Positions 1-64,000 of a stretch of DNA of 64,000 bases are shown here, piece after piece. Below the pieces are notes generated by a model that was not told the origin of the DNA, did not search any database, and saw nothing but the letters and a program-made list of their open reading frames with translations. This DNA is from Chromobacterium haemolyticum (GTDB taxonomy: Bacteria; Pseudomonadota; Gammaproteobacteria; Burkholderiales; Chromobacteriaceae). A program made the position numbers and the translations under genes. The DNA is taken from positions 1 to 64,000 of the forward strand of contig NZ_MUKU01000020.1 of assembly GCF_002081825.1 (NCBI RefSeq), given 5' to 3'. Within the stretch, counting starts at the first letter, position 1; each line of letters starts with the position of its first letter.

Positions 1-159
1 CAGCATATTCCATTAGGGGCAGAGGCGACGGCCTCGTCAAAAGCCCGGATGTATGGCTGCAATCCCAACCTTGTTCTTGGCTTAAACAAAAAGATGGCTT
101 GGCAAAAGGGGGCGTCCATGTATGACAGTCTCCCGTTTTGACGGCGCCTGGCTGTCAGA
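1..159. other. Left edge segment, no gene recognised
   Basis: This short piece precedes the transposase stop codon. I see no convincing coding frame in it. It probably contains the left end of the insertion sequence, but I could not match it to the right end as an inverted repeat. Confidence 0.4.
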
Positions 160-1298
160 TCAATTCAAGTTGTCTACCTTCTCCCTCCATTCCCGTTTGC
201 CATCAATAAAGGTTTGTACGGGTGTGCGACCGCAACACATCTTGCCTTGGTGTGTGCGTTCCTGATTGTAGTAGACCAACCAAGTATCCAGATCGGCCTG
301 TAGCTCATCGAGTTCCAGATAGAGCTTCTTGCGGAATGCCACCTGGTAAAACTCCTGCAAGATCGTTTTGTGGAAGCGTTCGCAGATGCCGTTTGTCTGC
401 GGATGCCGCGCACGGGTCTTGGTGTGCTCGATATCATTTACCGCCAAGTACAGCTGGTAATCATGGGTTTCCGGCTTGCCGCAATACTCGGTTCCGCGAT
501 CTGTCAGCATACGCAATACCCCCATCCCATGCTCGGCAAAGAACGGCAACACCCGGTCATTGAGCAGATCCGCCGCGGTGATCGGCGTTTTGGTGGTGTA
601 GAGCTTGGCAAACGCCACCTTGCTGTAGGTATCGACAAAGGTTTGCTGGTAAATCCGCCCGACACCTTTGATCGTGCCCACATAGAAGGTGTCCTGCGAG
701 CCTAGATAGCCCGGATGCGATGTTTCAATCTCGCCATGCGCGACATCATCTTCTTGTTTGCGCTCCAGTGCCGCGATCTGCGAATCGGTGAGCACGATGG
801 CTTGTTCAGCTACCAGATGTTCCAGAGCGCGTAGCCGCTGCTTGAACGATGCCAGGTCATGTCGCAGCCAGACTGAGCGCACACCGGAAGGGGAAACGAA
901 CACGCCGCGCTGGCGTAGTTCGTTGCTGACTCGCACTTGCCCATGCGCAGGCTGTTCCGTCGCATAGGCAACGACGGCCGCCTCTATGACGTCGTCTACG
1001 CGGTTCTTGGGATTGGGTTTGCGACGATTGGCATCGAACAACGCCTCGACGCCGCCATCAGCCACTGCGTTCTGGTAGCGGTAAAAAGTATCTCGGGACA
1101 GGCCCATTACCTTGCAGGCCTTGGAGACGTTGCCTAGCTCAGCTGCCAGGTTTAGCAGGCCAATCTTGTGTTTGATGATGTTCTGGTTGAAACTTGCCAT
1201 GGGGTTACTCCTGCGCTTTCGCGCTGTCTTGATGAAGATTCGCACCTCTATCAAAACGGGTAACCCCACCTCTCGGCAAGGCCTGACTGTCAGATCAA
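146..1298. repeat. 18-bp direct repeats at both edges of the IS481 gene
   Basis: GCCTGGCTGTCAGATCAA at 146-163 and GCCTGACTGTCAGATCAA at 1281-1298 differ at one base and lie in the same orientation. The left copy overlaps the transposase stop codon. Because they are direct, not inverted, they are not the usual terminal inverted repeats. The true ends of the element remain unresolved. Confidence 0.5.
160..1200 (-). CDS. IS481-family transposase (DDE/integrase core)
   Basis: A 346-aa transposase. The N-terminal quarter is a helix-turn-helix region (KACKVMGLSRDTFYRYQ). The integrase core follows, with D in FVDTYSKVAF, D in LTDRGTEYCG and E in NGICERFHKTILQEF, which fits the DDE triad of the IS481 family; the C-terminus ends with the usual YYNQERTHQG segment. 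The start at 1200 (MASFNQNII) matches the family; a longer frame to 1269 has no support. It lies just downstream of the giant toxin gene, on the same strand. It looks intact, so the element may be active or recently inserted. Confidence 0.9.
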   Translation of the reverse strand: MASFNQNIIKHKIGLLNLAAELGNVSKACKVMGLSRDTFYRYQNAVADGGVEALFDANRRKPNPKNRVDDVIEAAVVAYATEQPAHGQVRVSNELRQRGVFVSPSGVRSVWLRHDLASFKQRLRALEHLVAEQAIVLTDSQIAALERKQEDDVAHGEIETSHPGYLGSQDTFYVGTIKGVGRIYQQTFVDTYSKVAFAKLYTTKTPITAADLLNDRVLPFFAEHGMGVLRMLTDRGTEYCGKPETHDYQLYLAVNDIEHTKTRARHPQTNGICERFHKTILQEFYQVAFRKKLYLELDELQADLDTWLVYYNQERTHQGKMCCGRTPVQTFIDGKREWREKVDNLN

Positions 1299-1339
1299 GT
1301 CGGAACTTCTACAATTTAGTTTACCCGGAACACTTACAT

Positions 1340-4300
1340 TCAAACAGCCCTCGGACCTAATACCATGGTTATTCTGTTGTACCCTTGAATACGTATCTCT
1401 ACTATCTGTCTGTTAAACTCAGAATACGTGCTTAACATACGTGCAGTTGGCTGTACGTTGGGTGTGGTTAGCATTGCGTTAAATGCATCACTTGGCGGCT
1501 TAAGTTTTACCACTGCGCCTCCAGCCCATTTACTTTTGGGTAATATCAGATCCATTACTCTTTGCGTCTCCGTATTAGCGATCGTTTCCTGGGTGATATA
1601 TTTTATGTTCTGCTGTAATTCCGGACTATCCTTTATAAACTCTCCCTGAAGTTCGTTCATGGGTAATGCATCGGGCTTATCTACGAGTTTTATATCCTTA
1701 TCAAGCTTCCCCCACATCTCGTCCACAACGAGCACTTCGCCATTATCTGATACCCTGAACTCGTAAGCAGGTTTTTCGGCCGACCATACCTTGACATTAA
1801 TATGCTTTCCAGGGATTTTGCTGACGTCCCCTTTATCATTCATAAATTCTACTGAATCTCTATCACTTTCTGGTGGTTTATACGATTCATATCTACTTGT
1901 ATATCGTGTTGTAGTGTCTGGAGACACTTGTTTGCCTTGAGAGGTATAAAATTCATCATATTTCAGCTGGCCTTTCGTTTTTATATCCTCCCATTCCTGA
2001 TAACGAGCACGGAAATGAGTGACGTTGCCGTGGTACCGTCCTTCAGTCGAAGTGAATGTTTTCTTTTTGTCCTCTATTGCACGGATTTCTTCTGCTTTTT
2101 CCAACTTTTCTTCCTTTGTGAATGCAGATATTTTTCTCTCTTTGTCCACTATATTACGTATCTCTGCTGCTCTATCTTGCAGCATTCCATTAGGTTCCTT
2201 GGGAGATTGCGGCCCAAATGTTAGCTGTTCAGAAACGGGGGGAGCGTGAGCTATGGCTGGCTTAGGTGCTACCATTTTGTTGACTGGAGGAAGAGGAGGT
2301 GGTTGTAGCATTTCATTATCGACGCCATTGCCGCTCCCCCTAATATCAAGCGTGAATGTTTCCTCTTCTCCTACTCCAATATGGTTCGTCTCACTCATTA
2401 CTTTGGGCGATGACTTGAATTTAAATTCGTGAGCCTCTGAATTATAAATCCATCCGTAATCATGGGTAGCGGGGGGCTTAAATGCTGAAGGTATCCTGGC
2501 CTCAGCTGCCAAATCTACCGCACCTGTCGCAATGTCGTGCCCAAGCTGCAGGCTCGATATGAATGCTGCAGCATTACCCCCAATACGATCATCCGCGGTC
2601 ATACCATCGATGCTATCATGTACGCCGATGACAATATTGCCAGCGCTGCCGATAACGGGCAGGTAGCCGAAGGAACTATTCCAAAATCCCTTTGCTGATT
2701 TCCAATTTTGCTGAGAAGATCCAAATACCTGAGTTTGATCGGCCCATTTAGCATTCTTTGCGTTAACAGCCTGGTACTTAGATGCAATACCATTGTCACC
2801 ATCCGTTGCTAGGTTGCCATATTTCAACCCATATTCGCCCCCCCGCGACCTTGTATAATTAAATGTCTCTCTAACCGGAATTTGTTGATCTGAGACGAGA
2901 TTGTAATACCCTTCGTACCGAACTTCATTTCCTCTAATCAAATTATCAAGAACATCACCCGCTTTGGGCCAATGGACATCTTTTCCTCCTTGGCTATCAC
3001 TGGCATTGAAACTGTGAAGCAAGTTATCACGATTTTTTTCGGCCCAATTTGCAAAATCATCGTCCCCATGAATTTCGCTAACGGCACCGTTACGCAAATC
3101 AATCAACAATCCCTGATTGGGCCTATGCTCATAATTTCCGTCATACGGTGTGTAAGGAATAAATGCATACCCTGCCAGTGGATAGCCATATACGTTGGGA
3201 ATAATAACTTGTCCATTGTGGTCCAGTGTCCGCGTCACTGCTGCTTGGCCTTCGGAACTCAATTGTTTAAAATTATCCTCATCGCGCAGCAGGCTTCCCA
3301 AGGTTGCCCGCAAAGTATGAGCATCCGCCTCCCCGGAGCGCCGGTCCAGTGTTCCCGTAGAGTCCCTCGTCGGTTTTGCTACATCTTCCTCCCAACGAGC
3401 TTGCAGTTTTTCGCCAATGGATTCTAAATCCTTGACCTTGCGCTCGTCTTCTGGTGATTTGAATTTCTCAGAAGAGAAATTTACTATGCCGCCTTTTTCT
3501 GGCTTATCGTGCACATGGAGACCCGCTGCGATTTCCCATGCCGCGTAGGTGCGCTCGGAGGTACCTTGCAGGTTTTTTGGCGAGTAGAGTCCCGTATAGG
3601 TCTTGTATGTGATCACGATCGGTTCGTTTGGATCGTACCCAGCTGCCATCAAGCCACCGCTGAAATAACCCGCGGGTGTTAGGAACGGTCGAGCGGTCAA
3701 AAATTTAACGTTTCTTTCAGCTTCGCTACCACTTTCTACGCTCGCCAATTGCGTTCTCACGCGATTGCCATAGGCATCTATACGCTGCTCCCGTTCCTGT
3801 TGGGAGAGAGATGAATCTGGCTGCATTTCGCTCGTCCCAAAGATCGTGGAAGCTTGAGATTGAATCGGACCCCACTGCGTTTCCTGAGGTAAGGGATTTT
3901 CATATTGCGACACACTTGTCCCGTCTTCCACGAATTCAAATGCCGGCCCTATTGTCCTGTCTTTCGAGAGACCCTCGAATCGCGTCCGGGATGTTTTTGT
4001 CCCGTCCTGAAGCAGTGATACAGACAAGACAGGCCGCTTGCCGGACAATTTCAGGAATCTTTCTCTCGCCCGATGAGACTTCAACTCAAGGTCATTGTAG
4101 GCGCTTTGCAGGCTCTTCCGCTCATAAAACGGTGTTTGCGGTGTGATTTTAGAATAATAGTCACGCTTATAATCTTCCGCCTTGGCAGCTGCTCGTTCCA
4201 TCTTTTCTTCAGCCCGATGGATAGCGGACAATTTCAGGAATCTTTCTCTCGCCCGATGAGACTTCAACTCAAGGTCATTGTAGGCGCTTTGCAGGCTCTG

Positions 4301-7300
4301 CCGCTCATAAAACGGTGTTTGCGGTGTGATTTTAGAATAATAGTCACGCTTATAATCTTCCGCCTTGGCAGCTGCTCGTTCCATCTTTTCTTCAGCCCGA
4401 TGGATACCGGACAATTTCAGGAATCTTTCTCTCGCCCGATAAGACTTCAACTCAAGGTCATTGTAGGCGCTTTGCAGGCTCTGCCGCTCATAAAACGGTG
4501 TTTGCGGTGTGATTTTAGAATAATAGTCACGCTTATAATCTTCCGCCTTGGCAGCTGCTCGTTCCATCTTTTTTTCAGCCCGATGGATATCTGCGTCGGT
4601 GATGGTTTTCTTCTTGCCGGACAATTTCAGGAATCTTTCTCTCGCCCGATAAGACTTCAACTCAAGGTCATTGTAGGCGCTTTGCAGGCTCTGCCGCTCA
4701 TGAAACGGTGTTTGCGGTGTGATTTTAGAATAATAGTCACGCTTATAATCTTCCGCCTTGGCAGCTGCTCGTTCCATCTTTTTTTCAGCCCGCTGGATAT
4801 CTGCGTCGATGATGGTTTTCTTCTTCTTCGGGGCTGCCGGCCCGGTTAAATCAGCATTATTCTCCGGCGAATAAAGGATACCGCTGTGTTCATCTTTGTC
4901 CATGCCATCCAATGGGCTGTCAATGAGTTTGTCACTCAAACCCATTGCTTCGGTCAAGGCGCTCTTCTGCTCCACACCAAGGCCCAGTAACCGGAGAATG
5001 AACTCGATCACATTCGACAGAATAGTACTATCCACAGTCCTTATGGATTTCAGGTGATCGATGAAGTCGCTCTCGCCGGAGTATAGCCCGGCCACGAACT
5101 CATCCATGCTTTCCAGGTAATGCAAAGTATTTTTATCATTCCCCTTATAAGCGTCCTTTGCTTTCTGGCGTAGGGCATCGATCTGTGCGGTCCATTGACC
5201 ATGTTCTGATTCCGGATTCTCCCGTGCGTACCACAACTTATGTGCAGTCAGACTGTGGGCAATTTCGTGCATCCTTTCCCAGTCAGGTGAGTTAGCGCCT
5301 ATCTTGATCGATTGGGTGGATAGATTGTAATGGGCACGCACCTTGCGGTTCGACTGCTCTATCTGAACATCATCATCGCCAAGCTGCGCCAGCAAGCGCT
5401 GTGCCATAGTCCGAATCTTTCGGTCTGAGGACTCATTTGCCATACGCTTCAACTCGTCTTTGGCGCTCAACCCAATGATATCCTCATCGCCTTCTTCTTT
5501 TTCACTCGCAACCTCCGATGTCGATTCGGGTTTTTCCTGTGCGGCATTGAGCAATGCGTCGGTATAGGCTTCGGCCGCCATTCTGCTTCCCACATCCAGC
5601 GCACTCCAGGGAGCTTCTCCTATAATATCCTTCGCTATTTGTTTTGCCGCACCTTTCAGCCCTCCCTCGTAAACATCTAGTGCAATCGAGGCAACCCCCA
5701 GCATCTCTGCCAGCCCCGGTGGAAGCGATAGCACTAGTTTGATTGCTGCTGTCTTAACACTCTCCCTTGCATATTCCCATTTCTCATCACTCACATCCCC
5801 CTCGCCACTCCGAATACCTTGTTGCCCCCTGCGGTTAATCCATGCCACTTTGGCTCCCGTAATGGCACCTTTAATGACAACTTTCATGGTAATACGCACA
5901 GGTAATGTGGCCAGATCCAGTCCCAGCTTTATGGGCAGGAAGGCCGCTGCCATAAAGCCCGTTCTGACCAGTTTTCTTCGCGACCAGTCTCTTATCGCCC
6001 GGTCTGTGCTTTTCATCCCTGCCAGTATCTCGGCCATGGTCACGGGGTAAAGTGTCGTGCCTTCAGCAGCATTTCTCACTTCAATTCGTAGCCGCTGAAG
6101 AAGACGTTCGCCGTCCGGGTCGGTGTCTTTGGACAACAGGGGAAGATAGTCCTTCAGCACCTCAAAGAACAAGATGTCATATTGCGTTTCGGCCTGCTCC
6201 CTGTCTTCCGGTGAAAGCTCTGCCAGATAGAGCTGTTTTTCCGACTCTGACAACACCCCCATCCGTCTTGCCAGCATGCCATGGCGAGAAAAGTTATTGA
6301 TCGACCGCCCTGTCGCCTGGGTGATGCTGGTTTTCAGCTCATCTTTTACGTGCCCCAGATCCCGCGTCCATTTCACCACCTTCTTGTCTAACTCTTTACC
6401 ACCCGCCACACCGTGTTCGGAAAGACGCACTGCAACTTGCTTCAGACCCTTTTCGATGCCAGCCAGTGTGTCGACAAACGCTTTTATCTGTGCATCAAAG
6501 TCACTGATGATGGACGCCGATTGCGGATCTTGAGGCGCCTCGCTTAATGGCGTTCTCAGCTGCGATAAAAAGGCGTTTTTCCCAGGATCCCCCGCCAGTG
6601 CCGTGAGGTTCACTAGCGTTTCCTGCAGCTGCTTTCTTGATTCTTCGGCTTTTTCCTTCCACCTGGCCGATTCAGCCGCCAGCTTCGCATCCAGGATCTG
6701 GTTGGCCTTCACCTGGGATAATTCATTACTGAGCCCACTGTCCAGTTCCACCGCATGTTGTAATGGACGGGCAGCCTGTTGCACTTTATATATATTAGAT
6801 ACGGTTTGCTGAATTTTATCCGAAAGGATCATGCCTGCCTGAAAGACCGCCTCGTTGGTTTTACGGGTTGCCTCATTCGTTTCGTAGTCATTGCCGTAGG
6901 GCAATGCATGTGCAGCACGGTGCTTATTTTTTTCTGCCTTATCAGACAACATGGCAAAAATATCCTTTACCCCCAGCGCTTTCTTCTTCCCCGCTTTTGC
7001 TGCTGTTATCAGGGGGTGGATGGCTTTTTTCGACAAGTCCTTTATTTCTTCTGTTACTTCTTTTTTTTGTTTGGGTAATTTGAAAGCATCGGGAAGCATC
7101 GCTGCCGAAGGCCGAATACTTTTCCCTACCACCTTAATGTCTTTGACAACCCTAGGCAAGACTTTACAGACATCACGGAGGTACTCGGCGAGCCTGTTGA
7201 CCTCGTTGTCTTCATGTGTCTTCTTTGCATAATTATCGACCAGTTTTATGCCGCTCAGCAGTTTCTTCGCCTGGCCCGTCAGCTTCTCGCTCAGTGCTTC

Positions 7301-8083
7301 ACGCTTCTGTCTCTCATCCCAGGTTGCCGAGTTCACTATTCTGCTAAATTTTATGTTCTCGGGATTGTCTTTGGTCAGGTTTCCACGTGTTTGAGCCTTG
7401 GCGTAGCTGCCCATGGAGCTGTCTGCATCTATTGGGGAAAGCTTATCGCGGAGATTACGGGAGGATTCCTCCAGAAAATCTTGCCATGATGAAAAATTTT
7501 CGTGATTGTCATTGGCGATTTGGATGAGATCCAGCGTCCCGGAGAGATACCCCGCCATCCTGTTGGCATGTTTAATCGCCTCATAATATTCCTGGGCATC
7601 TTCATCCCCCCCCTCCTCATGCAGGGCTAACTTGAATTTGACATATTCCAGGGAGTGGGCATACAGCCCTTTCTCTTTCTGGAACAGCCTGAGCTTATCC
7701 AAAAAGGCCTCTGCTGGCTGTCGCAGCTGCTCCACCCACCGCTGCAGCGGTTGTCTCAATGTTTGCATCGACCTCAGTTGTGACTGTAATGCATCGATGT
7801 CGGCGGCTTTGGGAAACAACATGTTGTGGCCGAACTGCTGAAATTCGAGGAACTCGGGAAGGTATTTGCTGAAAGTGGCCTTTAGGCGCGCCCTCGGCGC
7901 TTCCATGTCAGGTCCGGATGCCTCGCCAGGAGGCGTGGGGGGCAATGCCCACGGCCCCCCCCCCGGAGCGGACACCTGCTCAGTAGTGGAAGTATTTTCA
8001 AATCCTTCCTCTTCGTCCGATTCGGCGGATATTTTTTTTGATGTAACATCAGGCTTGTTTATAGCCTCATACACGAAATTCAT
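1340..8083 (-). CDS. Giant toxin-like protein (2247 aa), putative eCIS payload with HExxH motif
   Basis: I do not recognise the full-length family. The start has a good ribosome site (GAGAGG, about 7 nt upstream). Residues 20-65 are acidic, then Pro/Gly-rich; residues 70-690 are mostly charged helical sequence. Hydrophobic stretches lie at about 700-750 and 775-820. HEIAH at residues 939-943, with Glu995 in DEFVAGLYS, fits a gluzincin-type zinc metallopeptidase. Residues about 1094-1347 hold four copies of a 61-aa helical repeat. The C-terminal 900 residues look like toxin-type sequence of unknown fold. The gene is last in the leftward set after the loading ATPase and cap genes, and is AT-richer than the backbone. 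Delivery by the neighbouring injection system is inferred from position and size; a self-standing toxin is the alternative. Confidence 0.6.
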   Translation of the reverse strand: MNFVYEAINKPDVTSKKISAESDEEEGFENTSTTEQVSAPGGGPWALPPTPPGEASGPDMEAPRARLKATFSKYLPEFLEFQQFGHNMLFPKAADIDALQSQLRSMQTLRQPLQRWVEQLRQPAEAFLDKLRLFQKEKGLYAHSLEYVKFKLALHEEGGDEDAQEYYEAIKHANRMAGYLSGTLDLIQIANDNHENFSSWQDFLEESSRNLRDKLSPIDADSSMGSYAKAQTRGNLTKDNPENIKFSRIVNSATWDERQKREALSEKLTGQAKKLLSGIKLVDNYAKKTHEDNEVNRLAEYLRDVCKVLPRVVKDIKVVGKSIRPSAAMLPDAFKLPKQKKEVTEEIKDLSKKAIHPLITAAKAGKKKALGVKDIFAMLSDKAEKNKHRAAHALPYGNDYETNEATRKTNEAVFQAGMILSDKIQQTVSNIYKVQQAARPLQHAVELDSGLSNELSQVKANQILDAKLAAESARWKEKAEESRKQLQETLVNLTALAGDPGKNAFLSQLRTPLSEAPQDPQSASIISDFDAQIKAFVDTLAGIEKGLKQVAVRLSEHGVAGGKELDKKVVKWTRDLGHVKDELKTSITQATGRSINNFSRHGMLARRMGVLSESEKQLYLAELSPEDREQAETQYDILFFEVLKDYLPLLSKDTDPDGERLLQRLRIEVRNAAEGTTLYPVTMAEILAGMKSTDRAIRDWSRRKLVRTGFMAAAFLPIKLGLDLATLPVRITMKVVIKGAITGAKVAWINRRGQQGIRSGEGDVSDEKWEYARESVKTAAIKLVLSLPPGLAEMLGVASIALDVYEGGLKGAAKQIAKDIIGEAPWSALDVGSRMAAEAYTDALLNAAQEKPESTSEVASEKEEGDEDIIGLSAKDELKRMANESSDRKIRTMAQRLLAQLGDDDVQIEQSNRKVRAHYNLSTQSIKIGANSPDWERMHEIAHSLTAHKLWYARENPESEHGQWTAQIDALRQKAKDAYKGNDKNTLHYLESMDEFVAGLYSGESDFIDHLKSIRTVDSTILSNVIEFILRLLGLGVEQKSALTEAMGLSDKLIDSPLDGMDKDEHSGILYSPENNADLTGPAAPKKKKTIIDADIQRAEKKMERAAAKAEDYKRDYYSKITPQTPFHERQSLQSAYNDLELKSYRARERFLKLSGKKKTITDADIHRAEKKMERAAAKAEDYKRDYYSKITPQTPFYERQSLQSAYNDLELKSYRARERFLKLSGIHRAEEKMERAAAKAEDYKRDYYSKITPQTPFYERQSLQSAYNDLELKSHRARERFLKLSAIHRAEEKMERAAAKAEDYKRDYYSKITPQTPFYERKSLQSAYNDLELKSHRARERFLKLSGKRPVLSVSLLQDGTKTSRTRFEGLSKDRTIGPAFEFVEDGTSVSQYENPLPQETQWGPIQSQASTIFGTSEMQPDSSLSQQEREQRIDAYGNRVRTQLASVESGSEAERNVKFLTARPFLTPAGYFSGGLMAAGYDPNEPIVITYKTYTGLYSPKNLQGTSERTYAAWEIAAGLHVHDKPEKGGIVNFSSEKFKSPEDERKVKDLESIGEKLQARWEEDVAKPTRDSTGTLDRRSGEADAHTLRATLGSLLRDEDNFKQLSSEGQAAVTRTLDHNGQVIIPNVYGYPLAGYAFIPYTPYDGNYEHRPNQGLLIDLRNGAVSEIHGDDDFANWAEKNRDNLLHSFNASDSQGGKDVHWPKAGDVLDNLIRGNEVRYEGYYNLVSDQQIPVRETFNYTRSRGGEYGLKYGNLATDGDNGIASKYQAVNAKNAKWADQTQVFGSSQQNWKSAKGFWNSSFGYLPVIGSAGNIVIGVHDSIDGMTADDRIGGNAAAFISSLQLGHDIATGAVDLAAEARIPSAFKPPATHDYGWIYNSEAHEFKFKSSPKVMSETNHIGVGEEETFTLDIRGSGNGVDNEMLQPPPLPPVNKMVAPKPAIAHAPPVSEQLTFGPQSPKEPNGMLQDRAAEIRNIVDKERKISAFTKEEKLEKAEEIRAIEDKKKTFTSTEGRYHGNVTHFRARYQEWEDIKTKGQLKYDEFYTSQGKQVSPDTTTRYTSRYESYKPPESDRDSVEFMNDKGDVSKIPGKHINVKVWSAEKPAYEFRVSDNGEVLVVDEMWGKLDKDIKLVDKPDALPMNELQGEFIKDSPELQQNIKYITQETIANTETQRVMDLILPKSKWAGGAVVKLKPPSDAFNAMLTTPNVQPTARMLSTYSEFNRQIVEIRIQGYNRITMVLGPRAV
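4043..4801 (-). repeat. Four near-identical 183-bp tandem repeats inside the toxin gene
   Basis: Unit ends fall at 4043, 4226, 4409 and 4619. The period is 183 bp (61 aa), with an extra 27 bp (linker KKKTITDAD) between the first and second protein copies. Each unit encodes a charged helical block beginning HRAE(K/E)KMERAAAKAEDY and ending ARERFLKLS. Copies differ at only a few bases, so expansion is recent or homogenised. Confidence 0.95.
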
Positions 8084-8254
8084 TTAAGTACCTCTCGAGC
8101 ATTTGAACAATCAATTTGTATTACCAAAAAAACAATTCTTCGAACAGTCCGCATCGGCCTGACTGAATCGCCCCGGCTTCTCTAGACACTTGTGAGCCGT
8201 TGGAAATATTGCTTCTCACACACTACTAATGTGTGATCGGGTAATCGAGACATA

Positions 8255-9001
8255 TCAATCAAGCCCCTTCAAAACAGAGACAGTCAAGCCCAGTCTGAGC
8301 ATCCATACTTTAAATTCATTGATGTCAGTGTCGTCGAGTGGGGTTTCATGGTAATTACTAGCTGACGATGGTTGCTCCGCCTTGTCGACCTTTTTATTCT
8401 CCTCGCTTTTGTTGATATTAATTTTCGATTGTAGCTCTTTTTTGTTTTCTGACGTCCAGTGGTTGCCGAGAGCCTGGGACGCTGTAGGTCCAATGTTCGC
8501 AGGTGTACTTGCCATTGACGAGTGAATGCTGTTATTTTGCGGAAGCTCATTGTAGAGTTTAAAAGCTGTAGTAGCGTTGCTTGTTAAATTCACGAGTAGC
8601 TTTATGAGTGTTGCTTTAGGAGGAGGCGTCGTATATATTTCTTCCGCTTCCCGTGAGCTATTTTTCAGATCATGTATGTTTAATCCCAGCAATGTTTTTT
8701 GGTTTTCCATTCGAATAGACGGCATATCATTTTCAATACCCGTGTCGTCACCATAGGCTGGTTGCTCGGATTTGCGTACTGTAGCGAGAAAGGCAGTAAT
8801 GCCAGCAATGCTAGTGATGATGCCCGCCCACCCTTTTCTACCGAGATTGCAATTTGAAGAGTTGTTGTCGTTGTAGGTGTAGCTGTCGCTATTGATATCA
8901 TCATCTGTCTCAGTTCTTTTAATATCGATTAGGGTATGGTCGACTTGCTCGTCGTTTTTCTTTTTAGAATCGTCTTCTAAAAGTTTTTTACTATCATGCA
9001 T
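8255..9001 (-). CDS. Unrecognised 248-aa protein with one hydrophobic segment, eCIS-linked
   Basis: No family recognised. The first 50 residues are rich in Asp, Lys and Asn. A hydrophobic stretch at about residues 57-76 (GWAGIITSIAGITAFLATV) could span a membrane. The rest is polar and low-complexity, with a short hydrophobic end (WMLRLGLTVSVLKGLD). The gene sits between the cap gene and the giant toxin on the same strand, with 171 bp to the toxin start and 241 bp to the cap gene end. The start has no strong ribosome site. It may be a small payload, a loading helper or a toxin partner; these are inferences from context only. Confidence 0.5.
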   Translation of the reverse strand: MHDSKKLLEDDSKKKNDEQVDHTLIDIKRTETDDDINSDSYTYNDNNSSNCNLGRKGWAGIITSIAGITAFLATVRKSEQPAYGDDTGIENDMPSIRMENQKTLLGLNIHDLKNSSREAEEIYTTPPPKATLIKLLVNLTSNATTAFKLYNELPQNNSIHSSMASTPANIGPTASQALGNHWTSENKKELQSKININKSEENKKVDKAEQPSSASNYHETPLDDTDINEFKVWMLRLGLTVSVLKGLD

Positions 9002-9242
9002 TTTGTGGTCTTGGTAAGTGAATGAAGCTGGGTTGAAATTGGCTCTATGTTGTGTTTGTTGCTTAAGATTTTCTCTTGTAAATGGGGAGTCAAGAGTATA
9101 AGATGCACGACAAGTTTTGGATGACGTTGTTTTAAAAGTTAGTCATGCATGAGCGCACTAGGGGGTGAGTGGTTATGGCGGCGGCCCGAAACTCTTTGGC
9201 CGTATATTCCTGGTTGTACCCTTTGTGCCGGTTTTAATTTGC

Positions 9243-9902
9243 CTATTCTATATTGTTTATTGCAGAATTTTTTTCTGGTGTCGATTTTTGCAATTCTAAC
9301 CACCAGCCTGCTGCTTCTAATGTGTCATAGGTCTCATTCAGATCCGTTAGTCGTAGCGGCACCGTCACCGAGTAGTTAAGACAAAGCCGCGGCTTATTGC
9401 CCAACGCCTGCCAAAAATGACTCAGATTGCGCAACTCCTGCGGTGTGATCACTCGGGTGTAAGCGCCGGGCATCCCCTTCAATTCCCGATTGTTGACCAA
9501 TGCATTCAACACCTGATTCATCGTGATCAAAGCCGGGCTGTCGTAATGGGAGGTGATGCCATAGCCCGCCGTTTCGGGTTTGGCTTCCCAATAGGTAATC
9601 AAATAGTCGCATTTGATATTGACCTGGCCGGCGGCCATGGCGCCGTTGTTGAACTGTCGGGTGATGCCGGTGCGCAGTTCCAGATCTTCTTGAATGCCAT
9701 ACAGAAATAGGCTGACGGTTGGCTGGGCTGGTGGAGTATCCGGGTCAGGCATATCGAAGCAAATCTTGACGGCGTCTCCGGGCAAGTAGGCTTTGACTGC
9801 GGCTTCCAGTTTCTGGTTGAGTGTCTCCAGCACTTTATCGCTGTCGATCCCGGGTTTATCGTTGAATGCGTTGGAGGTAGCTGTTGTGTAATGCGAATTC
9901 AT
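9243..9902 (-). CDS. eCIS tail terminator/cap protein, Pvc16/Afp16-like (DUF4255)
   Basis: 219 aa. The N-terminal region with PTVSLFLYGIQEDLELRTG, followed by a segment on a reported tail partner (CDYLITYWE) and a C-terminal VTVPLRL strand, is typical of the DUF4255 domain of Afp16/Pvc16. These proteins cap the tube and sheath at the end opposite the baseplate and stop polymerisation. The start is 9 nt after the ATPase stop, so the two are co-transcribed. In the Serratia and Photorhabdus clusters this gene is the last of the main operon; here it is moved next to the tube gene and transcribed away from it. Confidence 0.85.
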   Translation of the reverse strand: MNSHYTTATSNAFNDKPGIDSDKVLETLNQKLEAAVKAYLPGDAVKICFDMPDPDTPPAQPTVSLFLYGIQEDLELRTGITRQFNNGAMAAGQVNIKCDYLITYWEAKPETAGYGITSHYDSPALITMNQVLNALVNNRELKGMPGAYTRVITPQELRNLSHFWQALGNKPRLCLNYSVTVPLRLTDLNETYDTLEAAGWWLELQKSTPEKNSAINNIE

Positions 9903-9911
9903 GGGGTGTCC

Positions 9912-11978
9912 TTAATAGCGGGCGAGGCGGCCGGTTTTGGCCAGTTCGCGTTTGAGGGCGTGTTGGATGTGGGGCATGCCGATGTGTGGCTCGCCGGCAT
10001 CGGCGGCCAGCCAGGTGGCGGCCAGCGCGATATTGCGGATATTGGCGCCAGTTACGTCCGCCATGGTGGCCAAGCGTTCAAAGTCCATGTCTTCGGCCAA
10101 GCGTACCTGCGTGGGCCAGGCGGCCTGCCATAGGCGGCGGCGGGTGGCATGATCGGGGTGGTCGAACTGGATGATGAAACTGAAGCGCCGGCTGAAGGCG
10201 TTGTCCAGATGTGAGCGATGGTTGGTGGATAGAATGATCAGGCCGCTATGGGTTTCCATGCGTTGCAACAGGTAGGCCACTTCGATATTGGCATGCCGGT
10301 CTTTGGCGTCCTTGCTTTCGCTGCGTTTGCCAAATAGGGCGTCGGCCTCGTCGAAGAACAGCACACCGCTATCCAGCGCCGCCAGATCAAAAATGCGCGA
10401 CAGGTTTTTTTCGGTTTCACCGATGTATCTGTTGACGACTGTGGACAGGTCCACTTTGATCAGGTCCACCCCCAGCACGCTTGCCATCACTTCCGCCGCC
10501 ATGGTTTTGCCGGTGCCGGAAGCGCCATGAAATAGGGCGCTGATGCCCAGTCCGTAATGCATCTTGTCGCCAAAGCCTTGCACTAGCGCATGCTCGCGTT
10601 GCTGGATGGCGGCACGCAATTCACTTAGTTGTTGCTGTAGCGGGACAGGGATGATCAAGTCGTCAAAACCGCGCTTAGGCTCAATACGCTGCGCCAATTC
10701 ACCAAAGCTCTGCTGGCTGCGCCAGCGGAAAGCCTGGTGCAAGTCTGTGTGGCTGAGAAGAGCGAGGGGATCGCGCTGCTGACGATAGAGCTCCGCTTCT
10801 TGCAGGATAGAGGGCAAGCGTGGGGCGAGGATGGGGAAGCGTTGCGCCAGCGTGGTGAGTTCCACGTCGTCGGCTAGTGGGGTGCCCGTCAAGTGCATAG
10901 CCAAGACCTCCTGATCTTGATGCAGATTGCGGGGCGGCAGGCTCAACACCATTTGCGGTGCTTCGCCCAGCCAGCATACTGGCGCGGCGGTGTTTTGCAG
11001 CACGACAATGGGTGGGGAGCAAGTTTCCGCCAGCCTACCCAAGTGTGCGTAAAGCTTGGGGTGGTCTTTGGCCCACTCTGCTAACCCCTTCAGTACCAAG
11101 CATCCTGCGTGCAATTGCACCTCGCGCAAAGCGGCGGCCAGGAGCGGAACGGCATCATTTTCGTTCTTGGGCAAACGGGACAACTCCCACTCCAGCGCCG
11201 GCATATCAATGGATTGGGCCGCCTTAGCCACCAAAGCAGATCGGCCGCTGCCAGGCATGCCCTTCAAGCTCAGCCGCATTGACGGTTGTCGCAGTGCGGT
11301 TTGTAGTTGTTGCCGGCAAGGTTCCAGCGTACTTGCCAAGTGTGTGGGCGCTTGCAACCAACGACAGCTAGAGCGTAGTTCGGTGGGCAGGTAGTCATGC
11401 CCAATAAGATAGTGATGCAGGCTTGGCTCCAGCTTAAGCAAGGCTTTGCTATGGGTTTGCGGGGTGCCATCGCGGGGGTGTGACAGTTGCAATAAGCCAT
11501 GCCGTAGCAATGGGGCATCCGGAAGCAGGCTAGCGACGTGACGCGCCTGCAATATTGGCGGTGGGCAGAGCACTTCCAGCGCAAACTGCACGGTGGGGAG
11601 AATCAGGCGGCCATGTCCCTGTACCTGGGCAAACTGGTCTTGATACTTCGTGTCGATAGCGGGCAATAGCGCTAGTAGCAGTAAATCCCGCTCTAGCGGG
11701 TTGAGGCCAAAACGCCTTACTAGCAGGCCTAGCCGAGTGTCGGCCTGCTCATCTTGTAGCTCCTCCGGTGCTTGCCAATTGAGCCGCGCCTCCAGCCACG
11801 GAGGTGGGGTGTCTTCATCGTCATATGGCCAGTCTGTTTCTAGGGCTGCGGCTTCTTGCTGTAGTTGTTGGCAGCGGGTTTGCAGCAGATGGTCTATGCG
11901 CTGGATCTGCGCCAGCAGCAAGACATAGTTGTGGTCAAACCGCTTATCCGAAGGGGTTTCGGATGTGTGGAAGCTCAT
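9912..11978 (-). CDS. eCIS AAA+ ATPase, Pvc15/Afp15-like
   Basis: 688 aa from the chosen start (MSFHTSETP), which lies just ahead of the expected N-terminal helix (YVLLLAQIQRIDHLL). The frame can be extended to a TTG at 12158 or ATG at 12017, neither with a strong ribosome site. A degenerate first P-loop (GMPGSGRSALV) precedes the canonical AAA+ module: Walker A GASGTGKT near residues 485-492, Walker B GVLFFDEADALFG, and arginine-finger region LDNAFSRRFSF. Afp15/Pvc15 ATPases act in assembly or payload loading of extracellular injection particles. It heads the leftward operon and starts about 270 bp from the divergent tube gene. Confidence 0.9.
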   Translation of the reverse strand: MSFHTSETPSDKRFDHNYVLLLAQIQRIDHLLQTRCQQLQQEAAALETDWPYDDEDTPPPWLEARLNWQAPEELQDEQADTRLGLLVRRFGLNPLERDLLLLALLPAIDTKYQDQFAQVQGHGRLILPTVQFALEVLCPPPILQARHVASLLPDAPLLRHGLLQLSHPRDGTPQTHSKALLKLEPSLHHYLIGHDYLPTELRSSCRWLQAPTHLASTLEPCRQQLQTALRQPSMRLSLKGMPGSGRSALVAKAAQSIDMPALEWELSRLPKNENDAVPLLAAALREVQLHAGCLVLKGLAEWAKDHPKLYAHLGRLAETCSPPIVVLQNTAAPVCWLGEAPQMVLSLPPRNLHQDQEVLAMHLTGTPLADDVELTTLAQRFPILAPRLPSILQEAELYRQQRDPLALLSHTDLHQAFRWRSQQSFGELAQRIEPKRGFDDLIIPVPLQQQLSELRAAIQQREHALVQGFGDKMHYGLGISALFHGASGTGKTMAAEVMASVLGVDLIKVDLSTVVNRYIGETEKNLSRIFDLAALDSGVLFFDEADALFGKRSESKDAKDRHANIEVAYLLQRMETHSGLIILSTNHRSHLDNAFSRRFSFIIQFDHPDHATRRRLWQAAWPTQVRLAEDMDFERLATMADVTGANIRNIALAATWLAADAGEPHIGMPHIQHALKRELAKTGRLARY

Positions 11979-12160
11979 AAGCAAGTGCTCGATGTAAAGG
12001 GTTGGGAAGTGTTTCATTAGCTCGCTTCTAGCGATGGAGAAAGAAGGGGCTGTGCGATTAGTGTCGGGGTTTAGGTTGGATGAGGGAGAGAGGAAGTCAG
12101 ATTTCTGAATATTGGGAGGCAAGAGAGGTGATGGGGGCGAAGATGGGGACCGTTCCAATC

Positions 12161-12175
12161 GCCAAATGATTTGGC
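12161..12175. promoter_or_regulatory. Palindrome between the divergent eCIS operons
   Basis: GCCAAA-TGA-TTTGGC is a perfect 6-bp inverted repeat with a 3-bp centre, in the region between the ATPase and tube genes. The position suits an operator for a dimeric regulator controlling one or both operons. No regulator gene lies in the cluster, so the protein partner is unknown. Confidence 0.4.
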
Positions 12176-12252
12176 AGGCGAATGGACAGGTCGTTACTCC
12201 TTAATAAAGGCAAAAAACGACATCACCCACACTCATTGCAAGGAAATAAACT

Positions 12253-12702
12253 ATGGCAACAGCGTCTGAGCAAATTGCAAGCGCATATCCGATTCCAACC
12301 TACCGCTATCGTGTGACAGTGGGTAATGAGGAAATGGCTTTCTCGGCTGTGTCCGGCATGGAAATCTCTCATGAAACCATTACTTACAAAGATGGCGTAG
12401 GTGGCAAATATTATATGCCGGGCCAACTTGCTCCGGTCAATATTTCACTCAAGCGCGGTGTGGTGAAAAGCAAGAGCCAGCTGTATGAGTGGATTAAGTC
12501 CATCTCGCTGAATCAGGTGGAAAAGAAAGATATTTCTATTAGTCTTACCAATGAGTCGGGTAGCGAGTTGCTGATTACCTGGAATGTGGCTAATGCCTTT
12601 CCCACCAAGCTCACCGCTCCAAGCCTGGATGCTACCAGTAATGAAGTGGCAATCGAAGAGATGAGCCTGATGGCGGATAGTGTAACCATCCAGTTTCATT
12701 GA
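12253..12702 (+). CDS. eCIS inner tube protein, Pvc1/Afp1-like
   Basis: 149 aa, the usual size for phage-tail-tube-like Hcp relatives of eCIS. The N-terminal IPTYRYRVTVGNEEMAFSAVSGME and the following KDGVGGKYYMPGQ segment are characteristic of Afp1/Pvc1. Subunits form stacked hexamer rings inside the sheath. It is first in the rightward operon, preceded by AAGGA 9 nt before ATG, and should be among the most abundant products. The distinct second tube protein lies after the sheath genes. Confidence 0.92.
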   Translation: MATASEQIASAYPIPTYRYRVTVGNEEMAFSAVSGMEISHETITYKDGVGGKYYMPGQLAPVNISLKRGVVKSKSQLYEWIKSISLNQVEKKDISISLTNESGSELLITWNVANAFPTKLTAPSLDATSNEVAIEEMSLMADSVTIQFH

Positions 12703-12743
12703 TCCTTCTCTTTAATTATTAATTCTGCTGAAAGCGAATTTTC

Positions 12744-13787
12744 ATGCCTGTTATCCCGACTTATCCCGGTGTCTATATCGAAGAGCTGGCTAGCCAATCT
12801 CTGTCCATTGTAGGTGGTGCAACTGCAGTGCCGGTGATTGCAGTTAAAGACGAAGAAAAAAATATTCAGGGTGTAAACAAAATTGCTTCTTGGCTGGAGT
12901 TTATGGCCAAAGTGCAGGTCTTTGATCCGAATGATGTCCTGCATGTTTCGGTTAAAACTTATTTCGAAAATGGCGGCGGCTACTGTTATCTGATTCCTGT
13001 TAAGGAGTTGGAGGCAGAAGTGCCCAAACTAGACGATGTCACATTGCTGGTGGCGGCTGGCCAAGATATCGAGAGCGCCGCCAGCAAGCTGTGCGTAGCG
13101 GGTGCCTGCCGGTTTGCCATTCTGGACGGTAAGAACGACGCGAAGCCGGAGGCGCCGGATTCCGCCATCGGGGCATTTGGCGCTGTGTATTACCCGTGGT
13201 TGAAGGCGGATTGGACCGAGAAAGAAATTCCGCCCAGCGCGGCCGTGGCTGGTGCTTATTGCACGGTGGATCGTGAGCGTGGCGTGTGGAAAGCGCCGGC
13301 GAATGTGGCGCTTAAAGGCGGCGTTAAGCCGAAGTACAAGGTCAGCGATGCCACCCAGGGTGAGCTCAACAAAGGCAAAGCCTTGAACATGATTCGCGAA
13401 TTCCAAGGCAGCGGCACGCTGATCTGGGGCGCTCGTACGCTGGAGGACAAAGACGACTGGCGCTATGTGCCGATACGCCGGCTGTTCAACAGCGTGGAAA
13501 AGGATGTTGCTAAAGCCATGCAGCCCATGGTGTTTGAACCCAATAGCCAGGCGACTTGGGAGCGGGTGCGTGGCGCCATCGATAACTATCTGCGCAAATT
13601 GTGGCAACAAGGGGCTTTGCTAGGAGATAGCGAAAAAGAGGCTTACTTCGTGCAGATCGGCAAGGGTGTCACCATGAGCGACGATGACATCAAGCAAGGC
13701 AAGATGATTGTCACGGTAGGTATGGCGGCGGTGCGTCCGGCGGAGTTCATCATTCTGCAGTTTACCCAGAGCTTGAACCAGGGCTAA
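12744..13787 (+). CDS. eCIS sheath protein 1, Pvc2/Afp2-like
   Basis: 347 aa. It begins with the sheath signature (MPVIPTYPGVYIEELASQS) and contains the conserved TVDRERGVWKAPANVAL segment and the C-terminal core WRYVPIRRLFNSVEKDV ... FEPNSQATWERVRGAIDNYL that forms the contractile sheath fold. It is the smallest of the three sheath paralogues and lacks the large insert of the second. It starts 41 nt after the tube gene. Its stop is followed by a hairpin (13798-13823). Confidence 0.93.
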   Translation: MPVIPTYPGVYIEELASQSLSIVGGATAVPVIAVKDEEKNIQGVNKIASWLEFMAKVQVFDPNDVLHVSVKTYFENGGGYCYLIPVKELEAEVPKLDDVTLLVAAGQDIESAASKLCVAGACRFAILDGKNDAKPEAPDSAIGAFGAVYYPWLKADWTEKEIPPSAAVAGAYCTVDRERGVWKAPANVALKGGVKPKYKVSDATQGELNKGKALNMIREFQGSGTLIWGARTLEDKDDWRYVPIRRLFNSVEKDVAKAMQPMVFEPNSQATWERVRGAIDNYLRKLWQQGALLGDSEKEAYFVQIGKGVTMSDDDIKQGKMIVTVGMAAVRPAEFIILQFTQSLNQG

Positions 13788-13797
13788 GCGGCAAGGG

Positions 13798-13823
13798 CGC
13801 GGGAGGACTGTGTCACCCCCGCG
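13798..13823 (+). other. Intergenic hairpin after sheath gene 1
   Basis: CGCGGG and CCCGCG form a 6-bp stem around a 14-nt loop, just after the first sheath stop and before the ribosome site of the second sheath gene. There is no following T-run, so it is more likely a stabilising, processing or pausing structure than a full terminator. Confidence 0.4.
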
Positions 13824-13847
13824 TCAACATTGACAAGGAGAGAAGCC

Positions 13848-15542
13848 ATGGGCGCACCAGGCGTGATTGTTAAGGAAACGGCAGCAAGGTCGCTGTCGGT
13901 GCAGGCGGGGGCCACAGCGTTGCCTGTGTTTATTGGCAAGTTCAAAACTAAGGATGAGTTGAATAAGCTGGAGGCAGGTCAATGTATTCCTATCCATGAT
14001 TGGCTGTCATTTAGTCAGAAATTTACCAAAGTTGCTGCTGAAGTTAAGTTTGCAGGCCAGTCCAAAGCTAAAGGACTACGCAATAGAGTTAGCAAGAGTG
14101 AAGCGGGAGAGGTGGGCGTAAAAGAAATAAAGGGAGAGGCGTCTGTTTTTAAGGGGGAGGCGTTTTTTTTTGAGATTGTGCTGAATCAGAAGCCTGCTGA
14201 TGATGGAAATATGTGGGTGGCTTTGGGGAAGGTGGAAAAGGAGGCTGTCAAAGATGCCCGGCTGATTGTTGGCGATAGAGAGCTTGTGCTTGAATTTGCT
14301 TCTTCTGCGGGTGGCCTGATTTCTGCGTCTGCGCCGTTGCCCAAGGATATGGGCAATGTCAGACTTCGTCTGAAGCTCGAGACAAAGACAGAAGAGGCTG
14401 ATTTTTCTATTAAAGCAGCCGTTTCGAAAGATAGGCCGGAGGGTGCGGGTTGGCAAAAAAGCATTGCAGCCAAAGTGGTGCCTGTTGATGGTAATGTGGA
14501 AGCCGATATGTGCTTCAACTATTACGCTATCCAGCATTACTTCCAGAACGGTGGGGGCCCGTGCTACCTGCTGCCATTGTTGAGCAATGAAGAAAGTGAG
14601 TTGAGTGAGCTTCCTAAGGTTATCCAAACTCAGGCGCCTGATGCTGCTTTGCTGGTTTGCCTGGAAAGCGGAGAAGTCAAGAAGGCAGTTTATTCAAAAT
14701 TGGATACCTTGTTGAAAAACCAACAAGGCTATTTTTTGATTGCAGATAGCCAAGAGAAAAGTGAGGCACCAAACACTACGCTTTGCCAAACCGCTAGCTA
14801 CTATCCTGCGCTGCTAACTGATTTCTGTGCGGAGCTGCCGGCCGATATAGACATTACGCTTGATGGCTATAAAAGTAACGAAGGTAAGAAAATAGCAACG
14901 CTGGATGGGTTGAAAGTCATTAACCCAGATGCCCATGCCTTTGTTGTTGAAAAATTGGCTACCCAGTTTGGCAACGAGTCCATCACGCTGCCGGCCAGCG
15001 CCGCGGTGGCGGGGTGCTATGCACGCAATGATAGAGAGCGCGGTGTATGGAAGGCGCCAGCCAATATTGAGCTGCATGGGGTGCAAGCGCCAAGCGTAGT
15101 GGTGACGAATGAGGATCAGGATGGCATGAACGCTAAAGGTATCAATGCCATCCGTGCATTCAACGGGCGAGGTACCTTGATCTGGGGCACGCGTACCTTG
15201 GACGTGGATGGTGATGACTGGCGTTACATCCCGGTACGCCGGCTATTCAATAGCGTGGAGCGGGACATCAAGAAAACCGTGCAAGTCATGATGTTTGAGC
15301 CTAATAACCAAGCTACTTGGGAACGAGTGCGCGGCGCCATCGACAACTATCTACGCATGCTGTGGCGGCAGGGCGCTTTGCAGGGCAACAGCGAGCAAGA
15401 GGCTTATGTCGTGAAGGTCGGCAAGGGTGTCACCATGGATAAGCAGGATATTCAGCAAGGCAAGATGATTATCGAAGTGGGCATGGCGGCGGTGCGTCCC
15501 GCGGAGTTCATCCTGTTGCAATTCAGCCAGAATATGCAGTAA
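13848..15542 (+). CDS. eCIS sheath protein 2 with inserted domain, Pvc3/Afp3-like
   Basis: 564 aa. The start at ATG 13848 has AAGGAG 7 nt upstream (TTG at 13830 rejected). The N-terminal handle (GAPGVIVKETAARSLSVQAG) and C-terminal core (WRYIPVRRLFNSVERDIKK ... NNQATWERVRGAIDNYLRM) match the first sheath protein closely. Compared with it there are about 140 extra residues at roughly positions 70-210, beginning near KGLRNRVSKSE, and some further expansion around IDITLDGYKSNEGKK. The insert is Lys/Glu-rich with beta-type patterns and AT-richer DNA. Larger surface decorations on sheath subunits are known in the family; the job of this one is unknown. Confidence 0.92.
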   Translation: MGAPGVIVKETAARSLSVQAGATALPVFIGKFKTKDELNKLEAGQCIPIHDWLSFSQKFTKVAAEVKFAGQSKAKGLRNRVSKSEAGEVGVKEIKGEASVFKGEAFFFEIVLNQKPADDGNMWVALGKVEKEAVKDARLIVGDRELVLEFASSAGGLISASAPLPKDMGNVRLRLKLETKTEEADFSIKAAVSKDRPEGAGWQKSIAAKVVPVDGNVEADMCFNYYAIQHYFQNGGGPCYLLPLLSNEESELSELPKVIQTQAPDAALLVCLESGEVKKAVYSKLDTLLKNQQGYFLIADSQEKSEAPNTTLCQTASYYPALLTDFCAELPADIDITLDGYKSNEGKKIATLDGLKVINPDAHAFVVEKLATQFGNESITLPASAAVAGCYARNDRERGVWKAPANIELHGVQAPSVVVTNEDQDGMNAKGINAIRAFNGRGTLIWGTRTLDVDGDDWRYIPVRRLFNSVERDIKKTVQVMMFEPNNQATWERVRGAIDNYLRMLWRQGALQGNSEQEAYVVKVGKGVTMDKQDIQQGKMIIEVGMAAVRPAEFILLQFSQNMQ

Positions 15543-15545
15543 GTC

Positions 15546-15567
15546 GGGCAGGGCGCTGTCCCTGCCC
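15546..15567 (+). other. Perfect hairpin after sheath gene 2
   Basis: GGGCAGGG-CGCTGT-CCCTGCCC is a perfect 8-bp stem with a 6-nt loop, 3 nt after the second sheath stop codon. It is followed by CCC then ATTTCC, not a T-run. It may protect the upstream tube/sheath mRNA or reduce read-through into the less-needed baseplate genes. Confidence 0.5.
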
Positions 15568-15694
15568 CCCATTTCCTAAACGCTCCCTTCACTAAGCTTG
15601 CGAGGCCCGGCCCTGTGTCCGGCATCGTAGGGGTTGCTGCGCGCAGTTTTCATTGCGTGTCCGTGGGTAGGGGGTGTCGAGCAAGGAGTTAATC

Positions 15695-16909
15695 ATGTTG
15701 AGGCCCATGCCCGGCGTGGATGTTTCAAATAAGGTGGTGTCCTTGGCCACACCGCAAAGCAACAGCGCGGTGCCAGTCTTCATTGGGTATACCCAGAAAG
15801 GAGCGGCCGGACGAATGGTTGCTATTGTCTCCTGGGAGGAGTTTCTGTCCATCTTCTGCGAGAAGGATTTCTCGCAAGAGGATAAGGCGGAACTGGAGGA
15901 GTCTGCGCTATACCAATCGTTGCGCTTGTATTTTGACAATGGCGGCGGAGAGTGCCATGTGCTTTCCGCTGGCTTGACCAGCGGTATGGGGGAAAGCGCC
16001 AGCGCTATTTCGAAGCAGCTGATCGCGGCGCTGACAGGCCCCGCGCTGACAGAAGACAACTCAGTGACCTTGCTGTGCGTGCCGGACATCCTGTTGCTGA
16101 ATCAGGAGCCGGATTTTAAGCGCCCGTGGCGTGATGTGTGGCAAGCGATGCTGAATGTCAGCCGCGCCCGGCTAGGTTGTTTCGCGGTGCTGGATTTGCC
16201 GGGCTTGCCAACGGATGCCATTGGGGTGTTGGACGGTGCAGAGGCGTTGGATAACTTGGAGTTCGGCGCTACCTACTGGCCGCATCTTGAGTGCATGTAT
16301 TTGAAAGGCGGGACGCGTGTGCTGGCGCCGCCGTCGGGAGTCATTGCCGCACAGGTGCAGCGTACTGACCGTGAACGTGGGGTGTGGAAAGCTCCGGCTA
16401 ATGAGGCCTTGCAGCAGGTGCTCAAACCGCAATACACGTTGCGGGAGGGGGGGGAAGTGCTCGAGCAAGCATTGCCGGTCAACCTGATACGTTCTTTTGC
16501 CGGCCGCGGCGTACGGGTATGGGGGTGCCAGACCATGACCCCGTCGACTACCTCTCCATGGCGCTATCTCCAAGTACGTAGGCTGCTTGGCTATGTAGAG
16601 GCTCAGCTGTCCGCGCTGGCGCGTTTTAGCGTATTCGAACCCAATAACGAGATCACCTGGCTCAAGCTCAAAAGCTTGTGCCGTAGTTGGTTGCGTGAAT
16701 TGTGGCTGAACGGTGCGCTATACGGCGCCAGTGAGGATGAGGCATTTCGTTTGTTTGTTGGCCTGGGCGAGAGTATGAGCAAGGACGACTTGCTGGCTGG
16801 GCGGCTGATCTTGCGCGTGGAACTATCGGCTTTGTACCCGGCGGAATACATCACGTTGAATCTACGCCTCACCATGATGGAACCGCAGGTTAGCAAGGAG
16901 CCGGCATGA
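15695..16909 (+). CDS. eCIS sheath protein 3, Pvc4/Afp4-like
   Basis: 404 aa from ATG 15695, with AAGGAG 6 nt upstream (GTG at 15674 rejected). It shares the sheath N-terminus (RPMPGVDVSNKVVSLATP), the DRERGVWKAPANEAL segment and a more diverged C-terminal core (WRYLQVRRLLGYVEAQL ... NNEITWLKLKSLCRSWL). In related particles this paralogue is a minor subunit next to the baseplate. The DDLLAGRLILRVELSALYPAEYI end is conserved with the other two. The gene overlaps the second tube gene by 4 nt (ATGA). Confidence 0.92.
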   Translation: MLRPMPGVDVSNKVVSLATPQSNSAVPVFIGYTQKGAAGRMVAIVSWEEFLSIFCEKDFSQEDKAELEESALYQSLRLYFDNGGGECHVLSAGLTSGMGESASAISKQLIAALTGPALTEDNSVTLLCVPDILLLNQEPDFKRPWRDVWQAMLNVSRARLGCFAVLDLPGLPTDAIGVLDGAEALDNLEFGATYWPHLECMYLKGGTRVLAPPSGVIAAQVQRTDRERGVWKAPANEALQQVLKPQYTLREGGEVLEQALPVNLIRSFAGRGVRVWGCQTMTPSTTSPWRYLQVRRLLGYVEAQLSALARFSVFEPNNEITWLKLKSLCRSWLRELWLNGALYGASEDEAFRLFVGLGESMSKDDLLAGRLILRVELSALYPAEYITLNLRLTMMEPQVSKEPA

Positions 16910-17376
16910 GCGCATTGGCAAAGCTATTCGAGCCAGAGGTCTCCCACCGCTTCCTGGTCACCTTTTTCTTCAAGGGGCTGCCCAGCCCGCTGGATATCCG
17001 CTTTCAGCGAGTGTCTGGCTTGAGCAAGGGTGAGCTAAGCGTGAGCCCGCAGCATCAAGGCGGCGTCAACGCGACCAATCTTTACTTGCCGGAGCGCGTA
17101 AGCCATCCGCCATTGGTGCTGGAGCGGGGCGTGATGACGCCAACGCCACTGTCGCTGGCGTTTGACTATGTATTGAGCGGCATGGATACCGCGTATGTCG
17201 ATGTGGTGATCATGTTGTTGAACCATCAATCGCTACCAGTCTGCAGTTGGACGGTGACCGATGCCTTGCCGGTGAAATGGCAAACCGGTGATCTGGACGC
17301 CAATAGTAATGCTCCGCTAGTCAACCGTATCGAACTGGTTTACCGCGACATGCAATGGTTGGGAGCTAAAGCATGA
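16906..17376 (+). CDS. eCIS second tube protein, Pvc5/Afp5-like
   Basis: 156 aa with the tube-protein pattern (HRFLVTFFFKGLPSPLDIRF, then SVSPQHQGGVNATNLYLPE and the C-terminal NRIELVYRDMQWLGAK). Afp5/Pvc5 makes the first ring or adaptor between hub and main tube. It overlaps its neighbours at both ends by ATGA, so translation is coupled to the third sheath protein and to the following small gene. Confidence 0.88.
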   Translation: MSALAKLFEPEVSHRFLVTFFFKGLPSPLDIRFQRVSGLSKGELSVSPQHQGGVNATNLYLPERVSHPPLVLERGVMTPTPLSLAFDYVLSGMDTAYVDVVIMLLNHQSLPVCSWTVTDALPVKWQTGDLDANSNAPLVNRIELVYRDMQWLGAKA

Positions 17377-17546
17377 TTGAGATTCAGGAGTTGATTATTC
17401 AGGCGCGCGTGGAGGACGGCGCTCCGGTTCCGACCGCAGGGTGGCCGCAGGTGGCGGCGACTCCGGCCGAACAGGAGGCCTTGATCGAACGAATCGCGGC
17501 ACAGGTGCTGGCGAGCCTGAGGGACCAACAGGAGGATTGGGCATGA
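17373..17546 (+). CDS. Small eCIS protein, Pvc6/Afp6-like (DUF5908)
   Basis: 57 aa, beginning MIEIQELIIQARVEDG and ending in a helix (ALIERIAAQVLASLRDQQED). The MxIEIxELxIxAxV opening is typical of the DUF5908 proteins at this exact place in eCIS operons. Its role is not established. ATGA overlaps with both flanking genes confirm it as a real operon member. Confidence 0.85.
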   Translation: MIEIQELIIQARVEDGAPVPTAGWPQVAATPAEQEALIERIAAQVLASLRDQQEDWA

Positions 17547-18259
17547 AAGGTCTTCTAGAGTTTGGATTGTCCAAACTGAAAATATGTGCTTATAAGGACC
17601 GTGAGCATCAGGTCAAGCTGGGTGAGATGCAGGTAATGTTTAACCCAGAAGCTTTGGACTTGAGCTATGGCATTGATTACGACGCGGACAACTATCTCAA
17701 CGGCTCCATCAGCGTCAATCATTTCAAGAAGGTGCGGCCCGGTGAGTTGCAACTGGAGTTGTTATTTGATGCCAGTTTGCCAGGCAATAAGCCATCGGTG
17801 GAGTCGCAGCTGGCGGCACTGCAATCCCTTTGTTGTGAGACAGCACCAGGCACCTTGGAGACCCCCTATCTCAAAGTGGAGTGGGGCAAGATGCATTGGC
17901 ATGGTCGGGATTATTTCGCTGGCCGCGCGGTGTCTTTGCAAACCCGCTACACCCGATTCGATCGCAAGGCCAAGCCACTGCGCGCCACGGTTCGGCTAAC
18001 GCTGAGCGCAGACAATAGCCAGCCTCTGAAGCGGGCGGAGCTGGCCAAGCTGACCGAGAGGCAGGCCCGTTGCACCTTGTCCGATATGTCCTGCTTGCCT
18101 ATGGTCGCGGCCACACTGGCCACGGCGGCCGGCACCGCCGGCGCCTATAGCTATCTTGCGGTGGCTAGTGCCAATGATCTGGACAGTTTGGACGCTGCCC
18201 AGCCTGGCGATACGCTGATAGCGCCGGCAGAAGTTGATCACTTGGAGACAAGAGCATGA
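17543..18259 (+). CDS. eCIS baseplate hub protein, Pvc7/Afp7-like (LysM type)
   Basis: 238 aa from the ATG overlapping the preceding stop; the in-frame upstream start at 17441 is inside the small gene and rejected. The first two-thirds match the CIS tube-protein N-domain (MQVMFNPEALDLSYGIDYD ... GELQLELLFDAS). The C-terminus (YSYLAVASANDLDSLDAAQ, then PGDTLIAPAE) looks like the second half of a LysM repeat, as in gp53-like Afp7. It should link the tube start to the spike. It overlaps the spike gene by 4 nt. Confidence 0.87.
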   Translation: MKGLLEFGLSKLKICAYKDREHQVKLGEMQVMFNPEALDLSYGIDYDADNYLNGSISVNHFKKVRPGELQLELLFDASLPGNKPSVESQLAALQSLCCETAPGTLETPYLKVEWGKMHWHGRDYFAGRAVSLQTRYTRFDRKAKPLRATVRLTLSADNSQPLKRAELAKLTERQARCTLSDMSCLPMVAATLATAAGTAGAYSYLAVASANDLDSLDAAQPGDTLIAPAEVDHLETRA

Positions 18260-19890
18260 GTGATCTGTACAAGGGCAAGGGGCAATCCGCGCCACCAGAC
18301 ATCAAGCTACTGTTTGGCACGGCCAAGCAGCCGCTGAAGACGTTGGCGCTGCTGAGCCTGAAAACTCGGCTGGCGGCTAATCAGATTCCCAATGCCAAGC
18401 TGGTGCTTAAACAACCAGGCGCTGCGATGGGCAATATTGATCAATTTACGGCGGATGCCAAACTCAGCCAGCCTGGTACGCCGGTGGTGATTCAATTTGC
18501 GGATGGCCGTGTACTGTTTTCCGGCGTTGTGGCAGAGCAGCACTGCCGTCAAACCCAGGCTGGTAGCGAAATGACTTTGCGCCTGTGCCACCCCTTGCAA
18601 GGGGCGCAGTCCAGCCATGCTAGCCAAGTTTTTGTCCAGCAAACTGACAAGATGGTGCTCAAGCAGTTGCTTCAGCGCTACCTGGAGAGTCAGAGCAAGA
18701 TCAGTGGTCTGCCAGAGTTCACGCACCCGCAACTGGTGCAATATGAATGTTCGGATTGGCAATTCATCAAGGCGCGCCTGTTTGCCAATGGCGTTTGGTT
18801 ATGGCCGGACGCGGAAGGCGGTGTCGCTATCATGCCGCCACAGTTGTCCGCTGCCAAACATACCTTGGTTCGTGATGTCTCCGCGCAGGCAGGGGTGTCT
18901 GGTCATACGCCTTTAGTGGAAGCGGCGGACTGGACATTTAATAGCCGGGAACTGATTAAGAAAATCGACTTCACCACCTGGAATGCGGGCAGGCAGCAAG
19001 CGCAAACCCGTCAATCCAGCTCCACACTATTGGGCAGTGGCGCGTGGGATGCCAAAGCCTTGGCCAATTTGGGGCCTCAGGCTCAATCATTTCACACTTC
19101 ATGCAATCTGCAGGACGGCGAACAGTGCGCTTGGGCGACTGGTCGCCTGTTGGCGCTACAGGCTGCCAGCGTGCGCGGTCGCTTTACCGTCGCTGGCGGC
19201 ATCGCTTACCAATTAGGCGACACTCTGGAAGTTAAGGGTTTTGGTGGGGCCTTTGATGGTAAGGGCGTGATCAGCGGTATTGAGCACCAACTGACGCCAG
19301 GCCGTTGGCGCACCACTCTTGCCGTAGGTTTGGATTTGCCAGCAGAAGCGGACCTGCAACTGCTGCCGGAGGCCCCTGGTTTGCAAATCGGCGTAGTGGC
19401 TGACTATCAGTCCGACCCGGACCGGTTGGACCAGCTGCGGATCAAGGTGCCAGCGCTGGGCGAGGAGCTATGGGCCCGCTTTGCCTCCCCTTACGCCAGC
19501 AAGGACAGCGGCGTGTGCTTCTACCCGGAACCGGGCGACGAAGTGGTGCTGGGCTTTTTTGGCGCCGACCCGCGCTTTCCGGTGGTGCTGGGCTCCATGC
19601 ACAACCCTAGACAACCGTCTCCGATCGACCCGTTGAAACACCGCCAGCAGCGCGGATTGATTCTGCAAGCCAACGGCACCGTGCAACAGCTGCTGTTCGA
19701 CGGCCAGGCCAAAAGCGCTGTGCTGCAGTCTGATCAGGACAGGCTGACGCTGAAAACGGGCATTACCGCGGACAGCCCGCAAGACATACGGGCCAAGGGT
19801 AAGAATATGGTCTTACAGGCCGAGGCCAAGCAGGAGTTGAGCGGGCAGCAGGTCAAGGTGAAGGGCAGCAAGGTGGATGTGGGGATGTAG
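18256..19890 (+). CDS. eCIS spike protein, Pvc8/Afp8-like (VgrG/gp27-gp5 type)
   Basis: 544 aa. The N-terminal two-thirds resemble the gpD/gp27 hub barrels (VQYECSDWQFIKARLFANGVW is the typical VgrG segment). An OB-fold with VPALGEELWARFASPYA and PEPGDEVVLGFFGADPRFPV follows at about residues 375-460. The C-terminus has short beta repeats (QANGTVQQLLFDGQ ... KAKQELSGQQVKVKGSK pattern) of the needle. The trimer forms the puncturing spike, tipped by the PAAR-like protein encoded downstream. It starts in an ATGA overlap. Confidence 0.93.
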   Translation: MSDLYKGKGQSAPPDIKLLFGTAKQPLKTLALLSLKTRLAANQIPNAKLVLKQPGAAMGNIDQFTADAKLSQPGTPVVIQFADGRVLFSGVVAEQHCRQTQAGSEMTLRLCHPLQGAQSSHASQVFVQQTDKMVLKQLLQRYLESQSKISGLPEFTHPQLVQYECSDWQFIKARLFANGVWLWPDAEGGVAIMPPQLSAAKHTLVRDVSAQAGVSGHTPLVEAADWTFNSRELIKKIDFTTWNAGRQQAQTRQSSSTLLGSGAWDAKALANLGPQAQSFHTSCNLQDGEQCAWATGRLLALQAASVRGRFTVAGGIAYQLGDTLEVKGFGGAFDGKGVISGIEHQLTPGRWRTTLAVGLDLPAEADLQLLPEAPGLQIGVVADYQSDPDRLDQLRIKVPALGEELWARFASPYASKDSGVCFYPEPGDEVVLGFFGADPRFPVVLGSMHNPRQPSPIDPLKHRQQRGLILQANGTVQQLLFDGQAKSAVLQSDQDRLTLKTGITADSPQDIRAKGKNMVLQAEAKQELSGQQVKVKGSKVDVGM

Positions 19891-20010
19891 TGTTGGTATA
19901 GGGAAATAAGCTGTTTAGAGGATGGGCGTTCGAAATGGATTGGACGATATTTTATAGGCCAAAAATAAAAGTGCTGCTGGGCCGAGCTTGGCTTTGATGG
20001 GAGGTGAAGT

Positions 20011-20526
20011 ATGTATGATTTTGATATAAAAAAAGAAGTTTTCTTTACCGCGGAAGAGAGTGATTATGTTACGGCCGATGAGTTGCGTGATCAACCAATT
20101 GCCAGTCGGAGTGTGCTAAGTAATTTTCCTACTGTTGATAAAGCGTTGCAGAAAAGAAATAGAAAAAAACGATTTTACAAGGAAAAGGAGGTGAGGCTGC
20201 GGGAGGATCAGCCGCCTCAGTCGGATAGTGCCGCATCATGGAGATTTGATGACGACATTCCCCGTAAGGCATTTGATTGTTCCAAAATTAAATCGGTTCC
20301 TTCGAGTGCGATGAGAGAATATCACCGTTGGAGGCAGCTGATTCAGCAAGGCAAGCATCCAAAAGAAGCTGCGAATGAGGTGGGTGATACTCATTATGAG
20401 ATGATAAAGCAAAGAGCGGGTGTTGATATTTTTTCAATTAGATTGTCGCAGCAGCACAGAGTTTATTTCCAAATAAACGATCGTGTTGTTAAGGTGCTAA
20501 AAATAGGTGGACATGGCTTTCCTTGA
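20011..20526 (+). CDS. Putative eCIS cargo with C-terminal RelE/ParE-fold toxin-like domain
   Basis: 171 aa, ribosome site GGGAGG 7 nt before ATG. Residues 1-100 are polar, with a basic patch (KRNRKKRFYKEKEVR) and little predicted order. Residues about 105-171 (EYHRWRQLIQQGKHP, then FSIRLSQQHRVYFQINDRV and VKVLKIGGHGFP) match the pattern of RelE-superfamily mRNA interferases and HigB/YoeB-like toxins. No antitoxin gene adjoins it. The gene is AT-richer than the flanking structural genes, is spaced from them by 120 and 158 bp, and is not part of the conserved Afp/PVC gene set, so an inserted payload gene is the best explanation. Catalytic activity is not shown. Confidence 0.6.
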   Translation: MYDFDIKKEVFFTAEESDYVTADELRDQPIASRSVLSNFPTVDKALQKRNRKKRFYKEKEVRLREDQPPQSDSAASWRFDDDIPRKAFDCSKIKSVPSSAMREYHRWRQLIQQGKHPKEAANEVGDTHYEMIKQRAGVDIFSIRLSQQHRVYFQINDRVVKVLKIGGHGFP

Positions 20527-20684
20527 TTGGGCTTTTTGATGGCCACATGTAAGAGTATTTCGGAAATAGTTCATTGTTTTGCCGTTTGATTTTACATGGC
20601 GTCATGGCTAAATGCTATTTGGTTTTTGTCATGCTGTCACGGTTATATTTTCTCAATTTTTTAGCCTCAATTAGGAATGCTATC

Positions 20685-21113
20685 ATGACTAATGCCACCA
20701 CCGGCCGTCTTGGCCGCGGTTGGGCGTTTCCGCCTGCCTTTTCCATTTCTGAAACCTATTGCGGTCCCGATATGGCCGTTGACCTGGACGACATTTGCCA
20801 GAGCTTGGAGATTCTGTTCAATACCCTGCCAGGTGAACGCATCATGCGTGCAGACTATGGCTGTGACTTGAATGCCTATCTGTTTGAAAACATCAGCGAA
20901 GACCTGTTGGCGGATATACGTCGCGCCATCAGTGACAGCGTATTGCGCTACGAGCCACGGGTGGAAGTGCTCAGCGTGGTGGCGGAACAAAGTGAACAAG
21001 AACCCACCCGGTTGAGGGTCTCACTCAACTATCGCGTACGTGGCTCGGAGGATGTCAGTCAGTTTACCGGCATGCTGGACATGCTCAATGCCGAGGGAGG
21101 GCGCCTCCGGTAA
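20685..21113 (+). CDS. eCIS baseplate wedge protein, Pvc9/Afp9-like (gp25/lysozyme-like)
   Basis: 142 aa from ATG 20685 with AGGA 8 nt upstream; a longer frame from 20574 lacks support. The sequence GRGWAFPPAFSISE, then DICQSLEILFNTLPGERIMRADYGCDL and DIRRAISDSVLRYEPRV, is the classic gp25-like pattern with an EPR motif. It forms part of the baseplate and starts sheath assembly. It overlaps the next gene by 3 nt (TAATG). Confidence 0.93.
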   Translation: MTNATTGRLGRGWAFPPAFSISETYCGPDMAVDLDDICQSLEILFNTLPGERIMRADYGCDLNAYLFENISEDLLADIRRAISDSVLRYEPRVEVLSVVAEQSEQEPTRLRVSLNYRVRGSEDVSQFTGMLDMLNAEGGRLR

Positions 21114-21532
21114 TGGATATCGTCATTGTTGATAAGGACCTGCTGCAATTCAAGCCGATGTTCGGCAACCGCAAGGTCATTCCCACTGGAGCAGCGCTGA
21201 TTCGCGGCAGCGCCCTCCCCACAGTGCAGGGACGCAAGGTGTGCTTGGCGGGCGATGAGAAAAAAGTACAGATCAATGCCATCTACACCACGCCCACCCA
21301 CACCATCCCCGGTGCCGGCGTGATCACTATTAGCAGCTTGATGCCCAATCAGCAAGCATTGCACGTCAACAGCGGCGCGGCGTGGCTGTTGAAGGGCCAG
21401 CAGTTCATCGCCCAGTTCCGCCCCACCAAGCCCGCCCAGATGCCTCCGCCGGCCAACACGCCTGATGTGCTTGATCCCAGTATTTGTCTGGGACAGTTCA
21501 TCCCCAGCCAATTCGTCGTGCGCGCAGGCTGA
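21113..21532 (+). CDS. eCIS spike-tip protein, Pvc10/Afp10-like (PAAR-like)
   Basis: 139 aa, start overlapping the gp25-like stop. It contains the PAAR-type beta pattern with INAIYTTPTHTIPGAGVITI and a Pro-rich tail (PTKPAQMPPPANTPDV). In Afp/PVC particles this protein sharpens the spike. The next gene starts 23 nt downstream. Confidence 0.8.
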   Translation: MDIVIVDKDLLQFKPMFGNRKVIPTGAALIRGSALPTVQGRKVCLAGDEKKVQINAIYTTPTHTIPGAGVITISSLMPNQQALHVNSGAAWLLKGQQFIAQFRPTKPAQMPPPANTPDVLDPSICLGQFIPSQFVVRAG

Positions 21533-21555
21533 AAGCAATAGAAAGCTCACTCATT

Positions 21556-24500
21556 ATGTTGAACCTGAACCAGATATTCGATGGTGCGGCCTTTGCGCTG
21601 GACCCGCGCAGCATTGAAGAAACGCTGCGCAATTTCAAAGCCTATGTCGCGTTGATCCCGTTTGACGCTGACAACTATTGGGACAAGGTCTTCTTCCCCC
21701 ATGGCGACGACGATATTGCCATTCTTGCGGCGCGCTATCGCTCACCCGAACTGGCCGATGGCGAGCTGCCTCCGCAGCAAGGTTTTTTGTTGGCCTTTCT
21801 ACGGCAATTGGAAACCCCTAAGGCATTGCTCAATGACTTGCCTGACCGACACCGCCAGCTCTACTACCGCGAGCTACTGGGCCTCACTCCGCACACGGCA
21901 CAGCCCGACCAAGTTGCGGTCTCCTTCGAACTCTCGTCCGGTGTGGTGGAAACCCTGCTGCCCGCCGGCACCGCGCTGGACGGCGGTCAAGATAGCCAGG
22001 GCCAGGCATTGCGTTACCTACTGGACGCACCATTACAGGCCAATGCCGGCCGGCTGAGCGGACTGCATTGGGCGCGCCCCGCGAAAGAAGGCGTGCTGCG
22101 CCATACCATCCAAAGTGATGCCTTGCCATTTCCTGAGGGCGGTGTGCGCCTGTTTGCCGCTCAAGACCAGGAACAGGTCGCGGCCACCGGCCGGGTCGTC
22201 GCGGCGGAGATTCTGGCGCTATCCAGCGGCCAGCGTACCTTCAGCGTCACCTTCGCTGAGAAGGTTGGCGCGGGCGAGTTGCGGGCGGCGGTCAGCACGG
22301 ATAAGGGCTGGCTGAACCTGCCCACCGTGACGCTGGTCGCGGATGACAACAGCGCTGTCTTTACCCTGGCTGCCGACCAGGCCGCCATCGTTCCGCCACA
22401 AGGGCTGGACGGTTTTAACGACCCGGTGCCGCTGCTCAAACTCAGCCGCGCGGATGGCAAGGAGGTGCCGGCGGTCACCAAAATCGAGGCCAGCACCACC
22501 CAGCCTAGTGACATCGTCTTTAGCACTCAGGACGGCGTCGCCCAGCCAGACCAACCCTGCCTGCCATTTGGCGCCGAGCCGCTGCAGGGTGCCTGCGTGC
22601 GGCTGATGGCGCCGGATTGGTGTCGCAAGTCGCAAGCCATCACCGTGACGCTGACGCCGGAGTGGCAACAGCTGCCCGAGAAGGATTTCAAAGGCTGGTA
22701 TCAAGGCTACACCGGGCAGCCAGCGAACAATGAGGCTTTCACGGTCACACCGCAGCAACTTACCGCCAATGGGTGGGAGACACTAAAGGGGAGTGAGAGC
22801 CTTGCGTTGTTCGAGGCCGGTAACGGCGCACCTAAGGGCATGCCTCTGAGCTTCTGCTTCCCCCCGCTGACGGGCGCCATCGTTGACAGCGCCGACCCCA
22901 CCCGTTGGAACAGCCAGTTGCGCCTGGTTCTGGAGCCGCAAACCTTTCTGCACCAGGAGTATTGGCAACAAGTCAGCGCGGGCGAAACCAAGTTGAACCC
23001 GCCCTACACCCCGCAGTGGGCTGGCTTGGCGATTGCTTATGCCAGCGCTCAAGACATTGCAAGCAGCGCGCAATACCGGCTCACCCCCTTCGGCCACCAG
23101 GCCGCGGGCGACACCGTGGGCGCGCCGGCACAGCCACAACTGTATCTGGGCCTGGAGGCGATGCAAGCCGGCCAGCAACTATCGCTGTACTGGAAGTTGC
23201 AAAGCCCGCAGCCGCTCAGCATGGACTGGCAATACCTGAACATCGACAACCGCTGGGCCCCGCTCAATGCCAGCGTATTGGACAAGACCGGCGGCCTGTT
23301 CGAATCCGGCCTGTGGTCGGCCACGCTGCCGGCCGATGCCAGCGATCAGGCGGCACAGATGCCGGCCGGTAGCCACTGGCTGCGTGCGGTGATGACGCCC
23401 TGCGCTCCTTCCGGTGGCGCCGAGTCGGATTATCCACAACTGCAAGGCTTGCTGGCGAATGCCATGACCGCCACGCTGGCCGAGGTGGATACCGTGGCGG
23501 TGGACCACTTTGCCCAAGCCCTGCCCGCCGGCAGCGTGACGCAAACCGTCGAGTCCCTTGCCGGCCTGGCTGGCATGACGCAGGCTTGGCCATCGCAGGG
23601 GGGGCTGCCGCCGGAAACGCCGGATGATTTCAACCGCCGCGTGGCGAGCCAACTGCAACACCGCGGCCGCGCGCTGCGCCGGAACGACTTGCACGCGCTG
23701 TTGAGGGAACAGTTTCCGGAAGTGGGCGCTGTCATTCTTCCCGAAGACGCCGGCACGCCCGGCGAGCAAGCGCTGATTGCGATCCCGGCGGCCGGCCTGC
23801 GTGATAACGACGATGCGAGACGGCCGGCTTTCAACCCGGCCCGCCTGGCGCGGATGAGCGCCGCGATGCGGCAGCGCACTTCGCCGTGGGCGGAGATCTC
23901 CGTGAAAAACCCGCAATATCGCATCGTGGATGTCTCCTATCAGGTGGAGTTTGTCGCGGCGGTCAGCGACGACTATGGCTATCGCCAACTGAGCGAGGCC
24001 TTGTCGCGGCAATACATCCCATGGGCTTGGCAGCAGGGGGAGTCCATCCAGGTAGGCAATCAGCTGGATTACTACCAACTGCTGCACACCATACAGGCAC
24101 AGCCTTACGTCAAGACCGTCACCGCGTTGACCTTGGATGGCGGGCAGCAAAGCGTGCAAGCCCTGCCGGGCGAGGTATTGCTGCCGGGCATGCCCGAGAC
24201 GGGCGGGATCTCCGGCTTCAGCCTGACACCGGTGGGCGAAAAGCGGCTGCGGTTTAGCTGGAATAAAAACATGGATGCCGAGCGTTATGCGCTGTATGCC
24301 GGGGACAGCTGTTTGGCATCGGACCTGACCGGTCATGAGTATACGCTGCCCTTGGATACTGCCTGGCAATACCCGGAGGGAACCGTTTTTAAACTGGGTG
24401 TGGAGAACAACAATATTGAGGCCCCCATACCACTATCTCAACGCCATCTTCGTGGTATGCGCGCTATTTTAACGCCAAGCGATATGGCAATAGATGCAAG

Positions 24501-25482
24501 TTATGGACAGGCCCTTGCTCTTAGTTCGGATGGATGTGTGGCTGCTGTATCTGCGCCAGCCCTGAAAAATAATTTAGGCGCGGTGTATCTATTTAAACGT
24601 GAAAACGATGGCTGGAAGCAAGGGCAGAAATTGGTTGGTATGGAGCCTCAAGGTCGTTTTGGCGAGAGTGTCTGCTTGAGTGGGGATGGTCGACGGCTGG
24701 CTGTTTCGGCTGCTGGTGCGTCACAAGGTGGAAGAGTATATATTTTTGATGTGGGTGATGGAGAGGTCTATGTAAAAACTCATGAATGGGACGGCGTGGG
24801 AAGTACGCAGGGAAGCTCTCTTTCCATGAGCCGGGATGGCAAAAGAGTGGCCGCTTCCGCTCAAGGTGCGGATGAAAAGTGGGGGGTGTATTTTAGCGAT
24901 TTTAATGGCGGCGGGTGGAGTGATTTTCAAGGTGTTGATTTAGAAAGTAATGATGCCAGTAATCCAATGGTTCGTATCAGTGGGGATGGCTCTGTTTTGG
25001 CGGTAGTGGCCAAAATGGATCAACCATGTACTGTGTATAGAATGTCAGGTAATGACTGGGAAAAAGACAACGAAGAGGATTGGTTTGCAATGAATCATGG
25101 CTATTATCCTGGTTCCATTCCAATGGATTTTAGTGGGAAGGGTGTCGTGATTCGTGGCCATGAAGGTACATCGAAAGGGGTAGTTTATATTTATAACAAA
25201 AAATCAGATTGGACAGAAGTGAAGTGTAAAAGCCATGAGTGTGACAAGGATTATAATCGCTTTGGTAGCGGTATGAGTGCTATCGCGGATAATGGTTATT
25301 TTGCCGTGACATACGATAATGATAACTCCTGGAATGGTTTCGAGATTTGGCATGTGGATGATGCAAAGTTTGTGGCTGCTATTGAAATGGCTGCAGAAAG
25401 AAGCCAAGCAGGCGCAGCGGCTCTGGATGGCGCAGGGAAGGTCGTGCTGATTAATACGGGAAAAGAGATTGCCGTTTATTAA
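21556..25482 (+). CDS. Baseplate protein Pvc11/Afp11-like (gp6/gpJ) fused to FG-GAP-like beta-propeller
   Basis: 1308 aa from ATG 21556 (upstream start at 21484 rejected, since it lies in the PAAR gene). Residues 1 to about 890 are the large eCIS baseplate protein (ALDPRSIEETLRNFKAYV; QLYYRELLGLTP-like opening; ETPDDFNRRVASQLQHRGRA near 690), related to phage gpJ. A fibronectin-like segment (LTPVGEKRLRFSWNKNMDAE) leads to about 340 residues with repeating blades such as GQALALSSDGCVAAVSAPAL, FGESVCLSGDGRRLAVSAAG and SSLSMSRDGKRVAASAQGAD, the integrin/FG-GAP-like propeller pattern. DNA from about 24430 onward is clearly AT-richer, suggesting the propeller was acquired separately. Confidence 0.85.
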   Translation: MLNLNQIFDGAAFALDPRSIEETLRNFKAYVALIPFDADNYWDKVFFPHGDDDIAILAARYRSPELADGELPPQQGFLLAFLRQLETPKALLNDLPDRHRQLYYRELLGLTPHTAQPDQVAVSFELSSGVVETLLPAGTALDGGQDSQGQALRYLLDAPLQANAGRLSGLHWARPAKEGVLRHTIQSDALPFPEGGVRLFAAQDQEQVAATGRVVAAEILALSSGQRTFSVTFAEKVGAGELRAAVSTDKGWLNLPTVTLVADDNSAVFTLAADQAAIVPPQGLDGFNDPVPLLKLSRADGKEVPAVTKIEASTTQPSDIVFSTQDGVAQPDQPCLPFGAEPLQGACVRLMAPDWCRKSQAITVTLTPEWQQLPEKDFKGWYQGYTGQPANNEAFTVTPQQLTANGWETLKGSESLALFEAGNGAPKGMPLSFCFPPLTGAIVDSADPTRWNSQLRLVLEPQTFLHQEYWQQVSAGETKLNPPYTPQWAGLAIAYASAQDIASSAQYRLTPFGHQAAGDTVGAPAQPQLYLGLEAMQAGQQLSLYWKLQSPQPLSMDWQYLNIDNRWAPLNASVLDKTGGLFESGLWSATLPADASDQAAQMPAGSHWLRAVMTPCAPSGGAESDYPQLQGLLANAMTATLAEVDTVAVDHFAQALPAGSVTQTVESLAGLAGMTQAWPSQGGLPPETPDDFNRRVASQLQHRGRALRRNDLHALLREQFPEVGAVILPEDAGTPGEQALIAIPAAGLRDNDDARRPAFNPARLARMSAAMRQRTSPWAEISVKNPQYRIVDVSYQVEFVAAVSDDYGYRQLSEALSRQYIPWAWQQGESIQVGNQLDYYQLLHTIQAQPYVKTVTALTLDGGQQSVQALPGEVLLPGMPETGGISGFSLTPVGEKRLRFSWNKNMDAERYALYAGDSCLASDLTGHEYTLPLDTAWQYPEGTVFKLGVENNNIEAPIPLSQRHLRGMRAILTPSDMAIDASYGQALALSSDGCVAAVSAPALKNNLGAVYLFKRENDGWKQGQKLVGMEPQGRFGESVCLSGDGRRLAVSAAGASQGGRVYIFDVGDGEVYVKTHEWDGVGSTQGSSLSMSRDGKRVAASAQGADEKWGVYFSDFNGGGWSDFQGVDLESNDASNPMVRISGDGSVLAVVAKMDQPCTVYRMSGNDWEKDNEEDWFAMNHGYYPGSIPMDFSGKGVVIRGHEGTSKGVVYIYNKKSDWTEVKCKSHECDKDYNRFGSGMSAIADNGYFAVTYDNDNSWNGFEIWHVDDAKFVAAIEMAAERSQAGAAALDGAGKVVLINTGKEIAVY

Positions 25483-25624
25483 AATTGTAATGATTGCTCC
25501 TATTGAGTCTCGGCTCGGTAGGGGCTGTCATACAGCATGGCTCATGATTAACTGCACGGCCTCATTATATATATTGTGGCAAATGATTTTTTTGTGTATC
25601 ACGGACTAACAAATTGGTTCCCAC

Positions 25625-28450
25625 ATGACAACGACCAAAACACAAGCTACCGCTACCGACTTTCAATCAATCCACTTCGATGCCCTGTGGTCTCAGGCGC
25701 AGGAGACCTTGGCCACGCAGTCCGGCAAAATCTGGACCGACACCGCCGAGCACGACCCCGGCGTCACCCTGCTGCAAGCGCTGACTTATAGCGTGTCCGA
25801 CCTGGGCTACCGCCACACGCTGCCGCTGGTGGACTTGCTGACCCCCGAGCTGGAGCAGCGGAGCCAGGATGGCCTATTCCCTGCAAGCTTTGGCCCACAC
25901 CAGGCGCTGACCGTATCACCCATCACCGAGGACGACTACCGCCGCGCGCTGCTGGATTTGAGCGCTGGCGATGCCGAGAGCCCCCAGCTGCTGTTCCGCA
26001 ATGCGCGCCTGCTGCGCGAAGCCCCGGCTGAGCAATACCGCTACTACTTCGACGCCAAGCAGCGCGAATACCATTTCACCGCCGTGGATGGGCAAGCGCA
26101 AGAGCTGGCGGTGCAAGGCGCTTACCGGCTGCAAGTAGAGCTGAACCGCGATATCACCCAAGCCATGGCGGAGCCCGTCTTGCTGACGTTTTTGCACAAT
26201 CACCGCAACCTTTGCGAAAGCGTGCGGGCGATAGACTGGTTGACCGCGCAAGATGTGGACGTCGACATCACGCTGGAGCTGGAGGACGATTTTCAGGACT
26301 ACGCCGCCTTGCTGGCTCAGCTGTACCTGGCCGTGGAACACCATATCAGCCCGCAAAGCGAGCGGGCCTCGGCCGCGCAGCTGCGGGCGCGGGGCCTGGA
26401 CAACCAGGCCATCTATCAGGGCCCTGAACTGCGGCATGGCTGGATCAGCGTTTTGCCACCGCTGGCGGCCTATGATGAGGGGCTTGAGATTCGCTTGAAT
26501 CCGCTGGTGACAACACTGCAGACCATGACCGGAGTCAAAAGCCTGCAAACGCTGGGGTTCAACAAGGCTGGATGGGGGCTGGCGCTTAAGCCCAAACAAT
26601 ACGCACTGCTGTGGGGCAAGGACCCGCTGCAAAGCCTGGCGGATGGCCAGCGGGTCAAGCTGATGAAGCGCGGCCAGCAGATCAAGGTGACGAAAGCAGC
26701 GATTCAGGCGGCATTGCCCGTCTCCGCCGTGCAGTTGGAGGCGCCAGTTACCCTGCCTTATGGCCGCCACCGCCACCCGGCGCGCTACTATCCGGCCAGC
26801 GACAAGATCCCGCCATGCTACCAACTGCAAGCCGAGACGGATGATGGCAAGGTTAAACACTTGCACCAATACCTATTGCCTTTTGAACAAGGGCTGGCCA
26901 ATGCGTGCGAGCAACTGGCGCTGCTGCCCAGCCTGCTGTCGTTCCAACGCGAGGCGGATCAGAGTCCTTACCCCGTGTGGGGCGGCCAATGGCCTTTTGC
27001 CGCGGACAGCGTGGCCGATAGCGTGCATGACGAGTATCGAGACCGCTTGCAACAGGAAACCGCAAGCCAAAACGATAAGGAGGCGCAGGAACTGGCCTTG
27101 CTCAATCACCAGTTAAGTCTGTTTGGACAGCAACGCGCGGATCGCACGCTCTTGAACGCGCCAGATTACCTGGCCTCGCAGCGCGCCTATCTGAGCCAGA
27201 ACAGCCAACTGCACTATCAAGCCGGCCAATACCGTGCCGACGTCATCAGCGCCGCGCAACGCCGCATCGCCGCGCGCCTGGGCATGGATCAGGGCGTTTT
27301 CGACAACGATGGCGAGTTGAGCAAGCTGCCGTTCTACCTGATCGAACATCGCGCGCTCCTGCCCAAGCAACCGAACCCCGCTTACACCAGTTGGCAAGCT
27401 ATCAAACGGATAGAGTCGGCGGGGGAGGGGACACCAAAAAGCTTGCAGCTGACCGTTGACGTTAAGCTGAGCGATTTGCAGCCCGGCCAATTACTGGAAC
27501 TGCAATACACCGCCACGGCAGTGAAGCCGGTGCTGTTGTCCGCCTGCGTGGTGACGGCGGTGGACACCGCGGCCAAGCGCATCACCCTGGAGCTCAACGC
27601 GCAATTGCGCTCCTACCTGGACGAACTCATCGATTCAGATAATTGGGCCAAAGTGCAATGGCGCAATAGCTCGCTATGGCTGCAGGACATCAGTTTCCCC
27701 TTGCAATACCTGGCTGCGGACGATCCGAAACGCTCGCCCTTATTGGTGCCGGAGGAGGGCCAGCGCATCGTGACCGTGGACAATTTCCCAGCCCAGCTGG
27801 CCCCAGGCGACGAGATTATCCTCTATCGCCACAACGGCCCGGATAAGGCGAAGCCCGCCGCCAAGCAAGCGAATGAGGACGTGGCTGCCCGCGTGGTGGA
27901 AATCGACGCCTTGCGCCGCCAAGCGCTGATTGAGGTGCTTGACCAGGGGCCGGAGCTGCCGCAGGAAGCGCACCAGACTGCTTATCGCTGGTGTGTGTCG
28001 CGCACGGATCTGGCAGACCGTTTCTCCTTTACCGTCAGCGCGGTGTTCAATGAAGCCTTGCTCCTGGGGGAGCAGAGCCAGGTGGTGAACCCCTCCGTCA
28101 CCGAGGCCTGGGTGCGCCGCATTGTGCAGGATGAACTGCCCTGCCATGTGCGCGCCGAACTGCACTGGTTGGAAGCCGGCTACTTTGGCGGCCTTGGCTA
28201 CAGCTATGCGGCTTGGGCCGCCGGCGGTGCCAATATGGGCCGGCAAGCGTTTGATTTGCTGTGGCAACTGGCGTTGGGCATGCTGCCGTCCGGTCTGCAA
28301 GGCATTAACGCGATGCGCATCGCCACCGCCGCGCAACGCAGCGCCGTGGTGGGGGAAAATGAAACAGAATGGAATACTGGCCCCATCATGGAAAACAGCC
28401 TGCTCTATGTGCCTCCGGCGCAGCAGGCACTGCCACGCTCTGAATTCTGA
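25625..28450 (+). CDS. Baseplate protein, Pvc12/Afp12-like
   Basis: 941 aa. The N-terminus (DALWSQAQETLATQSGKIWTD ... HDPGVTLLQALTYSVSDLGYR) is the conserved start of Afp12/Pvc12 proteins, which with the Pvc11-like protein build the baseplate wedges around the hub. The C-terminus (EAWVRRIVQDELPCHVRAEL) is also typical. Unlike the tightly coupled genes upstream, it lies 142 bp after its neighbour, so it may have its own promoter. The start has no strong ribosome site. Confidence 0.88.
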   Translation: MTTTKTQATATDFQSIHFDALWSQAQETLATQSGKIWTDTAEHDPGVTLLQALTYSVSDLGYRHTLPLVDLLTPELEQRSQDGLFPASFGPHQALTVSPITEDDYRRALLDLSAGDAESPQLLFRNARLLREAPAEQYRYYFDAKQREYHFTAVDGQAQELAVQGAYRLQVELNRDITQAMAEPVLLTFLHNHRNLCESVRAIDWLTAQDVDVDITLELEDDFQDYAALLAQLYLAVEHHISPQSERASAAQLRARGLDNQAIYQGPELRHGWISVLPPLAAYDEGLEIRLNPLVTTLQTMTGVKSLQTLGFNKAGWGLALKPKQYALLWGKDPLQSLADGQRVKLMKRGQQIKVTKAAIQAALPVSAVQLEAPVTLPYGRHRHPARYYPASDKIPPCYQLQAETDDGKVKHLHQYLLPFEQGLANACEQLALLPSLLSFQREADQSPYPVWGGQWPFAADSVADSVHDEYRDRLQQETASQNDKEAQELALLNHQLSLFGQQRADRTLLNAPDYLASQRAYLSQNSQLHYQAGQYRADVISAAQRRIAARLGMDQGVFDNDGELSKLPFYLIEHRALLPKQPNPAYTSWQAIKRIESAGEGTPKSLQLTVDVKLSDLQPGQLLELQYTATAVKPVLLSACVVTAVDTAAKRITLELNAQLRSYLDELIDSDNWAKVQWRNSSLWLQDISFPLQYLAADDPKRSPLLVPEEGQRIVTVDNFPAQLAPGDEIILYRHNGPDKAKPAAKQANEDVAARVVEIDALRRQALIEVLDQGPELPQEAHQTAYRWCVSRTDLADRFSFTVSAVFNEALLLGEQSQVVNPSVTEAWVRRIVQDELPCHVRAELHWLEAGYFGGLGYSYAAWAAGGANMGRQAFDLLWQLALGMLPSGLQGINAMRIATAAQRSAVVGENETEWNTGPIMENSLLYVPPAQQALPRSEF

Positions 28451-28568
28451 GCATGACGTGGCACGCGGCCTTGCGAATGCCACACTATTCCCGTTCGCTG
28501 TGTGGACAGCGCCCACCTCATATCGGGCGGCCCGGAGCCGGACCGCCTCGTTGACAAAGGAAAATTAA

Positions 28569-29615
28569 ATGAGCAAATCCAAACAGAATAATCCAGCCTC
28601 CGTCGTCGCCCTTAAGAGCCCCGCGGCGGCGGACCTCAAAACACGGTTCCAAGCCCAGTCCATCCCCTTGGAGAGCGATTTTGCCCAGCTGATCGACATG
28701 GCCGATGCCGGCTATCTCGCGGTAGGGAGTGACACGGGTACTCCGGGTGAGGGCTTGGCGTTGGACCAGGGGAAGCTGAAGGTCAAGGCCGGCAATGGCA
28801 TCACCGTGGCGGCGGGGGGCGTGGAGGTGAAGCCGAACGCGGCTTTGGGTATCACTGTGGATGGCAATGGGGTGGGAATCAAGACAGATAAGAAGCACGG
28901 CACGGAGGTCGATAGCAATGACAAGGCCTTGAAGGTAGCCTTGTCGGGGACGTCGGGTTTGACGCGGACCGAGACTGGCCTGGCGGTCAAGACTCCCAAT
29001 GGTTCCGCCATCTCACTAAGAGCAGAAGGCATTGCGGTGAAGGTGAATACTGCGAAAGGCATCGTCATTGAGGAAGACCAGTTGGCGTTGAAGCCGAACG
29101 TGGCTTTGGGCATCAAGGTGGATGGCAGTGGAGTGGGGATCAACACCTCGAAGGGTAATGGCTTGGACGTGGCCTCCAACGCCTTGAAGGTCGCCGTGTC
29201 AGGGACGAATCCGGGTTTGGAGTTGAAAAGCGATGGCCTCGCGTTGCATGTACAGAAGGGGAGCGGAGTTACGGTCGGTAAAGATGGACTCGGTATCGAC
29301 GCGGTCAGACTTTACGGGTTAGCTATAGGTGCTACAGAAGTCGGCGAGATCTCGGGCGCGTATCTGTATGCAGGAAGGTGGTTTACTGGGGGCAGGTGGG
29401 TACAGTTTGTGGGAAGGCGTGTTAAGAATGTGGAGGTGAAGGATGCGAGTAGTATGCGGATATGGTGGGGGGCCCCTGAAGGTAAGGAAAGAGTTGCGAT
29501 GTACATGGAGGTGAAGGACGGTCAATGGGACGACTTTAAACGTGATGCTGATTTTTCGGTTCAAGTGGCATGGGGCGCTAGTGTGGGGGGCAAGGCAAAA
29601 TGGCGTAATTTGTAG
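28569..29615 (+). CDS. eCIS tail fibre, Pvc13/Afp13-like
   Basis: 348 aa, AAGGAAAA directly ahead of ATG. Residues 40-240 are short beta repeats with alternating G-I/L-x-V patterns (AGNGITVAAGGVEVKPNAAL, then LGITVDGNGVGIKT, LGIKVDGSGVGINT), like adenovirus fibre shaft repeats seen in Afp13. Residues about 245-348 form a separate end domain (YLYAGRWFTGGRWVQFVGRR ... VAWGASVGGKAKW) probably used for target binding. The gene stops 1 nt from the stop of the convergent reverse transcriptase. Confidence 0.85.
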   Translation: MSKSKQNNPASVVALKSPAAADLKTRFQAQSIPLESDFAQLIDMADAGYLAVGSDTGTPGEGLALDQGKLKVKAGNGITVAAGGVEVKPNAALGITVDGNGVGIKTDKKHGTEVDSNDKALKVALSGTSGLTRTETGLAVKTPNGSAISLRAEGIAVKVNTAKGIVIEEDQLALKPNVALGIKVDGSGVGINTSKGNGLDVASNALKVAVSGTNPGLELKSDGLALHVQKGSGVTVGKDGLGIDAVRLYGLAIGATEVGEISGAYLYAGRWFTGGRWVQFVGRRVKNVEVKDASSMRIWWGAPEGKERVAMYMEVKDGQWDDFKRDADFSVQVAWGASVGGKAKWRNL

Positions 29616-29616
29616 G

Positions 29617-30591
29617 TCAGAGAGTGCGGGGCGTTGTGGTTCTTTTCCCCATCTCCCATCTCCGCAGATAGGCACCAACGCGCCCATCCGACGCGCCTTG
29701 CTCATAAAGCCGGGCTATCCGCTGGTCGCGTCGGTGCAGGGAACTGGCGGTCGGGCGGCATCCGTCCGGGTGAAACTGCCAGCCGAGAAAATCGAAGCCA
29801 CGGCTGATGCGACCGATGAAGGTTTTATCCGGATGCTGGCGCAGTGTCAAGCCGTTTAGGATCGAGTTGACCCGCGCCACGGCGCGGCGCAGCTGGCCGT
29901 GGCTGCGGCACAGGACCACCCAATCGTCCATATAGCGCACGTAAAACACATCGCGCTGGGTCATCGCCTGGTCCAGGCTGTCCAGGTAGAGGGCGCCGAT
30001 CAGCGGAGACAAGGAGCCGCCGCGGCAGATGCCGCGCCGCATGCTGTGAAACAGACCGCCGTCGCACAGGGTGCAGCTCACATAGTCATAGAGCAGGCGC
30101 AGGACTAGGGGGTCGGGAAACGCATCGGCCAGCATGGGGAGCAATAGGGTGTGATCGATATTGGCGTAATAACCCCGGACATCAGTGCGGAAGACGTATT
30201 CGTATTCACTCAGCGCCGCGCGCACCCGTCTTAACGCGCCAACGACGCCGCCATGGCCGGCCAGATGGGTGCAATGCGGCGAAGCGCGTGGCCGCCAGGC
30301 AGCCCCCAGCGTTTGACTGAGCGCCCGCAGCGTCAAGGCATCGGCGGCGTCCCACCACAGGTGGTCGCCATCCTCGCAGCGCCGTATCTGGAGCGGCCCC
30401 AGCCGGTAGGCGCCATCCCGCCACTGTTGCTGGAGACGCGCCTTATGGCGTGGCCAGTCGTGTCGCAGCCACCAGACATCGTCGTTGTGGTGGTAGCGCC
30501 GGCGCCGCCGGCACAGCCAGTGATAGGCGGCGTCGATATTATCATCGGCGGCCATGCGCTGGATCAGGGAGAGCGTCATCCCTGGCAGCAT
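29617..30591 (-). CDS. Reverse transcriptase (RVT_1), unassigned class
   Basis: 324 aa. RT motifs in order: basic N-terminus; motif 2 region with FRTDVRGYYANIDHTLLL (first catalytic Asp); RGICRGGSLSPLIGALYL (group II-like GxxxSP block); YVRYMDDWVVLCRS (YMDD active site); and HPDKTFIGRISRGFDFLGW (motif 6-7 region). About 75 residues follow, too short for a maturase plus endonuclease. The SP, not SQ, motif argues against a diversity-generating RT. It is on the opposite strand, 1 nt from the fibre stop, inside an otherwise one-directional eCIS block. Possible roles: domesticated group-II-like RT, defence RT, or fibre-linked function; none is shown. Confidence 0.88.
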   Translation of the reverse strand: MLPGMTLSLIQRMAADDNIDAAYHWLCRRRRRYHHNDDVWWLRHDWPRHKARLQQQWRDGAYRLGPLQIRRCEDGDHLWWDAADALTLRALSQTLGAAWRPRASPHCTHLAGHGGVVGALRRVRAALSEYEYVFRTDVRGYYANIDHTLLLPMLADAFPDPLVLRLLYDYVSCTLCDGGLFHSMRRGICRGGSLSPLIGALYLDSLDQAMTQRDVFYVRYMDDWVVLCRSHGQLRRAVARVNSILNGLTLRQHPDKTFIGRISRGFDFLGWQFHPDGCRPTASSLHRRDQRIARLYEQGASDGRVGAYLRRWEMGKRTTTPRTL

Positions 30592-30643
30592 AAGCGTTGT
30601 TGCTGGGTAGGGCCAGGGTGGTGCGAGTGATATTTTGATCTAA

Positions 30644-30783
30644 GAGCCAGTTCAAAGTCTGCTGCGCTTCGGCGATACGGCGTTAAAAACAAGCTCAAAA
30701 TGCTCATGTACCACTTGTACATTCCGCTTTTTCGCTCGTTTTCGTCTTGTCTCGCTCTTGCTCGCGAGACTTTGAACAGGTTC
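30644..30783 (+). repeat. MITE-like element, copy 1
   Basis: 140 bp bounded by TAA on both sides (30641-30643, 30784-30786). The ends are inverted repeats beginning GAGCCAGTTCAAAGTCT on the left and, on the opposite strand, GAACCTGTTCAAAGTCT on the right. The core has the shared ATGCTCATGTACCAC block. It lies between the start of the reverse transcriptase and the tape-measure gene and ends 14 bp before that gene's GTG, so it may influence its expression. Confidence 0.85.
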
Positions 30784-30799
30784 TAAGAAAAGGAAGCAT

Positions 30800-32221
30800 G
30801 TGTCCCACTCTCCCGCTCGCATTCAGCGTTTTAGCCTGCAACTGAGCACACCCGCTGTGCTGGCCCAGTCGCTGCTGCCCCGCGGCCGTCGGCTGTTGCA
30901 GCCTAGCTTATTGGCTCAAATAGGCTTGCTGTTAAGACGCTATCCGCCGTTCCCCGAGCCACTGGCTTGCCTGAGGCTGGATCTGGGCGTGCTGCAGAAT
31001 GCGCAGTTTGAAACCGAGCTGCCGCGTAGGTTGCTGGCGGCTTTGCAGACGCAGCTGGATCAGCAGCTTGCCGAGGCTGAGGGCGGGCCGCGGCCGGTCT
31101 CCGCGTCCTTGCCGGCCCGGTATTGGTCTGGCGGCGTTGGCACGGAGTGGTGGCCGGAGGGCGAGCGACCGGATCCCTCTTTTGATGGCGCTGCCGATGC
31201 GAGGCTGCCGTCATCCGGTGCGGCGCCGCTGCTGAAGCCAGCAGACGAGGGCCATGGCGGTAGCGAGGCGTGGCCGCCTGGCTTGGCGAGCAGAGAGGGC
31301 AGCGGAGACGAGCCGGTAAGGGCCGCCGCGTGGCCGGAAGCGCTGTCGCTGGCGGATTGGCGGCAGTATCTGTACAGCGGCTATGCTCCGCCCCCGCTGC
31401 GGCAGGTGCTTAAGACAGGTTCAGACCACTGGCTGCGGGCCTTGTTGGCGGCAGACCTTCAGTCCAGCCGTGCTCTGCTGGCCCGCCTGTGTTTGCAAGC
31501 TACGCCGCTGGCGCGGATCATCGCGGAATTTGCCGCGCCCGTGTATGAGGTCTTGCTGGCACCGTCAACGGGGGAGCGATTGACAGCAACAGATGTTGAC
31601 CTGGCCGCCGCTTTGTCGTCAGCGGCATGGTGGCAAACATCACAAGCCGTGTCGCGATGTGAGGAGGTAAGCGATACCACCCAGGGAGACGCGTTATCAG
31701 GATGCTTGGCGGCGTTGCCACCGCGGATGGAGGTGGATAACGCGGGCTTGCTACTGCTATGGCCCTTATTACCGACCTGGCTGCGGCGCTGGGGCTTTCT
31801 GGAGCAGGATGGTTTTGTCAGCACGGCGGCCCAAGCGCAGGCGATAACCTGTTTGGACGCCTGGTTGTGGCGTGATTCGGCCCGCGCGGAATGGCGTACA
31901 CCCTTCACCAAATTGCTGTGCGGCTGGCCTTTGGAGCAGCCCTTGGGTCCATGGGCACGGCCGGAGGACGACTGGCTGAGCAGCCTGGATGAGCTGCTGC
32001 ATGAGGCCTTGGCGATGGTGCCCAGCTGGCGGCGTTGCGGCGTGCAGGATATCCGCCACTGGTTTTTGCAGCGTCCCGGCGTGTTGATGGCGCGGGATGG
32101 GCATTGGCAACTGGATATTGAGGCCGAGGCCTATGATATTTTATTGCGTGATTTTCCATGGCCGATTAAGCAACTGAGTTTGCCCTGGATGGCGCAAAGC
32201 ATAACGGTGAACTGGGGCTGA
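30800..32221 (+). CDS. eCIS tape-measure protein, Pvc14/Afp14-like (CIS_TMP)
   Basis: 473 aa from GTG 30800, with AAGGA 5-6 nt upstream. It opens with IQRFSLQLSTPAVLAQSLLP and contains a variable Pro/Gly/Glu-rich middle (about 95-175). The conserved C-terminal core has the family signature NAGLLLLWPLLPTWLRRWGF followed by FTKLLCGWPLEQPL. The family sets particle length. It is on the same strand as the main operon but is separated from it by the reverse transcriptase and a MITE-like element, so it probably has its own promoter or depends on read-through. Confidence 0.87.
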   Translation: MSHSPARIQRFSLQLSTPAVLAQSLLPRGRRLLQPSLLAQIGLLLRRYPPFPEPLACLRLDLGVLQNAQFETELPRRLLAALQTQLDQQLAEAEGGPRPVSASLPARYWSGGVGTEWWPEGERPDPSFDGAADARLPSSGAAPLLKPADEGHGGSEAWPPGLASREGSGDEPVRAAAWPEALSLADWRQYLYSGYAPPPLRQVLKTGSDHWLRALLAADLQSSRALLARLCLQATPLARIIAEFAAPVYEVLLAPSTGERLTATDVDLAAALSSAAWWQTSQAVSRCEEVSDTTQGDALSGCLAALPPRMEVDNAGLLLLWPLLPTWLRRWGFLEQDGFVSTAAQAQAITCLDAWLWRDSARAEWRTPFTKLLCGWPLEQPLGPWARPEDDWLSSLDELLHEALAMVPSWRRCGVQDIRHWFLQRPGVLMARDGHWQLDIEAEAYDILLRDFPWPIKQLSLPWMAQSITVNWG

Positions 32222-32308
32222 TCGGGAAAACGATGCGGAGTCGCATGGTGTATACCGTGCCGATGCTGGGGCTGGTTTTTATTTGGCGCGGGTCATAGTT
32301 TGGGTTTT

Positions 32309-32336
32309 TTGCCCACAGGTCCAAACGGGGTATGAT
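32309..32336 (+). promoter_or_regulatory. Probable promoter of zapE
   Basis: TTGCCC (32309-32314), 16-bp spacer, TATGAT (32331-32336), about 42 bp ahead of the zapE ATG. The fit to sigma-70 is good. Confidence 0.5.
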
Positions 32337-32377
32337 GTCAGGCCGTACGTTTATTGCGCTTGCACACTCCGCCGCCC

Positions 32378-33541
32378 ATGTCTCAGCACACTTTCTCCCC
32401 GGATGGGAACGCCCATCTCAGCCCCAAGGCCTGGTATCAGGCCGCCAGCGAAAAACCCGGTTTCATTCACGACGCGGCCCAGGCCGCGGCGATCGAGGAG
32501 CTGGACCTGCTGTGGCACCAGCTGGTGGAGTTCAAGAACAAGCGCAACCGCTTCCTCGGGCGCAGCCTGCGCAGCCCGGACGTGCCCAAGGGCCTGTATT
32601 TTTGGGGCGGGGTGGGGCGCGGCAAGAGCTTTCTGATGGACGCCTTCTACGCCTGCGTGCCTTACCGCCGCAAGCGCCGCATTCATTTCCACAATTTCAT
32701 GGCCGAGGTGCACCGCGAGCTGCGCGCGCTGGCGGGCAGCAAGGACCCGCTGCTGGCCTATGCCGACAAGATCGCGCGCGACACTCGCCTGCTGTGCTTC
32801 GATGAATTCCACGTCAGCGACATCGCCGACGCGATGATGCTGGGCCGACTGCTGTCGGCCTTGTTCGAGCGCGGCGTGGTGTTGGTCACCACTTCCAATT
32901 ACGCGCCGGATAGTCTCTATCCCAATGGCCTGCAACGGCAGAACTTCCTGCCCACCATCGAGTTGATCAAGCGCGAGCTGAAAGTGCTGAACGTGGACGG
33001 CGGCAACGACTACCGGCTGCGCGAGCTGACGCGCGAACCGCTGTTCATGGTGCCCGCTGACGCGGCCAACGAGGAGAAGATGGAGCAGCTGTTCCAGCGC
33101 CTGAGCCACGGCGTGGAGCAGAAAAAACGCTCCATTGAGGTGCTGGGCCGCGAGATTCCGGTCAAGCGCCTGGCCGCCGGGGTGATCTGGTTTGATTTCC
33201 TGGCCCTGTGCGACGGCCCGCGCGCGCAGACCGATTATCTGGAAATCGCCACCGAATACCATACCGTCTTCGTCAGCGGCATCCCCAGGATCACCGCGCG
33301 CGAGGCGTCCATCGCCCGCCGCTTCACCTGGCTGGTGGACGTGTTCTACGACAACCGCGTCAAGCTGGTGGCCTCCGCCGCCGCCGAGCCGGAACAGCTG
33401 TACACCGAAGGGGTGCAGGCCGGCGAATTCTTCCGCACCGCCAGCCGGCTGACCGAGATGCAGTCGCGCAGCTATCTGGAACTGCCGCACCAGTCCGTCG
33501 GCCAGACTCACGACCAGCCGCCGGCCGGCGTGGTGCTGTAA
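32378..33541 (+). CDS. zapE: Cell division protein ZapE (AFG1-like ATPase)
   Basis: 387 aa from ATG 32378 (MSQHTFSPDG); the frame extends to a TTG at 32354 without support. Walker A GGVGRGKSF, Walker B LLCFDEFHVSDIADAMML, and the sensor segment VLVTTSNYAPDSLYPNGLQR are diagnostic of the AFG1/ZapE P-loop family. In other bacteria ZapE binds FtsZ and acts at the constricting septum under stress. It marks the return to backbone genes after the eCIS region. Confidence 0.95.
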   Translation: MSQHTFSPDGNAHLSPKAWYQAASEKPGFIHDAAQAAAIEELDLLWHQLVEFKNKRNRFLGRSLRSPDVPKGLYFWGGVGRGKSFLMDAFYACVPYRRKRRIHFHNFMAEVHRELRALAGSKDPLLAYADKIARDTRLLCFDEFHVSDIADAMMLGRLLSALFERGVVLVTTSNYAPDSLYPNGLQRQNFLPTIELIKRELKVLNVDGGNDYRLRELTREPLFMVPADAANEEKMEQLFQRLSHGVEQKKRSIEVLGREIPVKRLAAGVIWFDFLALCDGPRAQTDYLEIATEYHTVFVSGIPRITAREASIARRFTWLVDVFYDNRVKLVASAAAEPEQLYTEGVQAGEFFRTASRLTEMQSRSYLELPHQSVGQTHDQPPAGVVL

Positions 33542-33553
33542 ACGGCCGCGGAC

Positions 33554-34135
33554 GTGGACGCCGACGGCCTGCTGCAAGAAGTGCGCGCCTGTCGGCTGTG
33601 CGCGGACAGCCTGCCGCATGGCCCGCGCCCGGTGCTGCAATGGCATCCGGACGCGCGCATCCTGATTGCCGGCCAGGCGCCGGGGCGGCGCGTGCACGCG
33701 TCCGGCCTGCCGTTCGACGATCCCAGCGGCGAGCGCTTGCGCGACTGGCTGGGCGTGGACAAGACGGTGTTTTACGATGAGACCCGCATCGCCATCCTGC
33801 CGATGGCTTTCTGTTACCCCGGCACCGGGAAGTCCGGCGATCTGCCGCCGCCGCCGCAATGCGCGGCTGCCTGGCGCCAGCCCTTGCTGGCCGGCCTGCC
33901 TCATCTGCAATTGACGATTTTGCTGGGCCAGTACGCGCAGCGTTATCACTTGCCGGGCCGTTATCCGCGGCTGACCGAGGCGGTGGAGCGCTGGCGCGAG
34001 CACTGGCCGGCCTTGCTGCCCTTGCCGCACCCCAGCCCGCGTAATCAACTGTGGCTGCGCCGCCATCCCTGGTTCGAGGCCGAACTGCTGCCGGCTTTGC
34101 GGCAGAGGGTGGCAGAGGTGCTGGAGCGCGGCTGA
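33554..34135 (+). CDS. Uracil-DNA glycosylase family protein
   Basis: 193 aa, GTG start 12 nt after zapE. It contains VRACRLCADSLPHGPRPVLQW, then ILIAGQAPGRRVHASGLPFDD (the GQAPG motif of the UDG fold) and LPLPHPSPRNQLWL near the end (HPSxRN, the second active-site motif). The group lacks the four-Cys iron-sulfur set of family 4 enzymes and resembles the UdgA-like clade of unknown lesion. The TGA stop is also the left flank of a MITE-like element. Confidence 0.88.
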   Translation: MDADGLLQEVRACRLCADSLPHGPRPVLQWHPDARILIAGQAPGRRVHASGLPFDDPSGERLRDWLGVDKTVFYDETRIAILPMAFCYPGTGKSGDLPPPPQCAAAWRQPLLAGLPHLQLTILLGQYAQRYHLPGRYPRLTEAVERWREHWPALLPLPHPSPRNQLWLRRHPWFEAELLPALRQRVAEVLERG

Positions 34136-34278
34136 GAACCTGTTTACGATCTGCTGCGCGCTGTGAAACGTGGCTCGGTGAGTGCAACTTCGAAATGCTC
34201 ATGTACCACGTGTACATTCCGCTTTCTCAGCCGTTTTCGCCTTGTCTCGCGCTAGCTCGCGAGATCGTAAACACGTTC
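34136..34278 (+). repeat. MITE-like element, copy 2
   Basis: 143 bp, starting GAACCTGTTTACGATCTGCT right after the TGA stop of the glycosylase gene and ending AGATCGTAAACACGTTC before TAA (34279-34281). The ends are about 18-bp inverted repeats. The middle carries a near-palindrome ATGTACCACGTGTACAT. It would fold into a long hairpin in the mRNA. Confidence 0.9.
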
Positions 34279-34319
34279 TAAGCACTATTCACCATCAATG
34301 GTTTTCCAAGGAGGCTGCA

Positions 34320-35216
34320 ATGTGGCGACGCTGGATCTGGAATGGCAAGCAATGGTTGTTTGACTGGGGCGTGCGCCAGCAGCGGCGCTGGGCCGGGCTA
34401 AAGCCGCGGCGGCGCAGGCTGGAGCAGGGTGAGTTGAGCTGGTTGGAGCGCGCGGCGCCGGCCGGCGCGCCGGTGCTGGTGTTGTTGCATGGCTTTGGCG
34501 CGGAAAAGGATCATTGGGCGATGCTGGCGCGTCGCCTGCCCAAGATGTTCCGCCTGATCGCGCCGGATTTGCCCGGCCACGGCGATAGCATGTCCGGTCT
34601 GGACATCAGCTACCGGGTGGAGGCGCAGGCGGATCGGCTGCGCGCCTTTCTGGATGTCTGGGGCGTGGAGCATGTCCACTTGATCGGCAATTCCATGGGC
34701 GGCGCCATCGCCGCCAACTTCACCGCGCGCTATCCGCGGCAGGTGGCCAGCCTGACCTTGTTGAATGCCGCCGGCGCCGGCGACAGCGCCAGTGAAATGG
34801 CGGAGTGGTGGCGGCGCAGCGGCGAGAACCCGCTGCTGGGCATGACTAGCGCGGACGGGGTGCGGGCGATGCTGGACTGGGCGATGTACCAGCCGCCGCC
34901 GGTGCCCGGCTTCGCCATCGAGGTGACGGCGGCGCGCAAGGCGGAACGCGTCGAGGTGGAGCGCAAGATTTTCGACGATCTGTTGGACAGCGTGGACCAG
35001 CGGCCCTTGCTGGCAAGCATTCAGACGCCGACCTTGATCGTCTGGGGCCGAGAGGACCGCATCCTGCACGTGGAGGACGCGGATTGCTTCGCCGCCGCCA
35101 TCGCCGGCAGCGAGAAGCGGGTGCTGGAGCGGGTGGGCCATCTGCCGATGATGGAACAGCCGCGCCGGGTGGCGGAGTTGTGGCTGGATTTTGCGCGGCG
35201 GCAAGCCGGCGTCTGA
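34320..35216 (+). CDS. Alpha/beta-hydrolase fold protein
   Basis: 298 aa from ATG 34320 with AGGAGG 7 nt upstream; longer frames begin inside the MITE and are rejected. Oxyanion motif VLLHGFGAEKDHW, nucleophile elbow HLIGNSMGGAIAAN (Ser), acid in WGREDRILHVEDAD and His in VGHLPMMEQP complete the catalytic triad. The sequence resembles lipase/esterase-type members; the substrate is not predictable. An N-terminal hydrophobic/aromatic stretch (WRRWIWNGKQWLFDWG) may bind membrane. Confidence 0.88.
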   Translation: MWRRWIWNGKQWLFDWGVRQQRRWAGLKPRRRRLEQGELSWLERAAPAGAPVLVLLHGFGAEKDHWAMLARRLPKMFRLIAPDLPGHGDSMSGLDISYRVEAQADRLRAFLDVWGVEHVHLIGNSMGGAIAANFTARYPRQVASLTLLNAAGAGDSASEMAEWWRRSGENPLLGMTSADGVRAMLDWAMYQPPPVPGFAIEVTAARKAERVEVERKIFDDLLDSVDQRPLLASIQTPTLIVWGREDRILHVEDADCFAAAIAGSEKRVLERVGHLPMMEQPRRVAELWLDFARRQAGV

Positions 35217-35226
35217 GAGTCTGTTT
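35217..35226 (+). repeat. Possible solo end of a MITE-like element
   Basis: GAGTCTGTTT directly follows the TGA stop of the hydrolase, matching the MITE terminus GAGCCTGTTT with one difference. No second end is seen before the next gene. It may be a decayed or deleted copy, or chance. Confidence 0.3.
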
Positions 35227-35274
35227 CCAAGCGCCGCGAGCGGCACGACTCCCCCGTCTTGACGCCGCCAGCCC

Positions 35275-36549
35275 TCAAGCCGCCGGCCTGGCTTGTGTTT
35301 GAGCCGTCGTGACGGCGTCCCCTCGCAGCAAGGCCAGGCCACAGGCGATCACCACCACCTGGGTGCCTATCAGGCTGGCGAAGCCCATGGTGAAACCGCC
35401 GCCGCTGTCGCCGCTGAGGCTGATCAACCAGCCCATGAGCACGGGCATGAAGCCGGCGCTTAGGCCGCCGACGCCGTTGGTGATGCCAAAGGCGCAGGCC
35501 ACGTGCTCCGGCTGAGCATAGTGCTGAATGGTGCTGGGGATGGCCGGGCTTTGCAGCCCCCAGCACAGGCCGGCGGCGGTGAGGCAGTAAGCGGCCGTGT
35601 AACGGTCCGCGCTGTTGATCGCCAGCAGCACCGCCAGCGCCACGCCCAGGCTGGCCAGGATGAAGATCAGCGGCACGCGGCGGCGCGGAATCAGGTCCAG
35701 CAGCAGGCCGCCCAGCAGCACGCCCAGCACCACCGCGTATTGCGGCAGCGATGCCAGCCAGCCCATTTCCCGCAGCGAAAAGCCGCGTGCTTGTTGCAGA
35801 TACGCCGGCAGCCAGTTGCTGCTGCCCCATAAATAGGCGAGGAAGGCGGCGGTGAGCGCGGTCATGGTCAGGATGTGGCGGGTGTGGAAGGCCCCCCGGA
35901 ACAGATCGGCCACGGTGGCGAGCGCGGCGCGCGGGGACTCCGGCCGCGGCAAGGCGGCGTAAGAGGCGGGCATGCGCACGAAGGCCAGCACCAGCGGCAC
36001 GCCCAGCAGCACATTGAGCAGACCCAGCAGGTGGAAGGACGATTCCCAGTCCAGCAGCGCCACGGTGTAGCCGATCAGCGGATAGCCGACGGCCAGCCCG
36101 AGGCCGGTGCCCATATTGAACAGGGCGTTGGGCTTGCCGCTTTCCCCGCTGTCGAAGTGGGCCTTGATATAGGAGGAGCCCAGCGCGAACAGCGGCCCTT
36201 CGGCGAAGCCGAGCAGCGCGCGCGACGTCAGCAACATGCCGTAGCTGTTGAACCAGGGCGAAACAAAGGTGATCAGCCCCCAAAGGCACAGCCCGTAGAT
36301 CAGGCTGCGGCGCACGCCGAACAAAGCGGCGCAAAATGGGGTGAACAGGATGGCGGACAGGCCGTAACCGGCCATGAAGGCGGTGGCCAGCAGCCCTTGC
36401 GCGCCGCGATCGTGCACGGTGATGCCCAGGTGGCGCAGAAAGTCGTTCTGGGTGATCAGCACCGCGATATTGATCCGGTCGACGTAGGAAATGGCGACCA
36501 CCAGGAACAGCGTGGCCACGCCCAGCCAGCGTTGATTGCGTGTGTTCAT
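35275..36549 (-). CDS. MFS transporter, anion:cation symporter (ACS)-like
   Basis: 424 aa, about 12 hydrophobic segments. It begins RNQRWLGVATLFLVVAISYVDRINIAV, the typical ACS-family first helix with a conserved YxDRxN; loop 2-3 has FGVRRSLIYGLC. Members import organic anions such as sugar acids and aromatic acids. It is last in the catabolic operon, 138 bp after the reductase gene, and is likely the substrate importer. Confidence 0.9.
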   Translation of the reverse strand: MNTRNQRWLGVATLFLVVAISYVDRINIAVLITQNDFLRHLGITVHDRGAQGLLATAFMAGYGLSAILFTPFCAALFGVRRSLIYGLCLWGLITFVSPWFNSYGMLLTSRALLGFAEGPLFALGSSYIKAHFDSGESGKPNALFNMGTGLGLAVGYPLIGYTVALLDWESSFHLLGLLNVLLGVPLVLAFVRMPASYAALPRPESPRAALATVADLFRGAFHTRHILTMTALTAAFLAYLWGSSNWLPAYLQQARGFSLREMGWLASLPQYAVVLGVLLGGLLLDLIPRRRVPLIFILASLGVALAVLLAINSADRYTAAYCLTAAGLCWGLQSPAIPSTIQHYAQPEHVACAFGITNGVGGLSAGFMPVLMGWLISLSGDSGGGFTMGFASLIGTQVVVIACGLALLRGDAVTTAQTQARPAA

Positions 36550-36687
36550 TGCTCTTTCTCCTATTGCGTGGGGCGGTCTTGTCGCCGCTCGAGGCGCGCC
36601 GGCGGCGGGCGCAAAGGCTCCCCGCCGGCCCGCTTGGGGCCGGTTGTGGTGAAGGGGGAGACCGTCGCGCCCATCGCGGGCGCGCGT

Positions 36688-37647
36688 TTAGAGATCCAGG
36701 ACCAGCTGCCGGCTCTTGCAGCCGGAGACGCAGATCATCATGGTTTTTCCGGCCTGGCGTTCGGCCGGGCTCAGCACCGAGTCGCGGTGCTCCGGCTCGC
36801 CGTCCAGCACCCGGGTTTCGCAAGCGCCGCAAATGCCTTCCCGGCAGCTGCAGTCCACCTTGACGCCGTGGGCCAGCAAGGCGTCGAGCAGCGATTGGCC
36901 GGCGGCCACATTGAGCTTGCGCCCGCTTTGGGCCAGCACCACTTCGTAGGGCGCGCGTTCGGCGGCGTCGGCCTGCGCGGCGGGCTTGGCGGCGAAGCGT
37001 TCGATATGGACATGGGGCAGGGCCAGGTCCGCGCATATTTGCTCAAAGCTGTCCAGCATGAGGCCGGGGCCGCAGCAATAGAAATGGCTGTCGGCGGGGA
37101 AGCGCTGCAGAAAACCGGCGAGCTTGGGCGGGCAGCCGGCTTCGGCGTCGATATGCCAGTCTATCGGCTGGCCGCCGCGGGCGATGTCGTCGGCCAGGGC
37201 CGCCTGTTCGCGGGTGCGGGCGCAGTAGAGCAGGCTGACCGGCCGGCCCAGTTCGCGCATCCGCGCGTACATGCTGTAGATGGGGGTGATGCCGATGCCG
37301 CCGGCGATCAGCACGGTTTGGCCGGCGCTTTCTTCCAGCCGGAAATGATTGCGGGGCGCGGAAGCCGGCAGTTCCGCGCCGACGCGCAGCTGCTGATGGA
37401 TGTAGAGAGAGCCGCCGCGGCTGGCGCGGTCCAGCTGGACGGCCACCACGTAGGCGCGCGGCGCGCAGCGCGGCGTGACCAGCGAGTAGCTGCGCGCCAT
37501 GCCGTTGGGCAGGTGCAGATCGATGTGGGCGCCGGCCTCGGCTTGCGGCAGCGGGCCGCCGTCCGGCCGGGCCAGCTCCAGGCTGAGCACGCCGTCGGCT
37601 TCGCGACGCATCGCCTCCAGGCGCAGGGTGAGCAGGGTTTGAGTCAT
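36688..37647 (-). CDS. Rieske oxygenase reductase (FMN/2Fe-2S, phthalate dioxygenase reductase type)
   Basis: 319 aa in the order flavin domain (GMARSYSLVT near residue 50), NAD(P)H domain (VLIAGGIGITPIYSMYARM; FYCCGPGLMLDSF) and C-terminal plant-type ferredoxin (VDCSCREGICGACETRV, with a fourth Cys near MMICVSGC). This is the PDR/VanB arrangement: electrons flow from NADH through FMN to the iron-sulfur cluster, then to the Rieske oxygenase encoded 51 bp upstream. Confidence 0.93.
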   Translation of the reverse strand: MTQTLLTLRLEAMRREADGVLSLELARPDGGPLPQAEAGAHIDLHLPNGMARSYSLVTPRCAPRAYVVAVQLDRASRGGSLYIHQQLRVGAELPASAPRNHFRLEESAGQTVLIAGGIGITPIYSMYARMRELGRPVSLLYCARTREQAALADDIARGGQPIDWHIDAEAGCPPKLAGFLQRFPADSHFYCCGPGLMLDSFEQICADLALPHVHIERFAAKPAAQADAAERAPYEVVLAQSGRKLNVAAGQSLLDALLAHGVKVDCSCREGICGACETRVLDGEPEHRDSVLSPAERQAGKTMMICVSGCKSRQLVLDL

Positions 37648-37698
37648 GGCGGGATCTCGTTGCGGGCGCGGAGCGGCATGGCCGCTCCGACGCGGGGT

Positions 37699-38721
37699 TC
37701 AGCCTTGAGCGGCGGCCATTTGTTCGGCGGCGAGGCGGCGCAGATAGCGGCGCTGACGCACGATGCCCATATCGTGCTGGTACAGGAACTCCCGGTCCCA
37801 GGCGTCCAGCTCCATGTTTTCCAAGGCTACACGGTCTTGTTCCAGCACCTGCCAGTGGCGCGCCTCCAGCCGGTTTTTATACAGAAAGCGCCAGGTGTCG
37901 CGCTGCCAGCCGCTGACCTTGCGGCAGCGCCAGAACACCACGGCGCACAGTTCGCGGCTGATCGGGGTGTACATGCCGATGATGGTGAAGTTGCCGCCGG
38001 GGCCGCCGGTCTTGGGATAGGGGATTTCCAGCCGGTGCCACATCGCCGTGCCGTCGTCTATGAGTTCGGTCCAGTCGAAGTTGACGTTTTTTTGGCCGGT
38101 TTTTTCAAAGACGAAGCCTTGCTCCAGGTCCCGGATGGCGAATTCGGCCTGGCTGGCGCCCTCGGACATGGTGTGGGATTGCTTGTGCAGGAAGGCGCCG
38201 TGCATCGGGTCCATCACATTGTCGGCCACGTAGCGGTAGTCGTTGCCCCATTCCACATAGCAGGGAAAGTGGCTCCATTCGTCGGAGTTCAGATACTCCG
38301 GCAGCCGCAGCGGAGGCGGCGCGTCCACCTCTTGGCTGGCGTTGTAGATGAAGATCATGCCGGCCTGCTCCTCCACGTGAAAAGCGCGAGCGGCCTTGGC
38401 GCCTTCCAGCTTGCAGCCGGGGCTGCCCGGCACCCGGGTGACGGTGCCGCGGCAGTCCACCTCCACGCCGTGATAGGCGCAGCCCAGGCGGTCTCCCAGC
38501 ACAAAGCCCATGGACAGCGGCGCGCCGCGGTGCGGGCAGTGGTCTTCCAGGCAGTGGACCTTGCCGTTGGCCGGCTCGCGCCACAGCGCCAGCTTGTATC
38601 CGAGGCGGCGCAGGCTGACGGCGCGGTCGCCGACGAAGCGGGACGGACAGACCATGTGCCAGCGGTCTTTGAGGCCCTTGGCCAGATAGGCGTCGATTTG
38701 TTCCATGCTGAAATCGCTCAT
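37699..38721 (-). CDS. Rieske non-heme iron oxygenase, oxygenase component
   Basis: 340 aa from ATG 38721 with GAGGAG upstream (extended start at 38817 rejected). Rieske motif C62-P-H64 and C81-A-Y-H84; the mononuclear iron site is visible in YVADNVMDPMHGAFLHKQSH (Asp, His, His). The architecture resembles VanA-like and other single-component-alpha oxygenases that act as monooxygenases, demethylases or hydroxylases. With the PDR-type reductase it should start attack on an aromatic or related ring. The substrate is unknown. Confidence 0.92.
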   Translation of the reverse strand: MSDFSMEQIDAYLAKGLKDRWHMVCPSRFVGDRAVSLRRLGYKLALWREPANGKVHCLEDHCPHRGAPLSMGFVLGDRLGCAYHGVEVDCRGTVTRVPGSPGCKLEGAKAARAFHVEEQAGMIFIYNASQEVDAPPPLRLPEYLNSDEWSHFPCYVEWGNDYRYVADNVMDPMHGAFLHKQSHTMSEGASQAEFAIRDLEQGFVFEKTGQKNVNFDWTELIDDGTAMWHRLEIPYPKTGGPGGNFTIIGMYTPISRELCAVVFWRCRKVSGWQRDTWRFLYKNRLEARHWQVLEQDRVALENMELDAWDREFLYQHDMGIVRQRRYLRRLAAEQMAAAQG

Positions 38722-38740
38722 GATGTTCTCCTCTATGGGT

Positions 38741-38971
38741 TTATTGAGCCAGGCGCGCCATTTCGGCGCGGAACAGCGCTTCGTTCCAGCTGCCGCCGTT
38801 GGGGGCGAACGGGCCAAACTGGTTCAGGTGGGCCACCAGGCCGTCCAGATCGTGAATTTCCTGCGCGTAAGCCCGTTCGATGGCGTCGCCCAGCAAGTCT
38901 TCATAGGGGGTGGGTTCGGCGCGGCGGGCCTGGTGCGGTTCCAGTGCGCGGGGCGGGATGACTCGGCTCAT
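38741..38971 (-). CDS. Small recombinase-like HTH protein in catabolic operon
   Basis: 76 aa, start ATG 38971 with AAGGAG 7 nt upstream. It contains YEDLLGDAIERAYAQEIHDL and LVAHLNQFGPFAPNG. Similar short proteins annotated as recombinase-like helix-turn-helix are found beside Rieske oxygenase genes; this is from memory of such clusters, not a search. A structural or accessory role for the oxygenase is possible. Confidence 0.6.
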   Translation of the reverse strand: MSRVIPPRALEPHQARRAEPTPYEDLLGDAIERAYAQEIHDLDGLVAHLNQFGPFAPNGGSWNEALFRAEMARLAQ

Positions 38972-38995
38972 GGTGTGCTCCTTTATCAAGAGGGA

Positions 38996-39970
38996 TTAGC
39001 GATCGGTTTCGCCGGTTTTGTCGGTGAGAAAGCCTGGGCGCGGCGCGGCGGCGCTTTTGGGGCGGCGGGTATGGCCGTCCAGGCCGCCGGCCACCGCCCA
39101 TTCGGCGAAGCGTTCCGGGCCCGGTTCGAAGTCGCGCGGCTGCCAGGCCTCGCTTAGCTCGTCTTCGTCGCTGTAGTACTCGACCAGGCCGCCGGCCGGG
39201 TTTTCGAAATACCAGAAGTAGGCGGAGGAGATGGGGTGGCGGCCGGGGCCCAGTTCGGTTTTCCAGCCGCAACGGTCCATGGCCAGGCCGCCGCCTATCA
39301 CTTCGTGGATGTCGCGCACGGCGAAGGCCACGTGATTGAGGCCTTTCTTGCCGCTGGGCAATTGCAGCAGGAAGAGGTCGTGGTGGCCGCCGCGCGGCGC
39401 GCAACGCAGGAAGCTGCCGCGCTGCGGGTATTGATCCGACAGGGCGAAGCCCAAGCGGTCGCAATAGAAGCGGACCATGGCTTCGCGTTGGTCGACGAAC
39501 AGCACCACATGGCCCACTTCTATCGGCTGGGCGTTTTCGTAGACCGGCCCGCGCTGGTCCACGCGCGGCCGATCGCTCCAAGTGTTGAAGCGGGCGCAGT
39601 CCAGCTCCAGCGGCCGTTTGCGGCTCACTTGCAGCGCAATGCTCAAACCGCAGGGGTCTTGGCAGTACAAACGCTCGGCTTCACGCCGGTAGCCGGGCAG
39701 ATTGCGAACCCGAGCGGCGTATTGGTCGAGGTCGCCGTCGTTCTCCACGCCCCACACCACTTCCACCAGCGTGGGGCCGTCCTCCAGGCCCTCGGGCAGA
39801 CCTGGTCGGTCCGGATGGGCGATGCGCACCACGCCGTCGTTGAGGCTGCGGAATTCCAGCTCCAGCTCGGTCTCGTGGGCCAAGTGCAGTCCCCAATCCA
39901 GGAAAAAGCGTTTACAGGTGGCCAGGTTGGCCGCGCGATAGGTCACTTCGTCTATGCCTACTACCGCCAT
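38996..39970 (-). CDS. VOC-family extradiol ring-cleavage dioxygenase-like protein
   Basis: 324 aa from ATG 39970 with GAGGAGG upstream. It has two VOC modules. The second carries the metal ligands expected of type I extradiol enzymes: His in EVGHVVLFVDQ, His in GLNHVAFAVRD and Glu in GGLVEYYSDEDE. The resemblance to 2,3-dihydroxybiphenyl/catechol 2,3-dioxygenases suggests it opens the ring of the diol made upstream. Its AYFWYFENPAG segment is typical. Confidence 0.85.
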   Translation of the reverse strand: MAVVGIDEVTYRAANLATCKRFFLDWGLHLAHETELELEFRSLNDGVVRIAHPDRPGLPEGLEDGPTLVEVVWGVENDGDLDQYAARVRNLPGYRREAERLYCQDPCGLSIALQVSRKRPLELDCARFNTWSDRPRVDQRGPVYENAQPIEVGHVVLFVDQREAMVRFYCDRLGFALSDQYPQRGSFLRCAPRGGHHDLFLLQLPSGKKGLNHVAFAVRDIHEVIGGGLAMDRCGWKTELGPGRHPISSAYFWYFENPAGGLVEYYSDEDELSEAWQPRDFEPGPERFAEWAVAGGLDGHTRRPKSAAAPRPGFLTDKTGETDR

Positions 39971-40089
39971 GAGTGAGTCCTCCTCTATCTGAAAAACTTT
40001 TTTGCCACGGAAAACTTCAATACTTCTTGAGCCGCGAAACTCGCGAAACGACACCAACGTTTTGTATTGGCCCGCGGCTAAAAACTTCT
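39971..40089. other. Spacer inside catabolic operon with inverted repeat
   Basis: The largest gap in the first part of the operon. AGCCGCG (40030-40036) and CGCGGCT (40073-40079) are perfect arms around a 36-nt loop; three A-rich ACTT blocks also occur. It could hold an internal terminator or promoter separating the ring-cleavage genes from the aldehyde/TPP genes. Confidence 0.3.
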
Positions 40090-41568
40090 TTAGCGCGCCC
40101 AGGGCAGCGGTTCCGGGTTCAGCCCCCAGTAGAGGCCTTTCTGTTCCATGTATTGCAAGATGCCCTGTCGGCCTTTTTCACGGCCCAGGCCGCTGTCGCG
40201 CCAGCCGCCGAAGGGGGTGGCCGCAGAGAACTGTTTGTAGGTGTTGATCCAGACGGTGCCGGCCTGTACCGCGCGAGCCACGTGCCAGGCGCGCTGCGCG
40301 TCGCGGGTCCAAACACCGGCCGCCAGCGCGTAGACGCTGTCGTTGGCCTGGGCGATCAAGTCGGCTTCGTTGTCGAAGGGCAGCGCCGCCAGTACCGGGC
40401 CGAACACCTCGTCCCGGCACAGCCGCGCCTGGTTGTCCAAACCCTCTAGGATGGTGGGCGGGTAGTAGTGGCCGCGATCGAACAGGCCGCCGCGCGGGCG
40501 GGTGCCGCCGCAGAGCAGGCGGCCGCCGTCTTCCAGCGCGCGCGCCACGTGGGTTTCCACTTGGTCGCGGTGGGCGGCGCTGATCAGTGGCCCCATTTGG
40601 GTGACGGGGTCGGCCGGGTCGCCCAGGCGCAGTTGCTTGGCGCCGGCGAGCAGCCGCTCCATGAACTCGGCGTACAAGGGACGGGCGATGAAGAGGCGGG
40701 AGCCGGCGATGCAGGATTCGCCGGAGGAACTGAAGATGCCGTAGAGCACGCCGGCGACGGCATGATCGAGATCGGCGTCCTCAAACACCATGGTGGGGGA
40801 TTTTCCGCCCAGCTCCAGCGAGACCGGCATCAGCTTTTCCGCCGCCAGCGCGGCGATATGGCGGCCGGTGGCGGTGCCGCCGGTGAAGGCCACGCGGCGC
40901 ACCAGCGGGTGGCGCACGATGGCGTCGCCGATCAGCGAACCCTTGCCGGGCAATACGCTGAGCAGGCCCTTGGGCAGGCCGGCTTGTTCGCAGAGCCGCG
41001 CCAGTTCCAGCGCCAGCAGCGGCGTGAGCTCCGCGGGCTTCAGTACTACCGCGTTGCCGGCGGCCAGCGCCGGCGCCAGTTTTTGCGCTTCGCTGGCGAT
41101 GGGGGAATTCCAGGGCGTGATGGCGGCCACCACGCCCATGGGCTCATGCAGGCTCAGGCTGAGGTAATCGCCGCGCGAGGGCGTGACGCTGTCTTCCAGC
41201 GTTTCACAGGCGGCGGCGAAAAACTGAAAGGTGGCGGCGGCGCTGGCCACCAGCGCGCGGGTTTCCTGGATAGGTTTGCCGTTGTCCTGCCGTTGGCGCT
41301 GGGCCAGTTCTTCGGCGCGGGCGCGGATGCCTTCGGCCACGCGGTAGAGCACCCGCGCGCGCTGGTGCGGCTTCCATTGCGGCCAGCCGCTGGTGTCGAA
41401 TGCGCGCTGCGCGCCCTGAATGGCGGCCTCCACATCGTCAAGGTTGGCGGCGCGCAAGCTGGCGACGGGCTCGTTGGTGGCCGGGTAGCGGCTGTGGTAG
41501 AGCTCGCCGCCGCCCAGACGCCAGTCGCCGGCGATGCAGATGGGCAGTGGAGCAGGTAAGGAGGTCAT
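40090..41568 (-). CDS. NAD(P)-dependent aldehyde dehydrogenase
   Basis: 492 aa from ATG 41568 with AAGGAGG upstream (longer frame to 41898 rejected). Motifs: GVVAAITPWNSPIA, cofactor loop FTGGTATGRHIAALA, catalytic Glu in SLELGGKSP, catalytic Cys in SSSGESCIAGSRLF, and PFGGWRDSGLGREKG. In catabolic operons such enzymes oxidise semialdehydes from ring cleavage. It begins 8 nt after the aspartate-dehydrogenase-like gene. Confidence 0.93.
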   Translation of the reverse strand: MTSLPAPLPICIAGDWRLGGGELYHSRYPATNEPVASLRAANLDDVEAAIQGAQRAFDTSGWPQWKPHQRARVLYRVAEGIRARAEELAQRQRQDNGKPIQETRALVASAAATFQFFAAACETLEDSVTPSRGDYLSLSLHEPMGVVAAITPWNSPIASEAQKLAPALAAGNAVVLKPAELTPLLALELARLCEQAGLPKGLLSVLPGKGSLIGDAIVRHPLVRRVAFTGGTATGRHIAALAAEKLMPVSLELGGKSPTMVFEDADLDHAVAGVLYGIFSSSGESCIAGSRLFIARPLYAEFMERLLAGAKQLRLGDPADPVTQMGPLISAAHRDQVETHVARALEDGGRLLCGGTRPRGGLFDRGHYYPPTILEGLDNQARLCRDEVFGPVLAALPFDNEADLIAQANDSVYALAAGVWTRDAQRAWHVARAVQAGTVWINTYKQFSAATPFGGWRDSGLGREKGRQGILQYMEQKGLYWGLNPEPLPWAR

Positions 41569-41576
41569 GTGGATTC

Positions 41577-42401
41577 CTAAATGGCGATGGCCTGGGCATG
41601 GTTGAGCAGAGCTCGCGCCACGCTGTAGACGGTGAGGGCCGAGGTTTTGGGGTTGCTGGCCAAAGGGCGGCCTTGCAGGCTGAGGCTGAGTTCTCCAAAG
41701 CCGCCGCGGGCGTCGATGCGGTGCAGGTTGCCGCTGATGGCCGGGTCGGCGTAGAGCTGGACTTGCACCCGGTCCAGGCCCAGGCTGGCCAGCGCCACGG
41801 TGGCGGCGACATTGGCGTTTTTGGGGAAACGCCGCGCGGCTTCCCGCGCCGATCCGGAGAAAATCAACTGCGCTTGTTGCAGCGCGGACAGGTCCCAATC
41901 CTGTTCGGCCGCTGTGCCTTGCCAGGCGCGCGGCGGTTTGCGGCCGGTGTAGCGCACATGCTCCAGACCGCCTAGGCGGGCGGCGGCCAGCGCGTCGATG
42001 GCGCCGACGGCGCCGGACAGCAGCCGCGCTTGCGCGCCGCCGCGCCGCGCCGCGGCCTCCACCCGCTCCAGCATGACGGTGTCCGTCAGCGCGCCGGCGG
42101 AGACGATCAGACAGTCGATGCCGCGTTCCAGCGCCGGCAGCACGTGCTGTTCAATGGCGGCGTGGCCGGCGCATTCCACTAGCAGGTCCGGCGCGGGCGC
42201 GTCCGGGGCCAGCGCGCGCAGGGACCGCGCTTGCGGGGCGAGCCGGGCCAGGGCGTCGCGGACGCGGGGGGCATCCGGCGCATGCGTCAGCACCTGGCCG
42301 ACGCGCAGCGCCGGGTCCGCGGCGATCAGTTCCAGCACGCCGGCGCCGATGGCGCCGCAGCCTACCAGGGCGATGTCCAGCATGGGCTTGGGGCGGGCCA
42401 T
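41577..42401 (-). CDS. Aspartate dehydrogenase (NadX-like) family protein
   Basis: 274 aa. N-terminal nucleotide-binding loop IALVGCGAIGAGVLELIAAD; DLLVECAGHAAIEQHVLP and the C-terminal FPKNANVAATVALASLGLD with NLHRIDARG match the DUF108/aspartate dehydrogenase family. In a catabolic operon it may act on an imine or amino acid other than aspartate; alternatively it may serve NAD synthesis. The gene lies 4 nt after the TPP enzyme gene. Confidence 0.87.
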   Translation of the reverse strand: MARPKPMLDIALVGCGAIGAGVLELIAADPALRVGQVLTHAPDAPRVRDALARLAPQARSLRALAPDAPAPDLLVECAGHAAIEQHVLPALERGIDCLIVSAGALTDTVMLERVEAAARRGGAQARLLSGAVGAIDALAAARLGGLEHVRYTGRKPPRAWQGTAAEQDWDLSALQQAQLIFSGSAREAARRFPKNANVAATVALASLGLDRVQVQLYADPAISGNLHRIDARGGFGELSLSLQGRPLASNPKTSALTVYSVARALLNHAQAIAI

Positions 42402-42405
42402 GGCT

Positions 42406-44058
42406 TTATTCCTGTTTATTGGTGGGCGGGCCGGCGAAGACGCTTTTGAAGCGGCCGATCGACAGCATGTCTATTTCCAGCAAGAAGGGGCCGCGCTGTT
42501 CCAGGGCGGCGGTCAGCGCCGTGTCCAGGTCTTCCAGCCGGCTGACCTTGCGGTGCTGCAGCCGCAGCGAGGCGCATAGCTGGGCGTAGTCCGGGGTGTG
42601 CAGATCGACATAGCACCGGCGGCCGCCGTATTGGGCGTCCTGGATATTCTTGATCACGCCGTAGCCTTGGTCGTTCATCAGGATCATCACCAGATCCGCT
42701 TGCTCCTGCGCGGCGGTGGCCAGCTCCCCTAGGTTGAGGATGAAGCCGCCGTCGCCGGCCAGGCCCAGGGTCTTGCGGCCGCTGCCGTGAGCGGCCGCGC
42801 CAATGGCGGCGCCTATGCTCATCGCCAGGCCCTGGCCGATGCCGCCGCCCAGCGCGTGGACGCCAGCGGTGGGGGTGAACAGCCGCAGTTGGCGGTTGCC
42901 CCAGGTGCTGTTGGACACGGTGACATCGCGCACCCAGTTGAAGTCGCGGCCGATGCGGGCTTGCAGCGTGTCCACCAGCTGGCGGTAAGGGCCTAAGCCG
43001 TCCAGCAGGGTTTCGGCGGCGCTTTGGCGCGCGCGCCAGAGGTCGGCGGGCAGCGCGGGGTCGACGCGCATGCGGCCTTCCAGCCGGTTAGCCAGGCCGT
43101 CCAGCGTCAGCGCGGCGTCGCCGCAGACAAAGCTGTCGCTGGCGTAACCGCGGCCTTCCGCCTCGGGGTCTGCGTCGACGCGGTACAGCGGGCGTGGAAG
43201 CTTGAGTTCGTATTTCAGGGTTTCGTTGCCGCGCAGGCGGGAGCCGACCACCAGCATGGCGTCGCAGCTTTGATAGAAGGCTTCCACCGGCGCCTGCAGA
43301 TTGTAGGCGCCCAGGCTGCGTTCATCGTCTTCCGGCACGATGCCGCGCCCCTGCGTGCTGCTGACGACGCCAAAGCCCAGCCTTAGCAGCCGCCGCACCG
43401 CGTCGCCGGCGCCGCGCGCGCCGCCGCCCAGCCACAGTAGGGGCCGTCGCGCCGCGGCCAGCCGGTTCGCCAGCGCGTCGAGAGCGGCTTCTGACGGCAC
43501 CGCCGCGATGAGCGGCAGCGGCGCGAGATCGGCCGGCAAGGGAATGCGCCGGGCCTGGATGTCGATGGGAATCTCAATGCTGACCGGGCCGGCGGGCGCG
43601 CTCAAGGCGGCGCGCACCGCTTGCTTGAACACGCCGACCGCGGTTTCTGCGCTGCGCACGCGAAAAGCGGTTTTGGAGATCGCCCGCAACATGCTTAGCT
43701 GGTCAGGCGCTTCGTGGATGTAGGCCAGGTCTTGATCCAGGTAAGGGGTTTCGATCTGGCCGGTAATGTGGAGTAGCGGGGTGCCGGCGGTGAGCGCCTC
43801 GACCATCGCGCCGGCGGCGTTGCCGGTGCTGGTCAGGCAAACGCCCAGCCCTCCGGTGGTGCGGGCGCAGGCGTCGGCCATATTGGCGGCGCCGGCTTCG
43901 CCGCGTGCCGGCACAAAGCGGATGCGGCCGCGCTGGTTCAGCGCGTCGAGGATGGGCATGTTATGGATGGAGATCACCCCGAAGGCGGCTTTGACGCCGC
44001 AGTTTTCGAGAAAGATCGCCAGCGCTTCGCCAACGGTGACGGTGTGTTTATCTGGCAT
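42406..44058 (-). CDS. Thiamine-diphosphate-dependent enzyme (acetolactate synthase/decarboxylase type)
   Basis: 550 aa. PYR domain with the ARGEAGAANMADACARTTG segment (Glu for ThDP activation), middle domain, and C-terminal PP domain with the ThDP motif AGDGGFILNLGELATAAQ ... MNDQGYG. The family includes acetolactate synthase, benzoylformate and similar decarboxylases. Here the most likely work is cleavage or decarboxylation of a 2-oxo acid intermediate. Its start overlaps the SDR gene end by 11 nt. Confidence 0.9.
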   Translation of the reverse strand: MPDKHTVTVGEALAIFLENCGVKAAFGVISIHNMPILDALNQRGRIRFVPARGEAGAANMADACARTTGGLGVCLTSTGNAAGAMVEALTAGTPLLHITGQIETPYLDQDLAYIHEAPDQLSMLRAISKTAFRVRSAETAVGVFKQAVRAALSAPAGPVSIEIPIDIQARRIPLPADLAPLPLIAAVPSEAALDALANRLAAARRPLLWLGGGARGAGDAVRRLLRLGFGVVSSTQGRGIVPEDDERSLGAYNLQAPVEAFYQSCDAMLVVGSRLRGNETLKYELKLPRPLYRVDADPEAEGRGYASDSFVCGDAALTLDGLANRLEGRMRVDPALPADLWRARQSAAETLLDGLGPYRQLVDTLQARIGRDFNWVRDVTVSNSTWGNRQLRLFTPTAGVHALGGGIGQGLAMSIGAAIGAAAHGSGRKTLGLAGDGGFILNLGELATAAQEQADLVMILMNDQGYGVIKNIQDAQYGGRRCYVDLHTPDYAQLCASLRLQHRKVSRLEDLDTALTAALEQRGPFLLEIDMLSIGRFKSVFAGPPTNKQE

Positions 44059-44848
44059 GACGCGACAGGCCTCCGGAGATGTCGAGATGGCTTCCCGTGG
44101 TGTAGGAAGAGAGCGGGGATGCGAGGAAGAACACGGCTTGAGCGGCTTCTTGCGGCCGGCCCAGCCGGCCTAGCGGGATTTGTTTGCGCGCGGCGAGCGC
44201 GGCGCTCCATTGGTCCCAGTCCTGCGCCGGATCGTCGCGTTCGGCGAAGCGCCGCCGCCACTGTCCAGAATCGACCAGGCCGATCAGGATGCCGTTGACG
44301 CGTACGCCGCGCGGGGCGAATTCAGTGGCCAGCGAGCGCACCAGGTTGAGTACGCCGGCGCGAGCGGCGGAGGTGGCCACCATGTGGGGTTCCGGCTGTA
44401 GGGCCAGCAGCGAGTTGACGCAGACGACGGCGGCGGGCGCGCGGCGCTCCAATTGAGGCAGGAAGCTGCGGGTAGGATGGATCACGGACAGGAATTTCAG
44501 CCGAAGTTCTTCCAGCCAGGCCTCGTCGCTGGTGTCTGCGAAGGTGGATACCCTGCCTTGACCGGCGTTGTTGACCAGGATGGAGGCCGGGCCCAGCCGG
44601 GCTTCCGTCTCCGCGGCGAAGGCGGCTATCGCGTCGCGATCGAGCACGTCGCAGGCGCGGGCCAGCAGCCGGGCGGCGGGGAAGCGTTGCCGCAACAGCG
44701 CTTCGGCCTGAGCCAGCCGTTCCGCGCTGCGGCCGCAGAAGGCCACCGCGGCGCCGGCGGCGAGGAATTGTTCGACACAGGCGAGGCCGATGCCGGAGGA
44801 GCCGCCGGTGACGACGGCGACGGACTGATCAAGATCGCAAAAGCTCAT
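44048..44848 (-). CDS. SDR-family protein with replaced catalytic Tyr and Lys
   Basis: 266 aa from ATG 44848 (ATG 44860 also possible). Cofactor motif VVTGGSSGIGLAC and NNAG (LVNNAGQG) are intact. Where classical members have YxxxK, this has HMVATSAARAGVLNL: by alignment the Tyr is Thr and the Lys is Arg. The Ser in CVNSLLALQ is kept. It may use another residue or have a non-redox role. It lies between IclR and the TPP enzyme. Confidence 0.87.
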   Translation of the reverse strand: MSFCDLDQSVAVVTGGSSGIGLACVEQFLAAGAAVAFCGRSAERLAQAEALLRQRFPAARLLARACDVLDRDAIAAFAAETEARLGPASILVNNAGQGRVSTFADTSDEAWLEELRLKFLSVIHPTRSFLPQLERRAPAAVVCVNSLLALQPEPHMVATSAARAGVLNLVRSLATEFAPRGVRVNGILIGLVDSGQWRRRFAERDDPAQDWDQWSAALAARKQIPLGRLGRPQEAAQAVFFLASPLSSYTTGSHLDISGGLSRHAR

Positions 44849-44860
44849 CGGAGGCTCCAT

Positions 44861-45679
44861 TCACAGGTGGATGACTTTGCCCATGCCGCCGCCGGCGTGG
44901 CCCAGCGCGCGGGACAGCTCGGCGGCGGCGGCGCGGATGTGGCCGGCCAGCGTATCGGCTTGGCCGGGCTCCAGCCTGGGCATGGGGAGGGTGGCGCCGA
45001 TGGCGGCGATGATGGCGCCGCCGTGGTTGCGCACCGGGGCCGCCACGGTGGAGATATTGGTTTCGAAGAAGCCTTCGCCCACCAGGCAGGGGGGCTCCCG
45101 GTCTTGCTGCAGCAGGTGGAACAGCTCCAGCGTGTTGCGCGGGGTCTGGCTGGAGTGGATGTCCAGATGCTCTTCCGGATACAGCTCGCGTAGTTTCTCC
45201 AGCGGCAGTTCCGACAGCAGGATGCGGCCAAACACGGTGGCGTGAGCGGGCAGGCGGGCGCCGATATTGATGTTGGAGGCGATCCAGGACGGCGGGTTGA
45301 CCTTGGCGACGTAGACGATGGAGCGTCCGTCGCGCACCACCAGGCTGCAGGCGTGGCCGATCCGGTCACGCAGCCGCCCCAGCACCGGCAGACCTAGTTC
45401 GGTCAGCTCCAGCGAGGACAGGTATTCGAAGCCCAGGCGCAGCACGGCGATGCCCAGCCGGTAGTCGCGGCCGCCTTCGGCGCGTTCAATGAAGCCCAGT
45501 TGTTCCAGCGTGGCCAGCATGCGGAACACGGTGGAGCGCGGCAGCGCCAGCCGGCGGGCCAGTTCCGGCGCGCTCAGCGTGGGTTCGCTGCGGCTGAACT
45601 CGCCCAATAGGCGCAGGCCGCGTTCCAGGGCCGGCACGGTGTAGCGGGCCGGGTCGTCGTTATGGTTCGAGTCATCCAT
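44861..45679 (-). CDS. IclR-family transcriptional regulator
   Basis: 272 aa from ATG 45679 (longer frame to 45865 rejected). Winged helix at about residues 14-75 (VPALERGLRLLGEF ... LPRSTVFRMLATLEQLGFIE) and C-terminal effector domain with GARLPAHATVFGRILLSEL and NISTVAAPVRNHGGAIIAAI. It is the only regulator in the catabolic operon and probably binds the porin/cupin intergenic region, where palindromes occur. Confidence 0.93.
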   Translation of the reverse strand: MDDSNHNDDPARYTVPALERGLRLLGEFSRSEPTLSAPELARRLALPRSTVFRMLATLEQLGFIERAEGGRDYRLGIAVLRLGFEYLSSLELTELGLPVLGRLRDRIGHACSLVVRDGRSIVYVAKVNPPSWIASNINIGARLPAHATVFGRILLSELPLEKLRELYPEEHLDIHSSQTPRNTLELFHLLQQDREPPCLVGEGFFETNISTVAAPVRNHGGAIIAAIGATLPMPRLEPGQADTLAGHIRAAAAELSRALGHAGGGMGKVIHL

Positions 45680-45696
45680 GGCGGTTTCCTTTGCTC

Positions 45697-46575
45697 TTAG
45701 AGAGGGACGGGGGCGATGACGGCGAGCAGCCGCGCCGCCAGCTCGGCCGGCGCTTCGATATGGCAGGCGTGGCCGCAATTGGGCAGCGGTTCGAACGGCG
45801 CGTCGAAGACGGCGGCGACGGCGCGGCAGTCCGCGGGCGGGGTGGCCAGGTCGTGTTCGCCGCACCAGACCGCCACCGGCAGCGGGGAGGGCGCGTAGCG
45901 GGCGATGTCGTCGCCAGTCAGCAGTTCGACGGCTTGGCCGTAGCCGTCCTCATCAAGCTGGGCCATATTCCAGCGTACCCAGGCGCGCGCGGTCGCGTCG
46001 GCGGCGGCGGAGAGCAGGCGGGCGGGCGCTTGCGCAGCCACTTGGACAATGCCTTGGGTGTGCAGCGCGCGCAGCCGGTCTTTGCGGATCCGCATGCCGT
46101 CGGCGCGTCGGTCAATGGCGCCGTAGCCGCGGGCGGGGGAGACCAGCAACAGCCGCTCCAGCCGCTGCGGATAGCCGTGGGCGTGGGCGGCGGCCATCAG
46201 GCCGCCCAAGGAGTGGCCAACCAGCGCGCAGCGGGTGACGCCGGCGGCTTTAAGAAAGCTTTCCAGCGCCAGCGCGTAATCGCCGGCTCTGGGGCGGGCC
46301 TGCTGCAACGGGGTGGAGTCGCCGTAGCCGGGCGCATCCCAAGCCAGTACGCGAGCATGCGGCGCCAGCGCGTCGGCGACGTCAAGCCAGCTGGCTGAGG
46401 TGGAGCCGATGCCGTGCAGCAGTACGATGGTTGGCTCGCCGGCGCCGCATTCGCGGTAGGCGAAGACGCGGCCGGCCGCGTTCAGGCGGCGTTCCGGAAA
46501 GCTTTGGCGCAAGCGCCGACGCAGGCCGAGCAGAACAGCCTCATCGGCCGCCGCGGGTAGATCCAGTGCGGTCAT
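45697..46575 (-). CDS. Alpha/beta hydrolase, likely C-C bond or ester hydrolase of the catabolic operon
   Basis: 292 aa from ATG 46575. Oxyanion motif IVLLHGIGSTSASW, nucleophile LVGHSLGGLMAAAH, acid in WCGEHDLATPP and His in NCGHACHIEAPAE. The family includes meta-cleavage product hydrolases, which would suit the extradiol dioxygenase of this operon; ester hydrolysis is an alternative. Start 11 nt after the SDR gene. Confidence 0.87.
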   Translation of the reverse strand: MTALDLPAAADEAVLLGLRRRLRQSFPERRLNAAGRVFAYRECGAGEPTIVLLHGIGSTSASWLDVADALAPHARVLAWDAPGYGDSTPLQQARPRAGDYALALESFLKAAGVTRCALVGHSLGGLMAAAHAHGYPQRLERLLLVSPARGYGAIDRRADGMRIRKDRLRALHTQGIVQVAAQAPARLLSAAADATARAWVRWNMAQLDEDGYGQAVELLTGDDIARYAPSPLPVAVWCGEHDLATPPADCRAVAAVFDAPFEPLPNCGHACHIEAPAELAARLLAVIAPVPL

Positions 46576-46586
46576 GGGGTGTCCCT

Positions 46587-47342
46587 TCAGTGCATGACGA
46601 AGCCGCCGTTCACCGCCAGCAATTGGCCGGTGACGAAGCGGGAAAGATCGGACAAACAGAACAGCACCGCGCCGCAGACGTCGTCCGGGGTTTGCGGGCG
46701 TTCCAACGCGCGCTGCTCCACATATTGACGATGGCGCGCGGCGGAAACCTGAGCGGTGGCTTCGCCCAGGGTCAGGCCGGGCGCGACGGCGTTGACGGTG
46801 ATGCCGGCCGCGCCCAGTTCGCGCGCCAGGCTGCGGCTCATGGCGATGACCGCGCCCTTGCTGGCGGCGTAGGCCAGCAGCCGCGGCGCGCCCCATAGCG
46901 CGGTGTCGGAGGCGAGGTTCACCACGGCGCCGCGGCCGGAGGCGCCCAGCGCCTGAGCGCAGGCCATGGTCGTCAGCCAGACGCCGCGCACGTTGACCGC
47001 CATCACCCGGTCCCAGCACTCAATATCCAGTTCGGCGGCGGCAATGCCGCCGGAATCGGTGACCGCGCCGTTGTTGACCAGGCCGTCCAGCCCGCCCAGC
47101 AAGCGGACGGCTTCATCTACGCCGCCGCGGATGGAGGCCGGATCGGCCAGATCCAGAGGCAGCGCCCAGGCGGTATGGCCGGCGGCGCGCAGCTGTTCCG
47201 CCTCGGCCTGCGCCAGTTCGTGGCGCAGGTCGGCAATCACCACCGCCGCGCCTTCTCGGGCTGCGCTTTGGGCGAAGGCGAGCCCGAGTCCGCGTGCGCC
47301 GCCGGTGATCAGAACGCGTCTGTCTTTGAGGTTGTCCGGCAT
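46587..47342 (-). CDS. SDR-family oxidoreductase
   Basis: 251 aa from ATG 47342 with AAGGAG upstream. Classical SDR motifs: LITGGARGLGLAFAQ, NNGAV, Ser in VVNLASDTALWG, and the catalytic YAASK in LLAYAASKGAVIAMS. End motif FVTGQLLAVNGG. It probably oxidises or reduces a hydroxy intermediate, for example a cis-diol or beta-hydroxy compound. Confidence 0.92.
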   Translation of the reverse strand: MPDNLKDRRVLITGGARGLGLAFAQSAAREGAAVVIADLRHELAQAEAEQLRAAGHTAWALPLDLADPASIRGGVDEAVRLLGGLDGLVNNGAVTDSGGIAAAELDIECWDRVMAVNVRGVWLTTMACAQALGASGRGAVVNLASDTALWGAPRLLAYAASKGAVIAMSRSLARELGAAGITVNAVAPGLTLGEATAQVSAARHRQYVEQRALERPQTPDDVCGAVLFCLSDLSRFVTGQLLAVNGGFVMH

Positions 47343-47388
47343 GAAATCTCCTTGAAAGGGTTGGCGTGGGCGCAAGGCCGTTTGCGGA

Positions 47389-48273
47389 TTAGAAATGCCA
47401 CTCCAGATTCAGGGTGGGCGTATTGGTGTCCAGGCCCGGCCCGCCGGCGTTGCCGTAGGTATTGCGGCGCAGCTCGTAACCCAGACCCAGCCAAAGCGCG
47501 TTCTTGGTCTTGAAGGCCAGCAGGCCGATATCGGCCATCAGCGAGGGGCGGATCAGGTATTCGGCGGCGGTGTCCCGGTTCTGGTAATCCTTGCCTTTTT
47601 TGGCGTTGTAAAAGGCGTAGCCCTGGAATTTCAGCGGCAGCCCGGCCCATTGGAAAGGCAGGCCCCAGGCCAGTTCCAGGCGCGGAAAGGGATCGAAGGC
47701 GACGCTATTGCTATTGCCCGCCTGGCGGCAGGGGGTCAGACCGCATTCGCCCCATTCCCGCGCGTAGAGCAGGGCTAGATTGAGGTAGCCGGGCACGTCG
47801 AACTGCGCGGTGGGGCCGATGACCAGCATGCGTTTGGCCGGGGAAAAGGTGGAATTCTTGGTTTCCACGTCGAAGCCGGCTTGCAGCGAGAAGTCGCGGA
47901 TCGGGCCGAAGTTGGCGGTGCTGCCGCTGAGTTTTTTCCATTGCAGCTGATGGCGGTAGGCGAGATAGAACTCCGTGGCACCGTTGTCCGGGCCGGAGCT
48001 GGACGGGTCGGCGCCGTTGGAGCGCAGGTAATCCAGCACGAAGAAATTGCTGCCTAAGCGATAGGCGGAACTGTGGTTGAGGGTGAGGATCTGTTTGCGG
48101 ATGTCCCGGTTGTTGCCGGGTTCCTGATAGGCGTTGCCGAAGCGGTAGCCGATAAAGGTGTCGGACCAGTCCGCGGCGTAGGCGGACGCGGACAGGGCCA
48201 GGCAGAGCGCGGCCAGCGTCCGGGGGCGTCGGGCGCGGGACGGTCGAGTACGGGGCAAGTGGATAGGGGGCAT
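47389..48273 (-). CDS. Outer-membrane beta-barrel channel, Tsx-like
   Basis: 294 aa with a basic N-terminus, hydrophobic core and cleavage after AYA near residue 33, then WSDTFIGYRFGNAYQEPGN and many amphipathic strands with aromatic ends, finishing in Phe (LNLEWHF). This resembles the Tsx/outer envelope channel group. It is the first gene of the catabolic operon and probably admits the substrate through the outer membrane. Confidence 0.8.
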   Translation of the reverse strand: MPPIHLPRTRPSRARRPRTLAALCLALSASAYAADWSDTFIGYRFGNAYQEPGNNRDIRKQILTLNHSSAYRLGSNFFVLDYLRSNGADPSSSGPDNGATEFYLAYRHQLQWKKLSGSTANFGPIRDFSLQAGFDVETKNSTFSPAKRMLVIGPTAQFDVPGYLNLALLYAREWGECGLTPCRQAGNSNSVAFDPFPRLELAWGLPFQWAGLPLKFQGYAFYNAKKGKDYQNRDTAAEYLIRPSLMADIGLLAFKTKNALWLGLGYELRRNTYGNAGGPGLDTNTPTLNLEWHF

Positions 48274-48326
48274 TGCTGTTTCTCCTCATAAACCTGGTCG
48301 TCATTGAATGCGCCGGCTTTTATTTT

Positions 48327-48363
48327 TGTTCCACCTATAAAACAAGGATTTATTTGTGGAACA
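48327..48363. promoter_or_regulatory. Inverted repeat, candidate IclR operator 1
   Basis: TGTTCCAC (48327-48334) and GTGGAACA (48356-48363) are perfect inverted arms 29 bp apart centre to centre, between the divergent porin and cupin genes. The 48274-48570 region holds no gene. Confidence 0.45.
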
Positions 48364-48450
48364 TGATCGACTTTATGAGGTGAAAACCGAGCAAAATATT
48401 AGGGTTTTCCCTAATATTTGGCCTGGGTTCGGCTTGCCTAGGCTATAGAA

Positions 48451-48477
48451 GATTTCATCAATGAAATCATGTTTCAT
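48451..48477. promoter_or_regulatory. Overlapping palindromes, candidate IclR operator 2
   Basis: GATTTCAT-CA-ATGAAATC (48451-48468) is a perfect inverted repeat, and ATGAAATCATGTTTCAT (48461-48477) is an imperfect one resembling the TGAAACA/TGTTTCA boxes of IclR-family regulators such as KdgR. Located about 100 bp ahead of the cupin gene. Confidence 0.5.
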
Positions 48478-48570
48478 AGACGGAACAAATGGGGCGCCCA
48501 GCGCCGCTCCCAGCGTTCCGGTTTCGACATTCCAGCCTGCGAGCAGGCTGCCCGCCGTTGAAAGACCTCC

Positions 48571-49119
48571 ATGAACAATGATCGTTTGAATGAATTGGTG
48601 CGGGAGGCTCTGCCTTCCTTGGCCAGGCCGGCCGACAAGAGCTTTGCCGAGTGGATGGCGTCGCGTTGCGTGTTGCGTTCCACTCGCCGTTACGACTGGG
48701 ACGCCTTGAAGTTTCAGGCGGATTTCAAGCCGGAGTACGGCCGCGCGCAGATGCGCTATGTCGGCACCGGCGCCACCGGGGTGGCCGCCGACGGCAATAC
48801 CGTGCCGGCGGTGCACTTCACTTTTTCCACGATGAAGATTCCGCCTGGCCATATCGGCCCCTTGCATCTGCACACCGACGCGGAGGAGATCTTCTTTGTG
48901 TTGCAAGGCACGGTGAAGCTGTTTTGCGAATCTTTGGAAGGGGAGCGGTGGGAGGCGGTCGTCGGCCCGCGGGATCTGATCTCGATTCCGCCGGGGATCT
49001 ACCGCGGCGAAGAGAATGTGGGCGACGACGACGCCTTGCTCTGCGTGATGGTGGGTTCGCCGCGGCCAGCGACGCCCACTTATCGGCCGGACGACCCCTT
49101 ATCCAGGATCAAGCGCTGA
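48571..49119 (+). CDS. Cupin-domain protein
   Basis: 182 aa. The cupin motifs are GHIGPLHLHTDAEEIFFVLQG (metal-binding His residues and Glu) and DLISIPPGIYRGEENVG. N-terminal 65 residues are helical. Transcribed divergently from the catabolic operon across a region rich in palindromes, so it is likely co-regulated; it may be a small dioxygenase, isomerase or ligand-binding protein of the same pathway. Confidence 0.85.
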   Translation: MNNDRLNELVREALPSLARPADKSFAEWMASRCVLRSTRRYDWDALKFQADFKPEYGRAQMRYVGTGATGVAADGNTVPAVHFTFSTMKIPPGHIGPLHLHTDAEEIFFVLQGTVKLFCESLEGERWEAVVGPRDLISIPPGIYRGEENVGDDDALLCVMVGSPRPATPTYRPDDPLSRIKR

Positions 49120-49149
49120 TGGCCTGTTGAATTAGACGCGGTCAAAACA

Positions 49150-49183
49150 AAAGCCGCCCGGCGCATCGGCGCCGGGCGGCTTT
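49150..49183. terminator. Bidirectional terminator between cupin and efp genes
   Basis: A perfect 15-bp stem (49150-49164 with 49169-49183) and ATCG loop, flanked by A-run on the left and TTT on the right. It serves convergent transcripts from the cupin gene and from efp. Confidence 0.85.
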
Positions 49184-49207
49184 GGGCACTGCGAAGCAAG
49201 AGGACGC

Positions 49208-49771
49208 TTAGGCGCGCTTCTTGAATTCGTTGGTGCGGGTGTCGATTTCGATCTTTTCGCCGGTGTTGACGAAGGCCGGAACCTGAACTTCGAAGGTGGT
49301 GCCCACCAGGCGAGCCGGCTTCAGCACTTTCCCGGAGGTGTCGCCGCGTACGGCCGGTTCGGTGTATTCCACTTCGCGGATCACGGTAGTCGGCAGTTCA
49401 ACCGAGATGGCCTTGCCGTCGTAGAAGGTCACTTGGCACACTTCTTCCATGCCGTCGACGATGAAGTTCAGCGTGTCGCCCAGGTTGTCGGCTTCCACTT
49501 CGTACTGATTGAATTCGGTGTCCATGAACACGTACATCGGATCGGCGAAGTAGGAGTAGGTGCAGTCCTTGCGGTCCAGCACGATGACGTCGAACTTGTC
49601 GTCTGCGCGGTATACGGCTTCGCTGCCGGCGCCGGTCAACAGGTTCTTCATCTTCATTTTCACAACGGAGGCGTTGCGGCCGGATTTGCTGAATTCAGCC
49701 TTCTGCACGACCATCGGGTCGCTGCCTACCATGAATACGTTGCCGGCGCGGAGTTCTTGTGCGGTTTTCAT
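49208..49771 (-). CDS. efp: Elongation factor P
   Basis: 187 aa, standard length. [16 protein letters not shown] start, three-domain EF-P sequence ending RTNEFKKRA. The modified loop is SKSGRNAS with Arg at position 32, not Lys34, the form that is rhamnosylated by EarP in Pseudomonas, Shewanella and Neisseria. EF-P rescues ribosomes stalled at polyproline. The earP gene lies 61 nt upstream on the same strand, and the shared order supports co-transcription. A longer frame to 49852 is rejected. Confidence 0.97.
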
Positions 49772-49832
49772 TACTAAAAGTCCCAAACTCTTGATTGAAG
49801 TCGGAAAAAAGGTTTCCGAAAAACGGCGTATT

Positions 49833-50978
49833 TTAGCCGATTTCCCGGACAAAGTGCAGCAGTCTGTCGCCTAGATCGCCGTCCGCCAGCAATTTTTCCG
49901 GCCAAACGGCGGCGTGCTCGCGCCAGGCGGGCAGCCAGGCGGCCAATTCCGTCCAGGCGGCGGCCATGTCGGCGCCGTGGTTCCAGGCATGGCTGGCGGC
50001 TGTGAGTGCTTGCGCCGCTCCGACGGGCAGCGCCGCGCCGTACTGTGACAAAAAGGCATCAAGCTTGGCCAGATGGGCGGCGTCGTCCTGCGGGTAGATG
50101 TGCCAGAGAAACGGCCGGCCCGCCCATTGCGCGCGCACGAAGCTGTCTTCGCCGCGCACCAGATTGAGGTCGCAGGACCACAGCAGCAAGTCGTAGCTGT
50201 CCTGGTCTGTCATCGGCAATACCTTGACCGTCAACTGGCCCTGGCGCGCCAGCATGCCGGCGCGCAATGGGTAGCCGAAGACGCGGGCCGCGTCCGGCAG
50301 CGCCTTGCCTTCCGGCAGCAGGCAGGTCACCGGGCGTTCGCCCAATGCCCAGGCGGCCAGCAGGCTGGTGACGGCCGGGTTTTCATAGGCGAACAGGCTG
50401 ATGCGCCACTCGTCCGCGGCCGGTTCCGGCAGCTCCAGCAGTTGCCAGTAGGCGCGGCGCGCCAGCGCGTCGTCCTGCCATTGGCGGCGGACGTCGAGCA
50501 GGCCCTGTTCGCAGATCAGGCCGCCGGTGTCGGCCTCGAAGCCGGGGAAGAAGAAATGCTTGGTCAGCGGCAGCTGCGGATGCGGCGAGGGCTGGCGGTG
50601 GCAGCCACGGGTCCAGTCTTCCGCCGACAGGTATTCCAGATTGATCCACACCGGCTTGATCGCCTTGGCGGCCATCGCTTGCTCGAAGAGCTCCGGCAAC
50701 CGGCAGCCGAAGGCCTCGATCACCACGTCGGCGGGCACGGTGCCCGCGGGCGGGCCGTCCGCCGGCCAGTGGCGGATGTCGATGTCGGCCAGCCGCTGGA
50801 CCGGCAAAGCCGGGTCCAGGTCGGGCGCGATGCGGGCGAAGCTGGCCAGGTCGTCCACCCACAGCCGCACTTCCAGGCCGAAGTCGTGGGCCAGCCGGCG
50901 CGCCAGCCGCCAGGCGACGCCGATGTCGCCGTAGTTGTCGACCACGGCGCAGAAGATATCCCAGTGTTTGCGTTCCAT
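49833..50978 (-). CDS. earP: EF-P arginine rhamnosyltransferase EarP
   Basis: 381 aa from ATG 50978 ([21 protein letters not shown]). The family signature with [31 protein letters not shown] and [21 protein letters not shown] (nucleotide-sugar site) is clear. It transfers rhamnose from dTDP-rhamnose to Arg32 of EF-P. Its pairing with efp and the Arg32 loop agree. Confidence 0.96.
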
Positions 50979-51033
50979 TGGCGGTGCCGCGCGTGAAAAT
51001 GGCGGCAGCTTAGCACGCCGCCGCGTGTTCATG

Positions 51034-51059
51034 AAAAACCCCGCACCGGAGCGCGGGGT
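51034..51059 (-). terminator. Rho-independent terminator downstream of nupC
   Basis: On the minus strand, a CCCCGC/GCGGGG stem is followed by TTTTT. It lies in the 318-bp gap between nupC and earP, which also holds another hairpin and a MITE-like element. Confidence 0.65.
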
Positions 51060-51100
51060 GACATAAAGATTAAGACGCCGCGCACAAAGGCCTGAGTTCG

Positions 51101-51136
51101 TAGCGTGGGCAAGTCCTTTGGGCTTGTCCACGCTAC
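51101..51136. repeat. Imperfect inverted repeat in the nupC-earP gap
   Basis: TAGCGTGGGCAAG and CTTGTCCACGCTA pair as a nearly perfect 13-bp hairpin with a short loop. No T-run follows. Possibly a REP-like or mRNA-stabilising hairpin. Confidence 0.45.
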
Positions 51137-51166
51137 AACTAGATCAAAACGCGGTGATTGCTTTTA

Positions 51167-51296
51167 GAACCGGTGTACGATCTCGCGAGACAAGGCGAGA
51201 ACCGCTGAGAAAGCGGAATGTACGCGTGGTACATGAGCATTTCGAAGCGGTTTTCAACGCCGTATCGCCGACGCGCAGCAGATCGTAAACAGGTTC
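51167..51296 (-). repeat. MITE-like element, copy 3
   Basis: 130 bp in inverse orientation to the other copies, flanked by TTA on both sides (51164-51166 and 51297-51299). The right TTA is the complement of the nupC TAA stop. The ends read GAACCGGTGTACGATCTCGC and, on the other strand, GAACCTGTTTACGATCTGCT. Confidence 0.9.
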
Positions 51297-52643
51297 TTAG
51301 AAAATGGACATCCACAGGCCGGCGGTGGTCGCCGTCATGAAACCCGCCATCACGGCGGCGGCCAGCGCGCGCATGCCGATCTGGGCCAATTCCTTCTGCC
51401 GCGACGGCGCCAGCGCGCCGATGCCGGCGACGCAGATGCCCACCGAGCTGAAGTTGGAGAAGCTGGACAGCGCGAAGGTGGAGATCAGGATGGCCTGCGG
51501 CGACAGGGTGCCGGCGGCCTTCATCTTGGCCAGGTCCAGGTAAGAAATGAACTCGTTGACCACGATTTTCTGGCCCAGCAGGCTGCCCACTTCCAGGGTT
51601 TCGTGCCAACTCACGCCCATCATGAAGGCGAACACGCGGAAGGCCTGGCCAAACAGGTATTGCAGCGTCAGGCCGTCGAACACGCCGTTAGTGGAGGCTT
51701 TGATCATCTCGTTGACGCCCAGCGCCGCGCCGATGCCGTCCTTCACCACGAAGTTGGCCAGCGCGATCATGGAGACGATGGCCAGGATGATGGTGGCCAC
51801 CGCGGCGGCCATCTTCATGCCGGACATCGCGCCGTTGACGATGGCGTTGATGAAGCTGCCCTGATCGTCGTCCTGGCTGTAGTCCAGTTTGTCGCTGGAG
51901 GTGTGGCCGCGATCGGTTTCCGGGTAGATGATCTTGGCGAACACCACGGCTGCCGGCGCGTTCATGAAGGAGGCCATCAGCAGATAAGTGGCGAATTTAG
52001 CCTGTTCCGCCGGGTCGCTGCCGCCGAGGAAGGCGACATAGGCGGCCAGCACGCCGCCGGCCAGCGTGGACATGCCGGCAATCATCACGCAGGCCAGCTC
52101 GGAGCGGGTCATGTGCTTGATATAGGGGCGGATCAGCAGCGGGGCCTCGGTCTGGCCGAGAAAGATGTTGCCGGCCACGGTCAGGCTTTCCGGACCGGAT
52201 AGCTTCATGCTGCGTTTCATCACCCAGGCCATGCCGGCCACCACGCGCTGCAAGATGCCCAAATGGTAGAGCAGGGCGCTGAAGGCGGAGAAGAAAATGA
52301 TCACGGGCAAGACCATGAAGGCGAACAAGAAGCCCATGCTGCCGTTGGGTTTGGCCAGGTCGCCGAACACGAAGGCGGCGCCTTCGCCGGAGAAGGTCAG
52401 TACTTTGGCGAAGCCGGAGCCGAAGGCTTCGAACACCGCGCGAGCGGCCGGTACGTAGTTGATGACCAAGAACAGCGTGCTTTGCATGATCAGGCCGATC
52501 AGCACGATGCGCCAGTTGATGGCTTTGCGATTGGTGGACAGCGCATAGGCGGTGCCCAGCAGGAACAACATGCCGACGAGAGCTTGTAAGGTATTCACGA
52601 ACAACCCTGAGATGAAGGTGCGGAAGCTGACCGGCTGGCGCAT
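51297..52643 (-). CDS. nupC: Nucleoside transporter NupC (CNT family)
   Basis: 448 aa with about 10 hydrophobic segments. CNT signatures: GNIFLGQTEAPLLIRPYI and ELACVMIAGMSTLAGGVLAAYV (nucleoside and sodium/proton binding), NFSSVGICVAGIGALAP near the end. It imports nucleosides. The gap upstream to the next gene (235 bp) probably holds its promoter; a TTAGCTAA palindrome lies about 40 bp upstream of the start. Confidence 0.92.
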   Translation of the reverse strand: MRQPVSFRTFISGLFVNTLQALVGMLFLLGTAYALSTNRKAINWRIVLIGLIMQSTLFLVINYVPAARAVFEAFGSGFAKVLTFSGEGAAFVFGDLAKPNGSMGFLFAFMVLPVIIFFSAFSALLYHLGILQRVVAGMAWVMKRSMKLSGPESLTVAGNIFLGQTEAPLLIRPYIKHMTRSELACVMIAGMSTLAGGVLAAYVAFLGGSDPAEQAKFATYLLMASFMNAPAAVVFAKIIYPETDRGHTSSDKLDYSQDDDQGSFINAIVNGAMSGMKMAAAVATIILAIVSMIALANFVVKDGIGAALGVNEMIKASTNGVFDGLTLQYLFGQAFRVFAFMMGVSWHETLEVGSLLGQKIVVNEFISYLDLAKMKAAGTLSPQAILISTFALSSFSNFSSVGICVAGIGALAPSRQKELAQIGMRALAAAVMAGFMTATTAGLWMSIF

Positions 52644-52832
52644 GGCGCCGGGCCAGGCGGATCCAACGATTATTAGATGATGATTAGCTAATATTGCTCA
52701 AGGTGCGCGATTTTACAGCAAAAATCGGAGAACGAAAGCGATTGCAGCGCTTTGTCCTTGATTTTATTCAGTTTGGGTGGGATTTGGGCTTGTGCCGGGA
52801 CAGATGGGCGCGTAGTCAGGGCTTGGAGAAGC

Positions 52833-52854
52833 CCCGGCGCAAGGACGCGCCGGG
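52833..52854 (-). terminator. Hairpin downstream of ccoS
   Basis: CCCGGCGC-AAGGAC-GCGCCGGG is a perfect 8-bp stem, 25 bp after the ccoS stop on the minus strand. No T-run is visible, so it may be a weak terminator or an mRNA end stabiliser. Confidence 0.4.
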
Positions 52855-52878
52855 AGCGGTTTGGGCGTGTGGTGGCTC

Positions 52879-53055
52879 TTAGTCGCCGGGAGGCACGTTG
52901 CCGTCGTCCTTGGGCTTGTCGTCATCCATCAGAATGCGGTGAGCCGGGCCTTCCATATCGTCGAACTGACCGTTGCGGGTGGCCCACCAGAAAATGCCGC
53001 CGATGACGAAGGCCAGCACGAGGCTGAGCGGGATGAGCAGGTACAGGCTTTCCAT
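52879..53055 (-). CDS. ccoS: cbb3-type cytochrome oxidase assembly protein CcoS
   Basis: 58 aa from ATG 53055 (MESLYLLIPLSLVLAFVIGG ... FWWATRNGQFDDMEGPAHRI). The single membrane helix and the FWWAxxxGQFDDMEGPAxRIL motif are diagnostic. It is needed for cofactor insertion into cbb3 oxidase. The ATG shares one base with the ccoI stop. Confidence 0.95.
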   Translation of the reverse strand: MESLYLLIPLSLVLAFVIGGIFWWATRNGQFDDMEGPAHRILMDDDKPKDDGNVPPGD

Positions 53056-55490
53056 CAGGATTTCCGTTTGACCAGTCGGAGGGCGTTGCCGACTACGATG
53101 AGAGAGCTGGACGCCATGCCCAGGCTGGCGATCCACGGCGTAACGTGGCCGGCGATGGCCAAGGGCAGCGCCACGATATTGTAAGCGGCGGCCCACCACA
53201 AGTTTTGACGTATCACAGACAAGGTCTTGCGAGACAGTTCGAAAGCGTTGGCGATCAGTCCCAGCCGGTCGCCTATCAGCACCATGTCGCCGCTGGCGCG
53301 CGCCACGTCGGTGCCGCCGCCCATGGCGATGGACACGTCGGCCTTGGCCAGCACCGGCGCGTCGTTGATGCCGTCGCCCACCATCAGCACGCGCTTGCCA
53401 GCGGCTTGCAGGCGGCCGACGTAGGCCAGCTTGTCCTCCGGCGTGGCGCGGGCGATGTGGGCGTCGATGTCCAGCTGGCGCGCCAAGTTGGAGGCAGGGC
53501 CGACGCCGTCGCCGCTGAGCAGATGCACGCGCAAGCCGCGTTGTTTCAACTGGCGCAGCAGCGGCGCGGCGTCGGCGCGGACTGCGTCGCCGATGGCGAA
53601 CAAGGCCACCAGTTCGCTCTCGTCCGCCAGCGCGATCAGGGTTTTATCGCCGTGCCAGTCGGCGGAGGGAAGAGGGCAGTCGCCCAGTTGCGCGGCGATG
53701 AATTCCGGCGAGCCTATGCGCCAGTCGCGGCCGTTCAGCCGGCCGGTCACGCCGCGGCCAGGATGGTTGCGCAGCGCTTCCGTCGCCTGGTGAGGGCCGT
53801 CGCCGGCGGCGGCGAGCAAGGCGCGCGCCACCGGATGCTCCGAGCCCTGTTCCAGCGCGGCTGCCGTGGCCAGCGCCGCGGCCGCGTCGCGGCCGGGCGC
53901 GGTCCAACTGTCCAGCAGCCGCATGTCGCCATGAGTCAGGGTGCCGGTCTTGTCGAAGACCACGTCGCTGATCTTGGGCAGGGTTTCCAGCGCGTGGCCG
54001 CGGGTGGTTAGCACCCCCAGCGCCGCCAGGTGGCCGGAGGCGGCGGTCAAGGCCGCCGGGGTGGCCAGCGACAGCGCGCAGGGACAGGAAATCACCAGCA
54101 CCGCCACCATGATCCACAGCGCGCGGTCCGGCTCGATATAGTGCCAGCCGATATAAGTGCCGGCGGCGGCCAGCAGCAGCAGCGCGACGAACCCGCTGGC
54201 GAAGCGGTCGGCGATCACCGCCAGCCGCGGCTTTTCCGCCAGCGCCTGGTCCAGCAGCCGCACGATGCCGGCCAGCCGGGTGTCCTGGCCTGTCTGTTCC
54301 ACCCGCACCACCAAGGGACTGGCGGCGTTGACGCTGCCGGCGATCACCGCCGCGCCGGCATCCTTGGTCACCGGGCGGCTTTCGCCGGTCAGCAGCGCTT
54401 CATTGCTGGCGCTATGGCCGTCCAGCACCAGGCCGTCGGCGGGAATGGTCTCGCCGGGCTTGATCAGGATCACGTCGCCGGGGCGCAGCTGCGCCACCGT
54501 GGTTTCCTCGCTCTCGCGCCTATCCGGCCAGCCGGTCAGGCGATGAGCGAAGGCGGGGATCAGCTTGACCAGGCTTTCCGTGGCCTCGCCGGCCTTGCGC
54601 CGGGCGATGCCCTCCAGGTAGCGGCCGCCCAGCAGCAGGAACACGAACATCGACACCGAGTCGAAGTAGACGCCGTGTTCCACCTTGTTGATCAGCGCCC
54701 AGAAGCTGGACAGGAAGGCGGTGAGGATGCCGATGGTCACCGGAGTGTCCATGCCCACGCGCCGGGTTTTGAGGTCGCGCCAGGTGGCGCGGTAGAAGGG
54801 CACGGCGGAGTAGAGCACCACCGGCAGGGTCAGGATGAAACTGGACCAGTGCAGCAGCCACAGGAAGTCCGGCGTGATCTCGCCGTCCGGCGCCAGGTAG
54901 ATGGGCACCGCGTACATCATCACCTGCATCATGGACAGGCCGGCCGCCCACAGGCGGTTGATCGCCTGTTTGCGTTCTTTCTGGTTCAGCGCTTCCTGGC
55001 GCTCGGCGTCGTAGGGATGGGCGCGGTAGCCGATGGCACTGACCGCTTCCAGGATGGTGGACAATTGGACCCGGCTATTGTCCCAACGCACGCGGGCGCG
55101 GTGGTTGCTGTAATTGATGTCGACGCTGACGATGCCGGGCAACTGGCGAATGTGCTGCTCGTTGAGCCAGACGCAGGCGGCGCAGGTGATGCCTTCCAGC
55201 ATCAGCGAGGCTTCCCTCAGATATTCCGCTTCAAAGCGCACGAAGCTGCGCTGAAGCTCGTCGGAATCATAGAGTTTGATTTGCTCCAGCAACTCGCGCG
55301 GCACCGGTTCGGCCTGGCGCGCGCCTTCGGTGCGGTGCTGGTAGTAATCGGACAGACCGGACTGGATGATGGTGACCGCCACCGCTTGGCAGCCGGCGCA
55401 ACAGGTGGGCTGATCGACTTCACGGTATTTGACCGGGAACTGGACGTCGGGCGGCACCGGCAGGCCGCAGTGGAAGCAGTTTTCACTCAT
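53055..55490 (-). CDS. ccoI: Copper P1B-type ATPase CcoI/FixI-like
   Basis: 811 aa. N-terminal Cys cluster (CFHCG; PTCCAGCQ), one HMA domain with CAAC at 103-106, membrane helices, CPC in VLVISCPCALSLATP near 468, phosphorylation motif DKTGT near 512, and GDGINDAPVL. It exports or delivers copper for cbb3 oxidase assembly. It is coupled to ccoS. The gene order ccoI-ccoS is as expected; ccoNOQP are not in this window. Confidence 0.93.
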   Translation of the reverse strand: MSENCFHCGLPVPPDVQFPVKYREVDQPTCCAGCQAVAVTIIQSGLSDYYQHRTEGARQAEPVPRELLEQIKLYDSDELQRSFVRFEAEYLREASLMLEGITCAACVWLNEQHIRQLPGIVSVDINYSNHRARVRWDNSRVQLSTILEAVSAIGYRAHPYDAERQEALNQKERKQAINRLWAAGLSMMQVMMYAVPIYLAPDGEITPDFLWLLHWSSFILTLPVVLYSAVPFYRATWRDLKTRRVGMDTPVTIGILTAFLSSFWALINKVEHGVYFDSVSMFVFLLLGGRYLEGIARRKAGEATESLVKLIPAFAHRLTGWPDRRESEETTVAQLRPGDVILIKPGETIPADGLVLDGHSASNEALLTGESRPVTKDAGAAVIAGSVNAASPLVVRVEQTGQDTRLAGIVRLLDQALAEKPRLAVIADRFASGFVALLLLAAAGTYIGWHYIEPDRALWIMVAVLVISCPCALSLATPAALTAASGHLAALGVLTTRGHALETLPKISDVVFDKTGTLTHGDMRLLDSWTAPGRDAAAALATAAALEQGSEHPVARALLAAAGDGPHQATEALRNHPGRGVTGRLNGRDWRIGSPEFIAAQLGDCPLPSADWHGDKTLIALADESELVALFAIGDAVRADAAPLLRQLKQRGLRVHLLSGDGVGPASNLARQLDIDAHIARATPEDKLAYVGRLQAAGKRVLMVGDGINDAPVLAKADVSIAMGGGTDVARASGDMVLIGDRLGLIANAFELSRKTLSVIRQNLWWAAAYNIVALPLAIAGHVTPWIASLGMASSSLIVVGNALRLVKRKS

Positions 55491-55556
55491 GATGGCCGAT
55501 TGTAATCAATCCGGCCGTGTTTGGCTCGTGTCGGCGCGTTGGAAAAGGCTGTGTCA

Positions 55557-55575
55557 GCCCCCATTTGCTGGGGGC
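55557..55575. repeat. Hairpin between ccoI and yhhQ
   Basis: GCCCCCA-TTTGC-TGGGGGC is a perfect 7-bp stem with a 5-nt loop, 24 bp after the yhhQ stop on the minus strand. No T-run follows on either strand. Confidence 0.45.
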
Positions 55576-55598
55576 GTCCGGTCCGAGCTTGGAGTCGT

Positions 55599-56264
55599 TT
55601 AAGCCGCGCGCAATTGAGGCTCCACGCCGCGCAAGCTCAGTTGCTTCAGGATGCGGTTCAGGATCACGCCGTACATGGGCAGGAAGAACAGCAGGCAGAT
55701 CAGCAGCTTGAAGCTGTAGTCCACCAGTGCTATCTCCACCCAGTTGGCGGCCATGAACGGGTCGCTGCTCTGGTAGAAAGCGATGAAGAAGAAGGCCAGC
55801 GTGTCGCTGATATTGCCGAACAACATGGCCGAGGCCGGAGCGATCCACCAGGTTTTCAGCTGGCGCAGGCGGTTGAACACCTGCACGTCCAGGATTTGGC
55901 CTAGCGCGTAGGCGGCGAAGCTGGCGACGGCGATGCGGGCGACGAATACATTGAAGCTGGCCAGCGCGGCGACGCCTTGCCAGGCGCCCTGATAAAACAG
56001 GGTGGAAATCAGGTAGGAGATCGCCAGCGCCGGCAGCATCGCCGCGAAAATGATGCGGCGGGCCAGCGGCGCGCCGAATACGCGCACGGTCAGGTCGGTG
56101 GCCAGGAAAATAAAGGGAAAGGTGAACGCGCCCCAGGTGGTGTGGAAGCCGAACACGGTGATGGGCAGTTGCACCAGGTAGTTGCTGGACGCGATGATGG
56201 CGATGTGGAACAAGGACAGCCACAGCAGCGCGGACAGCCGCTGCTGACGGGTAAAGCTAAACAT
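55599..56264 (-). CDS. yhhQ: Queuosine precursor transporter YhhQ (VUT family)
   Basis: 221 aa with six or so hydrophobic helices. The motifs ATDLTVRVFGAPLARRIIFAAM, VARIAVASFAAYALGQILDV and NISDTLAFFFIAF are typical of YhhQ/COG1738, which imports 7-cyano-7-deazaguanine-type precursors of queuosine. The preQ1 aptamer-like sequence directly ahead of the start fits this function. Confidence 0.92.
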   Translation of the reverse strand: MFSFTRQQRLSALLWLSLFHIAIIASSNYLVQLPITVFGFHTTWGAFTFPFIFLATDLTVRVFGAPLARRIIFAAMLPALAISYLISTLFYQGAWQGVAALASFNVFVARIAVASFAAYALGQILDVQVFNRLRQLKTWWIAPASAMLFGNISDTLAFFFIAFYQSSDPFMAANWVEIALVDYSFKLLICLLFFLPMYGVILNRILKQLSLRGVEPQLRAA

Positions 56265-56272
56265 GATGTCGG

Positions 56273-56305
56273 CCTTTTTATTGGATTGGGGTGAGGGAAC
56301 CCAAT
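56273..56305 (-). promoter_or_regulatory. preQ1-I riboswitch-like leader of yhhQ
   Basis: On the minus strand, stem ATTGGG/CCCAAT closes a TTCCCTCAC loop, followed by TCCAATAAAAAGG, an A-rich tail ending in the AAGG ribosome site. This matches the small H-type pseudoknot of preQ1-I aptamers, in which preQ1 would hide the ribosome site. The yhhQ ATG lies 8 nt further on. Confidence 0.75.
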
Positions 56306-56432
56306 GCAGATTCGGTTGGCCCTGTCCGGCGAGGCGGATCAGGGCAAGGGCCGAAATAATACTCGCCCTTGCCTAGCTTGGCAAAGGTATTTGGTATTGC
56401 GAATCAGTCGCTTGAGCGTGAAAGGAGAGGGT

Positions 56433-57419
56433 ATGTTGGCAGTTGTGCAGTCGGCTCCGGGCGGAGTCGACACCCTGCGGTTGGATGAGATCGCGGCGCC
56501 GGTTCGCGGCGCCGGGCAGTTGCTGCTCCGGGTGATGGCGGCGGGCATCAACCGCGCCGATCTGGCGCAACGCGCCGGGCACTATCCGCCGCCGCCGGGC
56601 GCTAGCCCGATTCTGGGTTTGGAAGTGGCGGGCGTGGTGGAGGAGGCGGACGCGGATTCGCGCTTTAAGCCCGGCGACGCGGTGTTCGGCCTGATTGGCG
56701 GTGGTGGCTATGCCGAATACGCGCTGCTGGACGAGGCACTGGCCATCGCCAAGCCGGACTGGCTGTCCTGGGTGGAGGCGGCCAGCCTGCCCGAGGCCTG
56801 GATGACGGCCTGGTTCAATCTGGTGGAAAAAGCGGGCTTGCAGGCCGGCGAGACCGTGCTGGTGCACGCTGGCGCCAGCGGCGTGGGCGCGGCGGCGATC
56901 CAACTGGCCGGCTTGTTGGGCGCGCAGGCCTTCGCCAGCGTGGGCAGCGAGGAGAAGGCGGCGTTTTGCCGCGAGCTGGGCGCGGCCCAGGTGTTCAACT
57001 ACCGGCAGACAGCGGCCTTCGGCGCCGTGGTCAAGGGCTGGGGCGGCGCCGATGTGGTACTGGACCCGGTGGGCGCCAGCTATCTGAACGACAATCTGGC
57101 GGCCTTGAAGCCGGATGGGCGGCTGGTCAATATCGGTCTGCTCGGCGGGGCCAGGGCGGAGTTGAACCTGGGCGCGCTGCTGATGAAGCGCATCGCCTTG
57201 ATCGGTTCCACGCTGCGGCCGCAGCCGCTGGAGGTGAAGGCGCGCTTGGCGCGGGCTTTGGAAACCCGGATCTTGCCGGCGCTCGAGCAGGGCCGCTTGC
57301 GTGTGACGCTGGATTCCAGCTACCCCTTGGCTCAGGTGGGCGACGCGCACGCCTATGTCGAGGCCAATCGCAATCTAGGCAAGGTGGTGTTGACCTTGTT
57401 TCCGGTGTTGGCGGGCTGA
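56433..57419 (+). CDS. NADPH:quinone oxidoreductase-like zinc-independent MDR protein
   Basis: 328 aa from ATG 56433 with AAAGGAG upstream (upstream start 56304 rejected). GHYPPPPGASPILGLEVAGVV near residue 60, cofactor loop VLVHAGASGVGAAAIQLA at about 145 and DVVLDPVGASYLNDNL match the quinone oxidoreductase/PIG3 subgroup of medium-chain reductases. The TGA stop is the left flank of MITE copy 4. Confidence 0.92.
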   Translation: MLAVVQSAPGGVDTLRLDEIAAPVRGAGQLLLRVMAAGINRADLAQRAGHYPPPPGASPILGLEVAGVVEEADADSRFKPGDAVFGLIGGGGYAEYALLDEALAIAKPDWLSWVEAASLPEAWMTAWFNLVEKAGLQAGETVLVHAGASGVGAAAIQLAGLLGAQAFASVGSEEKAAFCRELGAAQVFNYRQTAAFGAVVKGWGGADVVLDPVGASYLNDNLAALKPDGRLVNIGLLGGARAELNLGALLMKRIALIGSTLRPQPLEVKARLARALETRILPALEQGRLRVTLDSSYPLAQVGDAHAYVEANRNLGKVVLTLFPVLAG

Positions 57420-57562
57420 GAGCCTGTTTACGATCTGCTGCCCGTTGTGAGACGCGACATGGCGAGTACCGCTTCGAAATGCTCATGTACCGCATGACCA
57501 TTCCGCTTTCTCTGTGGTTTTCGCCTTGTCTCGCCTTGGCTCGTGAGATCGTGAACAGACTC
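57420..57562 (+). repeat. MITE-like element, copy 4
   Basis: 143 bp starting GAGCCTGTTTACGATCTGCT at the TGA stop (57417-57419) of the quinone oxidoreductase gene and ending AGATCGTGAACAGACTC before TAA (57563-57565). Internal ATGCTCATGTACCGCATG block shared with the other copies. Confidence 0.9.
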
Positions 57563-57570
57563 TAATAAAC

Positions 57571-57600
57571 AAAAAAGCGCGCCCGAATGGGCGCGCCGCT
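57571..57600 (-). terminator. Terminator of the FabMG-like gene
   Basis: On the minus strand, GCGCGCCC-ATTC-GGGCGCGC is followed by TTTTTT. It is 16 bp past the stop codon of the leftward gene; the + strand has no T-run. Confidence 0.8.
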
Positions 57601-57616
57601 TTGTATCGGAGGGGGG

Positions 57617-58924
57617 TTAAGCGTGCATCCGGTTCAACTGGCGCGCGATGATGTCATGGTTCAGCCACAGCACCGGGCCGGCGGGCGCGGCGGCTTCGTG
57701 GAACATCAGCGGGCCGGTGGCGTCGATCACCAAGCTGCTCAGATGGTCGGTGATCAGCGCCTTCTTGTCCTGGTGCAGGTCCACGATGGCGTCGGACGTG
57801 CCTATCATTACCTCGGCCAGTTCCGGGCTGTTCGGCATCGGCCAGGCTTCGAAGTTGCGGAAGCCGCGCATCACCTCGCCGCTATTGAGTGCGTCAATTT
57901 TTTCCAGTACTTCTTCCAGCGTGCGGCCGTCCTGCAGCAGCGCGGCGCAGGCCTGCCATTGGGCGTCGGCCCAGGCGCCGCCGTCTTCGCGTTTCAACGC
58001 GCGCAGCAGCGCCAGCAGTGGCAGCTCCACGCCGACAAAGATGTCCGAGGAGTTGGTGCGGATTTCCGGGCAGTTGAACACCGTGGCCTTGACGCCCTGT
58101 TCCCAGGCGGCGCGGGCGACGTTTTCCAGCCGCATCTTGGCGTAGCCCTGGGTGTAGTTGGTGTAGGTCTGCCACTGATAATCCCCGTCGATCAGGATCT
58201 CGGTGCCGTGGTAGCCGTAGGCGGTGTAGCGCACCTGGCCGCCGGCGGCTTCCAGCCGGCCGCGCAGCGCGGCGCTGCCGTCTATCAGGTGCTGGAAGGT
58301 GTTGGCGGTGACTTCGTCGAAGTTTTGCAGGATCAGTTTGCCCAGATCGCTGTCCAGCAGCGCCTGGGTGGACAGAAAACGTTCGCCGCGGCCCTTGTAG
58401 ACGCGGTTGGCGATGGCCAGGAAGACCTTGGCCTTGGGAATGCCGCCCGCCATGGTGTGGGCGAAGAACACATTGCGGCCGTCGGCGATCATGCCGTCCA
58501 GCTGAGCCATCGCCTTGGCGACGCCGTCCTTGAAGCGCTGCACGCCGATCTGGCGGCATTGTTCGATGTGTTCCCAGTCCAGCTTGTCGTCCTGCCAGCT
58601 TTTCAGGGTCAGGGTGGCCAGCAGCTCGGTCGGCGTCGGCGAGCCGTCTTGGTCAAAGCCGGCCATCAGCGGCACATTGATCACGCGGCCGCCGAGATTG
58701 GCTTCAGCCGCGGCCAGTTCTTCCTCGTTCAGCGGGCGCAGTTGGTTGTTTTCGTCGCGGCGGCCCACGGTCATGCCGATGATGTCCATGCCGGCCTTGC
58801 GCGCTTCGTTGATCAGGCCATTGGCGTAGCCGCGGCCGAACAGTTCGCCGAACAGGACGAAAACGTCGCCGGGGCGGAACAGGGTGCTTTGCGGAAGTTG
58901 TCTCAGGGCGCTTGTTTGAGCCAT
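57617..58924 (-). CDS. Conserved protein, possibly FabMG-like enoyl-ACP reductase family
   Basis: 435 aa. The sequence begins MAQTSALRQLPQSTLFRPGD and contains FVLFGELFGRGYANGLINEA, MTVGRRDENNQLRPL and FFAHTMAGGIPKAKVFLAIA. I recall this family as the FabMG-type reductases found by functional screening, but I could not verify it. No Rossmann GxxGxG glycine pattern is obvious besides FGELFGRG. It is followed by a strong terminator, so transcribed alone. Confidence 0.6.
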   Translation of the reverse strand: MAQTSALRQLPQSTLFRPGDVFVLFGELFGRGYANGLINEARKAGMDIIGMTVGRRDENNQLRPLNEEELAAAEANLGGRVINVPLMAGFDQDGSPTPTELLATLTLKSWQDDKLDWEHIEQCRQIGVQRFKDGVAKAMAQLDGMIADGRNVFFAHTMAGGIPKAKVFLAIANRVYKGRGERFLSTQALLDSDLGKLILQNFDEVTANTFQHLIDGSAALRGRLEAAGGQVRYTAYGYHGTEILIDGDYQWQTYTNYTQGYAKMRLENVARAAWEQGVKATVFNCPEIRTNSSDIFVGVELPLLALLRALKREDGGAWADAQWQACAALLQDGRTLEEVLEKIDALNSGEVMRGFRNFEAWPMPNSPELAEVMIGTSDAIVDLHQDKKALITDHLSSLVIDATGPLMFHEAAAPAGPVLWLNHDIIARQLNRMHA

Positions 58925-59043
58925 ATCTTAAATCTTTCTCGATGTGGGCCGGCGCGGCGCGTGATGGCGGGGCCGGTCACTTGAATGCGTTGGAGTGATT
59001 GCTCGGATCGGGAGCATTCTACCCGCGATCCGGTTTTAGGTGT

Positions 59044-59919
59044 TCAGTTGGCCGGCAGCGGCGACAGCGCTTCTATCAGCGCCACTTCCTGCGCATAGCT
59101 GAGCGCCTTCATCTTGGCCAAGAGTTTTTCACCGTCCACTTTCCACTGCTGATCCAGTTCTTCCTCGATGATGCGGGCCTCCACCGCCAGCCACACGCCG
59201 CGGCAGGCCGCGGCGTCGTCGAAGTGCACGCCTTTCAAGACTTGGGCGATCAGGTGCAGTTCCGGGTCGCTGAACTGGCGCGACAGCAGCGCCTGTTCGC
59301 GGCGTACGATCTCGGCGTAGCGATCGCAGATCTGCCGCACCCGCGCGGCGTCGCCGTAGTGGGCGGGCTCGTCGGCCGGAGCGCTCAGCGCGCCGTGCTG
59401 GAACCAGGCGTCCAAGGCCGGTTTCAGCTGCGGCAGGTCTTCGTGCCAAACGCGGGTCAATTCTTCGCGGAAGCGGGCGTTGTCGGTGAAGGACAGTTCG
59501 TCGAAGGGCATGGCCGGCACCACGCCTTCGTCCAGCGCGCGTTTGCCCACCCATATCCGGCCTTCTTCGTCGCGGCTGACCGCGGCGCGCCAGACCGCCT
59601 GCTCCTCGGTGGCGAGGTTGTCGACGTGGATTTCGACATAGGGCGGGGCTATGTCCTGCTCCTCGTCCTCGGTGACGAAGCGCAGCGTGATGTCGAACAG
59701 GCTGTGCTTGGCGATCTCCAGCAGTTGCAGGCCGTCTTTGTGGCCGGCCAGCAGATAGCGGTTGCCATTGTCGTAGACGGCCACGTCGTCGATGCCAGCG
59801 GCCGGCTTGATCAGCGTGGCGGACAGGGCCTCGGCCAACTGGTTGGCGTCGTTATGCTGGACGGCGTAGCCGGTGCGGTAGGCCTCGTGCTCATGCCATA
59901 AGGCGTTCCAGTCGTACAT
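59044..59919 (-). CDS. Conserved hypothetical protein
   Basis: 291 aa from ATG 59919 (longer frame to 60117 rejected). Acidic, helix-rich; no motif recognised. The region LWHEHEAYRTGYAVQHNDAN and ARIIEEELDQQWKVDGEKLL are conserved-looking. No membrane segment or signal peptide. It is divergent from typA and probably cytosolic. Confidence 0.7.
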   Translation of the reverse strand: MYDWNALWHEHEAYRTGYAVQHNDANQLAEALSATLIKPAAGIDDVAVYDNGNRYLLAGHKDGLQLLEIAKHSLFDITLRFVTEDEEQDIAPPYVEIHVDNLATEEQAVWRAAVSRDEEGRIWVGKRALDEGVVPAMPFDELSFTDNARFREELTRVWHEDLPQLKPALDAWFQHGALSAPADEPAHYGDAARVRQICDRYAEIVRREQALLSRQFSDPELHLIAQVLKGVHFDDAAACRGVWLAVEARIIEEELDQQWKVDGEKLLAKMKALSYAQEVALIEALSPLPAN

Positions 59920-59995
59920 AGCGCGTTTCCTCGTCGAAAATCGGTTTGCCGCGCAGTGTACGCAAAAGCCCAGCGCTTGTCGCCCGCCGGAATTT

Positions 59996-60024
59996 TTGGT
60001 ATGGACAGTTTTTTGTGCTATTAT
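59996..60024 (+). promoter_or_regulatory. Promoter of typA
   Basis: TTGGTA (59996-60001), 17-bp spacer, TATTAT (60019-60024). The transcript would start near 60031 and have a leader of only about 28 nt. Confidence 0.6.
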
Positions 60025-60058
60025 CCAGCGATTTTTCTGTATCCATCCTCCTCCAAAA

Positions 60059-61879
60059 ATGACCCGACAAATTCGCAATATCGCCATCATCGCCCACGTC
60101 GACCATGGCAAGACCACGCTTGTAGACCAACTGCTGCGTCAATCCGGTACCTTCCGCGAGAACCAGCAAGTGGACGAGCGTGTAATGGACAGCAACGATC
60201 TTGAAAAAGAACGCGGCATCACCATTCTGGCCAAAAACACCGCCATCGAATACGAAGGCGTGCACATCAATATCGTCGACACTCCGGGACACGCCGACTT
60301 CGGCGGCGAAGTTGAACGCGTGTTGGGCATGGTGGACGGTGTACTGCTGCTGGTTGACGCCGTAGAAGGCCCGATGCCGCAAACCCGTTTCGTCACCAAG
60401 AAAGCGCTGGCGCTGGGTCTGCGCCCTATCGTGGTGATCAACAAGGTGGATCGTCCGGGCGCGCGTCCGGATTGGGTGGTGGATCAGACTTTCGACCTGT
60501 TCGACAAGCTGGGCGCGACTGACGAACAGCTGGACTTCCCCATCATCTACGCTTCGGGCCTGAACGGTTTCGCCAAGCTGGAATTGGAAGAAGAGTCCGA
60601 CAATATGCGTCCGCTGTTCAACACCGTGCTCGAGCATGTGCCAACCCCTCCGGGCAACGCCGACGCGCCGTTGCAGCTGCAGATTTCCGCGCTGGACTAC
60701 TCCACTTACACCGGCCGTCTGGGCGTGGGTCGCGTGCTGAACGGCCGCATCAAGCCGGGCCAGCAAGTCGTGGTGATGAACCACGACGATCAAGTGGCTT
60801 CCGGTCGCATCAATCAGGTGCTGGGCTACCAGGGTCTGGACCGCGTGCCGGTGGAAGAAGCCGAGGCGGGCGACATCATCATCATTTCCGGCATCGAAGA
60901 CATCGGCATCGGCGTGACCATCTGTGACAAAGAGCAGCCGGTAGGCCTGCCGATGCTGTCCGTGGACGAGCCGACGCTGACCATGGACTTCATGGTGAAC
61001 TCCTCGCCGCTGGCCGGCACCGAAGGCAAGTTCGTGACCTCGCGTCAAATCCGCGACCGTCTGACCAAAGAATTGCTGACCAATGTGGCGCTGCGTGTGG
61101 AAGACACCGGCGACTCCGACGTGTTCCGCGTGTCCGGTCGCGGTGAATTGCACCTGACCATTCTGCTGGAAAACATGCGTCGCGAAGGCTTTGAAATGGC
61201 CGTGGCCAAGCCGCGCGTGGTGTTCAAGGAGATCGACGGCCAGAAGTGCGAGCCGTACGAAAACCTGACCATCGACCTGGAAGACGATCACCAGGGCGGC
61301 GTGATGGAAGAAATCGGTCGCCGTCGCGGCGAACTGACCAATATGGAATCCGACGGCAACGGCCGCACCCGTCTGGAATACCATATTCCGGCGCGCGGTC
61401 TGATCGGCTTCCAGTCCGATTTCATGACCATGACCCGCGGCACCGGCCTGATGAGCCACGTGTTCGACGACTACGCGCCGGTCAAGCCGGATATGCCGGG
61501 CCGTCACAACGGCGTGCTGATCTCGCAAGAGAACGGCGAAGCGGTGGCTTACGCGTTGTGGAAGCTGGAAGATCGCGGCCGCATGTTCGCGGCGCCGGGC
61601 GAAAAGCTGTACGAAGGCATGATCATCGGCATTCACAGCCGCGACAACGATCTGGTGGTGAACCCGGTCAAGGGCAAGCAGCTGACCAACGTTCGCGCCT
61701 CCGGCACCGACGAAGCCGTGCGTTTGACCACCCCGATCAAGCTGACGCTGGAATCCGCGGTGGAGTTCATCGACGACGACGAGCTGGTGGAAATCACGCC
61801 GAAGTCCATCCGCATTCGCAAGCGCTACTTGAACGAATCGGATCGTCGCAAGATGGCCAAGGCCAACGCCGCGTCCTGA
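60059..61879 (+). CDS. typA: Ribosome-associated GTPase TypA/BipA
   Basis: 606 aa from ATG 60059. G1 [11 protein letters not shown]2 region [14 protein letters not shown]3 [16 protein letters not shown]4 [10 protein letters not shown] and the C-terminal [16 protein letters not shown] with [15 protein letters not shown] are TypA signatures. It is a ribosome-bound translational GTPase used in stress and 50S assembly. The start lacks a Shine-Dalgarno sequence (preceding bases CCTCCTCCAAAA), which is unusual for a highly expressed gene. A longer frame to 59996 would overlap the promoter. Confidence 0.97.
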
Positions 61880-61895
61880 TTCGCGCCGACCTTGC

Positions 61896-61931
61896 AAAAA
61901 CCGCCGTTCCCTTAAGGGGCGGCGGTTTTTT
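61896..61931. terminator. Bidirectional terminator between typA and the NMO-like gene
   Basis: AAAAACCGCCG ... CGGCGGTTTTT with a short GC-rich loop at about 61896-61931; T-runs on both strands. Terminates typA and the convergent leftward gene. Confidence 0.85.
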
Positions 61932-61937
61932 CATGGT

Positions 61938-62975
61938 TCAACCGTTTAGCGCGTTCAGTTTTCGCCGGCAGTCCTCCGCTTCGGCCAGAATGCGCTCGAA
62001 CAGCTCGGCCACGCCGGGCACGTCGTCGATCAGGCCCTGGGCCTGGCCGATCAACTGCACGCCCTTGTCGTGGTCGCCGTCCTCTATCGCCAGCCGGATG
62101 GATTCGGTGGCGGCGCCGAACTGCGCCAGTTGGCGCAGCGCCTGGGGCTGGCTCAGCAGGCCGCCCAGCACGACTTTGGCGATGGGCATGCCCAGCTTGC
62201 GCGCGGCGGCGCTGGCGCGCCAGGCGGCGGCGAGCAGGCTCAGCGGCTTGCGCGTGGCCTGGCGGGCGGCAGGGCTGTCCATCACCCGGCACCACAGGCC
62301 GTCGAAGTTCTTGGAGTACAAGGTGTCGGCCACGCCACGTTGGCGGATCATCTCCTTGGTGCGCTGGTGCACCGGGCTTTCCTTGCTCATCGCCAGGCGC
62401 GTGCCCATGGCCACGGCGTCGGCGCCCAGCGCCAGCGCGGCAATCAGGCCCTGGCCGTCGACAAAGCCGCCGGCGGCGATGATGGGCAGCGCGCTGGCTT
62501 TGCGGATGGCCGGGATCAGCGTCAGCGAGGTGACGGCGCCGCCGTGGGCGGCGGCCTCGTGGCCGGTGACCAGCAGGGCGTCGGCGCCGGACGCCTCCGC
62601 CGAGCGAGCGTGCTTTTCCGTCACCACGGTGGCGATGGCCTTGCCGCCGTAGGCGTGAGCCCGCTCAATCAGCCAATCGCCCTTGCCTAGCGAAAAATTG
62701 ATCACCGGCACGCGTTCTTCCAGGGCGACCATGGCGTTTTCCTTGGCGCCCGGCATCATCAGCGTGCAGCCGACGCCGAAGGGGCGGTCGCTCAGTTCGC
62801 GCACGCGGCGGATGGCTTGTCGCGTCAGTTCCGGCGTCAACGGGCCGGTGGCGAGTATGCCCAGGCCGCCGGCGTTGCCGACGGCGGCCACCAGTTCCGG
62901 GGTGGCGATGTAGCTCATGCCGGGGCAGATCAGCGGGCGCTGGATGCCGAGCAGGCGGGTGATAGCGGTTTGCAT
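61938..62975 (-). CDS. Nitronate monooxygenase-like FMN protein (2-nitropropane dioxygenase family)
   Basis: 345 aa. The TIM-barrel signature includes RPLICPGMSYIATPELVAAV, LLVTGHEAAAHGGAVTSLTL (His and GG-phosphate loop) and IIAAGGFVDGQGLIAALALGADAV, then MGTRLAMSKES. FMN-dependent enzymes of this family oxidise nitronates or reduce enoyl groups. The catabolic specificity is not predictable. Confidence 0.9.
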   Translation of the reverse strand: MQTAITRLLGIQRPLICPGMSYIATPELVAAVGNAGGLGILATGPLTPELTRQAIRRVRELSDRPFGVGCTLMMPGAKENAMVALEERVPVINFSLGKGDWLIERAHAYGGKAIATVVTEKHARSAEASGADALLVTGHEAAAHGGAVTSLTLIPAIRKASALPIIAAGGFVDGQGLIAALALGADAVAMGTRLAMSKESPVHQRTKEMIRQRGVADTLYSKNFDGLWCRVMDSPAARQATRKPLSLLAAAWRASAAARKLGMPIAKVVLGGLLSQPQALRQLAQFGAATESIRLAIEDGDHDKGVQLIGQAQGLIDDVPGVAELFERILAEAEDCRRKLNALNG

Positions 62976-63090
62976 GGGGCGGGGCTCGCTTTACAATGTC
63001 TGTCGGTCGAGGGTTGGCGGGCGCAATGGGTTGGGCCCGGCGCTGTCATTGTTGTCGGCTTTGCCGGAAAATTCAAACGATTGTTTAAAT

Positions 63091-63282
63091 ATGCTGCTGA
63101 TCGTGTTGCTGGGCTGGCTTTATGTGGTGCTGATGCTGGCGGTGGCGCAGCACAGCGTGCTGGCTTCGCTGTCCACCTTGTTCTTTTTGGGCGTGTTGCC
63201 CACCTTCTTTGTGGCGCGGATGACGCGGCGCAAACTGCGCCGTCAGCGTGAAAAAGCGCGCGAGGCGCGCGACGAGACTTGA
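63091..63282 (+). CDS. Small membrane protein
   Basis: 63 aa, ATG 63091. Two hydrophobic segments (LLIVLLGWLYVVLMLAVAQ and SLSTLFFLGVLPTFFVA) followed by a basic tail (RRKLRRQREKAREAR). No family recognised. The stop overlaps the -35 of the rpsB promoter, and no clear ribosome site precedes the start. Confidence 0.65.
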   Translation: MLLIVLLGWLYVVLMLAVAQHSVLASLSTLFFLGVLPTFFVARMTRRKLRRQREKAREARDET

Positions 63283-63307
63283 GTGGATCGCCGTCCGGTG
63301 CTAGAAT
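63279..63307 (+). promoter_or_regulatory. Promoter of rpsB
   Basis: TTGAGT (63279-63284), 17-bp spacer, TAGAAT (63302-63307). The -35 overlaps the stop codon of the small membrane gene. Confidence 0.7.
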
Positions 63308-63353
63308 CCCGCGTCCCTTGCCATACCGGCGGGGGAAAATCATCTATTACGCA

Positions 63354-63420
63354 CATCCGCGCCAAAGGGTGCCTCGCTTCGAGGTTGTCTGCGCGGATGG
63401 AGGCTTAACCCTTTAAGGAG
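63354..63420 (+). promoter_or_regulatory. rpsB leader RNA, autoregulatory pseudoknot-type structure
   Basis: CATCCGCGC (63354-63362) pairs with GCGCGGATG (63391-63399); an inner CCTCG/CGAGG hairpin is at 63372-63384. AAAGGGT (63364-63370) is complementary to ACCCTTT (63408-63414), which lies just ahead of the AAGGAG ribosome site, giving a pseudoknot. This fits the known S2-regulated rpsB leader in proteobacteria. Confidence 0.65.
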
Positions 63421-63427
63421 TTTTTGC

Positions 63428-64000
63428 ATGTCCACCAACGTTACCATGCGTCAAATGCTTGAGGCCGGCGTTCACTTCGGCCACCAAACCCGCTTCTGGA
63501 ACCCGAAGATGGCTAAGTACATCTTTGGCAGCCGCAACAAGATTCACATCATCAACCTGGAAAAGACTCTGCCGCTGTTCGTGGATGCCCAGGATTATGT
63601 GCGTCGTCTGGCCGCCAACAAGGGCTCCATCATGTTCGTGGGCACCAAGCGTCAGGCTCGTGAGATCGTACGTGAAGAAGCTGCCCGTTGCGGCATGCCG
63701 TTTGTTGACCACCGCTGGCTGGGCGGCATGCTGACCAACTACAAGACCGTGAAGCAGTCGATCAAGCGTCTTGAAGAGAAGCGCGCCATCCTGGAGTCCG
63801 CTGGCGATACCGGTTACAACAAGAAAGAACTGCTGGACCTGCAACGCGAAGTCGACAAGCTGGAGCGTTCGCTGGGCGGCATCAAGGATATGAAGGGCCT
63901 GCCGGACGCCATCTTCGTTATCGACACTGGCTACCAGAAGGGCACCATCGTCGAAGCCAAGAAACTGGGTATCCCGGTTATCGGTATTGTTGACACCAAC
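63428..64000 (+). CDS. rpsB: 30S ribosomal protein S2 (5' part, runs off the window)
   Basis: 191 codons present, open at the window end. [42 protein letters not shown]-type start, and [15 protein letters not shown] with [11 protein letters not shown] are S2 signatures. Ribosome site AAGGAG is 7 nt before ATG. tsf should follow outside the window. Confidence 0.98.

What the first reader, a model, noticed from the sequence alone, without database searches (positions are those of the whole stretch)
29617..30591. Reverse transcriptase convergent with the fibre gene inside the eCIS block
A complete RT with YMDD, GGSLSP and no maturase domain sits antisense, 1 nt from the fibre stop, splitting the tape-measure gene from the rest. 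An RT next to a receptor-binding fibre invites comparison with diversity-generating systems, yet it lacks the SQ motif and I found no template repeat. It may be a defence RT, an orphan group-II-like RT, or a new fibre-linked function.
Basis: partly seen in the sequence, partly recalled or inferred. Interest (0 to 1): 0.8.

Follow-up and report, generated by a model that had tools for sequence, protein, structure and literature searches.

The report
Reverse transcriptase beside injection-system fibre tip
Next to the target-binding tip of a bacterial syringe's tail fibre sits a little-studied reverse transcriptase, and most of its relatives that I mapped sit, tail first, against the changeable part of an adhesin, fibre, toxin or other surface protein gene, which suggests a role in renewing those parts.

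Summary
In detail: an intact 324-aa RT (YMDD, GGSLSP, no maturase domain) lies antisense, 1 nt from the fibre stop, between fibre and tape-measure genes of a real eCIS. It is a UG4-class RT (349 bits; next model 133). No DGR-type template repeat was found, and the 'structured RNA' upstream is a MITE.

The link is not a one-off. In this genus the 3 of 19 genomes with UG4 sequence are the 3 with the eCIS tape measure; in one, a 3' RT remnant sits convergent at the fibre end while the fibre head differs. The papers I read in passages report UG4 beside fimbrial genes. I find a wider pattern: in 27 of 48 mapped loci the RT's 3' end abuts a supported surface or injected protein gene (fimbrial adhesins, invasins, Tc toxin B, eCIS proteins, fused anchored domains), in either direction. 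Between near relatives the RT stays alike while the abutting segment is replaced or strongly diverged.

Best reading: an RT-linked tip-exchange module. Linkage and replacement are shown; that the RT causes them, by copying its own read-through RNA, is inferred. A homing-like element, hitchhiking or defence remain possible.

The parts
29617..30591 (-). UG4-class reverse transcriptase, 324 aa (by the alignment the conserved start may be the inner Met at codon 5)
29616..29616 (.). 1-nt spacer between the stop codons of fibre and RT
28569..29615 (+). eCIS fibre gene (Afp13-like), 348 aa
28569..28770 (+). fibre N-terminal part, alike in relatives; boundary approximate
28771..29300 (+). fibre shaft with repeats (adenovirus-shaft-like, below Pfam cut-off); boundaries approximate
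29301..29615 (+). fibre head, putative variable target-binding tip, abutting the RT 3' end; boundary approximate
   Evidence: no match in phages or viral contigs; best place in each of 40 plasmid records ends at fibre residue 286 or before; heads of window and G012 barely alike
25625..28450 (+). gene upstream of the fibre (Afp12-like), 55% identical to its G012 counterpart
30800..32221 (+). tape-measure gene (CIS_TMP)
30639..30788 (.). MITE of about 148 bp with 22-nt inverted ends between RT and tape measure; not RT-specific

Best explanation
The gene is a UG4-class RT that forms a module with the tip-coding end of the fibre gene. Shown: in many UG4 loci the RT's 3' end abuts a surface or injected protein gene, in convergent, codirectional or fused layout, and between near relatives the abutting segment is replaced or strongly diverged while the RT (and often the distal gene part) stays alike. 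Inferred: the RT brings the change about. The most likely route, in my view, is that the RT message reads on through the abutting tip segment into the conserved distal part; the RT copies this RNA (antisense of the fibre here), and the cDNA, carrying a tip between the RT 3' end and the conserved gene part, recombines into another allele or a related gene, swapping the tip.
For: UG4 class. Genus: UG4 sequence and tape measure fall in the same 3 of 19 genomes (1 in 969 if genomes were independent, which they are not fully); two of the three at the fibre 3' end. Change next to a conserved RT: in 14 of 14 pairs that I chose for the DNA match stops at or near the end of the RT core (pairs share loci, so they are not independent). 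Salmonella: RT 95%, with 0.6, 1.3 or 3.1 kb beyond it not matching in three pairs. L113/L114 in one genome: RT 92% (976 of 1059), segment after it 56% (104 of 187, plus 31 gapped columns), anchored tail 77% (198 of 258). L118-L120: identity stops at the RT end. Partners: Pfam and annotation. Control: in 10 loci I chose, 5'-side genes were mostly ordinary. No room for a conserved RNA gene: in L067 only 27 nt separate the shared operon block from the shared RT block. Extra 3'-terminal RT copies: L087 (483 nt, 97%, at a second invasin), L116 (tandem), L121.
Against: No experiment; no cDNA or read-through RNA seen. Ordinary homologous recombination between the conserved RT and the conserved gene part would leave the same blocks. 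No 3'-ward gradient of third-position divergence along the RT. Of 48 loci with near-complete RTs, 12 have no assigned partner (3 at contig ends), 6 a partner of unknown or unrelated kind, 3 one judged by eye. The supported ones are not independent: 14 are fimbrial operons, 6 are fusions from one order. In the PEP-CTERM loci the RT abuts the conserved anchor, not a variable part. A weak terminator-like site on the RT strand lies inside the RT end (29796-29814), though fewer sites than chance were found (1 against 2.1). Truncation counts are confounded by search bias. Purifying selection is not shown for the window's own RT.
Confidence: 0.4

Rival explanations
1. The RT is a selfish, homing-like element that spreads into tip genes; new tips are carried along by co-conversion. 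The host gains nothing directly from the RT.
For: In L035/L079 only the RT block is shared (94%) and both flanks differ. Partial copies exist. Phage homing nuclease genes have been described at borders of exchange (PMC10448857, abstract and outline seen).
Against: No nuclease domain and no intron RNA found. The bias to surface and injected protein genes would need another reason, such as tolerance of insertion.
Confidence: 0.22
2. Hitchhiking: tip loci recombine often and gather genes; the RT serves another purpose and is a handy conserved border for DNA recombination.
For: The border at the RT end follows trivially if the RT is kept by selection; third-position divergence along the RT is patchy in several pairs, as recombination inside it would leave.
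Against: The RT 3' end meets such genes in many lineages and in three layouts; on the tree the convergent layout needs at least 6 changes on starred branches (labels by hand). Whether other genes play the same part was not searched.
Confidence: 0.2
3. A defence-associated RT (DRT-like) against phages that happens to sit in adhesin and eCIS loci.
For: PADLOC files its UG4 model under DRT. Template-free DRT1 and Abi RTs (abstracts seen) show that a defence RT need not have a neighbouring RNA.
Against: The neighbours that I could name are mostly surface or injected protein genes, and the neighbouring ncRNA described for DRT2, DRT9 and DRT10 (abstracts) has no room in L067.
Confidence: 0.1
4. A diversity-generating retroelement acting on the fibre head.
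For: RT beside a receptor-binding fibre; the RT model resembles DGR RTs (TM up to 0.80).
Against: No second copy of fibre or RT found in the genome (with 40 of 110 candidates scored); the longest repeats in the locus lie in the fibre shaft; relatives show segment change; the UG4 profile is far above the other models.
Confidence: 0.03

Closest known systems
UG4 reverse transcriptases (PADLOC RT_UG4; myRT class UG4, PMC8934634, passages read)
   Same: Same family by profile score; short RT without maturase domain. The passages give fimbrial domains as neighbours in 66% of cases in complete genomes, and one UG4-like RT in Bacillus thuringiensis without them.
   Different: Here the neighbour is an eCIS fibre. 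The 3'-end pattern, the segment replacement, the fused forms and the invasin, Tc, eCIS and PEP-CTERM partners were not in the passages read.
Diversity-generating retroelements
   Same: RT tied to the receptor-binding end of a fibre or adhesin.
   Different: No template/variable repeat pair found; segment replacement in relatives; RT convergent with the fibre.
Group II intron and G2L4 RTs
   Same: Nearest solved structures by sequence (GsI-IIC RT) and fold (GsI-IIC and G2L4 RTs).
   Different: No maturase domain, no intron RNA found.
Phage homing nuclease genes at borders of exchange (PMC10448857, abstract and outline seen)
   Same: A gene at the edge of exchanged DNA segments.
   Different: An RT instead of a nuclease, in bacteria and plasmids.

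Membership tests
UG4 RT | Best match to the UG4 profile | tested here: met
   349.2 bits against 132.7 for the next model
UG4 RT | Fimbrial genes nearby (66% in PMC8934634) | tested here: not met
   Neighbours are eCIS genes; a usual, not a defining, trait
UG4 RT | Complete RT core with catalytic aspartates | tested here: met
Diversity-generating retroelement | Template repeat matching the variable end of the target gene | tested here: not met
   one search scored 40 of 110 candidates
Diversity-generating retroelement | SQ in RT motif 4 (recalled from memory) | tested here: not met
   The frame reads GGSLSP
Diversity-generating retroelement | Accessory Avd protein | not tested
   Small ORFs nearby were not all scanned
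Mobile group II intron | Maturase domain | tested here: not met
Mobile group II intron | Intron RNA around the RT | tested here: not met
   window 20000-36000
Retron | msr/msd RNA next to the RT | tested here: inconclusive
   No Rfam match, but a family may be missing from Rfam
Defence-associated RT | Protects against phage | not testable with these tools
   needs a plaque assay
Extracellular contractile injection system (the locus) | Sheath, baseplate V, gp25, spike tip, tape measure | tested here: met

The most novel reading that the evidence does not exclude
UG4 RTs run a tip-exchange system unlike DGRs: they reverse-transcribe their own read-through message together with the abutting tip segment and write that tip, as a cassette, into related adhesin, fibre or toxin genes, across fimbriae, invasins, eCIS and Tc toxins and across phyla.
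Probability: 0.28. Interest if true: 0.95.

Novelty: new variant of a known kind. Interest (0 to 1): 0.74.

Why it matters
I found no reported function for UG4 RTs in the searches named in the report. A pattern seen from Salmonella plasmids to cyanobacteria, tying the RT's 3' end to surface and injected protein genes, turns 'UG4 is often near fimbriae' into a testable hypothesis about how bacteria renew such tips. If the RT is the agent, it is a way other than DGRs for reverse transcription to diversify binding proteins.

Tried and rejected
DGR: searched the own genome with the fibre-RT stretch (where 40 of 376 candidates were scored and the MITE filled the list; without the MITE, 40 of 110 scored, window only) and looked for repeats; nothing. 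ncRNA upstream of the RT: the strong fold (z -3.5) is the MITE. Identity gradient along the RT as a sign of recopying from the 3' end: not seen (mean third-position divergence .29 .23 .21 .20 .23 .20 by sixth over the pairs printed). Truncated RT pieces: one search listed 16 as 5'-truncated (2 more at contig ends), 4 as 3'-truncated, 1 internal. By hand I set aside from the 16 both L022 rows (an RT split by an insert, and the insert's own RT), L055 (another RT), L027, L171, L172 and L083 (N-terminal divergence or frameshifts), leaving 9; and L022 from the 4, leaving 3. Too biased to lean on, because loci were found mostly through motifs in the 3' half. The 'full' list of 67 in that call counts the window three times (window, L069, L073). 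Homologues of the fused cassette without RT: one search found a few weak matches (best 51 bits besides the query itself); not pursued. Fibre-head model: mean pLDDT 39.5, not searched. The L020 partner was called LamG by eye while working; Pfam finds nothing. Labels are by hand. Twelve loci without an assigned partner: L013, L014, L016, L017, L021, L023, L024, L049, L079, L112, L116, L162 (L016, L023, L024 at contig ends). Pfam matches below their cut-offs that I still use as hints: fibre shaft, L033 Fimbrial_K88, L060 MrpH_C, L048 Lcl_C.

Full report
OBSERVATION. The ORF at 29617-30591 (-) encodes 324 aa with YMDD and GGSLSP. Pfam sees RVT_1 and no maturase domain. The fibre ORF (28569-29615, +) stops 1 nt away; the tape-measure gene starts at 30800. 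Sheath, baseplate V, gp25, spike-tip and AAA matches confirm an eCIS. It is the only RVT_1 match at E 0.001 in its 5.29-Mb genome.

CLASS. PADLOC's UG4 profile scores 349.2 bits, the next model 132.7. NCBIfam's group II intron RT model scores 113 bits against a cut-off of 300. The AlphaFold model (mean pLDDT 89.4) is nearest to GsI-IIC group II intron RT, then G2L4 and DGR RTs. No intron RNA was found in 20000-36000; the single Rfam match was far below its gathering score.

LOCAL CHECKS. A DNA search of the own genome with 28480-30800 gave 53 matches (40 of 376 candidates scored): the window, and 52 confined to the MITE part of the query, some of them both strands of one copy. Without the MITE (28569-30600) only the window matched (40 of 110 candidates scored). 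At protein level, with all candidates scored, the fibre and the RT each matched only themselves. The strong RNA fold upstream of the RT (z -3.5) is the MITE. The best place of the fibre in each of 40 plasmid records ends at residue 286 of 348 or before; the head has no match in phages or viral contigs.

THE GENUS. Of 19 genomes, 3 match the tape measure (G000, G010, G012) and 2 the fibre (G000, G012). A loose RT search gave 7 of 19: G000 and G010 full UG4 RTs, G012 a 3'-terminal remnant (residues 232-322, two stops), G004, G005 and G016 RTs that score 77-94 bits against 398-412 and so are taken as other classes, and G006 a 27-residue match (E 0.005) that I set aside. UG4 sequence and tape measure thus fall in the same 3 of 19 genomes (1 in 969 if genomes were independent). 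In G012 the remnant (68.7% DNA identity to the window RT's last ~250 nt) is convergent with the fibre and ends about 18 nt from its stop; a transposase ORF, IS3-like by eye, lies on its broken 5' side. The genes upstream of the two fibres are 55% identical, fibre N-terminal parts and shafts are alike, the heads match only over 55 residues at 25%. In G010 the RT lies about 5.6 kb from the tape measure, facing a 251-aa protein at about 470 nt. That protein is homologous (35%, E 6e-32) to the C-terminal part of an eCIS_core protein that faces a partial UG4 RT in an Oscillatoria (L027).

THE PATTERN. I mapped the genes 3' of UG4 RTs. For 48 non-redundant loci with near-complete RTs, labels by hand: 12 convergent, 18 codirectional, 6 fused, 12 without an assigned partner. 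Three more are judged by eye (L020, L051, L161); six are unknown or unrelated (L015, L018 a transposase, L022, L050, L115, L062). Loci with partial or frameshifted RTs add PEP-CTERM proteins (L163, L165, L169, L170), a pore-forming domain (L028), an M35 peptidase (L029), Fimbrial_K88 just below cut-off (L033), eCIS_core (L027) and two small proteins with signal-like starts by eye (L019, L025). In ten loci that I chose, the gene on the RT's 5' side was primase, DUF4351, polyphosphate kinase, MFS, DUF948, unknown, HTH, unknown, ParE, and one Tc toxin A. In fimbrial operons both sides are fimbrial, so this control applies to the other loci only.

SEGMENT CHANGE. In 14 of 14 chosen pairs the blastn match stops at or near the end of the RT core; pairs share loci. 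Salmonella plasmids: L032 and L087 share the RT at 95% and the invasin's first part at 85%; the 3.1 kb between do not match. L032/L108 do not match over 1.3 kb from the RT end into the invasin, L032/L109 over about 0.6 kb. The border at the RT end is the same in the first two and about 190 nt further out in the third. L087 has a second invasin whose 3' end carries a 483-nt 3'-terminal RT piece, 97% identical, convergent. E. albertii L085/L086: RT 98%, a break just inside the adhesin, then 77% again in its later part. E. albertii L085/L067: RT block 98%; on the 3' side no match, on the 5' side L085 has about 1 kb more between operon and RT. L113/L114 in one genome: RT 92%, next segment 56% with many gaps, anchored tail 77%. 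L118, L119, L120: DNA identity stops at the RT's end. L067/L110 are near-identical throughout and say nothing. RT dN/dS is 0.07-0.21 in 13 of 14 pairs; the only pair with the window's RT gives 0.56.

TREE. Window and L011 group with full support; the convergent layout needs at least 6 changes on starred branches and the codirectional one 4. The layout has thus been rebuilt several times, if the hand labels are right. Long branches make deep joins unsure.

MECHANISM. Shown: class, linkage, segment change. Inferred: that the RT causes it, that its own read-through RNA is the template, and that cDNA recombines. In favour: in L067 only 27 nt lie between the shared operon block and the shared RT block, so no RNA gene fits there; the RT message and the abutting gene are what remains. 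Against: plain recombination explains the same blocks; no divergence gradient is seen; a weak terminator-like site lies inside the RT end. A homing-like element that co-converts tips is the closest rival.

LITERATURE. In PMC8934634 (passages read) UG4 co-occurs with fimbrial domains in 66% in complete genomes; PMC4244168 (passages) lists UG4 as restricted to Proteobacteria in its data. The listings of searches for RT with contractile injection systems and tail fibre, UG4 phrases, inverse autotransporter with RT domain (no paper), fimbrial/adhesin with RT and tip exchange terms showed no report of this pattern; I read none of those papers beyond the passages, abstracts or outline named. My set includes cyanobacterial loci, so UG4-like RTs reach beyond Proteobacteria.

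VERDICT. A UG4 RT in a new setting, and a family-wide pattern that makes its function testable. The retro-copying model is a hypothesis.

Noticed in passing
window 30639-30788: MITE of about 148 bp with 22-nt inverted ends; one search lists 52 further matches in the genome, most of them 80-96% identical, some both strands of one copy.
   Followed up: partly
L116 (G388 C11), oriented 7628-8110: The 3' end of a UG4 RT gene is followed by tandem copies of its own last part, period about 161 nt; 105 nt at 98% identity.
   Followed up: partly
L113, L114, L117-L120: UG4 RTs fused in frame to a secreted-looking Cys/Thr-rich domain and a C-terminal anchor; the RT's last helix reads like a signal peptide (by eye).
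   Followed up: partly
L022 4549-7926: A cyanobacterial UG4 RT gene split by an insert that encodes another RT on the opposite strand, possibly a group II intron.
   Followed up: no
L082 2666-6499: A row of adhesin-like (by eye) and small ORFs between fimbrial genes and the UG4 RT on an E. marmotae plasmid; not alike by blastp at E 1e-3.
   Followed up: partly
order of G050: UG4-profile matches at E 1e-30 in 11 of 42 genomes of one order (centre genome included), often several per genome, some weak (108-123 bits) and possibly other RTs or fragments; 9 of 369 in the class at E 1e-40, window included.
   Followed up: partly
window 1340-8083 (-): A 2247-aa protein with internal repeats beside the eCIS, no Pfam match; possibly a large injected effector.
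   Followed up: no
CP013914, CP056643, CP057208, NZ_LR778141: UG4 RTs or pieces deposited as 'transposase' or 'type I restriction-modification system subunit M'.
   Followed up: no
L124 (G425 C86): A 995-aa RT protein with long extra parts, next to a small ORF that looks like Cas2 by eye; probably a CRISPR RT, not UG4.
   Followed up: no
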